From assembly GCA_031213475.1 (NCBI GenBank), contig JARUPZ010000030.1, forward strand, positions 6,999,661 to 7,063,660: a stretch of 64,000 nt of DNA, read 5' to 3'. Shown here piece by piece: positions 1 to 64,000 of this stretch (the stretch's first letter is position 1; the number at the start of each line of letters is the position of its first letter). Origin of the DNA: Nereocystis luetkeana. Taxonomy: Eukaryota; Sar; Phaeophyceae; Laminariales; Laminariaceae. Both the position numbers and the translations under genes were made by a program. Below the pieces are notes generated by a model, which did no database searches, was not told the DNA's origin, and saw nothing but the letters and a program-made list of their open reading frames with translations.

Positions 1-1729
1 AGATCACTTACAGGTACTAATCCCGCGCAGAGTTTGTGTCTCGCCACTTTACTCAGCGCGGGGGAAACTACCGGACGGGACCTCCTGCCCGGCGCAGGAG
101 GCCCCATCCAATCTAATACTTACATTAAATGATCCACGGTAGAGAAACAGAATACTACAGGTTTCTCCTTGGGAAACCACGGAAGAAAAGCACGCGCTGC
201 CCGCGTGCACACCTGATTATGAACGCGACCTTGTCCCGAGCAAGAGGATGGGTCTGACGCTCATTCCAAAGGGGAGTTTCATATAGCTGTCGGTTTTATC
301 TCTTGGTGGCGCACTTGCACATGCACCGGAGTGAAAATCGGTTTGCCGATTTCGGTTTGACGTTGTTAGCCGACAAGGTCGAACGTTCACGTACCTCCCA
401 GTAATCTAAAAGGAAATTGTTGTAACGGCAGCAGTAGCAGTATCGCAGCAGCAATATGCGTTTTACGGTAATTATATGCAACGGTCTCCGAAGGGGCGAC
501 CCTTCACGTGCCCACGTGCCATATTCGTGCTACGGTGCCGTAACCTGTCGTACTGTATCTACTGTACAAAGTGGGCGACCAGGTTTTTCTTCTCTTCGTC
601 GGATGTAGAAATCATGGGGAGATTTTGCTGCAAGATGTGAGACCTGTTTGAAAAGTATTTCAATCAAGTGCTTGTTACTGCCAATGCTGCGAAGGCGGAC
701 CGTGAGTGACTTTATGAACGTCTTTTCTGCATGCGCGATTTTCAAGCAGGCTCCACGAAAAAAACAATCTGCGATGGTGCGGAACTTCATGCCATCATGA
801 GACCCAGAACCGGAGAAAACTCTGGAGCGCAGCCAAGAGCATGCAAAATCGCAGGTATCGTGCTACCCCCACCCCCTCCCCTTCACATCAGACGAACACA
901 GTGAGAACATAATGTAGACTTACAAACTACGCACCTCGTAAAATGCGCGGTCGAACTACCACTCACGGCATACAAAGATGAGTTTCGAGAAAAACCTCCT
1001 TGTCACACGTGATCATTGATTCTTCTATACAGAGGCGGGCCGCGTATAGATAGAGAGGGCCTCATCAAGTCAACCATAATACTTCTTACGCTGCCGGCTT
1101 GGTTAACGTGTGTATCCTGTTCCACGGATGCCCGCTCGGTATTATCCCCATTGCGTATTTTATACTCTACCGGTACGAGAAGCATGTGTCCTCGCAGGGG
1201 CCACTACTGTGGCGCACTCGATGTTCGTGTTACATGTCCAGCGTCCGTATGCCCTCATCGGAACCTCCGGATACTTCGCGCATTCATCGGTCTCGCGGTT
1301 GACGCTTGGCGTTGCCTTGCTACGTTAAATTGTGACAAGAAGAAAAACAAAAAATAGTAAACGAACCACACAATTACGAGCGGTGGGGGCAATCCGCACT
1401 GAAGCTCATGCTTCGTCTACTCTTTCCACAAACCCCACGTACCGTGCTTAGCTCGGCTTGGAACTTTCGTTGCTGTCGACGGACAACTACAAAACGGGCC
1501 ATCTCTCGTTCAGAAAAAGAAATCCCGGTATGCCTTTTTCTTCTTAACATCGATGTCTGACTATCGGCCGACGTGTGGCTACTTGTTCCCCTAGCCTTAT
1601 CACCCCTGCCAAGATAGGGGTAGCACCCGTATTTTCTGAGGTTCCCCCCTTGACAATATCAGTACACCTCCCAGCCTCCACCTTAGAGACCCCTATTACC
1701 GGTTCAGACTCTGGCCGCACTGATTCTCC
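1..1729. other. No recognisable gene
   Basis: I see no ORF with a recognisable domain on either strand. The longest open frames (about 110 codons on the plus strand near 1.0-1.36 kb) have no motif and overlap other frames. The stretch after 1575 is open on the plus strand only as the complement of the sulfotransferase-like exon that begins at 1730. No RNA gene was recognised. Confidence 0.5.
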
Positions 1730-2310
1730 TTACGCTGGATCTACTCCTAGCTTTGCCAGGAACACTGGGGGCAGCCACTGGCGGAGAATACCCTCGGCGA
1801 ACTTGAACGTTTCGGAGCTGACCTCATCCTCGAACTTCCTTACACTCCTGTCAGTCTTGGCCTCTTCTCCCGGGTGGTCGTCGATGTGTTTGGGCGTGAA
1901 GCGGAGTTTGTTGGCAGCTGCAGCTTTAGCGGCCTCGTTGACAATCTGATACGGAAGCTGCAGTCCCACTGAGTTCAAAAAGTGATAGTACCATTCCAAG
2001 GGATCAGCCATGGCGTCCTTATACCAGACTACCATCGACCGGTGGGGGAAAAAACCAGAAAACAGGATATGGCGAACGGCCATATACTCGCAAATTATTG
2101 GCAACTCCCTGGCCACAAAGTCGTCCAGGTCTCCGACCTCCTTATGAGAGTGAACCTTTATGTGAAAGTACGTGCTCACGACGACTTGTCTCGGATCTCT
2201 AAAGACAACAAGCTGGAGCCAGTCGTCGGTGACGTCGCAGTTTGCTTGTTGCATGCATCGCCATACGTCGTCGTTATTTTTGGGTTTCGCACCACTCGCG
2301 AACGTGCAGG
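1730..2310 (-). CDS. Sulfotransferase-like protein, C-terminal exon
   Basis: This exon encodes about 192 residues that read as the C-terminal two thirds of a PAPS-dependent sulfotransferase. Such enzymes transfer sulfate to carbohydrate or other hydroxyl acceptors, usually in the Golgi or secretory path. The 3'-phosphate-binding motif is visible as VVFRDPRQVVVSTYFH, followed by FPHRSMVVWYKDAMADP and HFLNSVGL, the usual acidic/aromatic block before the last helices. The C-terminus (EDEVSSETF, then RQWLPPVFLAKLGV) also fits. The exon start is inferred from an acceptor, atatcag, just upstream on the minus strand. The open frame continues further upstream, but those residues look like translated intron. 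The exon ends at a TAA, after which the frame stays open for about 58 more codons without recognisable similarity. The P-loop exon is proposed to lie at 7632-7908. Family assignment is confident; the gene model is less so. Confidence 0.72.
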
Positions 2311-5300
2311 CTGATATTTGGCGTCGATGATCAGTTACAGTGGGTGCCAACTCAATAGCTCTATTGTGACTGAAGGCGCAACTAGTCGCGTTTACTGGAA
2401 GGGCATGCTTGCCGTCCTGAGACAGGGTGATCGAAATCCTGATGAGCAGCACATTAAAACGAAACACACAAGGACACAGGGGAATCGTTCAAGGAAGAAG
2501 CTTAGCACATCTCATTTTTCGGTACTACTATTCGTTACGATACGGCCAGCTAAGTGGTGTAAGGGGGAAGCGCCGCACGTTACTATCCGAATGGGGGCAT
2601 ATTTGTTTGCTATACTTCTCCCGTATAATTCTCACCCCATCCAGCGAATTTGCAAACAACAATATTGGCGACAACGGGGAGGATTCAGACGTCGAGCGAT
2701 GTGATTTTGAAACGTCCCAAACGGGAACTATTTCGACGAATGGTGCTAAGATAGGGGGGGTACCCCCAATTCAATCATCTCGTTAGCGCCACCATGGTGA
2801 GTGGCTTGACACCTCACGCAAAAAGTGAATTATATACAAAATATTACCGCACAGTGATAAACAACCCCATGGCGGTGCGTATTTCTGTCGTCCAAATCAG
2901 CTTCAAAACTTAAAAATGCAGAGAATAATGCGTCGCTCGGCCGAGTATCTCTATTTGGCGGAATATAGAGAGCTTAAAATCGACTGCTCCACAGCAGAAT
3001 CAGTCCAAAGACACTTTTTTCGTTGTGCGTGCCGCCTCTCAGTTTTCGTAGAATCGATTTGTACACTCGTCCAAGGCGGGTGTGCTATCTTACGCGTTAT
3101 ACGATACGTTCAAGGGAAATGCAGGGCTTGAATATTGGCCGAGGATATCGTTACAGGTCGGGTATGATGGGCAAGACAATGCCATGTTGCGTGCGTATGT
3201 AAAAGGTATACATCAACAATGGTGTGCTCGAAAACGATGGCGTTGCTGGGGTAGCCGAAAAATCATTTCCACGTGGCATGACAAATCCTAAGGTTCATCC
3301 GGTTGTGTTCATGGTCCCAGACAGTGGAACTGGTGACCCAAAGCTAAAGAGGTTCATATTTAATGTAGGCTATGGTTGCCGCGCTGTCGGTTTTCCGTGG
3401 GGATACGGCTTCTAACAGTGTTTTGTACGTCGCATACACAACCTTTGTCATATTGCACCCGCTCTTTACCTGTGTCAACCGATATCCCAGGTCTAATAAC
3501 TGGCGTTCGACCCCCCTCTCGCCACTCTGTTCGCCTTCACGTTTTTTGCGAGCAGAGTCACAGCATTTGTCCAACCCAATATTACCTGTCGTCGAAATGT
3601 GCGTGCACATCCTTTTGAACGCATTCCGTCGTTCACAATTGCACAATATGTTGTGCCTCTCGTGGAGGCTCGAAACTGGCAGTATTGATACGTGAAAGTG
3701 GCGAGATCCACCGACTAGACACCGGAGGTGCAAATGTCTGTTAAGAGAGCATATAAGTACTAAATAAGCAATTATGTTTATAGGTACCGCTTCGGAACTA
3801 GCTGTCTTTTGCAATGTAGAAAAATACGTGTGCTGTGAGATCGACGATTTCGTCAAAACTCATCTTTGTATGAGCTGCGTGTAAGGCTATGTGTCGAACA
3901 ATATGTACGGATGCGCGGAAATACGACGTGTTTACCAGCGTGGAGCTAAATATCAACGGGTTCTGTTCCCAACGAGACCCAAGCTCTTCCTTCAACCACC
4001 GGGTGAAAGCTGAAAGCTGCCGACGGCAGCTGGGGTGTGTGCCTCGAACTTGCCCTAAACCATTCACGGATATGGAGTGGACGCGATATTTTGAATCGCG
4101 ATCAAATATTTCTTCACATCGGACCGATCACAACCTGGTTTTATGTACAGTATGTCTAATTATCTCTCTTAATCATCTAGATCCATATTTTTACTGGTGT
4201 GGCATGCTTGGCAAGGGGTGTTTCATACAACCCCTTCCCTACAAACTGTTTTCGCGCAGGCCCGTGTGGTATCGACGCGACCAAGCACATAGGATCCAGA
4301 TCTTGCAGGTTGTACCCACCAGAGATGTACGCTACAAGGTTCAGCCCCGAACTATGTAGAACATGAAATGGAGATCACAAGACCTGGTCTGTCCGATGTG
4401 TGAATATGTCGTTATTTTTCCCGATCGTTCGCGCGCGTATCGCCCGACGAAAGCACCACAGTCTCGCGTAGCGTGGGGTACCTTGGCACAAGTTGACTCG
4501 GTTGCGTACCTTTCAATAGTTCCGCATGAACACCTTGCCTCGCTGGCGCCTAGTGCGGGCTCGAAGACCAATCGTCGGTTGATAGGCCGAGCCGGCAGAT
4601 TCCCATCAGATACGGCCCCACGCTTCACTTCGAACACACAACTTTCCTGTCCTGTTGACAAAAGTCGAGAGTAGGCACATGAAAACAAAAACAAAACTAT
4701 TGGACATTTTGAACCCATGCTATCATTGAAATTATCGAAGGGATCAACCCGATCAATCCACAGGGAAGCAACATCAATTTCCTTTGCTTGTCTGGTCGTG
4801 GCACGTACGTTTCAGTCCGGGGTGCTTCGTGTGGTGAGAAGCAACACACGTCTAATTTCTTCGGGGCCCGTGCCACGATAGACGTACCTGGTAGCATTTT
4901 TACGTTAAAGCAATTCTGACTAGTCTCGATACCAAACTGAGGAGCTACCCGACATCGTTAGAAGCCCATTAATATCCTTCAAGACCATCCGTTGTATGCA
5001 TAGGCCATGCCATTGCTCACAGTTAGGAGGGGATGGGGAGCTTCTAAAACGAGGAGTCTCATAAACTATTGGGTGGCACCCGCACCGTGGCATGCGTCTC
5101 GGTGATTGGTTCCCGTTTTTAGCTCCAAAACCGCGAATAAACCCCTCAGTCACGATATTTTAGAGGGAGTGAGTTGGGGTCGAACACCTTGGCACTGAGG
5201 GGGATCCCCGACCGAGAAACTTTCCAATATACTTGCAGTACTCGTCGGGAAAATATATACTGCCGTAAAAAAGGGTGTCTGTGGAATGCCTACCAACAGT

Positions 5301-7631
5301 GAATGGGACCGTTCGTCGGGTTTCGTGTATGCATGGTTTCAAACTCGGTGGACGAGGTGATGGTTGGAGCCTCTCATGTGAGTGTCAGGAAAATGGTAGA
5401 TAGGGGCAAGGACATCAAGTGAAGTAGATCCATGTCAAGCCGAAAGTGGGTACAGAAATGAGTTATATTCGGCGCAAAAGTGGGTTTCGTCTTATGGGTT
5501 CTCTTGGTGTTCTTACTTGGTCTGCGAACGACATTGAAGTTCAATTATAAAGCATAGGATCGTAAACGCACTTTTACTACTATACTAGCCGATACACCTC
5601 TTCTTCCGTAGCGCGGCTTTCCGGCAGAGCTGCACCATGTCCCGGCGACACTCTTGTATGATCTAGAGTTGGGTACGCTATATAGACGCTCATCTTCCGG
5701 GAAAACAATACTTAGCTCCTTACTGTAGGAGCCTCACTCATCAACCAATCTTGATAGCAAGTATACCAAGCCCGGTACAAGACAGCATGGACTAGGAACA
5801 TTGAAAGAAAAAATCGGACCCAAGTGTATGTTGGGTAGCTGACCAGTCGATAAGTCTCATTGACGAGAAATCGTTGGGGTCAAACATGACACCTCTACGG
5901 TAGCTCGTCTCTACACTTGTGAAATGATCAACAACGCCCTGCGAGTACGCCCTGCGAGTACAACATGACAGTTGTACTGTTACGGTAAGGCAACACCTCC
6001 CGACACGCCCAGCATGATCTGCGTAGAATACATATTTCGTGTAAACAAATACGCTGAACACGGTAGAGTTTATTTACGGTGTGTGCTGAATACCCCCAAC
6101 GCACTTGACGCCGTCAAGGACGCCCCTAATAGTTTACGTTTGTGGCACACGAGTACTGACCCTAAGCCCTCGACGACACTACGTGATTTAGTATCTGAAC
6201 GTGTGACGTGGTAGAACCTCCTCACGCACCCAGAATCTAGATGTGTTTCTGGACACGATAATTTTTCGCTCCTGCATTTGTTGAATCTCCGCAATAGAAA
6301 CGGCCCTATCGAGGGCGCTGCAAATTCCTTAACTTCGTGCACGCGGAGGCTGATGTATTCAATGGCCCGAAAAAAACATTCGCGCGATTGATACACATAC
6401 GTCTGTTGCGTTCGTTGGATGGGGGGTACACCATTCATGCTTTACTTCATAATATTGTCCTACTCTGTTCTCGGGTAGTTTTCCTTGGACGAATTCAACT
6501 GGGGGTAACCCTCTTTGACGAAAATTACTTCTCATTGAAGGGATCCTGAGCCGATAACGTACACTCTATCGTTGGCACAACATTCTGCGTTGTGTACCTA
6601 TCGTAGGCCATAGGGTTTGGCCACCGAATTTCTCACTTTCATGGTTTGGGTGACGTATAGTAAGCTCCTCGATTGAGAAGCCTCACCACACCAACGTGCT
6701 AACCATACAGAAGCATGCGTCGGCGCAGTTGCTAAACTTTTGTCTGGACTAGAGACTTACTTCATCCGAGCTATCACTTTCTTCAACGGCAGACCTTGGT
6801 AATACACATGATTGCACAGAGCGATAAAACTACGCGGCGTGCATTTGAGCCCACGTATTGATGGCTGATGTAGAGTTGCTCAATTGCCAAAATACCCAAA
6901 CTTGTTGCAGCCTCAACTGAGTTCATCGCGGTTTACGGCGTATCAGTTTACACAATGAAGCAATGGGCGTTTCCGCCAGATACGGCTGAATGTGTGTTTT
7001 CGATTTAGCCGGATGTGTAGTAAACTACAGCAGTCGTCGGGTCAAGAGCGTGCTGAAGTCGAGGTGCTCCTTTTACCGCCTGATTTCAATCGTACCGACC
7101 AAGAATACGCATATTATCGATTGCCTTCTAATACATATAATATATATACGCACTCTTCTTATAATAGTAGTTGGTTGTATCGATAATCTGCATGACGACA
7201 TGGCACGGCATATTGTATGTGTAGAGTGAGTATGTTAATACTCGAACAACCGAGAGAATTGTAGTTGAATGGGCCCACTGATACCGACGGTGTGCTTTTC
7301 GACGCATCTACGTTTGGGCCGGTCAGGCTTTTATTGTTTAGGGGAATCTAGGAAAACGTAGCAGCGGCAGATAGTCGTTGTCAAAACAAATGTAAAGGAG
7401 TAGAGTACTTGCGCGTGCCTGTTTCAGCCATGTGACTGAATTATCATCCGTGCAGCTCGGCGCGTTGGTCTCCATTTAGATGATCGCTTGGGGAAGAATA
7501 GCCATCGTCAAACGACGAAAGGAAAGTCACACCCCGATCACCTGACAACAAACAGCTAACATCAGGCAATCTACAGCAGGAGTACCACAGGCAAGCAACA
7601 ATAAGCTGACCACTCAGACACGTTGCCTCAC
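2311..7631 (-). other. Possible 5.3 kb intron of the sulfotransferase-like gene, or intergenic DNA
   Basis: No domain-bearing ORF, RNA gene or repeat array was recognised here on either strand. If the two sulfotransferase exons belong to one gene, this is its intron: it starts with GTGAGG and ends with ATATCAG on the minus strand, and both sites are in the same phase. Otherwise it is intergenic DNA between two gene fragments. Short ORFs here have no motif. Confidence 0.4.
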
Positions 7632-7908
7632 CATATAATTGTTGAAGGTATATGCACGTCCGGTCCAATGCCCCCGTGGCCCAGTCTAACATCAAGCTCG
7701 TGCCGCTCTTGGGTTCTCCGCGTTCTTGCACCCTGACGACTTGAGCCAGCTTCCCACTTTCCGTGTTTCTCTCTAGCTTGCGAAAAAGCAGTTCACAAGG
7801 CGGACACAAGTCCTCCCTTCGCTCATGGTCCACCGACGGTATCTTAAGTTGCGACGAAGAGAACCCACCCACGGCCAGGAAGGAACAAAAAGCCAGGATC
7901 GCCTTCAT
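7632..7908 (-). CDS. Sulfotransferase-like protein, N-terminal exon with signal peptide
   Basis: Starting at the ATG at 7908 on the minus strand, the first residues form a signal-peptide-like hydrophobic stretch (MKAILAFCSFLAVGGFSSS). About 45 residues later comes GEPKSGTSLMLDWATG, the 5'-phosphosulfate (P-loop-like) motif of sulfotransferases. The exon then runs to IYLQQLY and meets a strong donor, G|GTGAGG. The frame past that donor loses family character. The donor leaves one base of a codon and the acceptor at 2310 supplies two, so joining gives an enzyme of about 285 residues with both cofactor motifs in the right order. Just upstream of the ATG is a good acceptor-like ttgtttcag, hinting at a 5' UTR intron. 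Family assignment rests on the PKSGTS motif and is fairly confident. Confidence 0.65.
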
Positions 7909-10267
7909 TATCTGAAACAAGAAATATGCAGCCCTCGTAATCGGGGCTGCTAGAGCTTCTTCAGTTTTCGGTGATAGATTCCTGAAAGGTGGGTCGAATG
8001 ACAAGGATGAAGGGCCGGCAAGATTGGTATTATTATCGTCATACAAATATTATGCCAATCTCGTCAGACTCTATTGTAACACCCTCAGTAGTTTATGCCA
8101 GTCGGTCTCGGCCTTTTAGACTCTGCTATAGGGTTCGCTTCCCTTGCACCCCTCTTGGCCCGGTCTTTGTCCTGAATATGCTCCCTCTGTTTCATATGTA
8201 TCCTCAACAACGTGCGTCCCACACATGCATCCGATTATTTACTACCGCTCCACATACACGAGATTCTATACTTCCAATCGTCAATGTTATGTGATTGCTG
8301 ACGATGCCGAGGAGGTGCGGAAATATTTGGGCCTTTCTGTGTTTCAGCGGGGTGCAGTCAGAGATAAGCGCCGTCCGACCGAACATTCGGCCCAACAAAA
8401 AACTGAAAATACCCCAACATATTTGTTTCGTAGTGGAATAGTTCAACACGTCATGAAACGGAAACAAAGCAGACATCGGCGTTGCTTCGGTAGCTCTGAG
8501 CAACACAAACACAGAAGATGTTTCGCGCGGAGTGATTACTTGTATTCATTATACACACCCCGATACTGGCCCAAGTTAGTTGTACTTTTGATCATACGAA
8601 GGCGTGACTTTATAAATACCTCTTTTTCTGCTTCGAAGAGGCTCCGAAGTGTATTGATCTCGTTGGGAATAGTTAGTTGGGGGTGGAGAGTTGAGGTACA
8701 CATCCCTTGGGCAGCTGCAAGAGGGAAGACGACATGATCCCTCGACCTTGTTTGAGTTTACGACGCTCCCCGGTGAGGCGAGCCGGCATCGTTGCGGGGC
8801 TGCCATTCCTTGCCGACGATATTCACGACCCAAATAGATAAGAAAGCAATCCCCCAAGTCAATCGAGCTTTTGTCAAGGCGGTCGAGGGTCGCGCAAGGC
8901 TGGGATTCCCGAAAGCCCAGCGCGATTTCCTGACTCGGAGATCCCCTATAGCGCTACAATGCACAACGCCCTACAATGACTGCTTGGCGCCCAAGCAGCT
9001 GTATGTAGCTGTCTGCGTTAACTGCAACGTTGTGTCGTCGAGTGAGCTCCCCGCATAAAACCTGGAATATATATGCCTACACAAACATCAACAGGAATCA
9101 TGGATAAGAAGCAAACTTGATTTATCACGGTTACCAAAGTACAGTAAAGCACTGAGGTAACAGACAAAACGAAATCTAGCCAAAGCTTCAAAGTAGTTTA
9201 TTCAATCACCCTGGAATATGCTGAAGGTTTGGTTAGGCGCACTTCCAGAAACGAGGTCAGGCCGAGAACATTTACGTTTCGTACTACTGGTAGATTTCAT
9301 GTTATGTACTGTGTTACAAGGGGGCTACTCCGGCGCCCCGGACGGTCGCCGGCGGCCGGCCGCGCTATGTCTAAAATTCTACTCTAGCAGCAACGTGTTG
9401 TTGTGCAGAATTAAGTGAATCTCGTAACTTCTAGAGTTGAGAGTGTTCTACACACTAGCCACGGAGTGCCTGCTGCTCCGGAAGTGGCAGTACCCGTACA
9501 TGCCATACACGTACGAATCTTGGGGTCGCACTCACCAAACATACGGTAATATCACAGTATCCGACAAACTCATGCTACAGTGTATACTTCGTATACGAAG
9601 TATTCATAAATATGATGCCGCTCAAAGACTGACTGTTGTGCCGATACTCGTCAATATCGTTGGTCCCGCACGGCATCCTACCCGCATGTTACTACCACAC
9701 AGGTACTGTTGCATCCAGCATTAATTAGAGGTCTGACCGCGACTGCTACAGTAGCTTCGATGAAGCACAACCGGCAACAACAAAAACAACAACAGCAGAT
9801 ATACATACAAGGGGGCGCCCGTTGCTGGCTCTGCGCAATCCCGTAATGGCTGAACGCGTATCGGTATGCAACTCGAGGTTGTTAGTGCGAAAGTACTGCC
9901 CAGGGGTGCACAATAAAAATCGTATTTGAGTTTGTTGAAAGAAAACGCTGGAAACACAGGAAAAACGACCATCGCCATCCTCCATCATGATTCAGGCATA
10001 ACAACATACCAAATCGTTTGTACTCCATCAATCAGCACTTTTTTCTTCAAGTGTCACGTGCGAGACGCTCGGTGTCCGTACTGTATATTTCGTGTGCAGA
10101 TAGCCACAAAACATATAGTTGAGCAACACTTGATGAAGCTAATCGATAGTACGAGGCGTCGGCGATTTAGGTTGGTGCAGAAAACTTAGCAGCAGCAAGA
10201 ATCAGCAGCATAGCGTACAGGTACGTATTGTACGAAAAGAGGCATGCACATTCTTGTCCTTTTCGCG
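7909..10267. other. No recognisable gene; one perfect 20 bp palindrome
   Basis: ORFs up to about 200 codons are present but have no domain or composition typical of protein. The only structured feature I see is a perfect 20 bp palindrome at 9584-9603, listed separately. Confidence 0.45.
9584..9603. repeat. Perfect 20 bp palindrome
   Basis: The bases ATACTTCGTA are followed directly by their reverse complement. The half-site shares TACTTCGTATA-like bases with recombinase sites such as loxP, but there is no spacer and no nearby recombinase, so no function is assigned. Confidence 0.6.
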
Positions 10268-10622
10268 ACATGCCGTGGTATGCCGTGCCCCCACCAGCGG
10301 CAACACCTTCCACGACATATCACGGAACCTTCTACGGCATAGCACGAAATATTCCACGGACCTCCACGGTATACCATGGAACCCTACCCCTAACCCCAAC
10401 CTTGGTGCCGTGGACATTGGGGTGCAGTAGGGGTTGCCATCATATATATGCCGCGAGGTTGCCATGGAATGCCGTGGCGGTTGCCGCAGGAGTTGCCATG
10501 GTACCACCCATGGCATGTCACGGGACCCCCCACGGCGACATGGAACCCTATGTCACGCCATCGGATGCCGTGGGGAGGCCATGGTATTCCATGGGTAGTA
10601 CCATGGCCATGCCACGAAACAA
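10268..10622. repeat. CCATGG / TGCCGTGG-rich repeat module, copy 1
   Basis: This stretch is packed with short words CCATGG, CATGGTAT, GCCGTGG and their complements, so both strands look alike and stay open in several frames. Its last part (about 10,511-10,622) is clearly related to 17,341-17,462: both carry a GGATGCCGTGGGGA core, then CCATGGTAT and a CATGGGT-GTACCATG palindrome, and both end near an AAxCAA motif. It looks like a dispersed low-complexity repeat, not a protein gene. Confidence 0.6.
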
Positions 10623-11337
10623 TCAATTAATTTGTGTATAAACCTGCTTGAGGGTCAGCAACGACACATACATGTTGCTGGGTGCGCGTAATGCCCACAC
10701 ACATGAATATATGTACTCGTTCATAACTTCTTTGTCTTTTTTTTTGTTGGCAGTTATGTAAGAAGACATACACCTGCACGACACAACCAAACCTCCACGA
10801 TGCATGTGACACTGCTGTCCGCCAGTGCTGTGAGTACCAAATTGTTTCGGTAGACAACGTTTGCACCTCCGCCACCATACCGCCTGTGCCGCGGCGTAGG
10901 CTTATCCGATTCGGTCGACACCAAAGACCCCATCGTCTCTGCCTTACGCAGTCGGGTCGCTGGGCACGCACAGCAGCCGAAGAGGCTCGCGAAAACTCGT
11001 TTCGTGATCATATTATATAGCCTACGAAGCTCAACAGTTGTGCGCAAACTCGTGCTTTCACACGTAAAATAGACCGACTTGGAATTTGGACACCCATTTT
11101 TGGAACGCTCCACCCTCAACGCATAAGCAACGGCGGGGCATGAATCCCGCCACTCCAGCCCATAATCCCCACACTCTTGCCGTCACGAGCTGGCAGGCCG
11201 CGGAGGATGCGGCCTATCCCGTTTCGGCCAGAGGATTAGAGGTCCAATCCTGCTGCTTTGGATCGAAAACATCATATATATTTGTACCGTCACGAGCGAG
11301 CCTAAATGTCGGTTGACGGCAAATTTGTCCCTTGACG
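10623..11337. other. No recognisable gene
   Basis: No domain-bearing ORF, RNA gene or repeat is evident. Minus-strand ORFs of 114-121 codons overlap one another in different frames and have no motif. Confidence 0.4.
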
Positions 11338-11735
11338 GGCAGTCGTCAAGGACATTCCAATGCTCAAAAATATAAAAATTCAGAAGAACGCTTGACGGGC
11401 CACCGGTGGGCCCAGCAGGGCAGAGGTAGGCCGTCAACCAACATATATGGCCACGAAACTGTGATAGGTAAAATATGACCCACTCAACTAGTCCAGCTCA
11501 AAGCTGACGTTCAAAAAGCAAAAAAATAAGCGAGAAACGAGCACAACACACCCGGCCACAACTGTCTAGGACATCCCAATGGTGAGAACTATTATATTTT
11601 AGGAGAGGGTTTGACGGGCCAAAAATATAGGCCAAACGGGGCAAAGGTAGGCCGTCAAACAAATCCTTCGACCACGAGACTGCTATGTATCAAGCATTGA
11701 CCACTCACCTTGTCGAACTCACATCTGACATACAT
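11338..11735. repeat. Two diverged direct repeats, period about 228 bp
   Basis: Copy 1 begins near 11,338 and copy 2 near 11,565. Shared blocks in the same order are: an AGGACAT(T/C)CCAATG word, a TTGACGGGCC word, GGGGCAAAGGTAGGCCGTCAA or a close variant, a CCACGA block and a GACCCACTCA/GACCACTCA block. The copies are clearly diverged. No coding potential was recognised. Confidence 0.6.
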
Positions 11736-14700
11736 ACACCCGGCTAGCCGTCAGCCAGGGCACGGCGCAAGCACGCCCGATACCGACCCCGACATTCAGG
11801 GTCGGGGATCGCGATGAGGTAGTTTCGTTCCGTGATGCGAATCTCAACTTGCGCTAGCACGAACAACGCAAGAAAACACGTCTAATAAACGCTGAGGAGC
11901 GCTGAGAGCACAGAGCCAACAATATTGTACTTATACCTATTCTAAAACAATGTAATATACACCCGTTGGGGGTATGCAAATCGTTTTTGGCTACGTATGA
12001 GCCGTCAATATCGAACAGTATTTTCTCCCACTTTCCTGATTTTGATGTTTGGTACCTGGTGCATTTCCCGATTTCCTTGGGGTTTGTTTCCTCAAACGAG
12101 CATGCTAAGCGTGCCGTGACTTATGGCAGTTTGGAACGCTCATGTGTCCATTAAAAGTTTGTTTTCAATATAACGCGCAATATCTCTCGGTTACAGCTTG
12201 TTATGAGCAAAATAATTCGTACCGGAAGTCCCAAACGAGTGAACAAACCCGACAACAAATATTCTGAGGCCGATGTTCGGTGAAAATCCGCTTCAGCAAA
12301 ACTCTGGTGGATGTTTACAGTAGTGCAAAGCGGCGAGATTCGGAATCCTCGACAGACGTCGATCGACAAAACGAACGACCACGTCATGAACCCTGAAAGA
12401 GGTGCCCTCGTCGGTGGCTCCGACGTATTATAGGCTCACCATGTTCACATACTGGCCCGTCAAATATGGCGTGTGCTGGCCAGGCGTATGATAAACACCA
12501 ATTGGCCGCTGGTGTGTAGAAACAGATGACAGCAAATAAATGTCAAATCGCTCGAATGGCCCGAAATCAATACTTTTCAGGTTTGGAGAAAAGCGTAGGA
12601 CGTCGTCGGCATGCTCTCGCCCCCTAGACCATGGATCCACCTGATATCTTCGAGACCGTCATCTGCATTCGCTGGCTTTGCCCGACCCGAACCGGGTCGG
12701 CCGTGGGCTGGGTGTATGTCGAGATCAAAGGTCTATCGTCGCATGGTCTAGTTTTGATGAGCGTGCTAGGTTTTACGAAGAGGCAAACAAATGTGGTTGC
12801 GCCGCCTGCAGCCGTGTGAACAACAAAATTGAACGCTTTGTTTTTCCCCCCGCAGAGGCGGCAGGAGAATCTCTCTGTTGCTTGAAACCAGATTGTTTGA
12901 GAAATAACTTTCAAACACTTCGTGCTCCCATTGCCGTCGTTTTGAGCGTTCCCGATCTTTTGCCCTCCATTCAATTTCCTAATACAGCAACACACCCTCT
13001 TTTTCCTATTTTCCCTGTTTGAGTTTCGAAGAAAAAAAGGAAACTCAGGAAACAAGCGATTCGATAATAACGGTCCTAAACTCCAGTCGTTTTTTTCTAT
13101 TCTTAATTCTCGGTAAATCGCCTCAAATGCAGTGAGTAGTTGCTTTGAATAGCGCATCCAAATGCAGCTATTCACAAGGATTCAAACGCCATGTATCCCG
13201 CCTCAACACCCACGTTGAGTTTAGCTGATGTATTGGGCTCGCCCAGAGAACTGGTTATAGTCGACGTTGGCGGCAGTCTCTACTGTACTTCTCGCCCACT
13301 TGGATGACCTACGCTGAGGTCCCCTGTTTTTCCCGACATTTGCAATTACCATGACATCGTACATATACGCCATTGCAACGAAACCTGGAAGGAATGTATG
13401 TGCCGGGCGGGCGGAACATGTCGTAGATTTCGACGTTACGGTCGACGACACACGTCCCCACGAAGTAAGCGCCAGCTGGGTGGACGACCCTCGGACGTCG
13501 CGGAGCACTCCAACGAACACATCACTAAAATAAAGTTCCTGCTGCGAGGCGTTGCGGCAAAACACCGATAGCGTAGAAGATGTGCCTGTATATTGCCAAT
13601 ATATCCTTCTCCGTAGATTGCGACGTTGATGCCTCGTCCGAGGGCGGGCGGTGCTACACGGGTGTATCGGCGGCACTCGGCGCTGAGACCGCGTCGGGGG
13701 CGCGCCCGAGACAAGCAACCGCGCGGGATGGTCTTCCACTGCCGGAGAGGTCTCCAAATGAAACGATGTGAAGTATGAGCCTAACCTTACGATCATCATG
13801 TATATTTACAGATACTCTGTGGTCTCGCTGTAGCCCGCTACCCCTCTGGCGATTGCGCTGGTATTGCTCGGCTGTTGCACCTGTTGCAAACGGCTTTTTT
13901 CGAATATAGTATCAGTCGCTTAACAGACGAGAGCGACATTTGAAAATTCAGAAGTGGGTGGAACCCCCCAAGCATCGGGGTTGCTGATCCCTGTGGGAGA
14001 TAAAAACGAAGGAAACATACTATGAGGGGGAATGACGAGACGCCCGTGACCAAAACCGGTCTAGAAGGCTACAACGAGAACATAGTTTCAAGCGTGTGCT
14101 TGTCGCTAAATAATAAACCTGTCCGAAAACCCATGACTTCGTCTTCTCTCCGGAATGTTGGGTTAGGGCGGGCGTGTGGTGTCACGGGCGGGCACGTGGT
14201 GTTACCGAGAGGTAGTGCAGGTATTGCGTATAACCGTGAGCCAGTTTCCCGGTTGGGTGTTGTTCTCCCCGCGGGTACCAATAACCTCGGGTAAATCCCA
14301 AGCGGAAACGCGCCTAAAACCCGGGAATGCTATCATACCAGACACCTGGCAGGTACTTACCGCTGAAAGGGACAATTTGACGTACCGGGTACAGTGTCTC
14401 CGCCCGAGATTTTGTAATACTTCGACGAAACTGATATTGATTGGGGTCCAGGTATCTGAGGGATTTTATCGCCGCTGGTAGGTTATATCCGGGTGGGTCA
14501 CCCGGTGCTCCCAAATGTACAATCCCTCCCGAAGATATCCTTGACAACCTCGTATATATATTTATGTTTACGTACACTATCTACTGTAGTATAAAATAAT
14601 CCAATATTTGGGTGCGGTCTAGTGGCAGACGGTCATCCTTGCTGCATAATTCGCTCAGATCCGAATATCACGTTTGGCGTGAAGACACACACAGAACTCG

Positions 14701-15921
14701 CGTCTTCTACTATTGTCGAAATCGCGAGGGCTACAGTTGACAACGTCCGATGTTCATCGGCGAGCGGTGGGAATGAGCAATGCCGCTGAGGGCTAATAAT
14801 CTAACTCTTATAATTTGAGCTGTAATGTAAAGGTGATTGTATGCGTAGCTATATTCATCAAGGCCGGTATTTTATCTGTCTGTATTCGGGTGGCGCGATC
14901 CAGAGCGCTATAGCTCAGCCGTTCCCCATGGGCCGGGAGGCTGGGTGCCACAATCAGTGTAACACCAAGTTTCGCGTCGCGCCGAGCCGTGGCGGTCGTT
15001 CTGAGCTAGAAACAATCCCAAGCCGGTCCACGAGGGGTGACGCAATGCTTCTGGGTTTGTCACAGGTAGGATTAAGAAGACGGAATCTCATCGGATGATT
15101 GAGGCTATGAAGCCAGCCTGTTTCTGGCTTCATACAGTTCATATTAAGAAACAGGCACCCTTTGGGGCGATTTCCAAGTGCAGGGCGGGGAAATTACACC
15201 ATGACCTTGCATCCACCATCACACATCGCACAAATTCACGGCAGCGCAGAAACATGAACATAACAAGCAACAGCAGCAAGGCACCGGGCCTTGTTCCGCG
15301 CTGAGCCGTGGCCGTGGTTCGTTTTCGAGGCAGTTACGCCTGCCATCTAGGCCAGCCTTGCTGCTGACTAACATGTTTGAATTATATTTCGGGCAGCTAA
15401 CCAGTTGGCCCAATACATGCCAGAGCTCCGTGGCGCTCTCCTCGGTATTGGTGCTGAACAAAGCCGTCAAGGTAGCGCCACACCGAGGGAAGACAGTATT
15501 GCATCCCTTTCTCAGAGATTCGTCCATATATCTACAACTCTGAACAACTGTGGACCGAAACAGCGATCGCCTAGTTCGAAACCACCCGGCATGAAGTGAA
15601 AACCCCTCCCCCATTGGTTGATCACTGATAGGCTGAAGCCTATGGAGCCATCGGTTTCTGGAGGCGATAAGGTCCCATTCCCGGATCCGAAATCATGCCA
15701 TACCTGAATTTGAAATACCCCGGCAAAATGGACATCCCTAGGGTCGATATCACCCGGTGCCGTGCTCGGAGAACACGAACGCACACGAAACAGAAAAGAA
15801 AAACAGGAAAACGGAATGAAGATGCCAAGAGAGATGGCGAAAACGAAGACCCGCTGGAATGGCCCGCCAGGTAATAATGGGAGACGGTTCCAAAGTGGGC
15901 TCAGAGAGGCCAGGGATGCAA
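11736..15921. other. No recognisable gene
   Basis: Several ORFs of 70-190 codons occur on both strands (for example near 12.6-13.2 kb and 13.2-13.8 kb, minus strand), but none has a domain, and overlapping frames are open at the same time. I see no RNA gene or clear repeat. Confidence 0.4.
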
Positions 15922-15956
15922 TAACCCTAACCCTAACCCTAACCCTAACCCTAACC
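15922..15956 (+). repeat. Interstitial telomere-type repeat (CCCTAA)n
   Basis: About five and a half perfect copies of CCCTAA (TTAGGG on the other strand) lie inside otherwise unique sequence. The tract is short and has unique DNA on both sides, so it is an interstitial tract, not a chromosome end in this window. Confidence 0.9.
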
Positions 15957-17340
15957 AAGCACGCTCAGAGAGTTAGATATCTACAAGTATTCTATGTAGC
16001 AATAGCGCGATACTGCAGTATTGTGTGTCATATGGTACGTGTATGCGTGTACACCTACTGCAGGTGTAGGCTATTAGCAAGTACCTGGTATATACTACGA
16101 GGTACGCGTAATGGAGCTTGTGTAGTCGAACGCAAATATATCTGCGATGATTGTGCCGAGGAAATACGGAGCCTCACACGCTTTGACGCGTGGGTACCGC
16201 CCCCGCCGCCACGACCATCACTCCCATCGTCCCCCCCTTCACCTGCACCGCCACCACCGCCATTATTATCGTAGTGGTGAGGGCGGACGGGTGCCATCCA
16301 TGCGACCCCAAATATGAGCTATGAACCCGGAGGGAGCTGAAGAAAGTATAGGGGAAATAAATGCTGGACCCCGAAACCTTTCGAGACCCCCAGGCGCGGG
16401 TACAATAGTACGAGTAAAAACAAATCGATTTCTGAAACTTCCAAACAAATGAATTCTGGCAGAATCGGGGAACGCTCAGAGAACAACGGGGGTTGAATAT
16501 AAGTAATCGAGGGCCTAGCGGTCGTGAAGTTCATCATTGGGGCGACGTTTGGAAACAGTACTGATATCAATTCCATCCCGATATCGATATCGATTCTGAC
16601 AAAAACTCGTCCTGTAATTACTAACAGGCTCGCCCCAAGATGCACATGATAATCATAACGGCGGTACCGCTTCCAAACGAAAGGACCAGAACGCACCCAC
16701 TTCGAAAGGGAACGATGTCCCATCCCAACGAGAGTAAAGGAGCACGTACCCACATGGTGCAGAGTGCAGCACCATGGTACATCTACCATGGTACACTTCG
16801 GCAGCAGCGGCAGACCAACACACAACGGACACAATGACAGAGGTACAACAATCGCATCTGCACTTGCGTTACGTTTTTCGGTTTAGTCACATAATTCCTG
16901 TCTTTATGACACCCCATGCACGCATCAACATGGATATTGGCATCAATCGTAGTGATCTGACAAACTTTACTCGCAACACCGTGGAAGTCGACGCAAATCG
17001 TAATGATCTCGCGTTGGCATCAATGGCGATTATCTTGCAAGTGACCTGCCAACGATTTTACCCTTCTTAGAGCATGTTGGCTGTCGACCTTCCAACACTA
17101 GGGTCTATATTTTCCTCATGCACCGACGACATAAACTGTAATGGTGGTATCACCTCTTGATTCATCAGTTCCCTTACCCCTGCCTGGGCCACGTATTCGT
17201 GGCACGGAGAAGAAACTCGCCCAATTAGGCCGAACATCGGCGGTACACATGTGCAGCCTTGTATATGTTACGACACAAAACCCACACGACGAATACAAAC
17301 GTCAGCAGCAGTATGTTTCATCGGTATGCGTTACTTAACG
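15957..17340. other. No recognisable gene; proline/glycine-codon low complexity near 16.2 kb
   Basis: A CCG/CCA-rich tract at about 16,196-16,270 gives poly-Pro or poly-Gly frames. A small pair of CCATGGTAC words lies at 16,767-16,795. No domain or RNA gene was recognised. Confidence 0.4.
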
Positions 17341-17462
17341 GACAGCTATGGCATGCCACGGCACCCTCCACGGCGTGTCATCAATTCTTACGCCATGACA
17401 TGGGATGCCGTGGGGATGCCATGGTATGTCATGGGTGGTACCATGCCCATGCCGCGACAAAA
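17341..17462. repeat. CCATGG / TGCCGTGG-rich repeat module, copy 2
   Basis: This is related to 10,511-10,622, with the same ordered words (GCATG-CACGG-ACCC-CCACGGCG, GGATGCCGTGGGGA, CCATGGTAT, CATGGGT, GTACCATG, CCATGCC). The flanks differ, which defines the shared unit at about 115-120 bp. Confidence 0.6.
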
Positions 17463-20400
17463 TCAAGTAGTGTCGAACCCTGCCTTCTTCAAGTATCTCA
17501 CACTAGGGCCATAAGGATAAAGATGGTGTAGTGTATCTTTGGCGTGCAACTTCGAGATCATTGCACAATAGAAGTGCGATTGGCGTACGACTTAGGTGCG
17601 TTGTGCACACCTGAACAAGTACCGGTTGCTCCAACTGATGGGATCAAGCAAGAGAAACCAAAACAGTTTGAATTTATGGGAGGGTAAACGTAACAGGAGT
17701 GTTTCTTCCACGTGGTACACGTTTTGCGAAACCATCACAACCTTCACAGGTGCATACTGTATACCTTTCATTCGACGTGTTCGTCCAAGTCCTTGGCAGC
17801 GTCTATAATTAATTGCCGAATCTAGGACATCACAGTAATCCCTCACACATTTCGAACGAACCCGACGAAACGCAGACACGGTGATAAAATCAATGAAACC
17901 GAAGAGAATATTCGGAAGACGAAATAGTAATGGTTGACATACATCTGGAGCAGAAGCAACACAACTCGAAGGAAGTTGAAAACGATATCTCACTTCGAAC
18001 GAACACGAAGAGTAGTAGACAGCGGTTACGAGTGAACGAAGTCGAAGGTGTCACACGTTTTACTTTCAGTAGAACAGGAATGGAAACCACAGGTGAAAAT
18101 ACATTGGTGTCGCATGAACGAACTCGAAGGACTACATTACAAAGCCTACTGCGAAACAAACGTGATGGAACTTCCTATTATTCTACAGCACCAGGAAGCA
18201 AGCCGCACTGACACGCCGAACACGAAGAAATATCCAGATGAGTGAATTGCATCAATAAACCCTTAATAAAAGACTAATATGGATACAAGGCGCGTACACT
18301 GAACGCAGCAGAGATATACCACACAACAAGCAGCAGAACACATTCTACAAGCATTACTAAACGAATACAAGTATATGTTAGAATACAGCGCTTACAAAGT
18401 ATCGATTTATAAGAGTTTCCCGGCACACTGCGTCACATGAAGATGATAATATCATATGCAAGTTTTACAAAAAGTACGTACGTCAATGGCGGTAACACAG
18501 TCGACTACAGCAGGGAGACCCCACATGGCAATGTTCTGGCCGAGCTGTAAGCTACGATGTAGCTGGTGGAAGTCAATTCATCTTTGATCTCGATTCAGAA
18601 TAGAGAAATAAATAACGATCTGGAATCTCGGCTCGCCTTCAGGAATCGAGGTCAAGAATCGTCTTCCAGAATTGTGGTCGAAAATGAGGTCAATATTAAT
18701 ATTAATAAGTGGTTGGGGGTATAGTGGCGATGCAAACTTAATATAAACCCCTTGGGAAGACGCAAGCTTCAGAGTTTAATCAATTGACGAGAAAATCAGC
18801 ATACATTTATTTGGTGAAGTCATTGTTTTTCTGTGAATTGGCAGTGGTACTCGAGCTACCGGCGCGTGAAACATCTGGTGCGCCCTCATACAACCCTATA
18901 AGGATCGTTCTTGGATGTGGCTGACTGTGATTGCTCAGGGGTAGCCTTCGAAGGCATCACCAAGTGTAGTGCAAACTTTCAGGTGGGATTTGATTTGGGT
19001 TCAACTGACTATCCTTCTTAATTTCGACCCAGCCCGACACCTGCTCGCCCCACATTTGAGGTAGACACCCTTTAAGAACATGGGGACGGTCAATCGGGGC
19101 AGAATTGCAACCCGTTGTAGATGAACACTAATAATGTGATTCCCTCAAACTACTGCACGAACGAAATATTCTAATAAATAAATGCAGCGTGTCTCATAAT
19201 GCGACGTTCATAAATGTACAGGAAGAACTTATAGGGACTGGAGTAACCCGGAAACCCGAGGATGGGGGGGGGGGGTACTCGATGTCGTGCATGGCCGCAG
19301 TCATATGACCCTTGCAACCCTACAATCGGGATGGGGGGTTGATAACTTTGAACGTGGCCTTGACACTAGAATAATGGGGGAAGTGGCAGTTGACAGTGTC
19401 CTAAAAAAAACAGGTAACCAAAGCTCAAGTCCAATACCAGGTATTCTTCGCGTAGACAATTGGTACGTTATGTCATGAAACAATACTCATTCATGATATC
19501 GGAAATTTGATCTATTCGATACTCATTCGTTGCATCTTCGGTCCTACCTCGGGGAACCCCACCGCCCAACGGCAGCCAAACGACAAAGTCAAGCCCTGTC
19601 AACCACCACCATATTCTGCAAGTAAGCGAAAGTTGCACCATATGGTTGAAATGGTGGTATTTTTTCTTAAAGAAAGGTCACCCGTCTTAATGTGGTTAAA
19701 CTCGAATCCCGGCGGTGCCGCGGGTTGAAAATGGGGAGCATCATCCTTCGGCAACCAATTTTTATCTGAATACTACTGTGTGCAGTACAGGATGACGTTC
19801 GACAACGTGTGCTTGACACGGAATTTATATGAGCATTTTCGGTAATACAAGTTTCCTCTGGTGGACACTGTACACACGAGCACAGAGGCATCGTAACTGT
19901 CACAAAGGTCAGAGTTTGAGGCGTTGGTGCTGTGGTGATCGCCACCGGGTCGCTTCCATTGCACCATAACCCTAGGTTGTTGTAGTTGCGCGGTTGTTTG
20001 TTTCCAGAGGAAGTGTGGGAATGGTCTTGCCTCCTTCGCGGAAAAAAAAACATACTCGCTAGTGAATCATCTAACCTTTCTGGCGACGTAAGGGGCATGA
20101 TCTAGGTGGTTCAATCCACCTCACCTAGAGAATTTCCCAGCGCAGTATCTACACTGCTCGAATCGACCTAGAGTCTCACCAAGCATACCATCCTAGCAGT
20201 GAAGAATACCATAGGGATTACGTAAGGGTTGGGGCCCGAGGGTCGGCTGTCGGCGCCGGGTAGGAAATCTTCGTAACGATTTACACTTAATGTGTGACGA
20301 CGTTCTGCCCTTCGCAGTAATAAATGTATTGGAACTCGCCATGATATTGCAATACATCTCTGCATTCCGCTCAATTCCACAGTAGGGGTACACTTTTTGG

Positions 20401-22069
20401 GTCAACCGTTTTGACCGATATTATAGCTCCTCACGTCAGCACTACAGTTGTTGTTGTTGTTGTCGTTGTTGTAGTTGGTGTTGTTGTTGTTGTTCTCACA
20501 TTCACTCACAAAACAATGAAGTCCGTGGTCGCAGGACAGGCTCTAAGTTACTCTGGAGTGTGGAAGAAATACCTCGGTACTAAAACAGAGGCAAACACAA
20601 AAACAACAAGCATACTCTACTCCACCACTACGGACACCAGGGAAGCAAAAATGAGACTATTAATAGCAGACGAAAACCTAAATAGTACCGGACGGTATGA
20701 TGTTGTTCATACTTCCACTAGGACTGCGTAGGGTATATACACGAAGATCGGGTTGCGCGAACCAACGTCATCGAAACCATACGTTTCGGATGATTTGTTC
20801 AGCTCCTCGTGTGGATTTCTGAAAATAAGGCACCACCTACCGTGGGATTGCTCTTCGCATTCTCTTGGTCAACAGGTATGATGGCGTACGCACACTAATA
20901 ATGCACCGGGTGTGATCGTCACTAAGGGCAGGCCAGGATGTGGTACAGCTACTTACCTGTGGCCACGACAAAGTATAGATTGAGAGATATAAAGGTAATT
21001 CAAAACAAGCAGACAGACACAGCAGTAGCATGGTGAACAACTTCACGAGTGGTGTTCCCATGACTCTGTGAGGCTCGGCGAGGCCGACTACAGTCCTCAA
21101 GCAAACTACACACGGCGCGACTTGGAACGCATAGAGCACGCGCCACGGAGCACAGACGAGTTCAAATGTGCCCCGCCACGGGGAGCTCGAAACATGACCC
21201 GCGTCCGGTGAAGAGGTGGACACGAATGCGCGAAATTAGTGCATTTGGAGCATACCCATACATATACTCCATGTATTGACACCTAATAATTGTACGACAG
21301 CAGCGCTAGGGCATGTGGTACACAAGGCGAACACACGTGAAGAGTACCTGTCATACCTTCAATATTTACAACAAAACCCCCAAATTTATGGTACTGCTGT
21401 AGATATATGATCTACTGCTAACTACAACCCTAGCAGACAGGCGTAGTACGGAATACCTGGTACCAAATATATATTTTACCCAGAGGCGGTGATGACGTGG
21501 TGTTGTCGCGTTGAAGGTGCCACAGTTTCCGCGATGACGGCCCCCCAATTCCTCAGCAGGTACCTCGCTACGGCCGACGTAACCGAGCCTAGTTACTTGG
21601 TGATACGTATCAAAGATACCCAAGAAAAGGAGCGCCCGTAGTCAGCAGTGAGTACCTCTGCACCCGCAGTTATTGCGCTGTGCATTGCTTACTGTGTCCT
21701 GGTGAGAGAGTGCTGAGCAGATTGGGGTCCAATATGATTATATAGATCGTCACCCTATTAGTCCTAGAACTGGTGATCAGGGTGGTCCTGTTCGTATGCC
21801 GTGTTGAAGAGGTTGTGCATTTTTGAGTGTAGAACATAATGAAAGATTACTATATATTCGATGATAGGATGCGTACTACCGTACAAAATATTTGGTATTA
21901 ATAGTCGCCAAAATATGCGGGCCTATGTTTGACGATCCGTTGAAGTCAAAACAATCTAATCGAAAAGGCTGCACGAACTATGACTTTTTGGGTTTTGAAA
22001 AAAAAAGTTGTTGTTAGCTATCATTATCTCACAAGACAGAGTGAAACGTGCGAAATTATTTGATGTGCC
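17463..22069. other. No recognisable gene
   Basis: About 4.6 kb without domain-bearing ORFs on either strand. It holds a (GTT)n tract at about 20,449-20,494, a G13-type run near 19,264-19,276, and otherwise AT-rich unique-looking sequence. No tRNA, rRNA or repeat array was recognised. Confidence 0.45.
20449..20494 (+). repeat. (GTT)n microsatellite, interrupted
   Basis: A trinucleotide run of GTT with a few substitutions (GTC, GTA, GGT). It is open in the plus frame as poly-valine, which is an artefact of the repeat. Confidence 0.8.
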
Positions 22070-22193
22070 AGTCGATGGTATCGATTTGAAAGTGTTTAAC
22101 AAAAAATGAACACGTTCATCGATTATTTGCCTGTCGATGGTATCGATTTGAAAGTGTTTCAACGAAATATGAATAGGTTCATCGATTATTGAG
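22070..22193 (+). repeat. Two tandem 62 bp repeats carrying ATCGAT words
   Basis: The word GTCGATGGTATCGATTTGAA begins at 22,071 and again at 22,133. Each unit then has AGTGTTT, an A-rich patch and TTCATCGATTAT. Repeated ATCGAT palindromes allow each unit to pair with itself. Confidence 0.75.
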
Positions 22194-22599
22194 GGCACTA
22201 CTTTAAATAAGGGTAAATGCCATAATCTCAGATACCAGGTATAAGCTAAGACAGAGTGAAAAACGCGCGCCACGAGCGTTGTTATGTCAATAAGAATCCT
22301 GTTGGAAAAATATGCTCTTAAAGCATGAAGAGTGCCACCTGGCCTCCAAAGACTGAACTGTTTGTTTTTTTTAGGGTGTAGCTACGATGGGCTCCACTTG
22401 GACCTGCAGAAGTCACTATTAAGAAGCCTCGTTTGTTTCGCCACGGCGGGAGCACCAGGAGTGTTTACTCGGAACAGGTGGCCATTTGGCTACCCCCAAA
22501 AACGTACCAGTATTGTCCTCCTCTTTTCTAGCAACGTAGCCCCTCCAGACTAAATACACCACCCTACGGGGATACACATATACCCGCCAGAGTTGTGCA

Positions 22600-22860
22600 T
22601 CGCCTCACACACACTCCATACAAATATTCTTCTGACCGTTTTGACCACAACGATCCTATGGGCCATGCCAGCCTCCTCCGAAAATGATACAGGTCGCTCT
22701 GGTGCGGTTTGGGAGAAACCGAACATCCACTGGGGCACCGAAGGCGTCTTTACCGTACTACCAGCACACTCCCTGCCAGGCACCAAAAAACAAACTTGGA
22801 CATCTCCGGACGCAAACTCCATACGTTAAGGATAGGATGGTTTTGACACCAAACCTCCTA
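22600..22860 (+). repeat. Outlying copy of the 199 bp satellite unit
   Basis: This holds the same ordered blocks as the array at 23.8-25.2 kb: GCCTCCTCC, ACAGGTCGCTCTGGTGC, GAACATCCACTGGGG, a CCGAAGGCG hairpin remnant, TTTACCGTACTACCAGCACA, CCAGGCACCAAAA and CGCAAACTCCATAC. It lies about 1 kb upstream of the main array. Confidence 0.7.
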
Positions 22861-23244
22861 TGACCCATCACTGTTGCAGCGCTACGGGCTCCAGGAGTCG
22901 CCCAGGAGGACGACAGGGTATTCTGGGATGTACGTCCACTGACCCGATCAGTGACGCATGAAGGGTGCATCGTGTAAGACATCGATAAGGCCGTAGGCTG
23001 GCTCGCTGTCATATCGATGTAGGAATAAAATGGTGTGTCGCCGGCGGGGGAAACCATTGTCTGGGTCATGGAAACCCCGTTTCGTCTGTAGTGGTCGATA
23101 CGGGTTCTCTGTGGTGCTACCTGGTGTTTAGTCAATCCCACCAAAGAACAAAATAATCAGGTCAAACCACATCCTGTTCACACACCGTGCATGACTATTA
23201 TTGCCTATCACGTGCCTGTCTGTTAATCCCACGTCGATTTTGCT

Positions 23245-23704
23245 GAGCAATACCAACACTCGACTCTGTGGCGTCGGGCCACCTCGAGACGAGAGAGCAG
23301 CACTCGACTCCGTGGCGGATAAATACCGCCATTTTACTATTTAGCATGCCCCCCCCGGAATATTTGCCCTTCGGGGGCTTCACAGGGAAAATATCACCAG
23401 GTACCTGGTATATAATACGTGCGATACGATATGATCCATGACGATTTCATCATCAGCCAAACCACGCAACGCGGCCCGCTAGTTAGATTATATATACCTG
23501 GTAGGTTAGCTATAGGGGGTGATGCTTTCAGTCTCGGTCTCCGATGTGTTTGTGCGCGAGCTCCGTGGCGGATAAATACCAACACTCGACTCCGTGGCGT
23601 CTGGCCATCTCGTGGCCAGAGAGCAACACTCGACTCCGTCGCGGATGAATACCGCAACTCGACTCCGTGGCGTCTGGCCACTTCGTGGCCAGAGAGGATT
23701 TAAG
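23245..23704. repeat. Hairpin-bearing ACTCGACTCCGTGGCG repeats
   Basis: The word CACTCGACTCCGTGGCG (small variants) occurs at least five times in two clusters, about 23,255-23,320 and 23,560-23,700. It is followed either by GATAAATACCG or by a GTCTGGCCAC...GTGGCCAGAG hairpin. The last hairpin, TCTGGCCAC-TTC-GTGGCCAGA, has a perfect 9 bp stem. No ORF of interest is present. Confidence 0.65.
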
Positions 23705-23819
23705 AGGGAGCTACGGAGGAAATCTCCATCATGACTCTCTCAACGAACGACAAGAGCTGGCTATCGAGGTGAGACCTGGCCGATAGCGGCCCCAAGAGGG
23801 GTCCACGCAGTAACATTAC

Positions 23820-25235
23820 AGCCTCCTCCCAAACTTATACAGGTCGCTCCGGTGCCGTTTGGAAGAAATCGAACATGTACTGGGAGCCGAAGGCGCCTAT
23901 ACCGTACTACCGGCACACTCCAGGCAGGCACCAAAATACGGACTTGTACACCGCCTCACGCGAACTCCATACATTAGCGTTAAGCTCCTTTTGGCGCCAA
24001 GACTCCTATCGCCCATGCCAACCTCCTCCCACGTTCTACAGGTCGCCTAGGTGCCGTTTGAGAGGAATCGAACATCCACGAAGGAGCCAGCGGCGCCTTC
24101 ACGGTGGGACGAGCACACTCCACCCAGGCACCAAAATACGGACTTGTACATCGCCTCACGCAAACTCCATACATCAATGTTAGGATGGATTTTACATCAA
24201 AACTCCTATGGCACACTGCAGCCTCCTCCCAATATTATACAGGCCACTCTGGTGCTGTGTAGGAGAAATCGAACATCGAGTGGGGCGCCGAAGGCGCCTT
24301 TACCGTACTACCAGCACACTCCCTGCCAGTCACTAATATACAGACCTGTACATCGTCTTACGCACAATCCACACATTAATGTTAGCATCCGTTTGGCACC
24401 AAGAATTCTATGGCCCATACCAACCCCCTCTCGAAGTTATTCATATGGCTCTAGCGCTGTTCGGGAGAAATCAAACATCCACTGGGGAGCCGAAGGGGCC
24501 TGTACCGTCCTTCCAGCACTCTTCAGGCAGGCACCAAAATACGCACGTGCACATCTCCTCACGCAAACTCCATATATTAATGTTAGGTTCGGTTTGGCAC
24601 CAAGGCTCCTAAAGCCCATACCAACCTCCTCCCAAATGTGTAAAGGTCGCTCTGGTGCCGTTCGAGAGGAATCGAACATCCACTCGGGAGCCAGCGGCAC
24701 GTTTACCGTACGACCAGCACACTCCGGCCAGGCACCAAAACACGGATTTGTCCATCGCCTTACGCGAAATCCATACATTGATGTTAGGAGGTTTTATCAC
24801 CAAGACTTCTATGGCCTATACCAACCTCCTCCCAATATTATACATGTCGCTCTGGTGGCAACCTCCTCCCAAGTTGAACAAAGGTCGCTCTGGTGCCGTC
24901 TCAGAGGAATCGAACATACTCTCGGGAGCCAACGGCACCTTTACCGTACGACGAGCACCCTTCAGCCAGGCACCAAAATATGGTCTCGTACGTCGCGTTA
25001 CGCGAAATCCATCGATTAATGTTGGGATCAGTTTATCACCAAGACTCCTATGACCCATACCAACCTACTCCCAATATTATACAGGTCGCTCTGGTGCCGT
25101 TTGGGAGGAATCGAACATCCACGAGGGCGCCGAAGGCGCCTTTACCCTACTACTGCACACTCCCAGCCAGGTACCAAAATACAGATTTTTCGATCTCCTC
25201 ACGCAAACTCCATATATTAATGTTAGACATCCGGC
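23820..25235 (+). repeat. Tandem satellite, about 199 bp units, seven copies
   Basis: Anchor words ATCGAACATCC (or variants) occur at about 23,872, 24,070, 24,269, 24,468, 24,670, 24,909 and 25,110. Spacing is 198-202 bp except for one 239 bp step, explained by a partial duplication of the CAACCTCCTCCCAA block near 24,858. Each unit has a central GGCGCC-GAA-GGCGCC-type hairpin that varies between units, often with changes on both arms. ORFs through the array (for example 24,051-25,019 plus) are open because the unit length lets stop-poor frames persist, and they shift with unit length. I call this non-coding. Confidence 0.8.
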
Positions 25236-25864
25236 CTTTCAAGCACTTGAAAATTTCGGTTCTGGGAGCTTGCCTTTATGCTTTCATTATAATTCGAACA
25301 ACACATACACCAAGTCTCGGGAAACATTAACGGTGTTTAAAGAAGGTATAACGCCTACAGCCTCCCCCAAAATCACCTCCTTCGGGCTTGGGCGAAAACA
25401 CAAACTAACAGCATTTTAGGCCTTCTGGAAGGGAATTACGGCGGTCTTAGGGTTGAGGTCGTACATCGCCTCACGCGAAATCCACACACTAATCTAAGAA
25501 TGGTTTTGGCACCAAGACGACTATGGCACGTATGAACGTCTTCTAACCGTACCCTAAACTTTTACAGATCGCTCTGGTGCGGTTTGCGAGAAATCGAACA
25601 TCCACTGGGGCGCCGAAGGCGCCTTTACCGTACTACCAGCAAACTCCCACCCAGGCACCCTAACCCGGATTTACTTATTATTCGGCTCTTTCGAGCACCA
25701 AAATTGTCGACCTCGGGAGATTGCCTTTATCCCTTCATTCTAACTCGAACAACACATGCACCAAGTCTCGGGAATCATTGTCCGTGTTTGAGGGAAAAAT
25801 TACGCCTACAGTATACCCCAAGTCCACCTCCTTGGGCCTTGTAGGGGAAAATAGCAGGCATTTT
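25225..25864 (+). repeat. Satellite unit plus tail, duplicated; interrupted by retroelement 1
   Basis: The tail after the last array unit (25,225-25,430) recurs after an isolated unit (about 25,560-25,680) at 25,681-25,864. Shared blocks include TTGCCTTTAT, AACTCGAACAACACAT, CACCAAGTCTCGGGAA and TCACCTCCTT-GGGC. The second tail stops at GGCATTTT, exactly where the LTR of retroelement 1 begins. The first tail continues through AGCATTTTAGGCC. Confidence 0.7.
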
Positions 25865-26403
25865 TGATACGGGAGGCTTCAACCCTCAGACCCTAAAAGC
25901 ACAAGCTCCTTACACATGTCTCAGGTTGGCTAACCTTTCGTATTGTTGTTCGTGACGTGTCTCGCAGGATGAGTAGAGTTGCTCCTTTTGACGAGTGAAT
26001 CGCAGCAGGGCAGTAGTTGCAATGACGCTGATGCCGACGATCAACGAAGGGGCAAGAACGATAACGAGCACGACGGGCACAGCAGTGCCCACGGGGCGTG
26101 GGGCTAACAGGACGGGTATCACAGATCACTTGGCTTTGCTCTTTCTTTGGTCTCTGGGTGGCGTTGAGTAAACACCGGGTGGTTACGATACCGCTTTACT
26201 GGTTTTGTACACGCAACCGAAGGCGTTCCCATGCCAGGGATCCTTCCTGCCCCTATAAGATATGGCCTCAGGAGCTTGTGAAAGCTTACCCTTTGCTCAT
26301 ACAAATAGACCCGACGCGTGACACTGATCAACACAGTCGTCTCACGTCGTATTATCCTCCTCGTAGCGCCGTCGCGCTGTAACAGTCTCTCGGCGCTGTA
26401 ACA
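25865..26403 (-). repeat. 3' LTR of retroelement 1
   Basis: Direct repeat of 36,436-36,974. In element sense it begins TGTTACAGCGCC and ends GTATCA. The two LTRs differ by a few single bases only (near 25,906, 26,254 and 26,351). The small ORFs inside are present in both LTRs but have no domain. Confidence 0.93.
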
Positions 26404-26415
26404 CCCCCCCTGCCC
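26404..26415 (-). other. Polypurine tract of retroelement 1
   Basis: In element sense the 12 bases GGGCAGGGGGGG lie directly upstream of the 3' LTR, where plus-strand DNA synthesis is primed. Confidence 0.75.
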
Positions 26416-26524
26416 GGCGCAATCTTGCGTCGGAGCAAAACGGTCACTCCAGCAGCCGACTGCGTCTCCCCCCCCCACCCTAACCGATCCACCGCTACCG
26501 CTCTCCGCCTGTTGCTGGCGGAGG

Positions 26525-28708
26525 TCATCCCCGGCCGGCGGCATTCTGGTGCTCCTCGGCTCCGCGGGTCACTTGGCTGCGACTCAGCTCCTCCCAGTCT
26601 CCGTCCGGGTACCGTACTCGCCAGTACGGCGTCTGGAAGTCGTAAACTCGCCCCACCGCCACCTGGCTCACCCCATCAGATCCCACGAACGACCGCCTGA
26701 CTTGTGTGCCTGCCGGAAAATCCTGCAGCGCTCTCGTTCGCAGCGCCTGGTCACGTTCCCCCTTCGCCGGTGGTTCCGGCGGCCGAGGGTGGCAGTCCCT
26801 TCCCTTGTACGCTTCCCATAGGGCATGGAAGACGTCGAGTTGCAGCGGGGTGAAGCTGTCCCGCACCTCCTCTTCCGGTAGCCACTCCGATTCTGTCCCA
26901 CTCTGGTATAGTCCTCGGTATTGCCACTCCCATCCGCTTCCCGTGCTCTCAACGGCTTGCCGGTCTGTCAGAGTGTAAAGTGGCACCGCTACCGTCGAGG
27001 TGTCCGCCAACCCCAAGTCCGCACCCCAAGCCAGATGCGCGAATTCGTCCTCGAAAGCGTGGCGTAGACGTTCCGGCCGCAAGTGAAATGTCTTGATGTT
27101 GGCTGCCGAAACCGTCCTCCTCCTGATCCGGCGGCCGCTCATCGTCGCCTGGTAACTGATGCCTGGCTCTTCGATGGCTGTCATCTGCCACGGCCCCGTC
27201 CAATGCTCGTGCGCTAGTTTGGCGTGAGTGCCCTCCCGCGCCATCTTACTGTCGGCCTCCTTTACCAGCATCAGGTCTCCCACTCGCGCCCGCTCACCCG
27301 AGGAGTGCCGCCTAATGGCTGCGTTGTGGCGTACGCGTCGCTTATTCTTGTCCTCCTGCCGCTTCTTCAGGATTCCCCGCAGTTCCAGGAACATCTGTTG
27401 CTTCTCCGCCACGAAATTGTCCAGGCCAGTGCGAAAGCCATCGCCGTCCAGCGCCGGAGTAAGAGCGTCCAAGTTTGTGCGCGCGTCGCGGCCAAACAGG
27501 ATCCTGAAGGGTGTTCCACCCGAAGGGAGGCACGGGTCCGGCGTGGTCCTTTGAATCCAGCAGGCCGCTCTGACGTACTCGTCCCACCTCGCCGGCCAAG
27601 ATTTGCAGAGCTCCGCCAATACCTCCTGGAGCCACCCGCCCATCCTTTCCACGGCTCCCTGACTGCGGGGGTGGTCGGCGGGACCGTGATCCAGCTGTAC
27701 CCGCAGCCACTGACACAGGTGGGCGACTACCTTGGCTGTGAACTCCCCCCCGGCATCGCTTCTAATCGACAGCGGCACGCCGAACGTAAGCACCAGCTCC
27801 AGGAGTTTCCTCGCCACGCCCACGGAATCCTTGGACTCTGACGGGTACGCGAACACAAACCTACTGGCCCGATCCACCACTACCAGCAGGTACCTGTTCC
27901 CCGCGCTGGAGACCTGCTTCATATCCTGCAGGTCCATCTCGAGCACTTCCCACGGCCACATTAACCGGGCAGGCATCATGGCCACTCGTTGGCTCCGCGC
28001 TCTTTTCCTCCTTCTGCACCCACACGATAGCACGTACTCCCTGACATCCTGGGCTACGGTCGGCCATCTGTACTTGCCCTTGACCAGCAGGAGAGTCCGC
28101 GCCACGCCAGGGTGGCCGTAGGTACTGTGCACGAGTGCCAGCACGCCCGGCACTAGCGCTCGAGGGATAGCCAACTTCGGGGCCTCCCCCTGAGGCGTGC
28201 TCCAAAGTAGGTCGTTGTCGTCGAGAACATAGTTCACCGTCCCTTCTGGTGTCTGTCTGTCGCCGTCCCCTCGCAGTCTTCCCCCAATCGGGCCCAGTCG
28301 CGCATCCTCCCTCTGCCGCCGTGCCAGTCGGGGCGCATCACGCAGCACTTCCGCTACCTGATCTATCATGGAAGGAAGCGGCCCCAGGTACTCCGCGCTC
28401 GGTGCTTGCCGCCTCAGCTGAGGTTGGGATGTTGACTGCGGCGGCGCGCCTCCTGTGGGTTGCACCGATGGTGGAGGTGGCGGTAGCGACGGCACCGGCT
28501 GCGTAGAGAGCGGCGTTGGCCCCTGCGCTGGCTTCTCTGTTGCCCTGCCCCTCCCCGCGCCCGCTTTTGACCTCGTAACCGCCGGCGTGACTTGAGCTAG
28601 ATCTTCCTCAAAGAGCGCCTGCAAACCTTCAAGCGATCCTGTTCCGTGGAGTTGCCTCTCGCTGGTTGTTTCCGCCAACAGCCCTTTTGCCCACAACCCC
28701 AACAGGAC
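26525..28708 (-). CDS. Integrase segment of retroelement 1 with Tudor-like tail
   Basis: About 727 codons downstream of the in-frame UAA at 28,709-28,711. Residues 1-100 are a Pro/Gln-rich linker. A zinc-binding region follows at about residues 190-228 with VHSTYGHPG and SCGCRRRK, so the last pair is C-x-C instead of the usual C-x2-C. The catalytic triad is present: EMDLQDM (about residue 258), RSDAGGEF (about 316) and QGAVERMG (about 352). A module near residues 660-715 (AGTQVRRSF, then PYWRVRYPDGDWEELSRSQV) resembles the Tudor/SH3-barrel tails of some protist retroelements and could bind chromatin. There is no ATG at the start, so expression needs readthrough or reinitiation. The ORF ends in UGA, and the next in-frame stop is a UAG about 10 codons on. 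Confidence 0.88.
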   Translation of the reverse strand, partial: VLLGLWAKGLLAETTSERQLHGTGSLEGLQALFEEDLAQVTPAVTRSKAGAGRGRATEKPAQGPTPLSTQPVPSLPPPPPSVQPTGGAPPQSTSQPQLRRQAPSAEYLGPLPSMIDQVAEVLRDAPRLARRQREDARLGPIGGRLRGDGDRQTPEGTVNYVLDDNDLLWSTPQGEAPKLAIPRALVPGVLALVHSTYGHPGVARTLLLVKGKYRWPTVAQDVREYVLSCGCRRRKRARSQRVAMMPARLMWPWEVLEMDLQDMKQVSSAGNRYLLVVVDRASRFVFAYPSESKDSVGVARKLLELVLTFGVPLSIRSDAGGEFTAKVVAHLCQWLRVQLDHGPADHPRSQGAVERMGGWLQEVLAELCKSWPARWDEYVRAACWIQRTTPDPCLPSGGTPFRILFGRDARTNLDALTPALDGDGFRTGLDNFVAEKQQMFLELRGILKKRQEDKNKRRVRHNAAIRRHSSGERARVGDLMLVKEADSKMAREGTHAKLAHEHWTGPWQMTAIEEPGISYQATMSGRRIRRRTVSAANIKTFHLRPERLRHAFEDEFAHLAWGADLGLADTSTVAVPLYTLTDRQAVESTGSGWEWQYRGLYQSGTESEWLPEEEVRDSFTPLQLDVFHALWEAYKGRDCHPRPPEPPAKGERDQALRTRALQDFPAGTQVRRSFVGSDGVSQVAVGRVYDFQTPYWRVRYPDGDWEELSRSQVTRGAEEHQNAAGRG

Positions 28709-31700
28709 TTATCTTACCATGAGTGGTACGACAAAGTCTGCCAGTATCGTGGCCGCTGCTCCCCTGCTGACAGTTGGGGGAATCCTGTTGTCCGATCGTC
28801 CGGTGGTAAGTCTCTTGTACTCTGCGAGGCTCAGCTCGCTTGCTTGGCCAATCTCGCCTGCGTCCAAGGGGTGTGGTCTGTACGATCCGTCTAGGGGTTT
28901 CTCGCCCATGACGTGCGCCCGGGTGATGGAAAGAATGGGATCATGAAAAGAAAAGATCCCTTTCTCTTCCGTCCCCCGCTTGAGGAAATAGGTCCCACTC
29001 CTCCCCAAGAATCCCCCTAGAGAAGTGCACTCCGAGTCGCGCCCTTCGAGGTCCCGCTTCCACTCCCTTAATGTCTCACCTTCCCCTCCTGGCTTCCCAC
29101 TCCTTACGCCGACAGCGAACGCTTTCCTCTTACCCGACGGAACCCCCACGCTGCTCGCCGCGACTTCGACTGTCTCCACCGTGCACGCTGCTTCCCTCAA
29201 CGCAGGCAGCACCGCCTGCGCCCATTCCGTCGAACGGAGTAGGTTCGGGTGACATTCCAGCAAAAGCACCCTGGCTGTCGAGTCAATGAAGGCCTTCACC
29301 ATACTCTTTGCCAAGGTTGCTGCTCCACCGGGCCCCTGCTGAGCTGGCTTTCTGGACGCATCTCCCATCACTACGCTAGGGCTCAAGTCGCTTAGGAGCC
29401 TCTTGCAATCCTCCCCCCCAGGTTCCGCTCTCACCAGTCGAACTCCTTCATCCAATCCGTTTGCCCTGACGCACTCGAGTGCCCTCCAGTCGTGGTCGGT
29501 TGCCCCCTTGACTGCAACCAGCCCCTTCGCCGCCATGAGGCCACCTCCCCCCCCACAGCAGAGCGCCACGGCCACTGGGCGCTCTTCTGTTGCAGACATT
29601 ATAGCGGCGCTCTCAGTGTCTGCGTCGGCGACTCTGTCTAGGGTAAAAATCACGCTGGCCGCAACCGCCGCATTTTTCCCCGTTGGCGTGTCCACCTCGT
29701 CCGCCCCCAGTTCGCTGAGCAACACGCCGTCGAGCACCGGTCCCTTGGGGCCTCGGTATGTGGACCTGGTGGAAGAATCGTCTGGGAATGAGTCGTCGAT
29801 GTCCGTGCCCGGCGCGTCGCCCAGTGGCAGCCTCGATAGGGCGTCCGGCAACTGGTGGTTTGCCCCCGGTCGCCACTGGAGTTCCATGTCGTATTCCATC
29901 AACCTGAGCGCCCACCGGTGGAGCTTCGCCGAGAGGGCCTGACTCTTGAACAGCCACAAGAGCGCGGAGCAGTCGGTGATCAGAACGAATTTCCTCCCCC
30001 ACAAGTACGGCCTGTGATGCTGGATGGCCCACAACACCGCCATAACCTCTCGCTCAGTTGCGGACCGCTTGGCGTCCGTCCTTGACCATCTGTGGCTCGC
30101 GTACCCGATAACGCGCTCTGCTCCTCTGGTGTCCTGCGTAAGCGCGGCCCCAGCGCCCAGCTCGCTGGCGTCCGTGTGCAGCCGAAATATGACCTCCCAG
30201 TTGGGCAACACCAGGATCAGTGGCGATGTTAGGAACTCGATCAGCGCCCTCAGAGCCTTGTCCTGCTCCTCACCCCACGGCACTGGGAGCCTCCTTGCCC
30301 TTTTTGATGCGAACCGCTTGTCCCTGAGCAGGTCCGAAATAGGCGCTACGAGCGAGCTGTATCCGCGCACGAACTTCCTGAGATAGCTGCCCATGCCCAA
30401 AAGCGCCCTGACCTCCTCCACCGTTTTGGCGCGAGAGAGTTTAGCCACCGCCTCGATCTTCGCTTGTGATGGCTGTACTCCCAGTCTGCTGACCACCATG
30501 CCGACGAACTCCTGCTGCGGGGCACACCAAATCGACTTGGGCAAGTTCACCGACAACCCAAACTGGTGGAGCCGCTCCAGTACCTTTTCCACAAGATCTA
30601 CGTGCCCGTCGACGTGCCTGGTGTGGATAATGATGTCGTCGAGCCAGTTCTGAACGCCATTTCCTTTTAGAGGACCCAGCGCCTCCCCTACATAGGCGGC
30701 GAAGCCCGCAGGGAGGGTCTTCAGCCCGAAGCCACACCGGCTGAACTCCCACAGCTCACCGTGGGCGTCGCGAAAAGCTGTCTTGTGCTTGTCCTCCTCG
30801 GCAATTTCCAGCTTGGTGAAACCCGACGCTAGATCGATGGACGTGAAGCACGTGGCGCCCTTCATGTTGTCGAAGATACTTGCGATGTCCCCCAGCAACC
30901 CGCTGTTGGACTCCAGACAAACGTTCAGCCCTCTAAAGTCCTGACAGACCCTCACCGTGCCATCCTTCTTCGGTACCACCACGCAGTTTGCCGCCCACGC
31001 TGACTGCGACCGGCGGATGGTCCCTGCTTTCTTTTGCTTCTCCACTTCGCTCTGGATCATGGCCGTTTCCTCCGGCGAATACCGTCGCTGTTTTGCCGCG
31101 TGGGGCTTGCAGCTGCTGTCGATCAGAGGCAACTGCAGCTTAGCGCGGTTGCACGCCGGGACAATCTTCGGATTTGCCGGGAACACGTGGCGGTACTTCT
31201 CCAGCACTCGAATAAGGGCTGCTTTCACGGGTGCGCTCGTCTGAGCAATGTTGGCCAGGGTCAAGTCCACCACGTCGGCACCCGCCCCCCCACCTTCCTC
31301 CTGAGTCACCAGTGCTGGCTGCTCCTTCCTCCCCGTTGTGCCGTCCGCCGGCACGACGGGGTCTAACAGCATCCGCATGCGTTCTTTGTCGCTCGTGTTG
31401 ACGGCGTAAATCCGAGCAACGACTCCGCCCTGGATCAGGGTCAAGGGCACTTTCGAACGGTTCACCACCTTGCACTGTAGCGGCGTTCCGGGGTACCACC
31501 ACTGCGCCCCGCGCGCAATTCCCAGCTCTGCTCCCGTCTCCATGTCATACGAGGCCTTCGGTTCTACCACAACCAGCTGCCTGTCCTGGGGTTGGGCTCC
31601 CTTGGCATAAGCGTCCACCTGCACGCTGACGAAACCCGGCACCACCGTTTGTCGGGCTGGTCGCAACTCCCACTGCAGGGTTCCATCGTCCTCCCAGGCC

Positions 31701-31918
31701 GCCGAGCCCTCGCTGGGTTGAGTTGGCAGCTCGGCTATTTCCGCTGGTTCTTCCTCTCCATGGGGCGGTTTGACCGCGCAGAACTGCTCCCACGTTGCCC
31801 TGCTCCCGATCGTGTCCGGCCCTACTTCTTCGTTCGGTCGGACTGATGCCTGCCAGCTCACCGCCTTCCGCTCCGCCGTCTTCGAGCTGGAGACGCTCGT
31901 TGACGAGATAAAGGGCAC
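28709..31918 (-). CDS. Reverse transcriptase-RNase H-methyltransferase-like segment of retroelement 1
   Basis: About 1,069 codons beginning directly after the UGA at 31,919-31,921, with no ATG there. After a linker, RT starts around residue 270: VVVPKKDGTVRVCQDFRGLN, SIDLASGFTKL, CGFGLKTLPAGFA and NWLDDIIIHT (W425). The polymerase signature is therefore WLDD where YxDD or FxDD is usual; both Asp are kept. RNase H follows with RLHTDASELGAGAA, ATEREVMAVLWAI, ITDCSALLWLF and LPDALSRLP, so all four acidic residues are in place. From about residue 778 to the end comes a cytosine-C5 methyltransferase-like domain, listed separately. The segment ends in UAA, just after the last methyltransferase motif. 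Confidence 0.92.
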   Translation of the reverse strand: MPFISSTSVSSSKTAERKAVSWQASVRPNEEVGPDTIGSRATWEQFCAVKPPHGEEEPAEIAELPTQPSEGSAAWEDDGTLQWELRPARQTVVPGFVSVQVDAYAKGAQPQDRQLVVVEPKASYDMETGAELGIARGAQWWYPGTPLQCKVVNRSKVPLTLIQGGVVARIYAVNTSDKERMRMLLDPVVPADGTTGRKEQPALVTQEEGGGAGADVVDLTLANIAQTSAPVKAALIRVLEKYRHVFPANPKIVPACNRAKLQLPLIDSSCKPHAAKQRRYSPEETAMIQSEVEKQKKAGTIRRSQSAWAANCVVVPKKDGTVRVCQDFRGLNVCLESNSGLLGDIASIFDNMKGATCFTSIDLASGFTKLEIAEEDKHKTAFRDAHGELWEFSRCGFGLKTLPAGFAAYVGEALGPLKGNGVQNWLDDIIIHTRHVDGHVDLVEKVLERLHQFGLSVNLPKSIWCAPQQEFVGMVVSRLGVQPSQAKIEAVAKLSRAKTVEEVRALLGMGSYLRKFVRGYSSLVAPISDLLRDKRFASKRARRLPVPWGEEQDKALRALIEFLTSPLILVLPNWEVIFRLHTDASELGAGAALTQDTRGAERVIGYASHRWSRTDAKRSATEREVMAVLWAIQHHRPYLWGRKFVLITDCSALLWLFKSQALSAKLHRWALRLMEYDMELQWRPGANHQLPDALSRLPLGDAPGTDIDDSFPDDSSTRSTYRGPKGPVLDGVLLSELGADEVDTPTGKNAAVAASVIFTLDRVADADTESAAIMSATEERPVAVALCCGGGGGLMAAKGLVAVKGATDHDWRALECVRANGLDEGVRLVRAEPGGEDCKRLLSDLSPSVVMGDASRKPAQQGPGGAATLAKSMVKAFIDSTARVLLLECHPNLLRSTEWAQAVLPALREAACTVETVEVAASSVGVPSGKRKAFAVGVRSGKPGGEGETLREWKRDLEGRDSECTSLGGFLGRSGTYFLKRGTEEKGIFSFHDPILSITRAHVMGEKPLDGSYRPHPLDAGEIGQASELSLAEYKRLTTGRSDNRIPPTVSRGAAATILADFVVPLMVR
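28712..29588 (-). other. Cytosine-C5 DNA methyltransferase-like domain between RNase H and integrase
   Basis: About 290 residues in frame with RT-RNase H. Motif I is VALCCGGGGGLMAAKG (SAM-binding glycine loop). It is followed by DHDWRALECVRANG (motif II region). SVVMGDASRKPAQQG stands where motif IV (GGPPCQ..S..G) should be. ARVLLLECHPNLL corresponds to motif VI (ENV), keeping the Glu. SVGVPSGKRKAFAVGVRSG corresponds to motif VIII (GVPQ-R-R-F-VG-R). Near the end, RIPPTVSRGAAATILADF corresponds to motif X (GNAVPP-A-I). The catalytic Pro-Cys of motif IV is missing, so I infer a SAM- or DNA-binding relative without classical methyl transfer, or a decayed enzyme. Length and motif order fit a single-domain C5 methyltransferase. 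Confidence 0.75.
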
Positions 31919-32581
31919 TCACGGCGACTCTGGTGCCGGTTTGAAACCCCCGCCGGCCGCAAAGCTGATAATGCTTCCATTCTTTCTCAAAAACGCCGCC
32001 CCTATGATTAGGCCGTATGGGAGACCCTCGACTACCCGCACCAGTACTTTGCGCACCCTGTCCTCTGGGCCAAACACCAGTGGGAGCTCACACGACCCCG
32101 AAATTTTCATCGGAGGGACGGCACTGCTCGTGGGGTTGGCTGCCCTCAACCACCCCTGTCCCCTCGAGCTCATCACCGACTTCCCCCCTCTTCCGCTGCG
32201 CTCGACGGAACGTACGAATGCCGCAGAGGAGTAATTCCCACCTCCTGCCCCTGTGTCGACCAACACCTCCACCGGAATGCGGCAACTAGTTTTGGTGTGA
32301 TGCCACACGAACGCACGCACCCACACCTGTTTAGACCCCACACCTATGGCCGCCGCGTCGTTTGGGTCATCGACGCCTAGGGAGGCTAACGCGTGGTCGC
32401 CGTGCTGCTCGTCGTGCTGCTGTGCGGGGACGATACATACGTCATCTGCGGCCCCCTCTCCACTAATGTCCACATGTCCTCCCTTGGTGATACTGCCTCT
32501 CTCCTCCTCTCCCCCCCGCTCCTGCGCTCGCTGCTCGCTTTGGATGCTGTTCCCCAGGAGAGAACCCCCTGGGGCGCACTT
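31919..32581 (-). CDS. Aspartic protease segment of retroelement 1
   Basis: The frame is open directly after the Gag UGA (32,582-32,584) and runs about 220 codons to a second UGA. The active-site motif is EVLVDTGAGGGNYSS (DTG triad, 32,251-32,265). The hydrophobic-Gly flap partner is GLIIGAAFLRKNGS about 85 residues on, which is the normal layout of a retropepsin monomer that works as a dimer. A charged linker of about 60 residues precedes it. It has no ATG of its own in a good position, so it is probably made by readthrough of the Gag stop as Gag-protease. Confidence 0.88.
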   Translation of the reverse strand, partial: KCAPGGSLLGNSIQSEQRAQERGGEEERGSITKGGHVDISGEGAADDVCIVPAQQHDEQHGDHALASLGVDDPNDAAAIGVGSKQVWVRAFVWHHTKTSCRIPVEVLVDTGAGGGNYSSAAFVRSVERSGRGGKSVMSSRGQGWLRAANPTSSAVPPMKISGSCELPLVFGPEDRVRKVLVRVVEGLPYGLIIGAAFLRKNGSIISFAAGGGFKPAPESP

Positions 32582-35122
32582 TCAGGCCCGCGAGACCTGG
32601 GGGGCACCCGCGCTGGCCCCGCCCTCATCGCCCGTGTACGCGCTCAACATCTCGAGCGCCGTGAGCATACCTGGCTCTAGCTGCGGGCCTTGAGTCGGGG
32701 TGTTCTTGCGCGGGTAGAGCCCGTAGGGCACGACGTCCTCGTCGTGCGAGAAGCGGCATTCTCTGCCGGTGGCGGCATCCTTGGGAGGGCATTCGGAGCC
32801 CCTCGCAGGGAAGAAGCAAACCCTTCGCTGACGCAGGGCGTCTATAATCACCCTGTCTTCGGCCTCTGGGCTCAGCAGCTCCTCCCCTTCCTTCCTGTTG
32901 TCCGCTTTTTCTCGGCTCCTGTTGTACGGGCGGTCGTCGCGGCCGCCTTTACGACTTACAAACGGGGTTCCGTGTGCCCCTGGGGTGGACGCGCGGACGT
33001 TGGCGAAGGCGGCGACGTGGGGACGGTTGCCAAGCGTTTCGTCCTCCTCCTCCTCCTCTTCCTCGGAGAATAGTCCCCCGTCCACCGCAGCCAGCGCCGC
33101 ACACGCGCTGTCCCGGAGCGCCTCTACCTTCTTCCTCCACGCCCTGGGCGGTTCCCGGATGGGCGGTTTACCCCCTCCCCTCCGCTCCTCCCTCGGTGGA
33201 TAGTCGCTTGCCCCGCCCGGTCCCAGGGGTAGTCTCTGGCTCTGCGATAACACCGCTACGCTGCCCCGGCTCCGTCCCGCTGGTGTCGTGGCCAGGGGGT
33301 AGCGACTGCACCGGGTGAGCAGGGCCTCGACAATGCCGTAGAATATCCCGTGAGACACCACCCCGCGTCGCACCATGCCGTCACTCAGAGGCTTGCCGGG
33401 TTCCACGTGCACGGGAGTTAGGTGCCGTTTTACGTCAGTTCCCACTTGAACGAGGAGAGATTCCATCCCATTGCGGTCGGAGGCACTGGCGAAGAAAAGG
33501 TTGACGGCTCGCTCGCATAACTCCGCCACTTGCCTCCCCGAAACGTACCTCCAGAAATACGCTTCTTCTGACGCATGCGGCCTCGTCTCGTCTGCGGTTG
33601 CCGCGCGCACATGCAGCACCAGCCTGCGAGCTGCGGCCATCCACGACTCCCCTTGCAAGAGCCTTATTTTGTCGAGCGCTACCGCAGCCCTCCTTTGTGC
33701 CTGCCCTGAGTGTGCTACCTCAGCTACCAGCATCCTGCACCACTCCTTCGCCGTAACCTCCTCGAAAGGTAGGTGGCATAAACCTCCTTGGACGAGAGGC
33801 ACCTCTACCGTAGTGTGCGGGCGCATCAGGTCGCGTCTTGCCAGGGTGTCTGCGCTGAGCTTCCCAAAGCACTCGACTCTCCACGGCGTCAGCCTATCTG
33901 CTCGGGGCCGAGCAGGGTTGATCCCATCTGTGGAGAACTGGTCTTGGGGCATGGCCCACGCCGTCCCTTCGACCTGTGCCGTGGTCTTCGTAAACTTGTC
34001 GACGAACAGCACTGGGTCGTTCCTCCATGAGAGCTCGCCTTGGGGGTCTACAACCAGCCCCACAAAACCGTCTTGGCCCTTGGACATTCTCATGTCGCTT
34101 ACGATCTTGTTCACAACCCTTTGGGCCTCTTTCGGGCTGATGGGTTCCCCCACTCCTGGGTGAGTGGCGGTCTGGGGCGGTCGCACCCCGGCTGGTTGAG
34201 GCGTCTGCGCGTTCGGGCTCGGCCGCCACATCCAGGGAGTGGGACGGAGGTGATGCGTTAGTGCTGCTCCATGTTGCCCACTGTATACCGTTGACGAGGA
34301 CTGCGGCTGGTGTAACATTTGCGCCTGGGGCGCCTGTGCGAGCGGGTAATGTGCGAGAGAATACCCCCCCATGTTACCCAGGCTCCATGGTTGCGGTGCG
34401 TAGCCTACCGGGTGGCCTATCGCTGGTGTCGAGAGCAGTGGCTGCGTTGACGCCCCTTGCTGCTGCTGCTGCGGCGGCGGCGGCGGCGGCAGCGGCGGCT
34501 GCTGAAGCTGTCGCGGTGGCAGCGGCGGCTGTTCCCTCCGACGCTCCGGCGCTGGGGGCTGTTGTTGTTCCGATGTCCCCTTTTTGCTGCGTTGGCGGCG
34601 CCCGCGGGGTGCACGGCTGTGGCTGCTATCCTCGCTACGGCGGAGGCGGCGTTCATCCCTGCCGCGGCTGTGACTGCGGCGGCGGCGGCGTTCCTTGCTG
34701 TCGCGGTTGCGGCCGCGGTGGCGACGGCTGTGTTCCTCGCTGTCGCGACCGTGGCCGCGGTGGCGACGGCTGCGTTTTTTGCTGTCGCGACCGTGGCTGC
34801 TGTGGCGGCGGCGTTTCTTGCGGTCACGGCTGCGGCTGGAGTTACTAGGGCGGCTACCATCGCGGTCCTGATTGCGCCCATGACCATGACTGCTGGGTTT
34901 GTCGCGGTCACCCATCGCGCCACCTCCTACGCCTTTGGGGTGGTCGCGGTAGGCGCTGTGGGCGTCTCTGCTAGGCGAACCGCGGCCGCTGCGGCTGCCA
35001 TGATGGTCTTGGTCGCGGCCGCGACCCCGGTTGTGCCTGCCGCGAGGTGGGTCGTCGCCGCGTGCACTGCCTCCGTTGCTGGAGCCCTGATCGTTGCCGT
35101 TGGCGGCCTCGCGGTCGCCCAT
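32582..35122 (-). CDS. Gag of retroelement 1, SR-like N-terminus and CCCH finger
   Basis: 846 codons from ATG at 35,122 to UGA at 32,582-32,584. Residues about 20-190 are dominated by Arg, Ser, His and Asp/Glu repeats (RDSKKRSRRHRGHGRDSE type), like the RS domain of splicing factors, then come Pro/Gln runs (about 190-225). The capsid-like core follows (about residues 340-600; KEWCRMLVAEV, HVRAATADETRPHASEEAYF). A basic/acidic hinge precedes a single Cys-His finger near residues 775-800: C-x8-C-x10-C-x3-H (CFFPARGSEC, then CRFSH). That is CCCH-type, not the CCHC knuckle of most Gags. Repetitive CTG/GCG codons near 34,440-34,510 encode the Gln/Pro runs. Confidence 0.87.
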   Translation of the reverse strand: MGDREAANGNDQGSSNGGSARGDDPPRGRHNRGRGRDQDHHGSRSGRGSPSRDAHSAYRDHPKGVGGGAMGDRDKPSSHGHGRNQDRDGSRPSNSSRSRDRKKRRRHSSHGRDSKKRSRRHRGHGRDSEEHSRRHRGRNRDSKERRRRRSHSRGRDERRLRRSEDSSHSRAPRGRRQRSKKGTSEQQQPPAPERRREQPPLPPRQLQQPPLPPPPPPQQQQQGASTQPLLSTPAIGHPVGYAPQPWSLGNMGGYSLAHYPLAQAPQAQMLHQPQSSSTVYSGQHGAALTHHLRPTPWMWRPSPNAQTPQPAGVRPPQTATHPGVGEPISPKEAQRVVNKIVSDMRMSKGQDGFVGLVVDPQGELSWRNDPVLFVDKFTKTTAQVEGTAWAMPQDQFSTDGINPARPRADRLTPWRVECFGKLSADTLARRDLMRPHTTVEVPLVQGGLCHLPFEEVTAKEWCRMLVAEVAHSGQAQRRAAVALDKIRLLQGESWMAAARRLVLHVRAATADETRPHASEEAYFWRYVSGRQVAELCERAVNLFFASASDRNGMESLLVQVGTDVKRHLTPVHVEPGKPLSDGMVRRGVVSHGIFYGIVEALLTRCSRYPLATTPAGRSRGSVAVLSQSQRLPLGPGGASDYPPREERRGGGKPPIREPPRAWRKKVEALRDSACAALAAVDGGLFSEEEEEEEDETLGNRPHVAAFANVRASTPGAHGTPFVSRKGGRDDRPYNRSREKADNRKEGEELLSPEAEDRVIIDALRQRRVCFFPARGSECPPKDAATGRECRFSHDEDVVPYGLYPRKNTPTQGPQLEPGMLTALEMLSAYTGDEGGASAGAPQVSRA

Positions 35123-35137
35123 ATTCCTCCTCTCTTG

Positions 35138-35370
35138 TCTTCCTTTCCTTTCCTTTCCTTTCCTTTCCGTTCCTTTCCTTTCCTTTCCTTTCCTTTCCTT
35201 TCCTTTCCTTTCCTTTCCTTTCCTTTCCTTTCCTTTCCTTTCCTTTCCTTTCCTTTCCTTTCCTTTCCTTTCCTTTCCTTTCCTTTCCTTTCCTTTCCTT
35301 TCCTTTCCTTTCCTTTCCTTTCCTTTCCTTTCCTTTCCTTTCTTTTCCTTTCTTTTCCTTTCCTTTCCTG
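35138..35370 (-). repeat. (AAAGG)n microsatellite in the leader of retroelement 1
   Basis: About 46 copies of the pentamer CCTTT (AAAGG in element sense), nearly perfect, end about 15 bp upstream of the Gag ATG. Because five is not a multiple of three, all frames stay open, giving artefact ORFs of KERKG type on the minus strand and FLSFP type on the plus strand. Confidence 0.95.
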
Positions 35371-36419
35371 TCCTTGCTTCACAGTTGTAGGTGTTCCGGC
35401 CCTGCTGTTCCGCTCTGGGTATTGTATGACAGCACGGGAAGGATGGGATCCCGAAAGGAAGAATGTATAACCTAACCTTAACGTACAGTCATGAGCAATC
35501 ACAGCACTCGGGTTCGCACGGGGTTATCTGTATGTTAAGTATGCGGAAACTAATCGTATGAGTAGTGTTTTAAAATTCTCGAGAGTCATGCCTGAGCTAT
35601 ATATTAGGGAAGAACAAACAAACAAACAAACAAACACGCGTCAGTTGTGAAGTAGAGGATTTATCCAACTCTACTATCGGTAAACGAGCGTATGCGGGCG
35701 GTATTCTGCACATCACCTCTGGCTTGTATTCAACACTTTTTGATTATATTTGGTTTTAAAAAAAGATTTGGTCTGAGACATGCAGGCATTTATTAGACAC
35801 GAACAAACGTGCGTGCACGATGAACAACGAGCAAACGGACGGGCACGGGCACGGACAGACGGGGCACGAGCAAAACGTATGCCTGCATGCGGAGACCAAA
35901 CATCATTTCAAAAACAAACGCAAACAGCTGGCGGAGCACCGTTGGCAGCATACGTAAATACCACAGCGTCGAGCATGCATATCATGCATATGAATGCATG
36001 CCTGGTATGCAACAACGCCTGCTCGTTCTGGTGAGCACGCATATTGTTCGACGGCCGAAAGTCGAGCAAACAAGTGCCCTTACAAGCACAAAATACATGT
36101 ATGTACGAGCGTAGGAAGTGCCTGCACATACCTACGTACAGCTACGCGAAATATAGACTACCCAGCAAACATTCGTGATATGAGGTACCAGGTACGTGGT
36201 ATGATGTGCCCTCAAAGGTACCATGTGACGTGATCACGAGAATGTTTTGTAAATGAAAACAGAAATAAAAAACGTCAGCTTCGAGTACGAGTACAGCAGT
36301 AGTAGGTAAAATGTGATTTCCAATTTCGTATTATTTTTGTGCATCGTACGAGTACGCGCAAAGGGTCCCCCTTCTTGTCAACACTCCAACACTCCACTCT
36401 CCTTGCACTGCACATCAAT
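35371..36419 (-). other. 5' leader of retroelement 1, non-coding
   Basis: About 1 kb between the primer-binding site and the microsatellite, without a recognisable ORF. It contains a short (CAAA)n run at 35,612-35,637. In element sense this is the transcribed leader where packaging and dimerisation signals would be expected, but none can be identified by eye. Confidence 0.5.
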
Positions 36420-36435
36420 CTCCCTGGGTTCACCA
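36420..36435 (-). other. Primer-binding site of retroelement 1
   Basis: In element sense TGGTGAACCCAGGGAG directly follows the CA end of the 5' LTR. The leading TGG pairs with a tRNA 3' CCA. I do not recognise which tRNA the remaining bases match. Confidence 0.7.
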
Positions 36436-36974
36436 TGATACGGGAGGCTTCAACCCTCAGACCCTAGAAGCACAAGCTCCTTACACATGTCTCAGGTTGG
36501 CTAACCTTTCGTATTGTTGTTCGTGACGTGTCTCGCAGGATGAGTAGAGTTGCTCCTTTTGACGAGTGAATCGCAGCAGGGCAGTAGTTGCAATGACGCT
36601 GATGCCGACGATCAACGAAGGGGCAAGAACGATAACGAGCACGACGGGCACAGCAGTGCCCACGGGGCGTGGGGCTAACAGGACGGGTATCACAGATCAC
36701 TTGGCTTTGCTCTTTCTTTGGTCTCTGGGTGGCGTTGAGTAAACACCGGGTGGTTACGATACCGCTTTACTGGTTTTGTACACGCAACCGAAGGCGTTCC
36801 CATGCCAGGGATCCTTCCTACCCCTATAAGATATGGCCTCAGGAGCTTGTGAAAGCTTACCCTTTGCTCATACAAATAGACCCGACGCGTGACACTGATC
36901 AACACAGTCGTCTCACGTCGCATTATCCTCCTCGTAGCGCCGTCGCGCTGTAACAGTCTCTCGGCGCTGTAACA
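36436..36974 (-). repeat. 5' LTR of retroelement 1
   Basis: 539 bp, TG...CA in element sense, matching 25,865-26,403 except for about three single-base differences. It will hold the element promoter and poly-A signal. A TATA-like CTTATAG on the element strand lies near 36,830. Confidence 0.93.
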
Positions 36975-38204
36975 CGACATACACATCCTATGAAATAGAG
37001 AAACGAAAGGAAACGGTCCAGAAGAGAATACAAGAACAAAGTAGACGAATAAAAATAAAAAAAGAAAAAGAAAAAAGAATGAAAGCGAAAACTTGAAGAA
37101 ACAATCCGTCGTCGTCCCCCCCCCCCAGGCGAGGTGGCCAGCACTGCAAAAATAACGAGCTGGAAAAATAAAATAAAATAAAAAACACCATTGCTTGTAC
37201 TTGTAAGTTTAAACACAGAGTAAGACAAAGAACCAACGAAACAAATAACAAAAGGAAACTAACAAAGGGGAAACAACAGGCAGACCAAAGCCCAAAGCAC
37301 CCTCCAGGTGGCGGCAGCAGTTTGTGGTACGAGTATAGTGTAGTCAGGTTCCCCCAGCTAATAATCCGCCTGGTACCTTGCTATCCAGACTGCCGTCTCC
37401 GCCCTGCGTTCGTCAACTATGCCCAGCCCCTTGGCGTTAGACAATACGAAACGAGCATAGCAGGTTCGTCATCCAACCACGCCACACGACTCCTTCAGTA
37501 CGGCTTATCAATCAGAAAAGGAAGAGAAAGAAATAAAAAACATCACGGAGAGTCAGCGCAAGAAAGAAAAAAACAAAACAAAAAGAGAAGACAAGGGAAG
37601 ACCACGTTCGAACCAGCTGCACCAGTTGGGGGCACTAGTAATAATATGGTCATGTTCTACTTCCTAGTCGGCCTGGTGCCTTACTGCCCTGTCTGCCCAT
37701 CTCCTTCCTAGTTTCGTCCACCGCAGTTTCCCTTTTACTCCTCCTGTCCCCCCCCTCTCCGCATTCCCTTGGTCGTGCTTTCTGCCTCTTCTCCTGTTGC
37801 CCCCTCCACCCCCATTCCCTTGGACACCATTCACGGCGGATGCGCGGCGCTGCCTACTCATCTCAGCCTCAGCCTCTTGCCATCTCACCATGGCCCGTTC
37901 GGCTGCTTCAAGGATCCCCCGGTACCACTTCCCCGCCTTTTAGCCTGCAGTGGGCCACAACGCGGTCTCAACTCCAAACACCAAGGGGGCAACTTCTGTT
38001 GACCCTTCGGTGGCTCGGAACTCCCTAAGGTCTTCGACTATGCGTATATGTCAAGTCTTACACTGTCCGCCTGGTCTTGGGCTCTCCCCACCAGCTATCG
38101 TCCCGAACATTACCCGGCTGGGTAATCGCTCCTTGCTTTGCCGTGCCACGCCCCCCGCAAAGAAGAGCCGCCGTTTACGAATGGTCGTTTCGATCATCTA
38201 TTAA
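36975..38204. other. No recognisable gene; purine/pyrimidine-biased tracts
   Basis: Plus-strand purine-rich tracts at about 36,990-37,270 and 37,510-37,600 create hydrophobic or Lys-rich artefact ORFs. A C/T-rich tract lies at about 37,690-37,830. I see no domain or RNA gene. The right flank of retroelement 1 does not continue the satellite tail into which its left end is inserted. Confidence 0.45.
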
Positions 38205-38375
38205 GACCTATGTATGGTATACATAAAAACCTATATATTGAACCATTACTTCTAAACATATTACGGGGGACCATTATCAGTGTAGTTAATAGGACCTGGT
38301 ATACATAAAAACCTAAATATTTAACCATTTTTACTAACAATATTTGGTCCTATTAATTATGGTCCCCCGTAATGC
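38205..38375. repeat. Foldback (MITE-like) element
   Basis: The left arm 38,260-38,296 and right arm 38,346-38,373 are inverted copies beginning ATTACGGGGGACCAT and ending with TTAATAGGACC. The left arm has about 9 extra bases in the middle. The spacer repeats a block (GGTATACATAAAAACCTA, then an ACCATT word) also present just outside the left arm at 38,217-38,247, so the whole looks like a nested or rearranged foldback. Confidence 0.75.
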
Positions 38376-39344
38376 TATAATAATATCGAGGGTATACGGG
38401 TAGTATAAGTGGATATTGATCTTGAACAACAGTGACTGGCGGCGATCGACTCAATGCTTGCGGCTTAAACGGAAGTACAAAAAGTTGCGCGAGGTCGTGG
38501 TCGCGACATGATACTTTGTGACCGGCTGAGTAAAATCCAGCACAATATACAAAATATATTCCCGCAAAATAAATGTTTCTTGGCGCTCAGGGTAAAAAAT
38601 AAGGAGGACATCGAGATACTGAGAGTATTCGCAGGAAATATACTCCTCGCGGTACATATTCCTGAAATACTGCCACAGTGCTTCAAGTACCCGAGTTGTC
38701 CCCAGCGAAAGTAGTTTGCTCCAACCCCCACTCGTCGAACCATCTGTGAGTGATTTGTGCCGAACAATGGACCTGAGAATTGTCGACACGGTGCACAGAC
38801 GGTCGAAGTATACTCCGTACTTCAAGTACTACTTTTCGCGGTACTTACTGCGAGTACTCGCAGTACGAACTCTATTAACACCAACAGACGAAACACTTAA
38901 AGTATACCTGGTACTTGCAGTACCCGCATCAGATTCAGTACAGAACCTCAAGATACTTAAAGCACTCATACTGCGAGAAAGCACGAAGCACCTACATACA
39001 GACAGTAGTATTGTCTCGAACATATTTAGCCTCAAGTATTGGGAGCAACTAACTGTGAAATGTTGGGGTATGTATACGCAAGCCACACATGAGAGCGCGC
39101 CCGAACGCGGTCTTCCTTGAGTGAAAACACACAACTTGTAGTACGTATATAAAGTGCCTGGTAGGTCAGAAACGCAAGGTGGATGTATCGGTACAAAATA
39201 AAAGGAAAGGTGAAAATAAAAAAAACAATCGTGGGTGGTGAGAGGGTCAAACCCCGGTAACGCATGTAGAATCAAGTGCAGGTTATCACACTTATCACCA
39301 ACTATGCATGTACCAGTATTTTGTTTCGTCAAAACACATTCGAG
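38376..39344. other. No recognisable gene; rich in GTACTCGCAGTAC-like words
   Basis: ORFs of up to 167 codons overlap on opposite strands with no domain. Around 38,800-38,950 the sequence repeats short words made of GTACT, CGCAGTAC and TACTGCGAG, giving local self-complementarity. Confidence 0.4.
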
Positions 39345-39837
39345 TGTGATGATATAGCCGAGGTAAGGGTAAGGGTAAGGGACGCAGGTGTATCTGGCAG
39401 CTGGGAAGCAGTGCTTCGCTTTTTCTTATATAGATCTTCTTTATTGATGACTAGAGCTGAGGAGGTGCTCTGGTAGAGAAGTGAGAGGTAGGGGGGTGGG
39501 ACTCGACGCTCAGATATACTCGTCCCACCCCACGCTACGAGCTCTCCTAAATTCCTCTTATCTAACGTACTCCTAAATAACTTTCCTAGGGCTACCGATA
39601 GTTCTTCTGCTAATATAAGAACTTCTCACTTTACGATCCTATCTGCGTTAAGGAACATTACTCTTGTCTAACGGCCTATCCGCCTTAGAGAACATTCCTA
39701 AAAGACGGTTACTCTCAACTACCGGAATATCCGCCGGGTTAATCCATTCTTTGGATTATTCTCGTATTCCTCAGGCTACGAAACTGCCGACTATATTATC
39801 TATATCTATAGCCCATGAGCACTCGACTCATATCACA
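39345..39837 (+). repeat. LTR-like dispersed repeat, copy 1 (493 bp)
   Basis: It begins TGTGATGATAT and ends ATATCACA, so it has TG...CA ends and a short terminal inverted repeat. It is about 98% identical to 53,593-54,088. Inside are three TAAGGG units near 39,364-39,381, a TATATA-type box near 39,427, and a GGGGTGGGAC...GTCCCACCCC hairpin at about 39,494-39,535. These features fit a solo LTR, but no target duplication is visible (TTCGAG left, TTAGCC right). Confidence 0.7.
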
Positions 39838-41234
39838 TTAGCCCACCCTGAATAGTCGTATATGCAGACCACAAGATGGTCGAAGGATGATGACAAAGTT
39901 CATCCCAAAAGACCAGGAAAAGGTGGTCGAAGATGCGGCTATTCGAAACAAAAGAAATGAGGCTATAGATCCCCCCACACCTCGTCATAAGACCCAAACA
40001 CTGCGAAGGGGTGTTTACTTAGAACAACCACTTAAAGGTAGAGACCAAAGGAGAGGAAGAAATAACTCAAAGCGGAAGCGAAAGCAGAGAAAGGCAAAGC
40101 GAAAACCGAAGAAAGAAGAAAGAAAACAGGAGACAGAACAAAAGCCGAAGCGAAGGCTGAAGAAGAAAACTAGTACCGAAGTGAAGGCGAAAGAAGGGCG
40201 CACAAAAAGGTGCGAACGGAGGTTGGTCGCCGAACCGGGTTGGCAAACTAGGAAACTCACGAAAGGAGGCAGTGACCGCAATACAAAAAAAAACACATAT
40301 ATATTTGGTAGGAGTAATGCCTTGTCTTGTGGCGGAGGTCCTAAGGTGGTAGACATCACTCAAGAGAAACGGGGCACTGCTAAAGTGCAAAGAGGGCTGC
40401 GTACACTAGGGGCTATTAAAACCGGGAGACGGAGCGAACAACGCGGCGTCTGGGAGGCCTCTTCGTGGTATGAACTATACCAGAAAACGTAGGAAGGTAT
40501 TTTACTCAACAAGAAAAACTCAAGAAGATCCGCAAGAAGATTGGCCTAATGCGTGCAGTTCAAGGTGGTATATAGCGCAGGGCTAAAACACTAGCGTGTG
40601 CAACTCGGCCAACAGGGGCGACATCAAAGATGGTGTCGTTTGCCACAGAGCAGAGGGGCGCGCGGAATACCGAACAAAAGATGAAGAAACCTAAGAAAAA
40701 GAAAACAAACCACGATCGGGACCAGGAAACTAACTGAAAGCAGAACACGAGTCAGGGAAAATCGATCTTGGTAGAACCGCCATGGTTGATAACTCTGCGG
40801 CCTTCCGGGGCGGCAATGCTATCCGGGCCCTACTTGGCAAACATAGAAGAAACACGGGCGAGCTGGAAGCTCGATAAAATCTTAGCTCGATGACCGTCTG
40901 AAACAGGGGTCGGTGGAAACCGACGGAGGCTAGGGTACAGCCCAGGCTACGACACGATTTTACCTCGGCGTAGTATTGCCAATAATTTGCGGTAGGCTAG
41001 TGAAGTACAAACAAATATGAAAATTATGGTATCGCTACGACTCGGTGGCCTGAACGTAAGAAGGCAACACGGAGGTGTAGGCGGTATGAAGAAAACAAAA
41101 GGTAGACGGAAATATATGCACCCAAGAAGCTGGCTGTTGGTACTATTGAAGACTAACCTTGAAGAACTACTTTAATATATTGTTGACTAACCAGAAACAA
41201 GTACCCAGAACTAAAAAAAAATGCTAAACCAAGG
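39838..41234 (+). other. No confident gene; one Lys/Arg-rich ORF at 39,887-40,492
   Basis: A 201-codon plus-strand ORF starting at an ATG is very rich in Lys, Arg, Glu and Gln because the DNA is purine-biased. The opposite strand is also open as Phe/Leu/Ser. With no domain and composition explained by the base bias, I do not call it a gene. The rest, up to the 3' end of retroelement 2, shows nothing recognisable, and I find no LTR here matching the other side of that element. Confidence 0.4.
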
Positions 41235-44200
41235 CTATCCAGGGGGGGGAGTGGAAACCCTGGGGGCTCCGCGGGACACATCAGAGTTCCGCAGCAGCCC
41301 ACGTGCTAGGCTCCCATTCCCATGGCGTTGAAGACACCACGATCCGTACACGGCGTTCCGTGCTGTAGTGTAGCGGGAGGGTTGAAGGTCGATCTTGATC
41401 GGTCCGGGGTCATCCAGGAATCGGATGATGTAGGAGCCGCCCGGTGAAGGTTCCGGTGGAGCTCCCGAAGAGACGTCCGGGGGTGAGCGGTGAGCGATTT
41501 TGCCCAGCCACCAGAGGCCGTCGCGCGCTTTGTACCATATGTGCGCTCCGGGGGGGAGGATGGTGGTGCTGAAGTTGTGGAGCCAGAGGCTGCGGGAGAC
41601 CAGGGCGTAGCCGGGGGCGAGAAATATTTGTCCTTGGGATCGTGCCAGTTCGCGGTGGGCAGCGCCGATGCGCATCTGGCGGTAGAGGCGGTTCGTCTGG
41701 CGCTGTTGTGTCGGCGCTCCTGACCAATAGAGTAGGATGTTGCGCCGGAAGTGTTGAAGGTCCAGCTCGCGTTCCCAAGAGGGACTGAGAAGTCCAGCCC
41801 AGTGGGTCTCGTACAGAACGGCGATGACCCCGCCGCGGCCGCGTACGAGTTGATGGCCGGTGATCTGCTCGACCTCGAGGCGTTCCGGTGGGGGAGTGAC
41901 GTCGTCGACGGTGACGTGGTAAGGTGGGGACTTGGCGGCAGAAGCTGTGAGTACGTATGTAGTGAGGTCCGCGGGCAGATGCTTGGGGATATCGCTGGTG
42001 TCGTCGGGGTTCCGACAAGGTTTGCATCGTTGAACGGAGACGCGTGGCTTGGAGTCCCGTCCCGGAAGGTCGGATGGAAGGTCGAGGAAAAGTAGCTTGT
42101 CGTGAAGAGGGCGGTTGTCGGGGGTGTTCGAGGCGGGCGTCGGTCCAACGGCGAGGACCTTGAAGGGCCCATTCCAGTTAAGGGAAAGCTTCGTCTTGAG
42201 TACAGTTGCGTCGGTGCCCTTTTTGACGCCTTGGCGAATGGTTGAGGTGGAGTTGTAGACCCAAACCCAGCCGCCGACGGTGAAGGGGGGGGATGCTCGG
42301 AGGGCGGCCATGATGGGCGCGTTGCGGCGCTGGAGACGCGAGACGGTGAGTCGGTGTAGTTCGCGGACGAGGGAGTACGCGCGTCGTTGTCGGTCGGTGG
42401 CGAGGTTGATGTAGACCAGATGATCGCGGTCCAAGCTTTGGTGGCCGCCGATGTTGTCGGGTTCAAAGACCGAGAGCGGGAGGCGAGGAAGGCGGCCCAT
42501 GTGGATTTCGTTAGGCGCAAGCCCTGTAGCGGCGTTCACGGAGTTGTTGTAGGCCGACGACACGTGTGGCAGCAGCACGTCCCAGTCGGTCTGCTGTTCG
42601 TTGCCGACCATAGAGAGCATTTGGGCCAACACATGGTTGACGCGCTCGACGCCGCCGTTGGTGCAGGGGTGGTAGGAGCTGGTGTTGACCTTGCGGATAC
42701 CAAGGCGCTCGTAGACGATGTTTGCAAGCTTGGAGGTAAAGTGTAGTCCGTTGTCGGAGAGAAGCGTAACCGGGCACCCCCAGAGAGGGATGTATTCGTT
42801 CAGGAAGATGTCGGCGGTGCCGGCGGCCGTGAACTGCGCCGCTGAAACGGCAAACATATCGGCGCGCCGGCTGAAGCGGTCGGTGAAGAGAAGGATGTGG
42901 ACGTTGCCGCGCGGCGTGAGCGGCAGGGGTCCGAAGTAGTCGACGCTGACGGTGATGCCAGGCCCGTTGGGCAAAGGAAGAGAAAGGATGGGCCAGCGAA
43001 TGGTGTGCCGGGAGGTTTTCCGCGCCTGGCATTGAAGGCAGCGGCGGATCCACCAGCGGGCGGAAGCGTCCATGCCAATCCACCAAAAGAAACGTGCCAG
43101 CATGCGGACCGTTCGGGTGACTCCTAGGTGTAGAGAGGTGGTGGCGTGGCAGGTGTTCAGCACCCAGGGGCGCATTAACATTGGCACGTAGATGCGTGGG
43201 GTAAGGGGGGCGGGTGGTGGTAGGCTGTTCCCGGGTGGGGGTGGGGGTGGTCGTTGGACCAGGAGGGTGGTTTCGTCGTCCGTACGGTGCAGCTTGCATT
43301 TGGAGGCAAGGGTGAGGACGTCCGGAAGTTGTGGGCGCCGGGCCGAGGGGATGAAATCCAGGAGGTCGTTCGGCGGGGGGGCAGGGGAGTCCAACGACAG
43401 GAAGCGGATGGTGGCGCAGCACAGGGGCTCTGCTTGTTGTTCTCGCGCCCAGTCTTTGAAGGTGTAGTGCTCGACGCGGGCGAGGAGGTAGGGGTCGTCA
43501 TCGGGTTCGACGATGGGCTCCGGGAGGGGCAGCGACGGTGGTGCTGGTGCCGGCGGAGAAGGCGTTGTTGGGGGGGTTGGGGTTGGGTTTGCGGGCGCAA
43601 ACGGGTCGGGCGGCGCGGGAGCTGTGGCTGAAGGCGCCGTAGGAGGAGGGGGTCTTGGCTGGACCCCGGCCGGGGGCGTGGGCGCACTGTGGGTGGGTGT
43701 AGATCGTCTGCGTACGACGGGTTGTGGTCGACGGCCGAAGCGATAGTCGGCTGTGGGTCGAGGGGTTCCCGCGGCGGCGGCGATGCGATGGCGGGTCCGA
43801 GAAGATATCAGGCCTGAGACGGCTGGTTCCGTGCCGCCAGTGGTGGACGGCGGAGAGACGACGGACGGCCTGGAAGCCGAGCCTGGAGGAGCTCCGCTGT
43901 TCACGGCGGCGTTCTCGGGGCCAACAAGCAGTCCAGCGGTGGAGTCAGTGGTCGCAATAGGCCCGACGAAGGTGTCGGGTGCGGGTGAAAGGGTGGGGTG
44001 CTCCATACGTGGTCCCAGTAGGCGGAAGTCGCGGAAATCGTCGGTGGTGAAGGGAAGCGGCTGGATGGTTGGGATGGGCCTTGAAGGGGGGGATACGAGC
44101 CCACCCAAGCCGATACCCGGGGCGGGAGGGTCGTTCGGCGCGAAGCCGCAGGGACGGATGAGGTAGATGCCGACGGTGTCCGGGCCGGTAAGGCGGTTGC

Positions 44201-47200
44201 GTCCGGTGCGGTCGGCGTCGGTGGCGGGTTGGGGGAGCCGGGAGAGGAAGTCGGCGTTGCCGTTGGCCGTGCCCCTCCGGTATTCCAGCGTGTAGGTGTA
44301 CGTCGAGAGGAACTCGAGCCAGCGCCGGACGCGGGCGTTGTGTTCTCCGACCTTGGCGATGTTCTCGAGCGCCTTGTGGTCCGAGTAGATCTGGAAGCGG
44401 GTGGACCATAAATGTCCACGGAGGCGTTTGATCGCCCACACGATGCTCCCGGCCTCGAGGTCGAGGGGTGTCCACGAACGTTCGGAGTCCAGGGTGGCAC
44501 GGCTGATGAAAAGGATGGGTCGGACTGAGCCGTCGGGTTGTTCTTGCTCAAGGGTCGCGCCGAAGCCGTCGATGCTAGCGTCGCAGTAGAGGCGGAAGGG
44601 GCGGGAGTTGTCGGCGACGGCGTCCCAGTCGGGGTAGACGAGGATAGGCGGTTCGGCAAGTTCTTGGAAGATGGCGCGGACGGTGGTTTTCATGGCGGGG
44701 GTGAAGTCGAACGTGGCGCCTTGCTTGAGTAAAGCGTTGATGGGGCGCAGACGTCGGGAGAGATTCGGCAGGAACTTGCCGTAGTAGTTGATGCCCCCAA
44801 GGAGCGAGCGCACTTGCTTCTTGTCGGCCGGCATGGGCATTCTGGTGAGGGCGGCGACCTTGTCGGAGTTGGGGCTGTAACCGCCGGCGGAGATGGTGTG
44901 TCCCAGGAAATCGGCGGTGGTGGCACCAAGTTTGGCCTTGGCCGGGGAAAGTTTGAGGTGGTGCTTCCGGAGGCGTCCGAAGAGAGCTCTGATGTTGGCA
45001 ACGTGGTCGTTGGGGTTGGGGTCGAAGACGATGATGTCGTCGAGATACGCGGCGACGCGTTCCAGGCCTTTGATGACCTCGTTGATGACCTTAACGAACC
45101 AGCCGGGGGAGGCGCTGCTGCCTTGTGGCATAACAAGCCACTCAAATAACCGGTTCGGTGTGCAGAACGCTGTCAAGGGGATGGTGTCCTCGTCGATGGT
45201 GATTTGGTGGAACGAGGAGACCAGGTCGAAGAGGGAAAAGATGCGACCTTTACCCAAGGAGTCGAGGACTTCGTCGACGCGGGGGATGGGGAGTTGTCCG
45301 AGGGAGCTGATGGCGTTGAGCTTCTTGTAGTTGATTGTGATGCGAACACCTCCGTCTTTTTTGGGGATGGCGACCATAGGGCTGGAGTATGGCGACGTGG
45401 AATGCTGGATCAGGCCGGCAGCCAGGTACTGGTCCAATACGGCGTCGGCCTTTTCGGCGAGGATGGGGTTGATCCTGTAGGGGCGGGAAGTGACCGGTGC
45501 GCTGTCCGGAGGTACCGTGATCTTGAACGGCATTAGCGAGCACGAGCCGAAGTCGGTCTTCGACGTGGAGAAGACGTCCTGGAATTCGCAGAGGACGTCG
45601 CCCAAGTTGTTGATCACCGATGGGGTCCATCCAGAACCGTGAAGGTCGAAGTTGACGTCGCGTAGGTGCAACGGCAGGCGTTCCCAGAGGTCGAGGAAGC
45701 TTTTGCGCTGGTCGGTGTCGAGGCGTGCAAGGAGCTGTGGGCACGGGGCTTTTAGTGCGGTAGAGGGGTCGGCTGTTGATGGACTCTGGTCGGCCACCGA
45801 GATGTTGTTGTGGAGGGCATGTACGTCCGGAAATGGAGGGGGGAGCGGCGGGTCCAAGGAGGGATGCCCAAGGGTGGCGAGCGGTACCTGTACCAGTGGG
45901 GAGCAGGAGGTTCCGAGGAGGTCACCCGGCTCGAGTTCGGTAGATCCAGATAGGGGGACCGTTTGGTACCCGTCGGAGACGAAAATCGCCGTGTCGGAAA
46001 GGGGGTTCTCGCGGGGGAGCATGTTCACCATGTAATTCCCGGCCAATGCTGGAGCGCCTGACTGGCGCACCAGGTTGACCTTGGCGAGCTGTGGGGTAGA
46101 GGAAAGCGAAATAGCTTTGTTGCCGGCGAATCGGAGGTGGTAGACGTCGTCAGTGGAACGATCGTCGGGAATGAATGCTGAGGCTCCGTTGGGGTCGTGG
46201 TGACTTAAAGAGAGCTCACCACGGGTTTGCCGGGAAGGTTGGTGGGGGAGGGCGGGCTGTTGCCGGAGCGTGGTATACGAGCGGTGCTCGAAGCGCATCC
46301 AGCTGTCTCGTCCCAGGAGGATGGGGTGCTGCATGGTTCCAGCAGGAACTACGCAGGCCCATACTGCTAGGGCAGCGGTGGGGGTCTGGAGGCGCATAAA
46401 CTGGATGCTTAAGCGGATAGAGACGGAGGTGGAGAGTGGGGCCGAGGTGCCGAAGCCTCCCCATGAACGGGGGGAACTGTGCCGTTCGCAGGCGTCGGTG
46501 GCTGACTGGGAGGCCTTCAGTTGTTCCATCGCGGTTGCGGTGATAAACGACTGGGGCGAGCCGGTATCGAGCAGTGCCACGAGTTCGTGGCGGGTAATGG
46601 CGTCGGGGCCGCTGTGCACGAGTACCTTCGTCGTGAACGACGCGTCGTCGACGGTGATGATGCCGCCTGTAAGGCATGGTCCGTGTTCCGGTATCGGCGG
46701 CCGACGGGTAGGAAGGTGGCTGTGGGCTGCGGTGTGGATGGTGGACACTTGGGCGAAGTGGCTGATGGGGTAGGCGTCGGGTGTAGACGGCGGTAGAAGC
46801 AGCCCAAGTGGGGAGTTAGGCGGTTGCCGTGGAGGGGTCGGGCTTGTCTCGTGGATGCCGTCGGCGGTGGGGAAGACCCGGGTTGAGTCGGTGGAGGCGG
46901 GTGTTTGCTCTGGGTCGTTGGGACTGGTACCAGTAGGAAGTTGGGGGAGGCGATCGGCGTCGAGGCTTTCTCGGACGTCCATCAGTACCCGGCCCAGCAG
47001 ATTCCGACCACGCCAACGCGTCGGAATGCAGGCGTCCGGATGATCGGCCTTGAGGCCTATGCCCCAGACGAGGTCGTGTGGGCTGGCCTCGGCAATGTGT
47101 TTGTCGTCCGTTGCCGCCAGCTCTCGCCGTAGCTCCGAGTGTTGGCGGAACTTGGAGAAGTTGAGGTTGAGGACGATGTTGTAGCGGTGTCGCTCCCAAA

Positions 47201-47402
47201 CCAGTTCGTCGAAGCCGAAAACGGTGCGTCCAAGTGCTTTTTGGTCGGCCGGGTCGCGGGTCGCTTTGATGCGGCGCTCAGTTGTGGTGTCCCCGAAGAG
47301 CGCAGCCTTCTGCGCCATCATCCTCTGCTCGGCGCAGTTGTATGTGACGCCATCGTGTTCGATGTCGCACAGGTACCACTGCGAAAAGACGGAAGAGGAG
47401 TC
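41235..47402 (-). CDS. Retroelement 2: NADAR-protease-RT-RNase H-integrase-chromodomain polyprotein
   Basis: An uninterrupted frame of about 2,055 codons (first in-frame ATG at 47,321) that opens directly after a UGA at 47,403-47,405. Numbered from that ATG: NADAR to about residue 120; Pro-rich linker; protease LLDTGSPQSF (252-255) with HPILLGRDSW; RT about 600-800 (VAIPKKDGGVRI, FSLFDLVSSFHQI, YLDDIIVF at about 759); RNase H about 905-1,035 (LYCDASIDGFGA, LEAGSIVWAI, YSDHKALE, NADFLSRLP). A long Pro-rich linker follows. Integrase has H-x-H and C-x2-C (about 1,392-1,430) and a DDE triad (SVDYFG about 1,459, LSDNGLHF about 1,522, GGVERVNH about 1,559). A chromodomain lies at about 1,810-1,870 (LEVEQITGHQLVRGRGG, ETHWAG, SWERELDL), and a second SH3-like reader at about 1,925-1,990 (IWYKARDGLWWLGKI, YIIRFLDDPGPIKI). 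All catalytic residues are present. It ends with UAG. Confidence 0.93.
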   Translation of the reverse strand, partial: DSSSVFSQWYLCDIEHDGVTYNCAEQRMMAQKAALFGDTTTERRIKATRDPADQKALGRTVFGFDELVWERHRYNIVLNLNFSKFRQHSELRRELAATDDKHIAEASPHDLVWGIGLKADHPDACIPTRWRGRNLLGRVLMDVRESLDADRLPQLPTGTSPNDPEQTPASTDSTRVFPTADGIHETSPTPPRQPPNSPLGLLLPPSTPDAYPISHFAQVSTIHTAAHSHLPTRRPPIPEHGPCLTGGIITVDDASFTTKVLVHSGPDAITRHELVALLDTGSPQSFITATAMEQLKASQSATDACERHSSPRSWGGFGTSAPLSTSVSIRLSIQFMRLQTPTAALAVWACVVPAGTMQHPILLGRDSWMRFEHRSYTTLRQQPALPHQPSRQTRGELSLSHHDPNGASAFIPDDRSTDDVYHLRFAGNKAISLSSTPQLAKVNLVRQSGAPALAGNYMVNMLPRENPLSDTAIFVSDGYQTVPLSGSTELEPGDLLGTSCSPLVQVPLATLGHPSLDPPLPPPFPDVHALHNNISVADQSPSTADPSTALKAPCPQLLARLDTDQRKSFLDLWERLPLHLRDVNFDLHGSGWTPSVINNLGDVLCEFQDVFSTSKTDFGSCSLMPFKITVPPDSAPVTSRPYRINPILAEKADAVLDQYLAAGLIQHSTSPYSSPMVAIPKKDGGVRITINYKKLNAISSLGQLPIPRVDEVLDSLGKGRIFSLFDLVSSFHQITIDEDTIPLTAFCTPNRLFEWLVMPQGSSASPGWFVKVINEVIKGLERVAAYLDDIIVFDPNPNDHVANIRALFGRLRKHHLKLSPAKAKLGATTADFLGHTISAGGYSPNSDKVAALTRMPMPADKKQVRSLLGGINYYGKFLPNLSRRLRPINALLKQGATFDFTPAMKTTVRAIFQELAEPPILVYPDWDAVADNSRPFRLYCDASIDGFGATLEQEQPDGSVRPILFISRATLDSERSWTPLDLEAGSIVWAIKRLRGHLWSTRFQIYSDHKALENIAKVGEHNARVRRWLEFLSTYTYTLEYRRGTANGNADFLSRLPQPATDADRTGRNRLTGPDTVGIYLIRPCGFAPNDPPAPGIGLGGLVSPPSRPIPTIQPLPFTTDDFRDFRLLGPRMEHPTLSPAPDTFVGPIATTDSTAGLLVGPENAAVNSGAPPGSASRPSVVSPPSTTGGTEPAVSGLISSRTRHRIAAAAGTPRPTADYRFGRRPQPVVRRRSTPTHSAPTPPAGVQPRPPPPTAPSATAPAPPDPFAPANPTPTPPTTPSPPAPAPPSLPLPEPIVEPDDDPYLLARVEHYTFKDWAREQQAEPLCCATIRFLSLDSPAPPPNDLLDFIPSARRPQLPDVLTLASKCKLHRTDDETTLLVQRPPPPPPGNSLPPPAPLTPRIYVPMLMRPWVLNTCHATTSLHLGVTRTVRMLARFFWWIGMDASARWWIRRCLQCQARKTSRHTIRWPILSLPLPNGPGITVSVDYFGPLPLTPRGNVHILLFTDRFSRRADMFAVSAAQFTAAGTADIFLNEYIPLWGCPVTLLSDNGLHFTSKLANIVYERLGIRKVNTSSYHPCTNGGVERVNHVLAQMLSMVGNEQQTDWDVLLPHVSSAYNNSVNAATGLAPNEIHMGRLPRLPLSVFEPDNIGGHQSLDRDHLVYINLATDRQRRAYSLVRELHRLTVSRLQRRNAPIMAALRASPPFTVGGWVWVYNSTSTIRQGVKKGTDATVLKTKLSLNWNGPFKVLAVGPTPASNTPDNRPLHDKLLFLDLPSDLPGRDSKPRVSVQRCKPCRNPDDTSDIPKHLPADLTTYVLTASAAKSPPYHVTVDDVTPPPERLEVEQITGHQLVRGRGGVIAVLYETHWAGLLSPSWERELDLQHFRRNILLYWSGAPTQQRQTNRLYRQMRIGAAHRELARSQGQIFLAPGYALVSRSLWLHNFSTTILPPGAHIWYKARDGLWWLGKIAHRSPPDVSSGAPPEPSPGGSYIIRFLDDPGPIKIDLQPSRYTTARNAVYGSWCLQRHGNGSLARGLLRNSDVSRGAPRVSTPPPG

Positions 47403-47423
47403 TCAGAACAAGTGAAAGGATGA
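46962..47423 (-). other. NADAR (YbiA-like) domain fused to Gypsy Pol
   Basis: About 150 residues with the full NADAR signature in order: FSQWY, a DGVTYNCAEQRMMAQKAA block, ALGRTVFGFDELVW, KFRQHSELRRELAATD, IAEASPHDLVWGIGL and RGRNLLGRVLMDVR. NADAR proteins bind ADP-ribose-type ligands; members act as N-glycosidases in riboflavin side-product clearance or as hydrolases removing ADP-ribose from guanine in DNA. The Glu and Lys of the EQ...AQK block and the WGIG loop are kept, so activity is plausible. The first few residues (SSFHLF) lie upstream of an in-frame UGA at 47,403-47,405. That UGA falls six residues before SQWY, the position of a common conserved Trp (FFW) in eukaryotic members. Confidence 0.85.
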
Positions 47424-48524
47424 GGGGGCCTCTGCGGTGGTGTGAGCTGTTGATGGCGTGTTGGTTGTTGGGGGTGGGGGGCGACGATAATTGTTCCTAT
47501 CGCCACCTGGCGTCGACGGGGGTAGAGTCAGCCACGACCTAGCGGTGCTGACCGGAACCCTCGTGTTCGCGGGGGAATTGCTCGGCAACGCCGAGGTACC
47601 GGGGGGGTCCACGCCGGGGCTTATACGCCGGGCGAGATGACCCTGAAAGGTGTTGACGATAATTTTTCTATCGCCACCTGGCGTCGACGGGGGTAGAGTC
47701 AGCCACGATCTAGCGGTGCTGATCAGAACCCTCGTGTTCGCGGGGGAATTGCTCGGCAAAGCCGAGGTACCGGGGGGGTCCACGCCGGGGCTTATACGCC
47801 GGGCGAGACGACCCTGAAGGGCCCTGTCGTCCAACTTTTGGAGGACAGGGGGATACTCGCTAGGAGATACCACACCTGGGGCCCGTGTCCACGCGTTGCA
47901 CAAAGCAGGCGAGGAGGACGGGGCAGGGGGCTCAGGGCATGTCCTGGTCGACGTTGGTCGCGAGTCTTCCGTTTTTAATACGGGACTGCCCCTCGAGCTC
48001 AGGGGCAGCGGTGGTGTCAACACCGTGGCAGCGGGTGGAAGCCCGTCGTTCGCGGGTCCAACGCTGTCACAAGAAAGGCGCGCATGCTGGAACAAGCGCG
48101 TATGGAGCGGCCAATTAGAGGCAGGCTCAGGGGGCGATGGCCCGGCCGACGAAACGGTAGTTTCGTGTGAACCGGAACCGCTGGTAGCCGTAATCGTCGA
48201 GACGTTTCCCAGGGTAGCAATGTCTGGGGTCTCGGCAATGGTCGGCAAGTAGCGTTGCTCACCGCCGGAAGACGTCGAGTGGAGCATCCTGGTGAGGCTC
48301 GGCGTCTTGGCCTCCTCCCGCCCACACCTCAAGGCAATCACTTGAGCAAGAGGATCAGTGCTTGAGCAAGTGGCTGGGAAATGGGCTGGGGTAGGGGGGG
48401 GGCATGCGGGGGCAGGGGTCGGGGAGGCGTGGTGCACGTGATTTACGCGTGCGTCCTGAGAGCCTCGGGTGGTCGCAGTAGATGCTGTTGATGGAGATGC
48501 GGCAGGTGCTCCATCATCGGCTTG
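47403..48524 (-). CDS. Linker segment of retroelement 2 between zinc knuckle and NADAR
   Basis: About 373 open codons in the same frame as the zinc-knuckle ORF and Pol, bounded by UGA at 48,525-48,527 and UGA at 47,403-47,405. It has no good ATG at its start. It is rich in Pro, Ser, Thr and Ala, with no globular domain except its last residues, which are the beginning of NADAR. It contains an in-frame 171 bp tandem duplication. Its frame continuity with Pol implies one ancestral Gag-NADAR-Pol frame. Confidence 0.65.
   Translation of the reverse strand, partial: QADDGAPAASPSTASTATTRGSQDARVNHVHHASPTPAPACPPPTPAHFPATCSSTDPLAQVIALRCGREEAKTPSLTRMLHSTSSGGEQRYLPTIAETPDIATLGNVSTITATSGSGSHETTVSSAGPSPPEPASNWPLHTRLFQHARLSCDSVGPANDGLPPAATVLTPPLPLSSRGSPVLKTEDSRPTSTRTCPEPPAPSSSPALCNAWTRAPGVVSPSEYPPVLQKLDDRALQGRLARRISPGVDPPGTSALPSNSPANTRVLISTARSWLTLPPSTPGGDRKIIVNTFQGHLARRISPGVDPPGTSALPSNSPANTRVPVSTARSWLTLPPSTPGGDRNNYRRPPPPTTNTPSTAHTTAEAPSSFHLF
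47482..47823 (-). repeat. In-frame 171 bp tandem duplication
   Basis: Two direct copies with period 171 bp (57 codons) and a few substitutions. The word CGCCACCTGGCGTCGACGGG recurs at 47,501 and 47,672. The encoded unit includes LARRISPGVDPPGTSALPS and STARSWLTLPPSTPGGDR. Because 171 is a multiple of three, the reading frame is kept. Confidence 0.9.
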
Positions 48525-49115
48525 TCAGTTGGTGCGGAAGGTTCCCGGCTGCCGTTGGTTCGGGAGGTTGGTCGAGTTGTTGCTGCCCATCCGCATGTTT
48601 GCGGGGGCGGCTGGTGCGGACGTGTTGGTCGCAGGGGTATGAACCGTCAACGCGGAAGACGAGGGGGCAGGCTCGATGCGTTGTTGTCGGAACTGTTGCC
48701 CTGGCGAGTGTCGGTTGCCGTTGTCGTAGTTCCGGCCGTTGCTATGGCGCCAGTTGTTGGAGCGCCCGTTGTCGCCGCGGTAGTTGCGGGAGTGGTTATA
48801 GTTGGAGTGGCTGTTGTTGGAGTTTCCGCTACGGTTGGTGTTGTTGCCTCGACGGTTGTTGTCGTAGCGGTTGGAACTCCGCTCCAGGTTGCGCTCGTAT
48901 TGCCCCCGGCGGTAAGAGAGCATCCTCTGTTGCCACTGGCGGTAGGCCTGACCGTCGTCGTTTAGCTGTCCGAGTGCCGGGTTTAAGATGCCGGACGTGG
49001 TGAGGAGGCTCTTGGAGCAGGTCTTCTGGCTATGGTCCGTGCCATTGCAGTTGAGGCAAAGGTCACCGTGAGCGCGTAGGGCTTGGGCGTGGGACACCGC
49101 GACGTTCCGCCTCCG
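48525..49115 (-). CDS. Gag C-terminal part of retroelement 2, CCHC zinc knuckle
   Basis: The frame opens near 49,115 and ends in UGA at 48,525-48,527. It encodes CLNCNGTDHSQKTC (49,017-49,058), a C-x2-C-x4-H-x4-C retroviral-type zinc knuckle that binds genomic RNA. This is followed by a very Asn/Arg/Ser/Gly/Tyr-rich tail (about 48,700-48,920) that looks disordered and RNA-binding. It is in the same frame as the linker and Pol, but one frame away from the capsid-like segment upstream, so a frame change is needed near 49,100. Confidence 0.75.
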   Translation of the reverse strand, partial: RRRNVAVSHAQALRAHGDLCLNCNGTDHSQKTCSKSLLTTSGILNPALGQLNDDGQAYRQWQQRMLSYRRGQYERNLERSSNRYDNNRRGNNTNRSGNSNNSHSNYNHSRNYRGDNGRSNNWRHSNGRNYDNGNRHSPGQQFRQQRIEPAPSSSALTVHTPATNTSAPAAPANMRMGSNNSTNLPNQRQPGTFRTN

Positions 49116-49809
49116 TCATGGGCTCCGTAGAGGCTCTCGTCACCAGGCTGAGCGCTCGTGTGGAGGGGGGCGCTGCCGTCGTGGGAGGTGTTGTCGAGGT
49201 GAGAAGGGGCGGTGTCGCCGGCGATGGCGTATCCGTTGTGGGGCGGGTGGTTGGGGGTGTCGGAGGGGTGGGTCGAGACTCGGTCGGGTTCCACACGTAG
49301 CCGCGGCCGGCGTTGGAGTGGAAATACCTTAGCTCGAGAAAAAGGGTGTGGGCGGCCCCGATGAACTCGGACGAGGCACCCTCGGTGGCGGCGCGGGCCA
49401 GAACGAAGGTGATCGACGGGTCGCAGTCGGGTGTGAACAGTCGCCAGACGCGGCGTGCCGCTATAGAGACATCTGAGGCTATTGGGTCGCGTGTACTCTG
49501 CATCCAGCGGAGCTTGGCGTCCAGAAAGACCCAGTCATTTTACTCAAAGCCGAACGTCTGCGGTTGCCGGTGCCCAGTGGGTTTGGGGGCTGGCAAGGAT
49601 TGGGCCGGTAGTGGTGCCTGGGACATTGAGGTCCCAGCTTGTTTCTGGGGGCGCTGGGAGGTGGTGGTCCTAGACATCGCGGCGGACGTAAAGGGTGGTC
49701 CAGGGTGCGGAGCCGACGGCTGCGGTTGGGCCGTGGTGGCCGTGGTCGCAGCTGCAGTCTCGTAAGTGGGGTCGAAGGGGTAGGAGAGGGCGGTAACACG
49801 AGTAGGAGG
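49101..49809 (-). pseudogene. Gag capsid-like segment of retroelement 2, frame-shifted and with an internal UAA
   Basis: This frame is offset from the segments on both sides. It encodes a Pro/Thr-rich linker, then after a UAA (49,540-49,542) a capsid-like stretch: NDWVFLDAKLRWMQS, SDVSIAARRVWRLF and ELRYFHSNAGRGYVW. Upstream continuity with the frame at 49,801-50,168 needs a -1 type step near 49,800-49,813. Downstream continuity with the zinc-knuckle frame needs the opposite step near 49,100. Compensating single-base indels, sequence errors or recoding would all explain it. Confidence 0.6.
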
Positions 49810-50168
49810 TCAGCGCTCTCTTTTGCAAGAAGGAGGAGCTGCTCGTTGTGGGGTTTGAGGGCCGCGCGGCGCTCACGGAGAGCCGTGGGATCGCCTTGGT
49901 AGTGCCCCGAATTGAGAGCAGGGGTGGAAGTTTCCTGTGCGGAGACTTCCAGTTTGATGGTAGGCCCGGCACTGGTCGTGCCTGCTCCCAGTGGAGAAGA
50001 TCCCGGTGTGGTGGGGTGTAGAGCGAGGTCACTCAGAATGGTATCGAAGCCGGGGGTGTCGTCGTCCGTGGCGCGAAAGGACCTTGCGGCATACCTCGCC
50101 TCGCGGGGGTTGGTGGTGTCGGGGGAAGGGGCGCCGGGAATGTCGGTGGAGGGAGCTTTCTCGGCCAT
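49801..50168 (-). CDS. Gag N-terminal part of retroelement 2
   Basis: From ATG at 50,168. About 120 residues look protein-like (TILSDLALHPTTPG, then LRERRAALKPHNEQLLLLAK), with a helix-forming segment at the end (NEQLLLLAKESADLLL). After about 49,801 this frame turns into Pro/Arg-rich sequence and the meaningful frame moves, as described for the capsid-like segment. The ATG is preceded in element sense by a non-coding leader. Confidence 0.55.
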
Positions 50169-51938
50169 GTTTAGGCGGGTAGAACGCTTGTACTGGGGCG
50201 GGAAAAGGTTTGGTGGAAGATGGAGAGGGCGGGTGGATCCAGGCTTGGATCAGTATAGGCGGCTACAATACCAACAAACCGATCTAGAGGAGAGAAAGGA
50301 GTGACGGTAAGGACGTACGATAGGGGGTGGGAAGGGGGGGGGGGGTGTGCCACGATTTTTTTTAGTGCCCGTCACAGGATATTTTTATAGTTGAGGACGT
50401 CTAGCTAGTTTCAGGCGCCTCGCGTGTGATTGACGGTAGTCGCGCCCGAGTCACTCAAGTGATATCAGTGGAACTGAATTGAACAGAACTCCGTCTGAAA
50501 TGTCCAATGTTCGTAATGATAACGGGGCGTGACGATTACTGGGCGTGGGCAGTGCAAGACCTTTCGTTGGGATACAATTAGAGTACCCGTAAAGGAAACG
50601 TGTAGGTCGAGTCGGGGGAAAAATTGCAGCATGCCGGCACTATTTGGTAGCTGCACAGCATATCGGGCGATTCATTACTTGAACGGTGGGCAGTTTTTCG
50701 TTCCGTGGTAGAAACAGACAGCAACCGATACGTTTCGGGGGTCGCGAGGCCCGATACGTTGTGAGATACTTAGGGTATCGTAGAGGTGGCACAAGTGGGA
50801 ACAAAAATAAAAATAAGAAATAAGAAATAGACCCCGGTACGTAAAAACATGGAAAAGAGTATCAATCGGCTCCTTTGGGGGAGTCGAAGACGCTAATCCG
50901 CCGCGAAGGATGTTGTGTATTATTGTGTTAGTTTGGCCAGCATTTAGTTCATCACTCTCGGAAATGGTCACTGTCCGGGCCACAGTTACTATGCTCCATA
51001 TTCGAGCAGCTTGCAGCTGCTGTTTTTGTGATGAGCTGGACAAACATGGGAGAAACAGATGTTTACTAGTTTGTGTAGCCTTTGTGGTGTTACGGTTCTA
51101 GGCAGCCTGTATCCTGCTTTATTTGTAAAAGCTGGTGGGGGTGGGGCGCGTTGGAAAATAACACTAGTTACAAACTTGAACAGTGTCTACCCTGCTTTGA
51201 TTTAAGGTGGGAGCAAAAAAGAAAAGAAAAAAAAAGGAAGGCACACGTCCAAAACAAAAAAGAAAGGGAAAACAAACACGACCAAACTAATATTCGGGCC
51301 AGATCAGGTAGCATACATTCTGTTTTGACGTGCTACAGCTGGGGGGGGGTAGACGTATACAGCAGTAGACAAAGTTGCGCGCCACAAAGCCTCGTTTCGT
51401 CGGTAACGCTGAGGAACGTGCACGTAAGAGGCTGTAGCCGGACATATTTGTGCAGCATATATATACCTTATTTCTGGCTTAAAACTGGCAAATTTAAATG
51501 CGCCTAGGCAGCTGACGGACAAGGTTCGGCAATATAAAGCCGCTGTAAGTCGTTAATGCCGGAAAACAAACGTGCACGTAAAGAGCAGTAGAAAAAAAAA
51601 TCTAAAAATAACAGACATCGTTTGTATCCTATAGGCCGTGGGGGCGGGGCATAAATAGCAGAAATCCGATTAATTTCCGCAGCATGCGTCCTGTATTTAT
51701 AGTAGAGCAGCAGGAAAGTAGTGCATCATAGAGCCTGTTCTGCACGGTAGAAGCAGCGTGTGGACGGGCAATCTGAAGAGGGGTGCAGAAATATAAGCTG
51801 GTCCCAACGAGCAACGTTTAAAATTCGCCTGCAGATATATTCCTAAAGAGCTACGTGCAACCATATAAGAATTGTTTACAGGTATACCTGGTATTCCCAG
51901 AGAGCTACCCGTACGTGTGTGTTCTTCGCATTGTAGCC
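50169..51938. other. No recognisable gene (upstream flank of retroelement 2)
   Basis: This includes a G-rich run near 50,330-50,345 and A/purine-rich tracts near 51,210-51,290. I searched it by eye for an LTR, primer-binding site or promoter of retroelement 2 and found none I could support. ORFs are short and motif-free. Confidence 0.4.
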
Positions 51939-52050
51939 GGTCGCCCCGGTGGTTCAAGTGGTTAACCTCGAATTCTACTTGTTTGAGTCCTGGGTTCGAG
52001 CCCTAGGAGGGTCGGACTTTGACTTTATTTGCAAAAATAAAAAAAGGGAT
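51939..52050 (+). repeat. tRNA-like SINE head
   Basis: The sequence has an A-box-like TGGTTCAAGTGG and a B-box-like GGTTCGAGCCC at tRNA spacing. The T-arm pairs well, but only about half of the acceptor stem pairs. It is followed by an A-rich tail. This fits a tRNA-derived SINE or decayed tRNA better than a functional tRNA gene. Confidence 0.4.
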
Positions 52051-52259
52051 TCAATTGTTGAGAGCGCCTTGCAGCGTGGGTAGGCACAATTCGATGCGAG
52101 TCGACGAGGGAAGAAAAGGCTGAAATCTTCTCGCGATAAAAATGAAGGCACGTACCGTAGCGGGAAGGGGGGAGAAGAGCCTGCTATGTGACCCCGGATC
52201 TGAGTTACGAGTTGGAAGGAGAGAGAGAAGAAGATGTGCGAAGATAATAAATGGGATGG

Positions 52260-52294
<35 letters not shown>

Positions 52295-53592
52295 CGTGCA
52301 ACCAGGTAAGGTTCGCCTACGTACGAGTATAAATATATGCATTCCTATACGGTGGATGTGCTACACCATCACATCAAGAAAGGGGCACCGACCGTGCATC
52401 GTTTGTCTACCTAAATATATCGTGAGGAAGGAAGGGGGGGTTGACGGGAGATTTCGTCACTAAAATAGTGTTACGTACCCCTATTGGTACCTCGCTCGTA
52501 CACCAGACTTTGTAGGCTACTATGTACGTGTTGAAATCCTGTAACCAAGGCATTCAAATAAAACACCAGGTACATTTATGGCTATTCTCGCTGTGGGGGG
52601 GTCGCCAGTAAGTTTAATTCATACGTATACTATCGCTCGTATCAGGTACCAGGTACCAGGTATGGTCGTTCAAATAACTCGCAGGCGAATATCCCACGCA
52701 ATGGATACGAATGGATACAATTCGCAATTATAGCCGAGCCGTTCGTAGGCTGCTCACATATGCATATAATAGAAATGGCGTATTTAGTCACACAACCGCT
52801 GTTCCTAAAAAAACAAATTCCACGTATCAGTATACTGCTGCGGGTGTCCTACCAGTACTACAGCAGCTTCTTTGTAGTCGTGGTAAGGGTCAAATCCCAT
52901 ACAACGCTTGTCTATACAGAAAGGTGCAGATGAAATGGCGGGGGGGGAGAATGTGAGCAGTTCCACCTAAATTTCACGAAGGGCGGGCATACATCGAGGC
53001 GGAGGGGGTCATTGTTGTAAAAAATACTCTCGTTGTTATGCGCGATGAGCACGATGTCATTTGGGGGGGGTCTCCAGGTGCATTCAACCACATGGTGTCA
53101 CGTATCGTGGAGGTGATCGATCTCGTCATTCCACGGCGGAGACGGGGTACAGGGCGCGGAAAAACATACCTCATCACACTGCCGAGAGCAGCAGTAGTAC
53201 TTATATGACAAGTACCTACTAAGAAACAGCAGAGAGAACTTGTACGTGCTTGTACATGTGCCTGATAAGGGGGGAAGAATGCGTCTACTCACCTATACTA
53301 AGAGGGGAGCAACGTCTACTGTCGCCACTAGGCAGCTTGTCACAGTCGTCGGCACTTAAAACGCACTCAGGAACGCAGGTTCGAAAAGAAAACAAACGAA
53401 GAAAGAAAATAGACAGCGAGGAAAACGAAAGAGAACACGAAACAAGGAACGAAAAGAAACAAAAATAAAAAGTTGACTTCAAAACCAGTTGCCTCCCGGG
53501 TAGGGATGGCTCACATGATTGTGAGAAGATCTAGAAGAAGTGCTGCAGTCCTCAGCTTGGCCAGAAGGTTCGTCGAATGCGAAGACGTCAGA
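52051..53592. other. No recognisable gene; poly-A and CCAGGTA repeats
   Basis: It holds an uninterrupted A30 run at 52,260-52,289 and a short tandem of CAGGTAC words at 52,644-52,661. A purine-rich tract at 53,380-53,470 gives Lys/Glu artefact ORFs. No domain or RNA gene was recognised. Confidence 0.45.
52260..52289 (+). repeat. Poly-A run (30 bases)
   Basis: An uninterrupted homopolymer, possibly the tail of a retroposed sequence. No matching target duplication was identified. Confidence 0.85.
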
Positions 53593-54088
53593 TGTGATGA
53601 TATGGCCGAGGTAAGGGTAAGGGTAAGGGACGCAGGTGTATCTGGCAGCTGGGAAGCAGTGCTTCGCTTCTTCTTATATAGATCTTCTTTATTGATGACT
53701 AGAGCTGAGGAGGTGCTCTGGTAGAGGAGTGAGAGGTAGGGGGGTGGGACTCGACGCTCAGATATACTCGTCCCACCCCACGCTACGAGCTCTCCTAAAT
53801 TCCACTTATCTAACGTACTCCTAAATAACTCTCCTAGGGCTACCGATAGTTCTTCTGCTAATAATATAAGAACTTCTCACTTTACGATCCTATCTGCGTT
53901 AAGGAACATTACTCTTGTCTAACGGCCTATCCGCCTTAGAGAACATTCCTAAAAGACGGTTACTCTCAACTACCGGAATATCCGCCGGGTTAATCCATTC
54001 TTTGGAATTTTCTCGTATTCCTCAGGCTACGAAACTGCCGACTATATTATCTATATCTATAGCCCATGAGCACTCGACTCATATCACA
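53593..54088 (+). repeat. LTR-like dispersed repeat, copy 2 (496 bp)
   Basis: It matches 39,345-39,837 at about 98%, with one 3 bp length difference (TAATAATATAAG here). It has the same TGTGATGATAT start, ATATCACA end, TAAGGG triplet (about 53,612-53,629) and GGGGTGGGAC hairpin. Flanks differ from copy 1, so these ends define the mobile unit. No target duplication is evident. Confidence 0.7.
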
Positions 54089-55195
54089 CCAGTATATTTT
54101 AGAGTAGTAGCTTGTACTACTGCTGTGTGCTGTAGAATGCCATGCTATAAGATACGGCAGCAGAGGATACGCGTACTGCGACAAAGGAACGTGTACTGCT
54201 GTGCTCTTTCAGCTGGCTCTAGGGCCTATCGGTCAGCAGTACGAAGGACACACAACAGTCAGTAACTACTCCTGTAAGTATTTTTGTACGAGTGCTGCTG
54301 TATACGATGCTACGACCGATTGGTGTTACTGGACTCGACGAATGTACACGATCCAGGATCCAGGGATCGGTATGGAGCAAAAAATGCCGGCCACACAAAG
54401 CACCAGGTAGGTATGTATGTGCTTAAGCCAAATGCCGATGACAACAACTAACACTACTACTGTAGTACTGAGAGTGCATGCGTATAGTATGCTGCCTGCT
54501 TGTACTGTTGGCGCACTGTGCCGAGCACAGCTGGAGCAGTGGCATTGTTGGATCACACACAGCAACACGCAGCGGCAGAAGACGCAGCAGGGAGAGATGT
54601 GACGATGATACAGGTTACTACCTGGCACGCCAGCCTGGGTTTGTACGTAAAAAAGTATGAAACAAAATATGGTACTTCGAAAGGCAGATGGTGAAATACG
54701 GACGGCAGGCTCCAACAAACACAAAGAGCCACAGCAATACTTCGCATATGGGTGTGTCGCACACGCACGGCGAGTGGCCGGCAGCGTTGGAACGATGGGA
54801 TCTTCGATTGTCTATTGTGTACCTGGTGTGAAGAAAACAGGCGACAATTTACAGATACGTACGTACGAAAGAAGGCCATCGTATCGAAATCAGGAAAATC
54901 GTCTTGTCCACTCCCGCCGAAAAAAAACTTTGAGCGCCTGCCACGCGCTCCAGAGTGCACGGATCGCGCCGAGACCTCGACCAATGTGTCCGGCCGGGCT
55001 TCATGTGCCCGAGCATTCGGTGTTTTGCCGAAAAGAGCTGTGTACGAAGAGAAAAGTTAACAAAAGTACAAAACATTTGACAAACATACGTATACATTAA
55101 ATAGGTGATAATAGCACACGAAAGCACGATATACACGGAAGATATAAAGCGATATTTCACTGTTTACAAGGTATATAGATATATGTATTTTTCTT
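54089..55195. other. No recognisable gene
   Basis: ORFs of 100-147 codons overlap on both strands around 54.5-55.1 kb, but none has a domain. No RNA gene was recognised. Confidence 0.4.
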
Positions 55196-55800
55196 CTCCT
55201 GCTTCTCGACCGCTGTGAGCGAACCCTAAAATTCTGAATTTATCTTCAACTTTTTCTGGGACTCCGGACGCATTCACTTCCCTGCCTTCGTGACTGCTTT
55301 TTCGACCGCTTTTTGCGACGGTCGCGCGAGCCGGCGTCCGACGGGTGTTCTCAAGTGCGCGCGTCTCGAAGTGTCGCGCCACCGACGAGCGCGCCGACCC
55401 CGAACTTGAGGGGTTTTTGCTGGTAAAAGGAGACACGGCCGTTCTATTTTCTGTGCTCCTGGAAATTTGTTTAGGTGTTGTTGCTCCGCGGAGAGCTTCT
55501 AATGACAGGCTTCATCTTACAGTAGAGTCTTTTTGCTCTCCGAGGATCTCTCGGTCTTGCTGATGCTACCGCTTTCTACCGACTGCCTTGCTTTGCGGGC
55601 CGCCGCCATCGGCCTGTTCGAACCCCTCGGTCCTGCCTTTCTCGGTGACTGCCTTCCCGTGCCCCTCTCGTTTTGCCTGACGACTACACGCGCCTTCTCG
55701 GGGTATCGCACCGTTCTTGGTACCAGATCGTTGCATATCCCGGTGATTTTGCTTTGTTGGTGTTTTTGTCAATAATTGTTTTGATAACTCGGCACATCTT
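55196..55800 (+). repeat. Dispersed repeat of about 600 bp, copy 1
   Basis: It shares long blocks in the same order with 57,642-58,250: CTGGGACTCCGGACGC, CTTTTTCGACC, GGTCGCGCGAGCCGG, CGCCACCGACGAGCGCG, GGTGTTGTTGCTCCGCGGAG, TGCTACCGCTTTCTACCGAC and GCCTGTTCGAACCCCTCGGT. On the minus strand both copies keep an Arg/Ser-rich frame, but the frame is broken differently in each, so no protein is called. Confidence 0.7.
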
Positions 55801-55866
55801 CTGTTGTCGCCGGTAGAATGGAATGAAGGTTGTTGGGGAGTATGCATTCGGCCGAGTGTTGTTGTT

Positions 55867-55976
55867 ATAAGGATCACCTTGGGCTGGGTAATCGATCGAT
55901 ATTTTACCCCCATAGCTCAGTAGGTAACACCTTCACATTGACGTCGTCCAGGTCACGGGTTCGAACCTCACTTCGA
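55867..55976 (+). repeat. tRNA-headed SINE-like repeat, copy 1
   Basis: It begins with a hairpin GGATCACC...GGGTAATC, then a tRNA-like head with A-box TAGCTCAGTAGG and, about 40 bp on, B-box GGGTTCGAACC. Spacing suits RNA polymerase III promotion, but the cloverleaf stems are incomplete. Confidence 0.6.
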
Positions 55977-56130
55977 ACGTTTCTTTTACAGAAACGCTTG
56001 CGCTTGTACACCTACAAAAAACATATCCCTGGATCCCCAGGTAATGAAACGAAGCGGGTAGGTCAGCGTACGGACGTATACGGTTCCGACGCCCCAAAAA
56101 CCCCGCCGTTCAGAGAGGGGGAGAGTGTTA

Positions 56131-56222
56131 TAAGGATTACCTTGGGCCGGGTAATCGATCGGTCTTTTACCCCTATAGCTCAGTAGGTAACACCTCCACA
56201 CGGGTCCTGTGAGTTCGATAAG
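56131..56222 (+). repeat. tRNA-headed SINE-like repeat, copy 2
   Basis: Same order as copy 1: hairpin GGATTACC...GGGTAATC, ATCGATCGG, TTTTACCCC, A-box TAGCTCAGTAGG and a degraded B-box (GTGAGTTCGATA). Confidence 0.6.
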
Positions 56223-57078
56223 AAAAACCGACCAATCGCATCGGAGGATAACATACACAGCAGACTTTTTTTACTTTGAGAAAAACTCATATATATCCAG
56301 TCCAGATGCGAGGTCGTTATTTACTAGTAAATGAGAGATATGGACCCGCTTTAAGATACGATCCTTCGTTCCAGGTACAGTATAAAATATGATGTTCGGC
56401 TGGGTACAATGCCCTGTTGAAAAACGCGTCCAGTTGTTCCGGCGAGCACTACTGGAGGTAATCGAGGGTTGGTGACTGCTAGCTTAGACAGCAAGTACTC
56501 GCAGTATGTCGGAGTTTTGTGCTGCTGAACGTATACTGCTGCGTGTGCTACACGTAATACTATAGCCACAACATGAATATTTCGGTGTTCACGCTATGAG
56601 AATACTGCCCATGTCGGCAGTACTTTGCGGTTGTTCTGTATTGCCGATCGATATCACGTATCAGCTATTAATATCAGGTGTTGGATACTGCTCATACCCG
56701 CAGTATCTCGATTACTGCCTGTTCTCAGGATCGAGTGCGATAATGCGCATACGGTACGCGTCCTGTTCTCCCAGTAATTTGGGCGTATACTGCAAGTTGT
56801 TGTCTTTTGCGATGACGTACGTATCGCTGCTGCTGTTGTGCTGCTACTGGTCTTGGGGCTGGGTCTGCACAGCAACAGCTGCAGCAACCGACCGCAGCAG
56901 CATCAGCGATGCCTGCTACTACTCCTGCTGCTGCTATTGCTGCCATTTTGCAGGTTGTGCTGCTGCTGCTGTCGCTTCCATGTGCGGGAGAGACCCTCTC
57001 TTCTGCACAAGCGTCGTTGGAAGTAGGTACAGCTCGCCGTAGATAGGGGTGTGATATCGGCGTGGGTATTGGGAGCTG
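56223..57078. other. No recognisable gene; CTG/GCT-rich tract
   Basis: Clustered CTG, GCT and GCA trinucleotides at about 56,825-56,975 give Leu-, Cys- or Ala-rich artefact ORFs on both strands. Words such as ACTCGCAGTAT recur. No domain was recognised. Confidence 0.4.
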
Positions 57079-57143
57079 TGAAGGTGTTACCTACTGAGCT
57101 ATAGGGGTAAAAGACCGATCGAATACCCAGCCCAAGGTAATCC
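57079..57143 (-). repeat. tRNA-headed SINE-like repeat, copy 3, truncated
   Basis: On the minus strand this has the same hairpin (GGATTACC...GGGTATTC), ATCGGTCTTTTACCCC, the A-box TAGCTCAGTAGG and TAACACCTT. It stops before the B-box. Confidence 0.6.
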
Positions 57144-57641
57144 CTCAAACAGTACTTGGCAACTGGGCAGAAAAAGGGCAGCAAATACTACTATCGTAAA
57201 CATCATCAAAGTAATCTGAGTTCTGAGATTATAAGGGAGACCTCTCAGAACTGAGCTTATTTCTGCCCCCGCCAGCAGCAACTGGGCTCCATATTATCGA
57301 TGATTTCCTGGCCCATAATTAGAGACGGTTCTGATCTTAGGGCTTCAGAGTAGATGGCTGAAAACGACAGCACTGATAACGTCCCAAACAAATGCTTTAA
57401 AAGTTGGTCTATAATTCGAGTGAGACAGATACAAGAACTGATAACTGACACTCGGCATTGCCTTTTCCCTGCCCCACTTGGCATTGCCCTGATCCCGTTC
57501 GCAACAAGATCGAATGGTGTACTTATGTCAACTTGCTTCAACATAATCACACCACTTTTGGCACTGAGGTATATTTTCCTATCCGGAGCATGGGTGCCGG
57601 CAGGCACCCATGCGGAGCCCTTGTAGTTATACATAAAATCC
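57144..57641. other. No recognisable gene
   Basis: Short overlapping ORFs on both strands (the longest about 180 codons, minus strand, running into the adjacent repeat) show no domain. Confidence 0.35.
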
Positions 57642-58250
57642 TTCTCGGCCGCTGTGAGCGAACCTTCAAATTCCGATTTTATCTTCAACTTTATCTGGGA
57701 CTCCGGACGCCTTGGCTTCCCTGTCTTCGTGCTTGCTTTTTCGACCACTTTCCTCGGCGGTCGCGCGAGCCGGACTCCGACAGGTGTTCTCCCGTGCACG
57801 CGTCTCGGAATCTCGCGCCACCGACGAGCGCGGCGACCCCGAACTTGAGGGATATTTGGTGGAAAAAGGAGACACGGACGTTATATGTTCTGTGCTCCTG
57901 GAAAATTGTTTAGGTGTTGTTGCTCCGCGGAGAGCTTTTCTTGTGACAGGCTTCATTTTTCAGTCGTAGCTTTTTACTCTCCGAGGTTCGATCTCTCCGC
58001 CTTGCTGATGCTACCGCTTTCTACCGACTGCCTTGCTTTGCGGGCCGCCGACATCGGCCTGTTCGAACCCCTCGGTCCAGCCTTTCTCGGTGGCTGCATT
58101 CCCTTGTCCCTGTCTCTTCGCCGGACGACTACACGCGCCTTCTCGGCGTATCGCGCCGTTCTTGGTACCAGATCGTTGCATATCCAGGTGATTTTGCTGT
58201 GTTGGTTTTTTTTTCAGTAAAAATGTGATAACTCGGCACATCTTCTCTTT
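57642..58250 (+). repeat. Dispersed repeat of about 600 bp, copy 2
   Basis: It is the closest relative of 55,196-55,800, by eye well above 80% identical, and ends with the shared GTGATAACTCGGCACATCTTCT words. A (G/T)-rich loop near 58,205 differs between copies. Confidence 0.7.
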
Positions 58251-58382
58251 TCCCCTACTATTATTGTTGTGAAAGGTACACCGGTTGCTCATGTACTCAG
58301 GATGCGAAATATTTAAGGATTCATAATTTTGTGGAGGATTGTTTATTGGTTCAATCTGATAGTCCCGTTTTCGACCACGAAC

Positions 58383-58745
58383 TCGAAGAATATTTGCTGC
58401 GGTGAGGAGACCCGGAGCTCTATCTTCTGTTTGCGAGGAGCCTTCGCTATCGATTTAGTCTTGAACTTTGTCTGGGACTCCGGACACCTTTGCCTCCCTG
58501 CATTCATGCTTGCTTTTTCGACCTCGATTGAAGGGTTCTACTGCCCTCGTGCTTGTTTTTTTACCACTTTTCTCGAGGGTCGCGCTCGCGGGCCTCCAAC
58601 GAACGTGTGTTCTCCCGTGCGCGCGTCTTGGAGTCTCGCACCGCCGACGAGCGCGGCGACCCCGATCTCGAGGGGTAGTTGCTGCGGAGAGGACACACGG
58701 AACTTCTTTTTTCTGTGGTCCTGGGACATTATTTTGCTATTGTTC
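58383..58745 (+). repeat. Dispersed repeat of about 600 bp, copy 3, partial and diverged
   Basis: It shares CTGGGACTCCGGACACC, TGCTTGCTTTTTCGACC, GGTCGCGCTCGCGGG, GTTCTCCCGTGCGCGCGTCT and GCCGACGAGCGCGGCGACCCC with the other copies. It has an internal duplication of the GTGCTTG-TTTTT block near 58,500-58,570 and lacks the 3' third. Confidence 0.6.
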
Positions 58746-58974
58746 TAAAAAGGCTCCAAGGGTGGCACGCGTGTCAGTCGTGTATACAGGATCTGAACGA
58801 TTGAAGGGTTCATAATTTACTTGTTCGGAGGATTTCTTATTGGTACGCGCTGACAGTCCCGTTTCCATGTGCGAGATCTACGCACGCGTGAACTGCAGTC
58901 AGTTGTGGACTCAGAATCTGAACGATTGAAGGGTTGATTGATTCTTTGATCAGATAATTTTTTATTGGTTCATG

Positions 58975-59339
58975 TTTGTGGTATGCGGTAGCTTGATACG
59001 GGTCTGCGGATATTGGGGGTTTCATATATTGTGGGGTTTTGCATTATGTATCGGGGCAGTATTTAGTATGCCTCGTGGATGGAGGGATGGAGCTGCTCCT
59101 CCGGGAGCAGTCGATGATGTTAATGATACGGCCCAGGCTTCGATGTTAATGATGCTGCCTGTCTATATGTAAGTGGTGCAATCGGTGGCAACCTTGGTGC
59201 GGCATACCTCCTGTGTGTGGTTTATGCGGTGGGGTCTCTGACAGAAAGGTATTGATCCACCTGATGTGTGTTGTGCTTGGCTTATTGTAACTAGTATTTT
59301 ATTCGCTCTTCCTCAACGATCATGGTGTAGACCACGCGT
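58975..59339 (+). repeat. Duplicated locus A, upstream non-coding part
   Basis: Nearly identical to 62,437-62,803. It contains a TATTGGGGGTTTCATATATTGTGG block and a CTCCTCCGGGAGCAG inverted repeat (CTCC-TCC-GGGAG type). Copies differ by scattered single bases and a 2-3 bp length difference. It probably holds 5' sequence of the repeat-protein gene that follows. Confidence 0.7.
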
Positions 59340-60658
59340 CCTACATGTGCCACGGTATGGCGCCCGAGGGCATAAGGATGTGATTTGCCGTGCACCCAAC
59401 AGTGTGTCCGACGACTTCATCTTTCATGGGCGCATGGCCAGGCAGTGTATCACTGCCCAGCCTGCTGTCGTCTACGCGCCAAACTACTACGGCATGCCGC
59501 AGGCTGGAACGCCGGCGCCCCAGCAGCCACGGGTGGAGCCGACAGCGACGAGCTCGGCAACGAGCTACTCCACCGATGAGGTGTGGAGTTGCCGACGCGA
59601 GCCTCCACCGAACGAGCTCTGTGATACTGAAGAGCCGCGTTTAACGTCTGTGCTGCAGCAGGGTTACCCTGAGGTGGTGGACCTTGGTGTTGCTTTGTCC
59701 GACATGGTGGAGCTCGATGATGCTAAGCCCGAGGTGGAGCTTGGTGTAGCCGTTTCCGAGGTGGTGGAGCTTGGTCTTGCTGTGTCCGAGGTGGAGCTTG
59801 GGTCTTGCTTTGTCCGACGTGATGGATCTCGGTGATGCTAAGCCTGAGGAGGTGGAGCTTGGTGTTGCTTTGTCCGATGTGGTGGATCTCGGTGATGCTA
59901 AGCCTGAGGTGGTGGAGCTTGGTGTTGCCGTGTCCGAGGTGGTGGAGCTTGGTCTTGCTGTGTCCGAGGTGGACCTTGGTCTTGCCTTGTCCGACGTGAT
60001 GGATCTCGATGATGCTAAGCCTGAGGAGTTGGAGCTTGGTGTTGCTTTGTCCGATGTGGTGGATCTCGGTGATGCTAAGCCTGAGGTGGTGGAGCTTGGT
60101 GTTGCCGTGTCCGAGGTGGTGGAGCTTGGTCTTGCTGTGCCCGAGGTGGAGCTTGGTCTTGCTGTGTCCGAAGTGCTGGACCTTGGTTATGCTGAGCCTG
60201 AGGTCGTGAGGCTTGGTGTTGCTGTGTCCGAAGTGCTGGAGCTCGGTGATGCTGAGCCTGAGGTCGTGAAGCTTAGTGTCACTGTGTCCGAGGTGGTGGG
60301 CCTTGGTTATGCTGAGCCTGAGGTGGTAGAGCTTGGTGTTGCTGTGTCCGACGTGCGCAACTCCGGTCAGAAGGGGGGCTCAACGTACCCCTTCGACCGG
60401 GGGAAACTCATATGGGCGAGGCTGGCACCGAGTGGCTGGGAATACGGATCTGGCTCGGTTTGGGGGGGGTATGGTGGCAGATGGGGAGACGGGGATTACG
60501 AGGGGGCGGGGACTAGCAGCGGCAGCAGCAGCGGCGAGCGAGATTTCCCGTTCGACCCTGGGAAACAGGCATGTAATATTTTTCCAGTGTCGCCCACTTT
60601 AGTTTTGGTGGACTGGATCGTTTTTGTTTGTCCTTTTTTGTGCTTTCTTTGTGTTTAG
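59340..60658 (+). pseudogene. Acidic Val/Leu-rich repeat protein gene, locus A (frameshifted, 5' part deleted)
   Basis: Frame 1 from the start of this segment encodes DVICRAPNSVSDDFIFHGRM, a Pro/Ala/Thr-rich stretch, then a repeat region made of roughly 11-residue units of ELGVAVSEVV and DLGDAKPEVV type. There is no good ATG; the open frame begins upstream without one. At 59,800-59,802 one extra G (GGG where sister repeats have GG) moves the reading to the next frame. There the repeats continue to about 60,350, then a Gly/Ser-rich region (SGSVWGGYGGRWGDG) and a hydrophobic C-terminus (PTLVLVDWIVFVCPFLCFLC) that could be a membrane segment or anchor signal. I do not recognise a family. Compared with locus B, about 510 bp of upstream coding-like sequence is missing. 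Confidence 0.5.
59674..60355 (+). repeat. 33 bp coding minisatellite, locus A
   Basis: About 20 imperfect units with the words GTGGTGGAGCTTGGT, GTTGCTGTGTCCGAG and GATGCTAAGCCTGAG alternate here. Higher-order blocks of about 180 bp repeat almost exactly (compare 59,820-59,990 with 60,000-60,165), which suggests recent unequal exchange. Confidence 0.85.
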
Positions 60659-62278
60659 CTGGTATGTTCTCAAATGAAGTGTGCAATATCACGGAAGGCG
60701 TGGTGTACCTGACACCTGGTATGTCTTATATGACAGAAACATTTCCACCGCAGCTGCTGTTCACGTACTCGTACATTAACCAGAGGATATGAGGGAACCG
60801 TACCACGTCTGCTACCTGATTCCATACTGCTGTGTCTACCCAGGCCGTGAGTTGTAAGGGCAAAACGGGCGTACCTGCGTTGCCAATTACCCACTTGAAT
60901 ATGAGGAAGGCCAACTATGAATAGAAAATGGTACTGACGTTGTCTTGTCACTATTGTTTCGAGTGAAACCATGGGGGGGGGTTTGATGGCAAGATTCTAC
61001 TCGTAGACATAGTGCATAGTGATGTGACTCGTTATCTAACGAGTAACCTCGGTTTCTGGCACGAACTGGCTTGATTTCTGACGCTGACCCACCCGATACT
61101 GCCCACTGCACCCTGCAGCTTTGCGAGATGTAGTCCATGTCGCGGCAACATGGAGCCGCGGCGGAAGACAAGTGTCGCATCCGTATTGTAGGGAGCAGGA
61201 GACGGAGGTTGAGAGGTGGGCTTGTGGGGTGTTTAGACGTGAGTTTGTTTCCTTTTATTTCATGGTTGAGGTACTTTGGAGTCGTAATGACATCGCAACT
61301 TTTTTATGATGAGTGCTTTGTTGTCTACCGAGCAGGGGGGGTAATAGTAGCTGCACTCGGTAACACGACGAAGCCTTTCTATCGCAGACAGTGGAGTTCA
61401 GTTGGAGTGTCATAGTAGCTGTACTCGGTAACACGCCGGAGAGTTTCTATCGCAGATGGTGCAGTTCAGTTCGAGTGAGCTCATAAGTGGATGCGGACCA
61501 TGCACGCAAGGGCACTGACCGGAGGTCTGTCTCTGGTGGAGTGATTTTGTGAGCGGATGTCTGTTCATCGCTCTCCTCTACTGGATGTAGATGTCTAAGG
61601 CATGTGTTTAACGGGGAGTCTGAGATCATCACGTACGGTCGGCATAGCAGCATGCCGATTTTCTCATCAAACCGTTGCCCGCTGAGATGTTTCGTTTTGG
61701 GCTTAACTTTGTGATGAATTTGTGGTGATTTCTTTCGTTTATTTATCGGTTTTGGGTATTTTGGGGTATTGGGTTATGAGAACGGAGAAGAGTGATTTAG
61801 GGAGTTGGAGAAAGTATTGGGATGTACTCATGCGTTGAGTAATGTTAATACGCCAATAGGGCATGCCGATGGTCTTGATGAATCGTGCCGTACCCGTTGG
61901 CTATTGGGTAAGTGTGCACAACGTACAGGGGACCCAAAATTACTAGTATCCATAGTACCTTTAAATTCAAATGCAGTTTGTTGTTGACTTTTGCATACTC
62001 CCGGCGTGAGCACCTACTAATAGCAGGGGGGCTATTGTAGTTCGATTTGAGATGTCTTACGTCAGAGACGTTCTGTTGTTCTGATCTTCCTGAGTGCGAA
62101 ACAGGGGGGCCGATACTATCGGGCGGTACGATATCTATGTGAAGACGGTGTTATTGATTTTGTTTGAAGGCTTTACCAACATACTTACGTTTGTTGGATT
62201 TTTGTTCCTTCTCATAGTTACTGTCTTGATATATTTAAGGAGGTCTCTACTGGAATCGATATTGAGAGATTTTGTATC
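60659..62278. other. No recognisable gene; small tandem duplication at 61,341-61,475
   Basis: A 68 bp direct duplication carries AGTAGCTG-ACTCGGTAACACG and TTTCTATCGCAGA words at 61,344 and 61,412. No domain-bearing ORF is present on either strand. The short ORFs near 61.1-61.4 kb have no motif. Confidence 0.45.
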
Positions 62279-62400
62279 GGGATTGCCGTTTTAAATTGGC
62301 GATTCTGAAGGGTGGATTTTGGGATTGCCGTTTTACCTTGGCAACGATGAAGGATGGAATTTGGGGCTGCCGTTTTACATGGCAAATGGTGATAAGATAT
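62279..62400 (+). repeat. Short tandem repeats, about 43 bp units
   Basis: GGGATTGCCGTTTTA (variants) occurs at about 62,279, 62,322 and 62,366, each followed by a TGGC word and GAAGG-TGGA or AATGGTGA. Confidence 0.6.
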
Positions 62401-62436
62401 TCGAGACCTATCGTATCGAGCACCGAATAGGGGGGC

Positions 62437-62803
62437 TGTTTGTGGTATGCGGTAGCTTGATACGGGTCTGCGGATATTGGGGGTTTCATATATTGTGGGG
62501 TTTCGTATTATGTATCGGGGCATTATTTAGTATGCCTCGTGGATGGAGGGATGGAGCTGCTCCTCCGGGAGCAGTCGATGATGTTAATGATACGGCCCAG
62601 GCTTTGATGTTTATGATACTGCCTATCTATATGTGAGTGGTGCAGCCGGTGACAATCTTGGTGCGGCTTACCTCCTGTGTGTGGTTTATGTGGTGGGGTC
62701 TCTGACAGAAAGGTATTGATCCACCTGATGTGTGTTGTGCTTGGCTTATTGTAACTAGTATTTTATTCGCTCTTCCTCAACGATCATGGTGTAGACCACG
62801 CGT
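62437..62803 (+). repeat. Duplicated locus B, upstream non-coding part
   Basis: Direct duplicate of 58,975-59,339, offset about 3,462 bp, with scattered single-base differences. Homology ends at ACCACGCGT, where the locus B-specific block begins. Confidence 0.75.
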
Positions 62804-62932
62804 GTATCACGTGCACGCGTCCGACAGCACCTGTGATCAAACACGATATCGTGACTCCGGGCCCGGAGGACGCTAAAGGGTTATACTGTGTTAGAGGAGA
62901 GCACCTACTGGTGGAAGGGCGTCTGTGGTGGT

Positions 62933-63358
62933 ATGGCGCAAATGGAGGATCTGCTTGGTATGGAGGCGCAGCAGGAACGACGGGATGGAGGTGACGCGCG
63001 GTTGCAGCACCAGCAGTATGACTTTGGTGGACAACAGCAGCAACGCTGGGGTGGAGGCCAGAGTTATCAGCAGCAACAGCATGAGCGGCAGAATGGGGAC
63101 CGAGGGCCCCAGCACCCTCGGCCTCAGCAGCAGCACCTTGATTGGCAACAGGAGCAACACTGGGGTGGAGGCCAGAGTTATCATCATCAGCAGCAGCAAC
63201 AACTGCGGCAGCCACATGCTGCTTCGGAGTGGTGCACTGGTGCGGCTGGTAACTCCGATCGCGTGTGGTATCAGCCTGAGTCCCCTCCGCCTGCAGCAGC
63301 GTCGATGTACGGATCCTACATGTGCCACGGTATGGCGCCCGAGGGCATAAGGATGTGA
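62933..63358 (+). CDS. Gln/His/Gly-rich protein segment, specific to locus B
   Basis: 141 codons from ATG at 62,933 (the frame is open from about 62,888). It begins MAQMEDLLGMEAQQ and is built of repeats of the form QQQRWGGGQSY and EQHWGGGQSYHHQQQQQ, with Trp-Gly-Gly-Gly-Gln-Ser-Tyr blocks, so it looks like a low-complexity prion-like or RNA-binding segment. It ends with a TGA at the point where the sequence becomes shared with locus A. The downstream repeat protein is in another frame, so an intron or frameshift would be needed to join them. Function unknown. Confidence 0.45.
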   Translation: MAQMEDLLGMEAQQERRDGGDARLQHQQYDFGGQQQQRWGGGQSYQQQQHERQNGDRGPQHPRPQQQHLDWQQEQHWGGGQSYHHQQQQQLRQPHAASEWCTGAAGNSDRVWYQPESPPPAAASMYGSYMCHGMAPEGIRM

Positions 63359-64000
63359 TTTGCCGTGCACCCAACAGTGTGTCCGACGACTTCATCTTTC
63401 ATGGGCGCATGGCCAGGCAGTGTATCACTGCCCAGCCTGCTGTCGTCTACGCGCCAAACTACTACGGCATGCCGCAGGCTGGAACGCCGGCGCCCCAGCA
63501 GCCACGGGTGGAGCCGACAGCGACGAGCTCGGCAACGAGCTACTCCACCGATGTGGTGTGGAGTCGCCGACGCGAGTCTCCACCGAACGAACTCTGTGAT
63601 ACTGAAGAGCCGCGTTTAACGTCTGTGCTGCAGCAGGGTTACCCTGAGGTGGTGGACCTTGGTGTTGCTTTGTCCGACATGGTGGAGCTCGATGATGCTA
63701 AGCCCGAGGTGGAGCTTGGTGTAGCCGTTTCCGAGGTGGTGGAGCTTGGTCTTGCTGTGTCCGAGGTGGAGCTTGGGTCTTGCTTTGTCCGACGTGATGG
63801 ATCTCGGTGATGCTAAGCCTGAGGAGGTGGAGCTTGGTGTTGCTTTGTCCGATGTGGTGGATCTCGGTGATGCTAAGCCTGAGGTGGTGGAGCTTGGTGT
63901 TGCCGTGTCCGAGGTGGTGGAGCTTGGTCTTGCTGTGTCCGAGGTGGACCTTGGTCTTGCCTTGTCCGACGTGATGGATCTCGATGATGCTAAGCCTGAG
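63315..64000 (+). pseudogene. Acidic Val/Leu-rich repeat protein gene, locus B (frameshifted, runs off the window)
   Basis: Near-identical to locus A from 59,340 onward (offset 3,975 bp), including the same extra G at 63,775-63,777. The first frame encodes DVICRAPNSVSDD and the Pro/Ala/Thr-rich part, and the repeats continue in the next frame beyond the extra G. The window ends inside the 33 bp repeats, so the C-terminus is not seen. Because the frameshift is shared, it predates the duplication or was copied by gene conversion. Confidence 0.5.

What the first reader, a model, noticed from the sequence alone, without database searches (positions are those of the whole stretch)
46962..47423. 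A NADAR domain captured by a Ty3/Gypsy retrotransposon, between Gag and protease
Seen: a full set of NADAR signature blocks (FSQWY, EQRMMAQKAALFGD, EASPHDLVWGIGL, RGRNLLGRVLMDVR) lies in one uninterrupted frame with a retropepsin, RT, RNase H, integrase and chromodomain. Known: NADAR proteins act on ADP-ribose-linked or riboflavin-pathway substrates, and some remove ADP-ribose from guanine in DNA. Inference: the element may use it to strip a host ADP-ribose mark from its cDNA or RNA, blunt an NAD/ADP-ribose-based defence, or process NAD-derived signals during integration. I am not aware of a well-described Gypsy lineage with this layout, but cannot search.
Basis: partly seen in the sequence, partly recalled or inferred. 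Interest (0 to 1): 0.92.

Follow-up and report, generated by a model that had tools for sequence, protein, structure and literature searches.

The report
NADAR enzyme inside a jumping gene
A family of copy-and-paste jumping genes in this probably brown-algal genome carries an ADP-ribose-removing (NADAR) enzyme domain that has been kept for a long time; the arrangement was reported for Ectocarpus in 2025, but what the domain does there is still untested.

Summary
A NADAR domain (Pfam E = 1.2e-46; AlphaFold model closest to oomycete NADAR 8BAU) lies in one 2,055-codon frame with RT, RNase H, integrase and weakly matching retropepsin and chromodomain of a minus-strand Ty3/Gypsy element. It is not a one-off: 150 of 150 scored candidates (778 in all) match NADAR in the host genome, and the copies I read fall into five Gypsy subfamilies. 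NADAR and RT/RNase H trees give the same order for these, so one capture followed by vertical inheritance fits best; a single clade is not rejected (p-AU 0.41) but weakly supported. Between subfamilies omega is well below 1, and the active-site Glu/Lys/Glu is kept in 52, 52 and 49 of 52 distinct copies, while the rest of the domain evolves faster than RT. The window copy is damaged: an in-frame TAG sits where NADAR begins. The layout is already in print (Gypsy-12_Ec32, Genome Biol 2025). New here: the selection and tree evidence, a conserved Gag-TGA-Pol junction, and an apparently different family of NADAR plus RT-like proteins from unnamed sources. Most likely role (inferred): a guanine-ADP-ribose hydrolase carried with RT that cleans template RNA, primer or cDNA.

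The parts
53593..54088 (-). 5' LTR of the element (496 bp, TG...CA)
   Evidence: 98% identical to the other LTR: 486 of 496 alignment columns, 7 mismatches and one 3-base gap. No matching 5-base target duplication in the flanks, by eye.
50169..53592 (-). Long 5' leader between LTR and gag
   Evidence: No frame of 200 codons or more listed there. By eye, one short frame of this leader (50675-51043) recurs in copies L020 and L022, so it belongs to the element. No TGG-type primer binding site directly after the LTR, by eye.
48528..50168 (-). gag region with CCHC zinc knuckle (CLNCNGTDHSQKTC, about 49017-49058); open stretches lie in two frames in this copy
   Evidence: ORF list; no Pfam match for the gag frames except one sub-threshold DUF hit. 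Knuckle recognised by eye.
48525..48527 (-). TGA at the end of Gag, in frame with pol; similar junction (N-stop-CAR-G[CT]N-GAY-GG) in other copies
   Evidence: A pattern allowing any stop matched 13 of 20 long copies, the stop being TGA in all 13, in frame with NADAR in 8 of 13; it did not match the window, where one codon differs. The window's TGA was located. The 7 long copies without a match were not examined further.
47406..48524 (-). Low-complexity linker between Gag stop and NADAR, with a 157-base direct duplication (47494-47650 / 47665-47821, 96%)
   Evidence: no Pfam match in 47406-48437.
47403..47405 (-). In-frame TAG just before the NADAR core: this copy's pol frame is broken here
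   Evidence: Of the 20 window-type (A) rows printed, the window and L021 have it and 18 do not.
46962..47396 (-). NADAR domain (YbiA type): E25, K32, E105 of the 150-residue frame 46953-47402 match E43, K50, E125 of 8BAU
   Evidence: Pfam, PDB sequence match, AlphaFold pLDDT 90.3, Foldseek 8BAU TMq 0.85, residue map.
46308..46586 (-). Retropepsin-like protease with DTGS
   Evidence: Asp_protease_2 E 0.016 and Peptidase_A2B E 0.12, both sub-threshold.
44892..45368 (-). Reverse transcriptase
   Evidence: RVT_1 E 3.9e-28.
44298..44612 (-). RNase H
   Evidence: RT_RNaseH E 8.5e-29.
42666..43187 (-). Integrase (H2C2 zinc finger 43014-43187, core 42666-42965)
   Evidence: Integrase_H2C2 E 8.6e-15; rve E 9.9e-6, below its cut-off.
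41736..41876 (-). Chromodomain-like segment
   Evidence: Chromo E 0.18, sub-threshold.
39345..39837 (-). 3' LTR (493 bp)

Best explanation
A YbiA-type NADAR domain entered the pol frame of a chromodomain-like Gypsy lineage before subfamilies A-E split, and was then inherited vertically with RT. Shown here: the domain, its place, its many copies, active-site conservation, purifying selection between subfamilies, a tree of the same shape as RT. Inferred: Gag ends at a TGA and Pol is reached by reading through it, so NADAR is made in small amounts with protease, RT and integrase and packaged in particles. There it hydrolyses ADP-ribose from guanine bases of the element's RNA, its primer or the nascent cDNA, which would otherwise block reverse transcription or mark the DNA. 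Capture and retention: about 0.9. The specific guanine de-ADP-ribosylation role: about 0.4.
For: Domain and fold. Copies: 150 of 150 scored (778 candidates) match NADAR, 9 of them in 2,427-2,428-codon open frames; of 40 loci first fetched from that list, NADAR in 40, protease in 39, RT in 20 of 20 long ones; of 106 window-type RNase H copies (at least 94% identical), 91 have a scored NADAR upstream and 10 of the other 15 keep damaged NADAR sequence. Same topology: NADAR ((A,E),D),(B,C); RT+RNase H ((A,E),D),(B,C). Selection: A-E omega NADAR 0.217, protease 0.111, RT 0.040; NADAR 2dlnL against omega = 1 is 36.7. Active site: E25 52/52, K32 52/52, E105 49/52 distinct copies (58/58, 58/58, 55/58 rows, six copies having been read twice); 9 of 11 positions around the ligand invariant across one row of each of five subfamilies against 45 of 144 overall, P = 5e-4. 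Activity by homology: the 8BAU protein hydrolyses guanine-linked ADP-ribose (PMC11543638, passages); all NADARs tested in PMC11833690 reversed guanosine-ADPr RNA and were inactive on phosphate ends (passages).
Against: No assay. No DarT match in the host genome; only one PARP exon, two macro exons and three Tpt1 exons found, so the writer of guanine-ADPr is unknown. NADAR is less constrained than RT and protease. In subfamily A the shared changes are not poorer in replacements than the singletons (shared N7/S3, single N18/S18), against expectation. Within-subfamily dN/dS is biased because copies were picked by NADAR score; for C (3 pairs) it is 0.70. Some multiplied copies carry broken NADAR: four share an 11-base deletion, and the window and L021 share a TAG; these also break the pol frame. 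One of three database relatives (P0002) lacks the K32 and E25 letters in the alignment. Readthrough at TGA is untested and 5 of 13 junctions are out of frame with NADAR. NADAR monophyly is weakly supported (20/0 with the X family left out).
Confidence: 0.45

Rival explanations
1. Counter-defence against soluble signals: the domain degrades NAD/ADP-ribose-derived small molecules or host protein ADP-ribosylation rather than acting on nucleic acids.
For: Proposed for viral NADARs: PMC9503650 argues phage NADARs mainly target small ADPr derivatives and eukaryotic RNA-virus ones macromolecular ADPr (passages). NADAR evolves faster than RT and protease (A-E omega 0.217 against 0.040 and 0.111), as a conflict domain might.
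Against: The domain sits in Pol, downstream of the Gag stop, which predicts low abundance in particles rather than free abundant enzyme (inference). No host signalling enzyme was identified, but few were searched for.
Confidence: 0.25
2. RNA-end or NAD-cap processing of the genomic RNA (compare the idea of RNA processing in PMC12477816).
For: RNA processing is proposed by the Ectocarpus authors; Tpt1-like exons are present in the host genome.
Against: [quoted passage not shown] I saw no test of NAD caps in those passages.
Confidence: 0.1
3. Structural or nucleic-acid-binding use of the fold without catalysis.
For: Much of the domain is free to vary; NADAR identity of A to the other subfamilies is 46-57% where RT is 71-87%.
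Against: Catalytic and ligand-side residues are among the positions that do not vary.
Confidence: 0.1
4. Passenger: a hitchhiking insertion decaying neutrally.
For: Many copies, the window's included, have stops or frameshifts in or beside NADAR.
Against: Omega is well below 1 between subfamilies whose synonymous sites are near or past saturation, with open frames kept.
Confidence: 0.04

Closest known systems
Gypsy-12_Ec32 and its lineage in Ectocarpus (PMC12477816)
   Different: The sequences themselves were not available for comparison here. This genome is larger (465 Mb against 200 Mb) and holds at least five subfamilies with diverged NADARs. Selection and the Gag-Pol stop are not discussed in the parts I read.
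Tx1 LINE ORF1 NADAR of Crassostrea gigas (PMC12477816)
   Same: Apparent NADAR carried by a retrotransposon.
   Different: LINE ORF1, animal host; reported there as divergent.
Phytophthora nicotianae NADAR (PDB 8BAU) and E. coli YbiA (2B3W)
   Same: Fold and active site (TMq 0.85 and 0.79).
   Different: Solved chains of 189 and 168 residues, not part of a Pol polyprotein; 32% and 29% identity.
NADARs inside RNA-virus polyproteins
   Same: Embedded in a polymerase polyprotein (PMC9503650, passages); structural matches include Ingleside virus RNA polymerase.
   Different: RNA-dependent RNA polymerase, no integration.
DarT1-NADAR toxin-antitoxin
   Same: Hydrolase superfamily acting on guanine-ADPr.
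   Different: BC4488 type with catalytic Asp; here Glu (YbiA type), and no DarT match in the genome.

Membership tests
NADAR superfamily, YbiA type | Pfam PF08719 match above cut-off | tested here: met
   159.4 bits against 35.1
NADAR superfamily, YbiA type | NADAR fold | tested here: met
   AlphaFold pLDDT 90.3; 8BAU TMq 0.85, 2B3W 0.79
NADAR superfamily, YbiA type | Glu (not Asp or His) at the position of 8BAU E125, plus E43 and K50 equivalents | tested here: met
   E105, E25, K32 in the window; 49, 52 and 52 of 52 distinct copies
NADAR superfamily, YbiA type | Hydrolysis of guanine-linked ADP-ribose | not testable with these tools
   Needs an enzyme assay
Ty3/Gypsy LTR retrotransposon | PR-RT-RNase H-IN order in one pol frame | tested here: met
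   (PR sub-threshold by Pfam)
Ty3/Gypsy LTR retrotransposon | LTRs with TG...CA ends | tested here: met
   493/496 bp, 98% identical
Ty3/Gypsy LTR retrotransposon | Target-site duplication | tested here: not met
   Flanks do not match at this copy, by eye; other copies not tested; recombination between copies would explain it. I still call it Gypsy because pol order and LTRs define the group and this mark is lost in recombined copies (recalled)
Ty3/Gypsy LTR retrotransposon | tRNA primer binding site after the 5' LTR | tested here: inconclusive
   No TGG-type site by eye; no tRNA comparison made
Gypsy-12_Ec32 lineage | NADAR in N-terminal Pol plus chromodomain | tested here: inconclusive
   NADAR clear; chromodomain only E 0.18, below cut-off
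Gypsy-12_Ec32 lineage | RT phylogenetic placement with the Ectocarpus elements | not testable with these tools
DarT1-associated NADAR (BC4488) | Asp in place of Glu, and a DarT partner | tested here: not met
   Glu; DarT 0 matches in the genome

The most novel reading that the evidence does not exclude
Guanine ADP-ribosylation of nucleic acids is a real restriction on retroelements in some eukaryotes that lack DarT, and unrelated retroelements (Gypsy here, Tx1 LINEs in oyster, and a family of unnamed origin with an RT-RNase H-like C-terminus: P0041, P0043, P0044, P0048) have each recruited NADAR against it.
Probability: 0.2. Interest if true: 0.85.

Novelty: new member of a known kind. Interest (0 to 1): 0.55.

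Why it matters
If the domain removes ADP-ribose from nucleic acids, it points to a base modification in eukaryotes that matters to retrotransposons and whose writer is unknown. The kept active site, the many open copies and an apparently different NADAR plus RT-like protein family make that directly testable. The present evidence turns a brief passage in an Ectocarpus paper into a long-lived, selected trait of a Gypsy lineage.

Tried and rejected
One-off insertion: rejected, five subfamilies carry it. Repeated swapping of NADAR between subfamilies: considered because NADAR identity (about 55%) is far below RT (about 85%) for A against E; not favoured because NADAR and RT trees have the same shape and protease is also fast. 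Separate origin of the A and B/C NADARs: suggested by the first tree (at 90/77), not needed after adding D and E (single clade p-AU 0.41). Separate origin of the X-family NADAR (P0041, P0043, P0044, P0048): its four rows are one side of a branch (100/99), but union with the Gypsy NADARs is not rejected (p-AU 0.25; with B and C alone 0.15), so independence rests mainly on the different RT-like part. X family as DIRS: not shown. RVT_1 E 3.4e-4 and RT_RNaseH E 7e-4 are below cut-offs, one profile alignment to Gypsy RT-RNase H gives E 1.4e-4 at probability 52, the AlphaFold model was poor (pLDDT 42), a PDB profile search gave no RT: two NADARs and one chance-level hit, and Phage_integrase had no match in this genome (79 candidates scored). 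Two viral-contig scans gave no relatives. Copies without NADAR: 5 of 15 unmatched window-type copies have none in the 1.1 kb read, as do 9 of 24 less similar copies; some are explained by other spacing or by deletions (L097, L098, L099), most were not resolved. L097 and L099 have a deletion running from NADAR into protease.
Full report
What is there. The element is on the minus strand, 14.7 kb from 39345 to 54088, with 493- and 496-bp LTRs that differ at 7 positions and one 3-base gap. Reading from the 5' LTR at the right: a leader of about 3.4 kb, gag with a CCHC knuckle (by eye), a TGA at 48525-48527, a low-complexity linker of about 373 codons containing a 157-base duplication, then NADAR, protease, RT, RNase H, integrase and a chromodomain-like segment, ending at 41238. 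Open stretches of gag lie in two frames in this copy. An in-frame TAG at 47403-47405 cuts the pol frame at the start of the NADAR domain; the open part downstream is 2,055 codons. Copy L021 has the same TAG; four more of the 150 rows have open frames of 2,054-2,055 codons and may share it, but were not read.

The domain. Pfam NADAR E = 1.2e-46. The two solved relatives found by sequence are the Phytophthora NADAR 8BAU and E. coli YbiA. The AlphaFold model (pLDDT 90.3) matches only these two in the PDB at E <= 0.001 (TMq 0.85 and 0.79), and NADARs of phages, giant viruses and RNA viruses in the viral library (38 matches at E <= 0.001). By the residue map, 8BAU E43, K50 and E125 correspond to E25, K32 and E105 here. 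PMC11543638 (passages only) describes these as active-site residues and says that Glu at E125 was used to define the YbiA subfamily.

Copies in the genome. The NADAR search gave 778 candidates; the 150 scored all matched above the cut-off. Nine of them lie in open frames of 2,427-2,428 codons. I fetched 40 loci from that list: NADAR in 40, protease in 39, RT in 20 of the 20 long ones. A search by RNase H gave 1,357 candidates, 150 scored. Of its top 106 rows (at least 94% identity; one lower-scoring partial hit at 98% was not counted), 91 have a scored NADAR 1.9-6.7 kb upstream on the same strand, 87 of them at 2.6-2.8 kb. I read the expected site in the other 15: 10 keep damaged NADAR sequence, 5 show none. 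Four of the damaged ones share an 11-base deletion. Twenty-four less similar RNase H copies (78-90% identity; two already in the NADAR list) were read too (L065-L088): 15 gave a NADAR match over part or all of its length, two of these only 22 and 29 residues at the edge of the stretch, and 9 gave none in the 1.1 kb read. Of three such E-like copies then read over 2.8 kb, two keep a NADAR fragment and one has neither NADAR nor protease (L097, L099, L098).

Five subfamilies, named here from the copies I read. A (the window's), B, C, D and E. Identity to A (full-length hits): E has RT 85-86%, protease 68-71%, NADAR 54-57%; D has RT 84-87%, protease 63-67%, NADAR 51-52%; B (two copies) has RT 75-77%, protease 53-54%, NADAR 51-52%; C has RT 71% (one full copy), protease 53-54%, NADAR 46-47%. 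NADAR is thus the fastest of these domains in the closer comparisons; against B it equals protease. The NADAR tree gives (A with database relatives P0001-P0003, then E, then D at 86/92, not starred) and (B, C) starred. RT plus RNase H gives (A, E), then D, and (B, C), all starred, with one C row. Holding all Gypsy NADARs as one clade costs 1.4 log units, p-AU 0.41. With the X family (below) left out the clade appears by itself, but with support 20/0. The simplest reading is one capture before these subfamilies split, then vertical inheritance. The outgroup rows are database NADARs, of which only P0023 bears an organism name (Babylonia areolata). PMC12477816 reports that blastp of its Gypsy NADARs found almost only bacterial hits outside Ectocarpus and suggests horizontal transfer.

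Selection. Pairwise codon models on one copy per subfamily: A against E omega NADAR 0.217, protease 0.111, RT 0.040; omega = 1 is rejected for NADAR (2dlnL 36.7). All comparisons of the four domains lie below 1, though dS is saturated in most and several fits ran to the bound. Among A copies pooled dN/dS is 0.40 for NADAR, 0.41 RT, 0.39 RNase H, 0.74 protease; among B copies 0.47, 0.67, 0.51 and 0.62; among the three C copies NADAR 0.70 and protease 3.8 on very few changes. These within-family values are biased, since copies were chosen by NADAR score, and one sub-result runs the wrong way (A: shared changes N7/S3, singletons N18/S18). Active site: one search used 58 rows with at least 85% coverage (shorter or broken ones were dropped), but six copies had been fetched twice, so 52 distinct copies: E25 and K32 are kept in 52, E105 in 49, the three exceptions all in B. 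Of the three database relatives E25 and K32 are kept in two, E105 in three. Across one row of each subfamily 45 of 144 positions are invariant; of 11 positions named around the ligand in PMC11543638, 9 are (hypergeometric P 5e-4).

Gag-Pol junction. A DNA pattern for stop-CAR-G[CT]N-GAY-GG, allowing any stop, is present in 13 of 20 long copies, in both A and B, and the stop is TGA in all 13. It misses the window, where the fourth codon after the stop differs, but the window has the TGA. In 8 of 13, and in the window, TGA is in frame with NADAR; in the other 5 it is not, presumably through indels in the linker. This suggests, but does not show, readthrough expression of Pol, which would put NADAR with RT and integrase in particles.

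Host enzymes. DarT: none. PARP: one exon. Macro: two exons on C13. Tpt1: three exons on C13. RibD_C: two weak matches. These searches match exon by exon and may miss genes. No writer of guanine-ADPr is identified; pierisin-like enzymes were not searched for.

A second family (X). Searching the NADAR region in longer proteins found P0041 (1 of 433 candidates), and its C-terminal part found P0043, P0044 and P0048, also with NADAR, plus P0047 without and three shorter ones (8 hits including P0041 itself among the 7,991 best candidates scored). Their C-terminal 500 residues look like RT-RNase H (RVT_1 E 3.4e-4 in P0048, RT_RNaseH E 7e-4 in P0046, both below cut-offs; collinear profile match to the window's RT-RNase H E 1.4e-4, probability 52). 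E25, K32 and E105 equivalents are kept in 4 of 4. Source organisms and element type are unknown; they may come from metagenomes. I found no mention in print: in an open-access library, (NADAR or YbiA with transposon and RT terms) returned only PMC12477816; one search listed 15 papers with the phrase NADAR domain, of which only that one is on transposons by title; one search listed 20 of 104 papers, which I did not open apart from that one.

Prior art. PMC12477816 (passages, section 5 part 1; [quoted passage not shown] The window also holds a second Gypsy with a sub-threshold Tudor match. Both together make a brown alga the likely host; this is inference, and the species is unknown.

Function. 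PMC11833690 (passages) reports that NADARs are the only hydrolase family found able to reverse guanosine RNA ADP-ribosylation and that they are inactive on phosphate ends. PMC11125620 (first of six parts) reports that NADARs of different subfamilies share activity on guanosine-ADPr and describes a YbiA-subfamily antitoxin. Together with the kept active site this makes guanine-ADPr hydrolysis the most likely chemistry; its substrate in the element's life cycle is inference.

Verdict. A real, selected domain in a Gypsy lineage; a new member of a known kind; function open.

Noticed in passing
26528-35122 (minus strand): A second Gypsy-like element: RVT_1 and RNase H in 28712-31918, integrase and a sub-threshold Tudor match (PTM_DIR17_Tudor E 6e-4) in 26528-28702, resembling the Tudor Gypsy-10_Ec32 described in PMC12477816.
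   Followed up: partly
28712-29713 (minus strand): The tail of that element's RT-RNase H frame looks by eye like a degenerate cytosine methyltransferase (LCCGGGGGL..., ECHPNLL); Pfam lists nothing at E up to 10.
   Followed up: partly
P0041, P0043, P0044, P0048 (database proteins, unnamed hosts): NADAR fused upstream of an RT-RNase H-like region in a family apparently different from Gypsy; P0043 also has a sub-threshold OTU protease match.
   Followed up: partly
G000:C1:8752865-8753638 and three other places: Four weak matches (26-29% identity) in the host genome to the RT-like part of that family; element type not determined.
   Followed up: no
L097, L099: E-like copies with a deletion running from inside NADAR into protease, apparently a deletion derivative.
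   Followed up: partly
L050, L052, L055, L060: Four window-type copies share an 11-base deletion at about NADAR codon 40, so frame-broken copies have multiplied.
   Followed up: partly
39887-40492 (plus strand): 201-codon basic ORF antisense to the element between pol and the 3' LTR.
   Followed up: no
55202-55498 and 57641-57937: Direct repeat of 297 bases, 88% identical.
   Followed up: no
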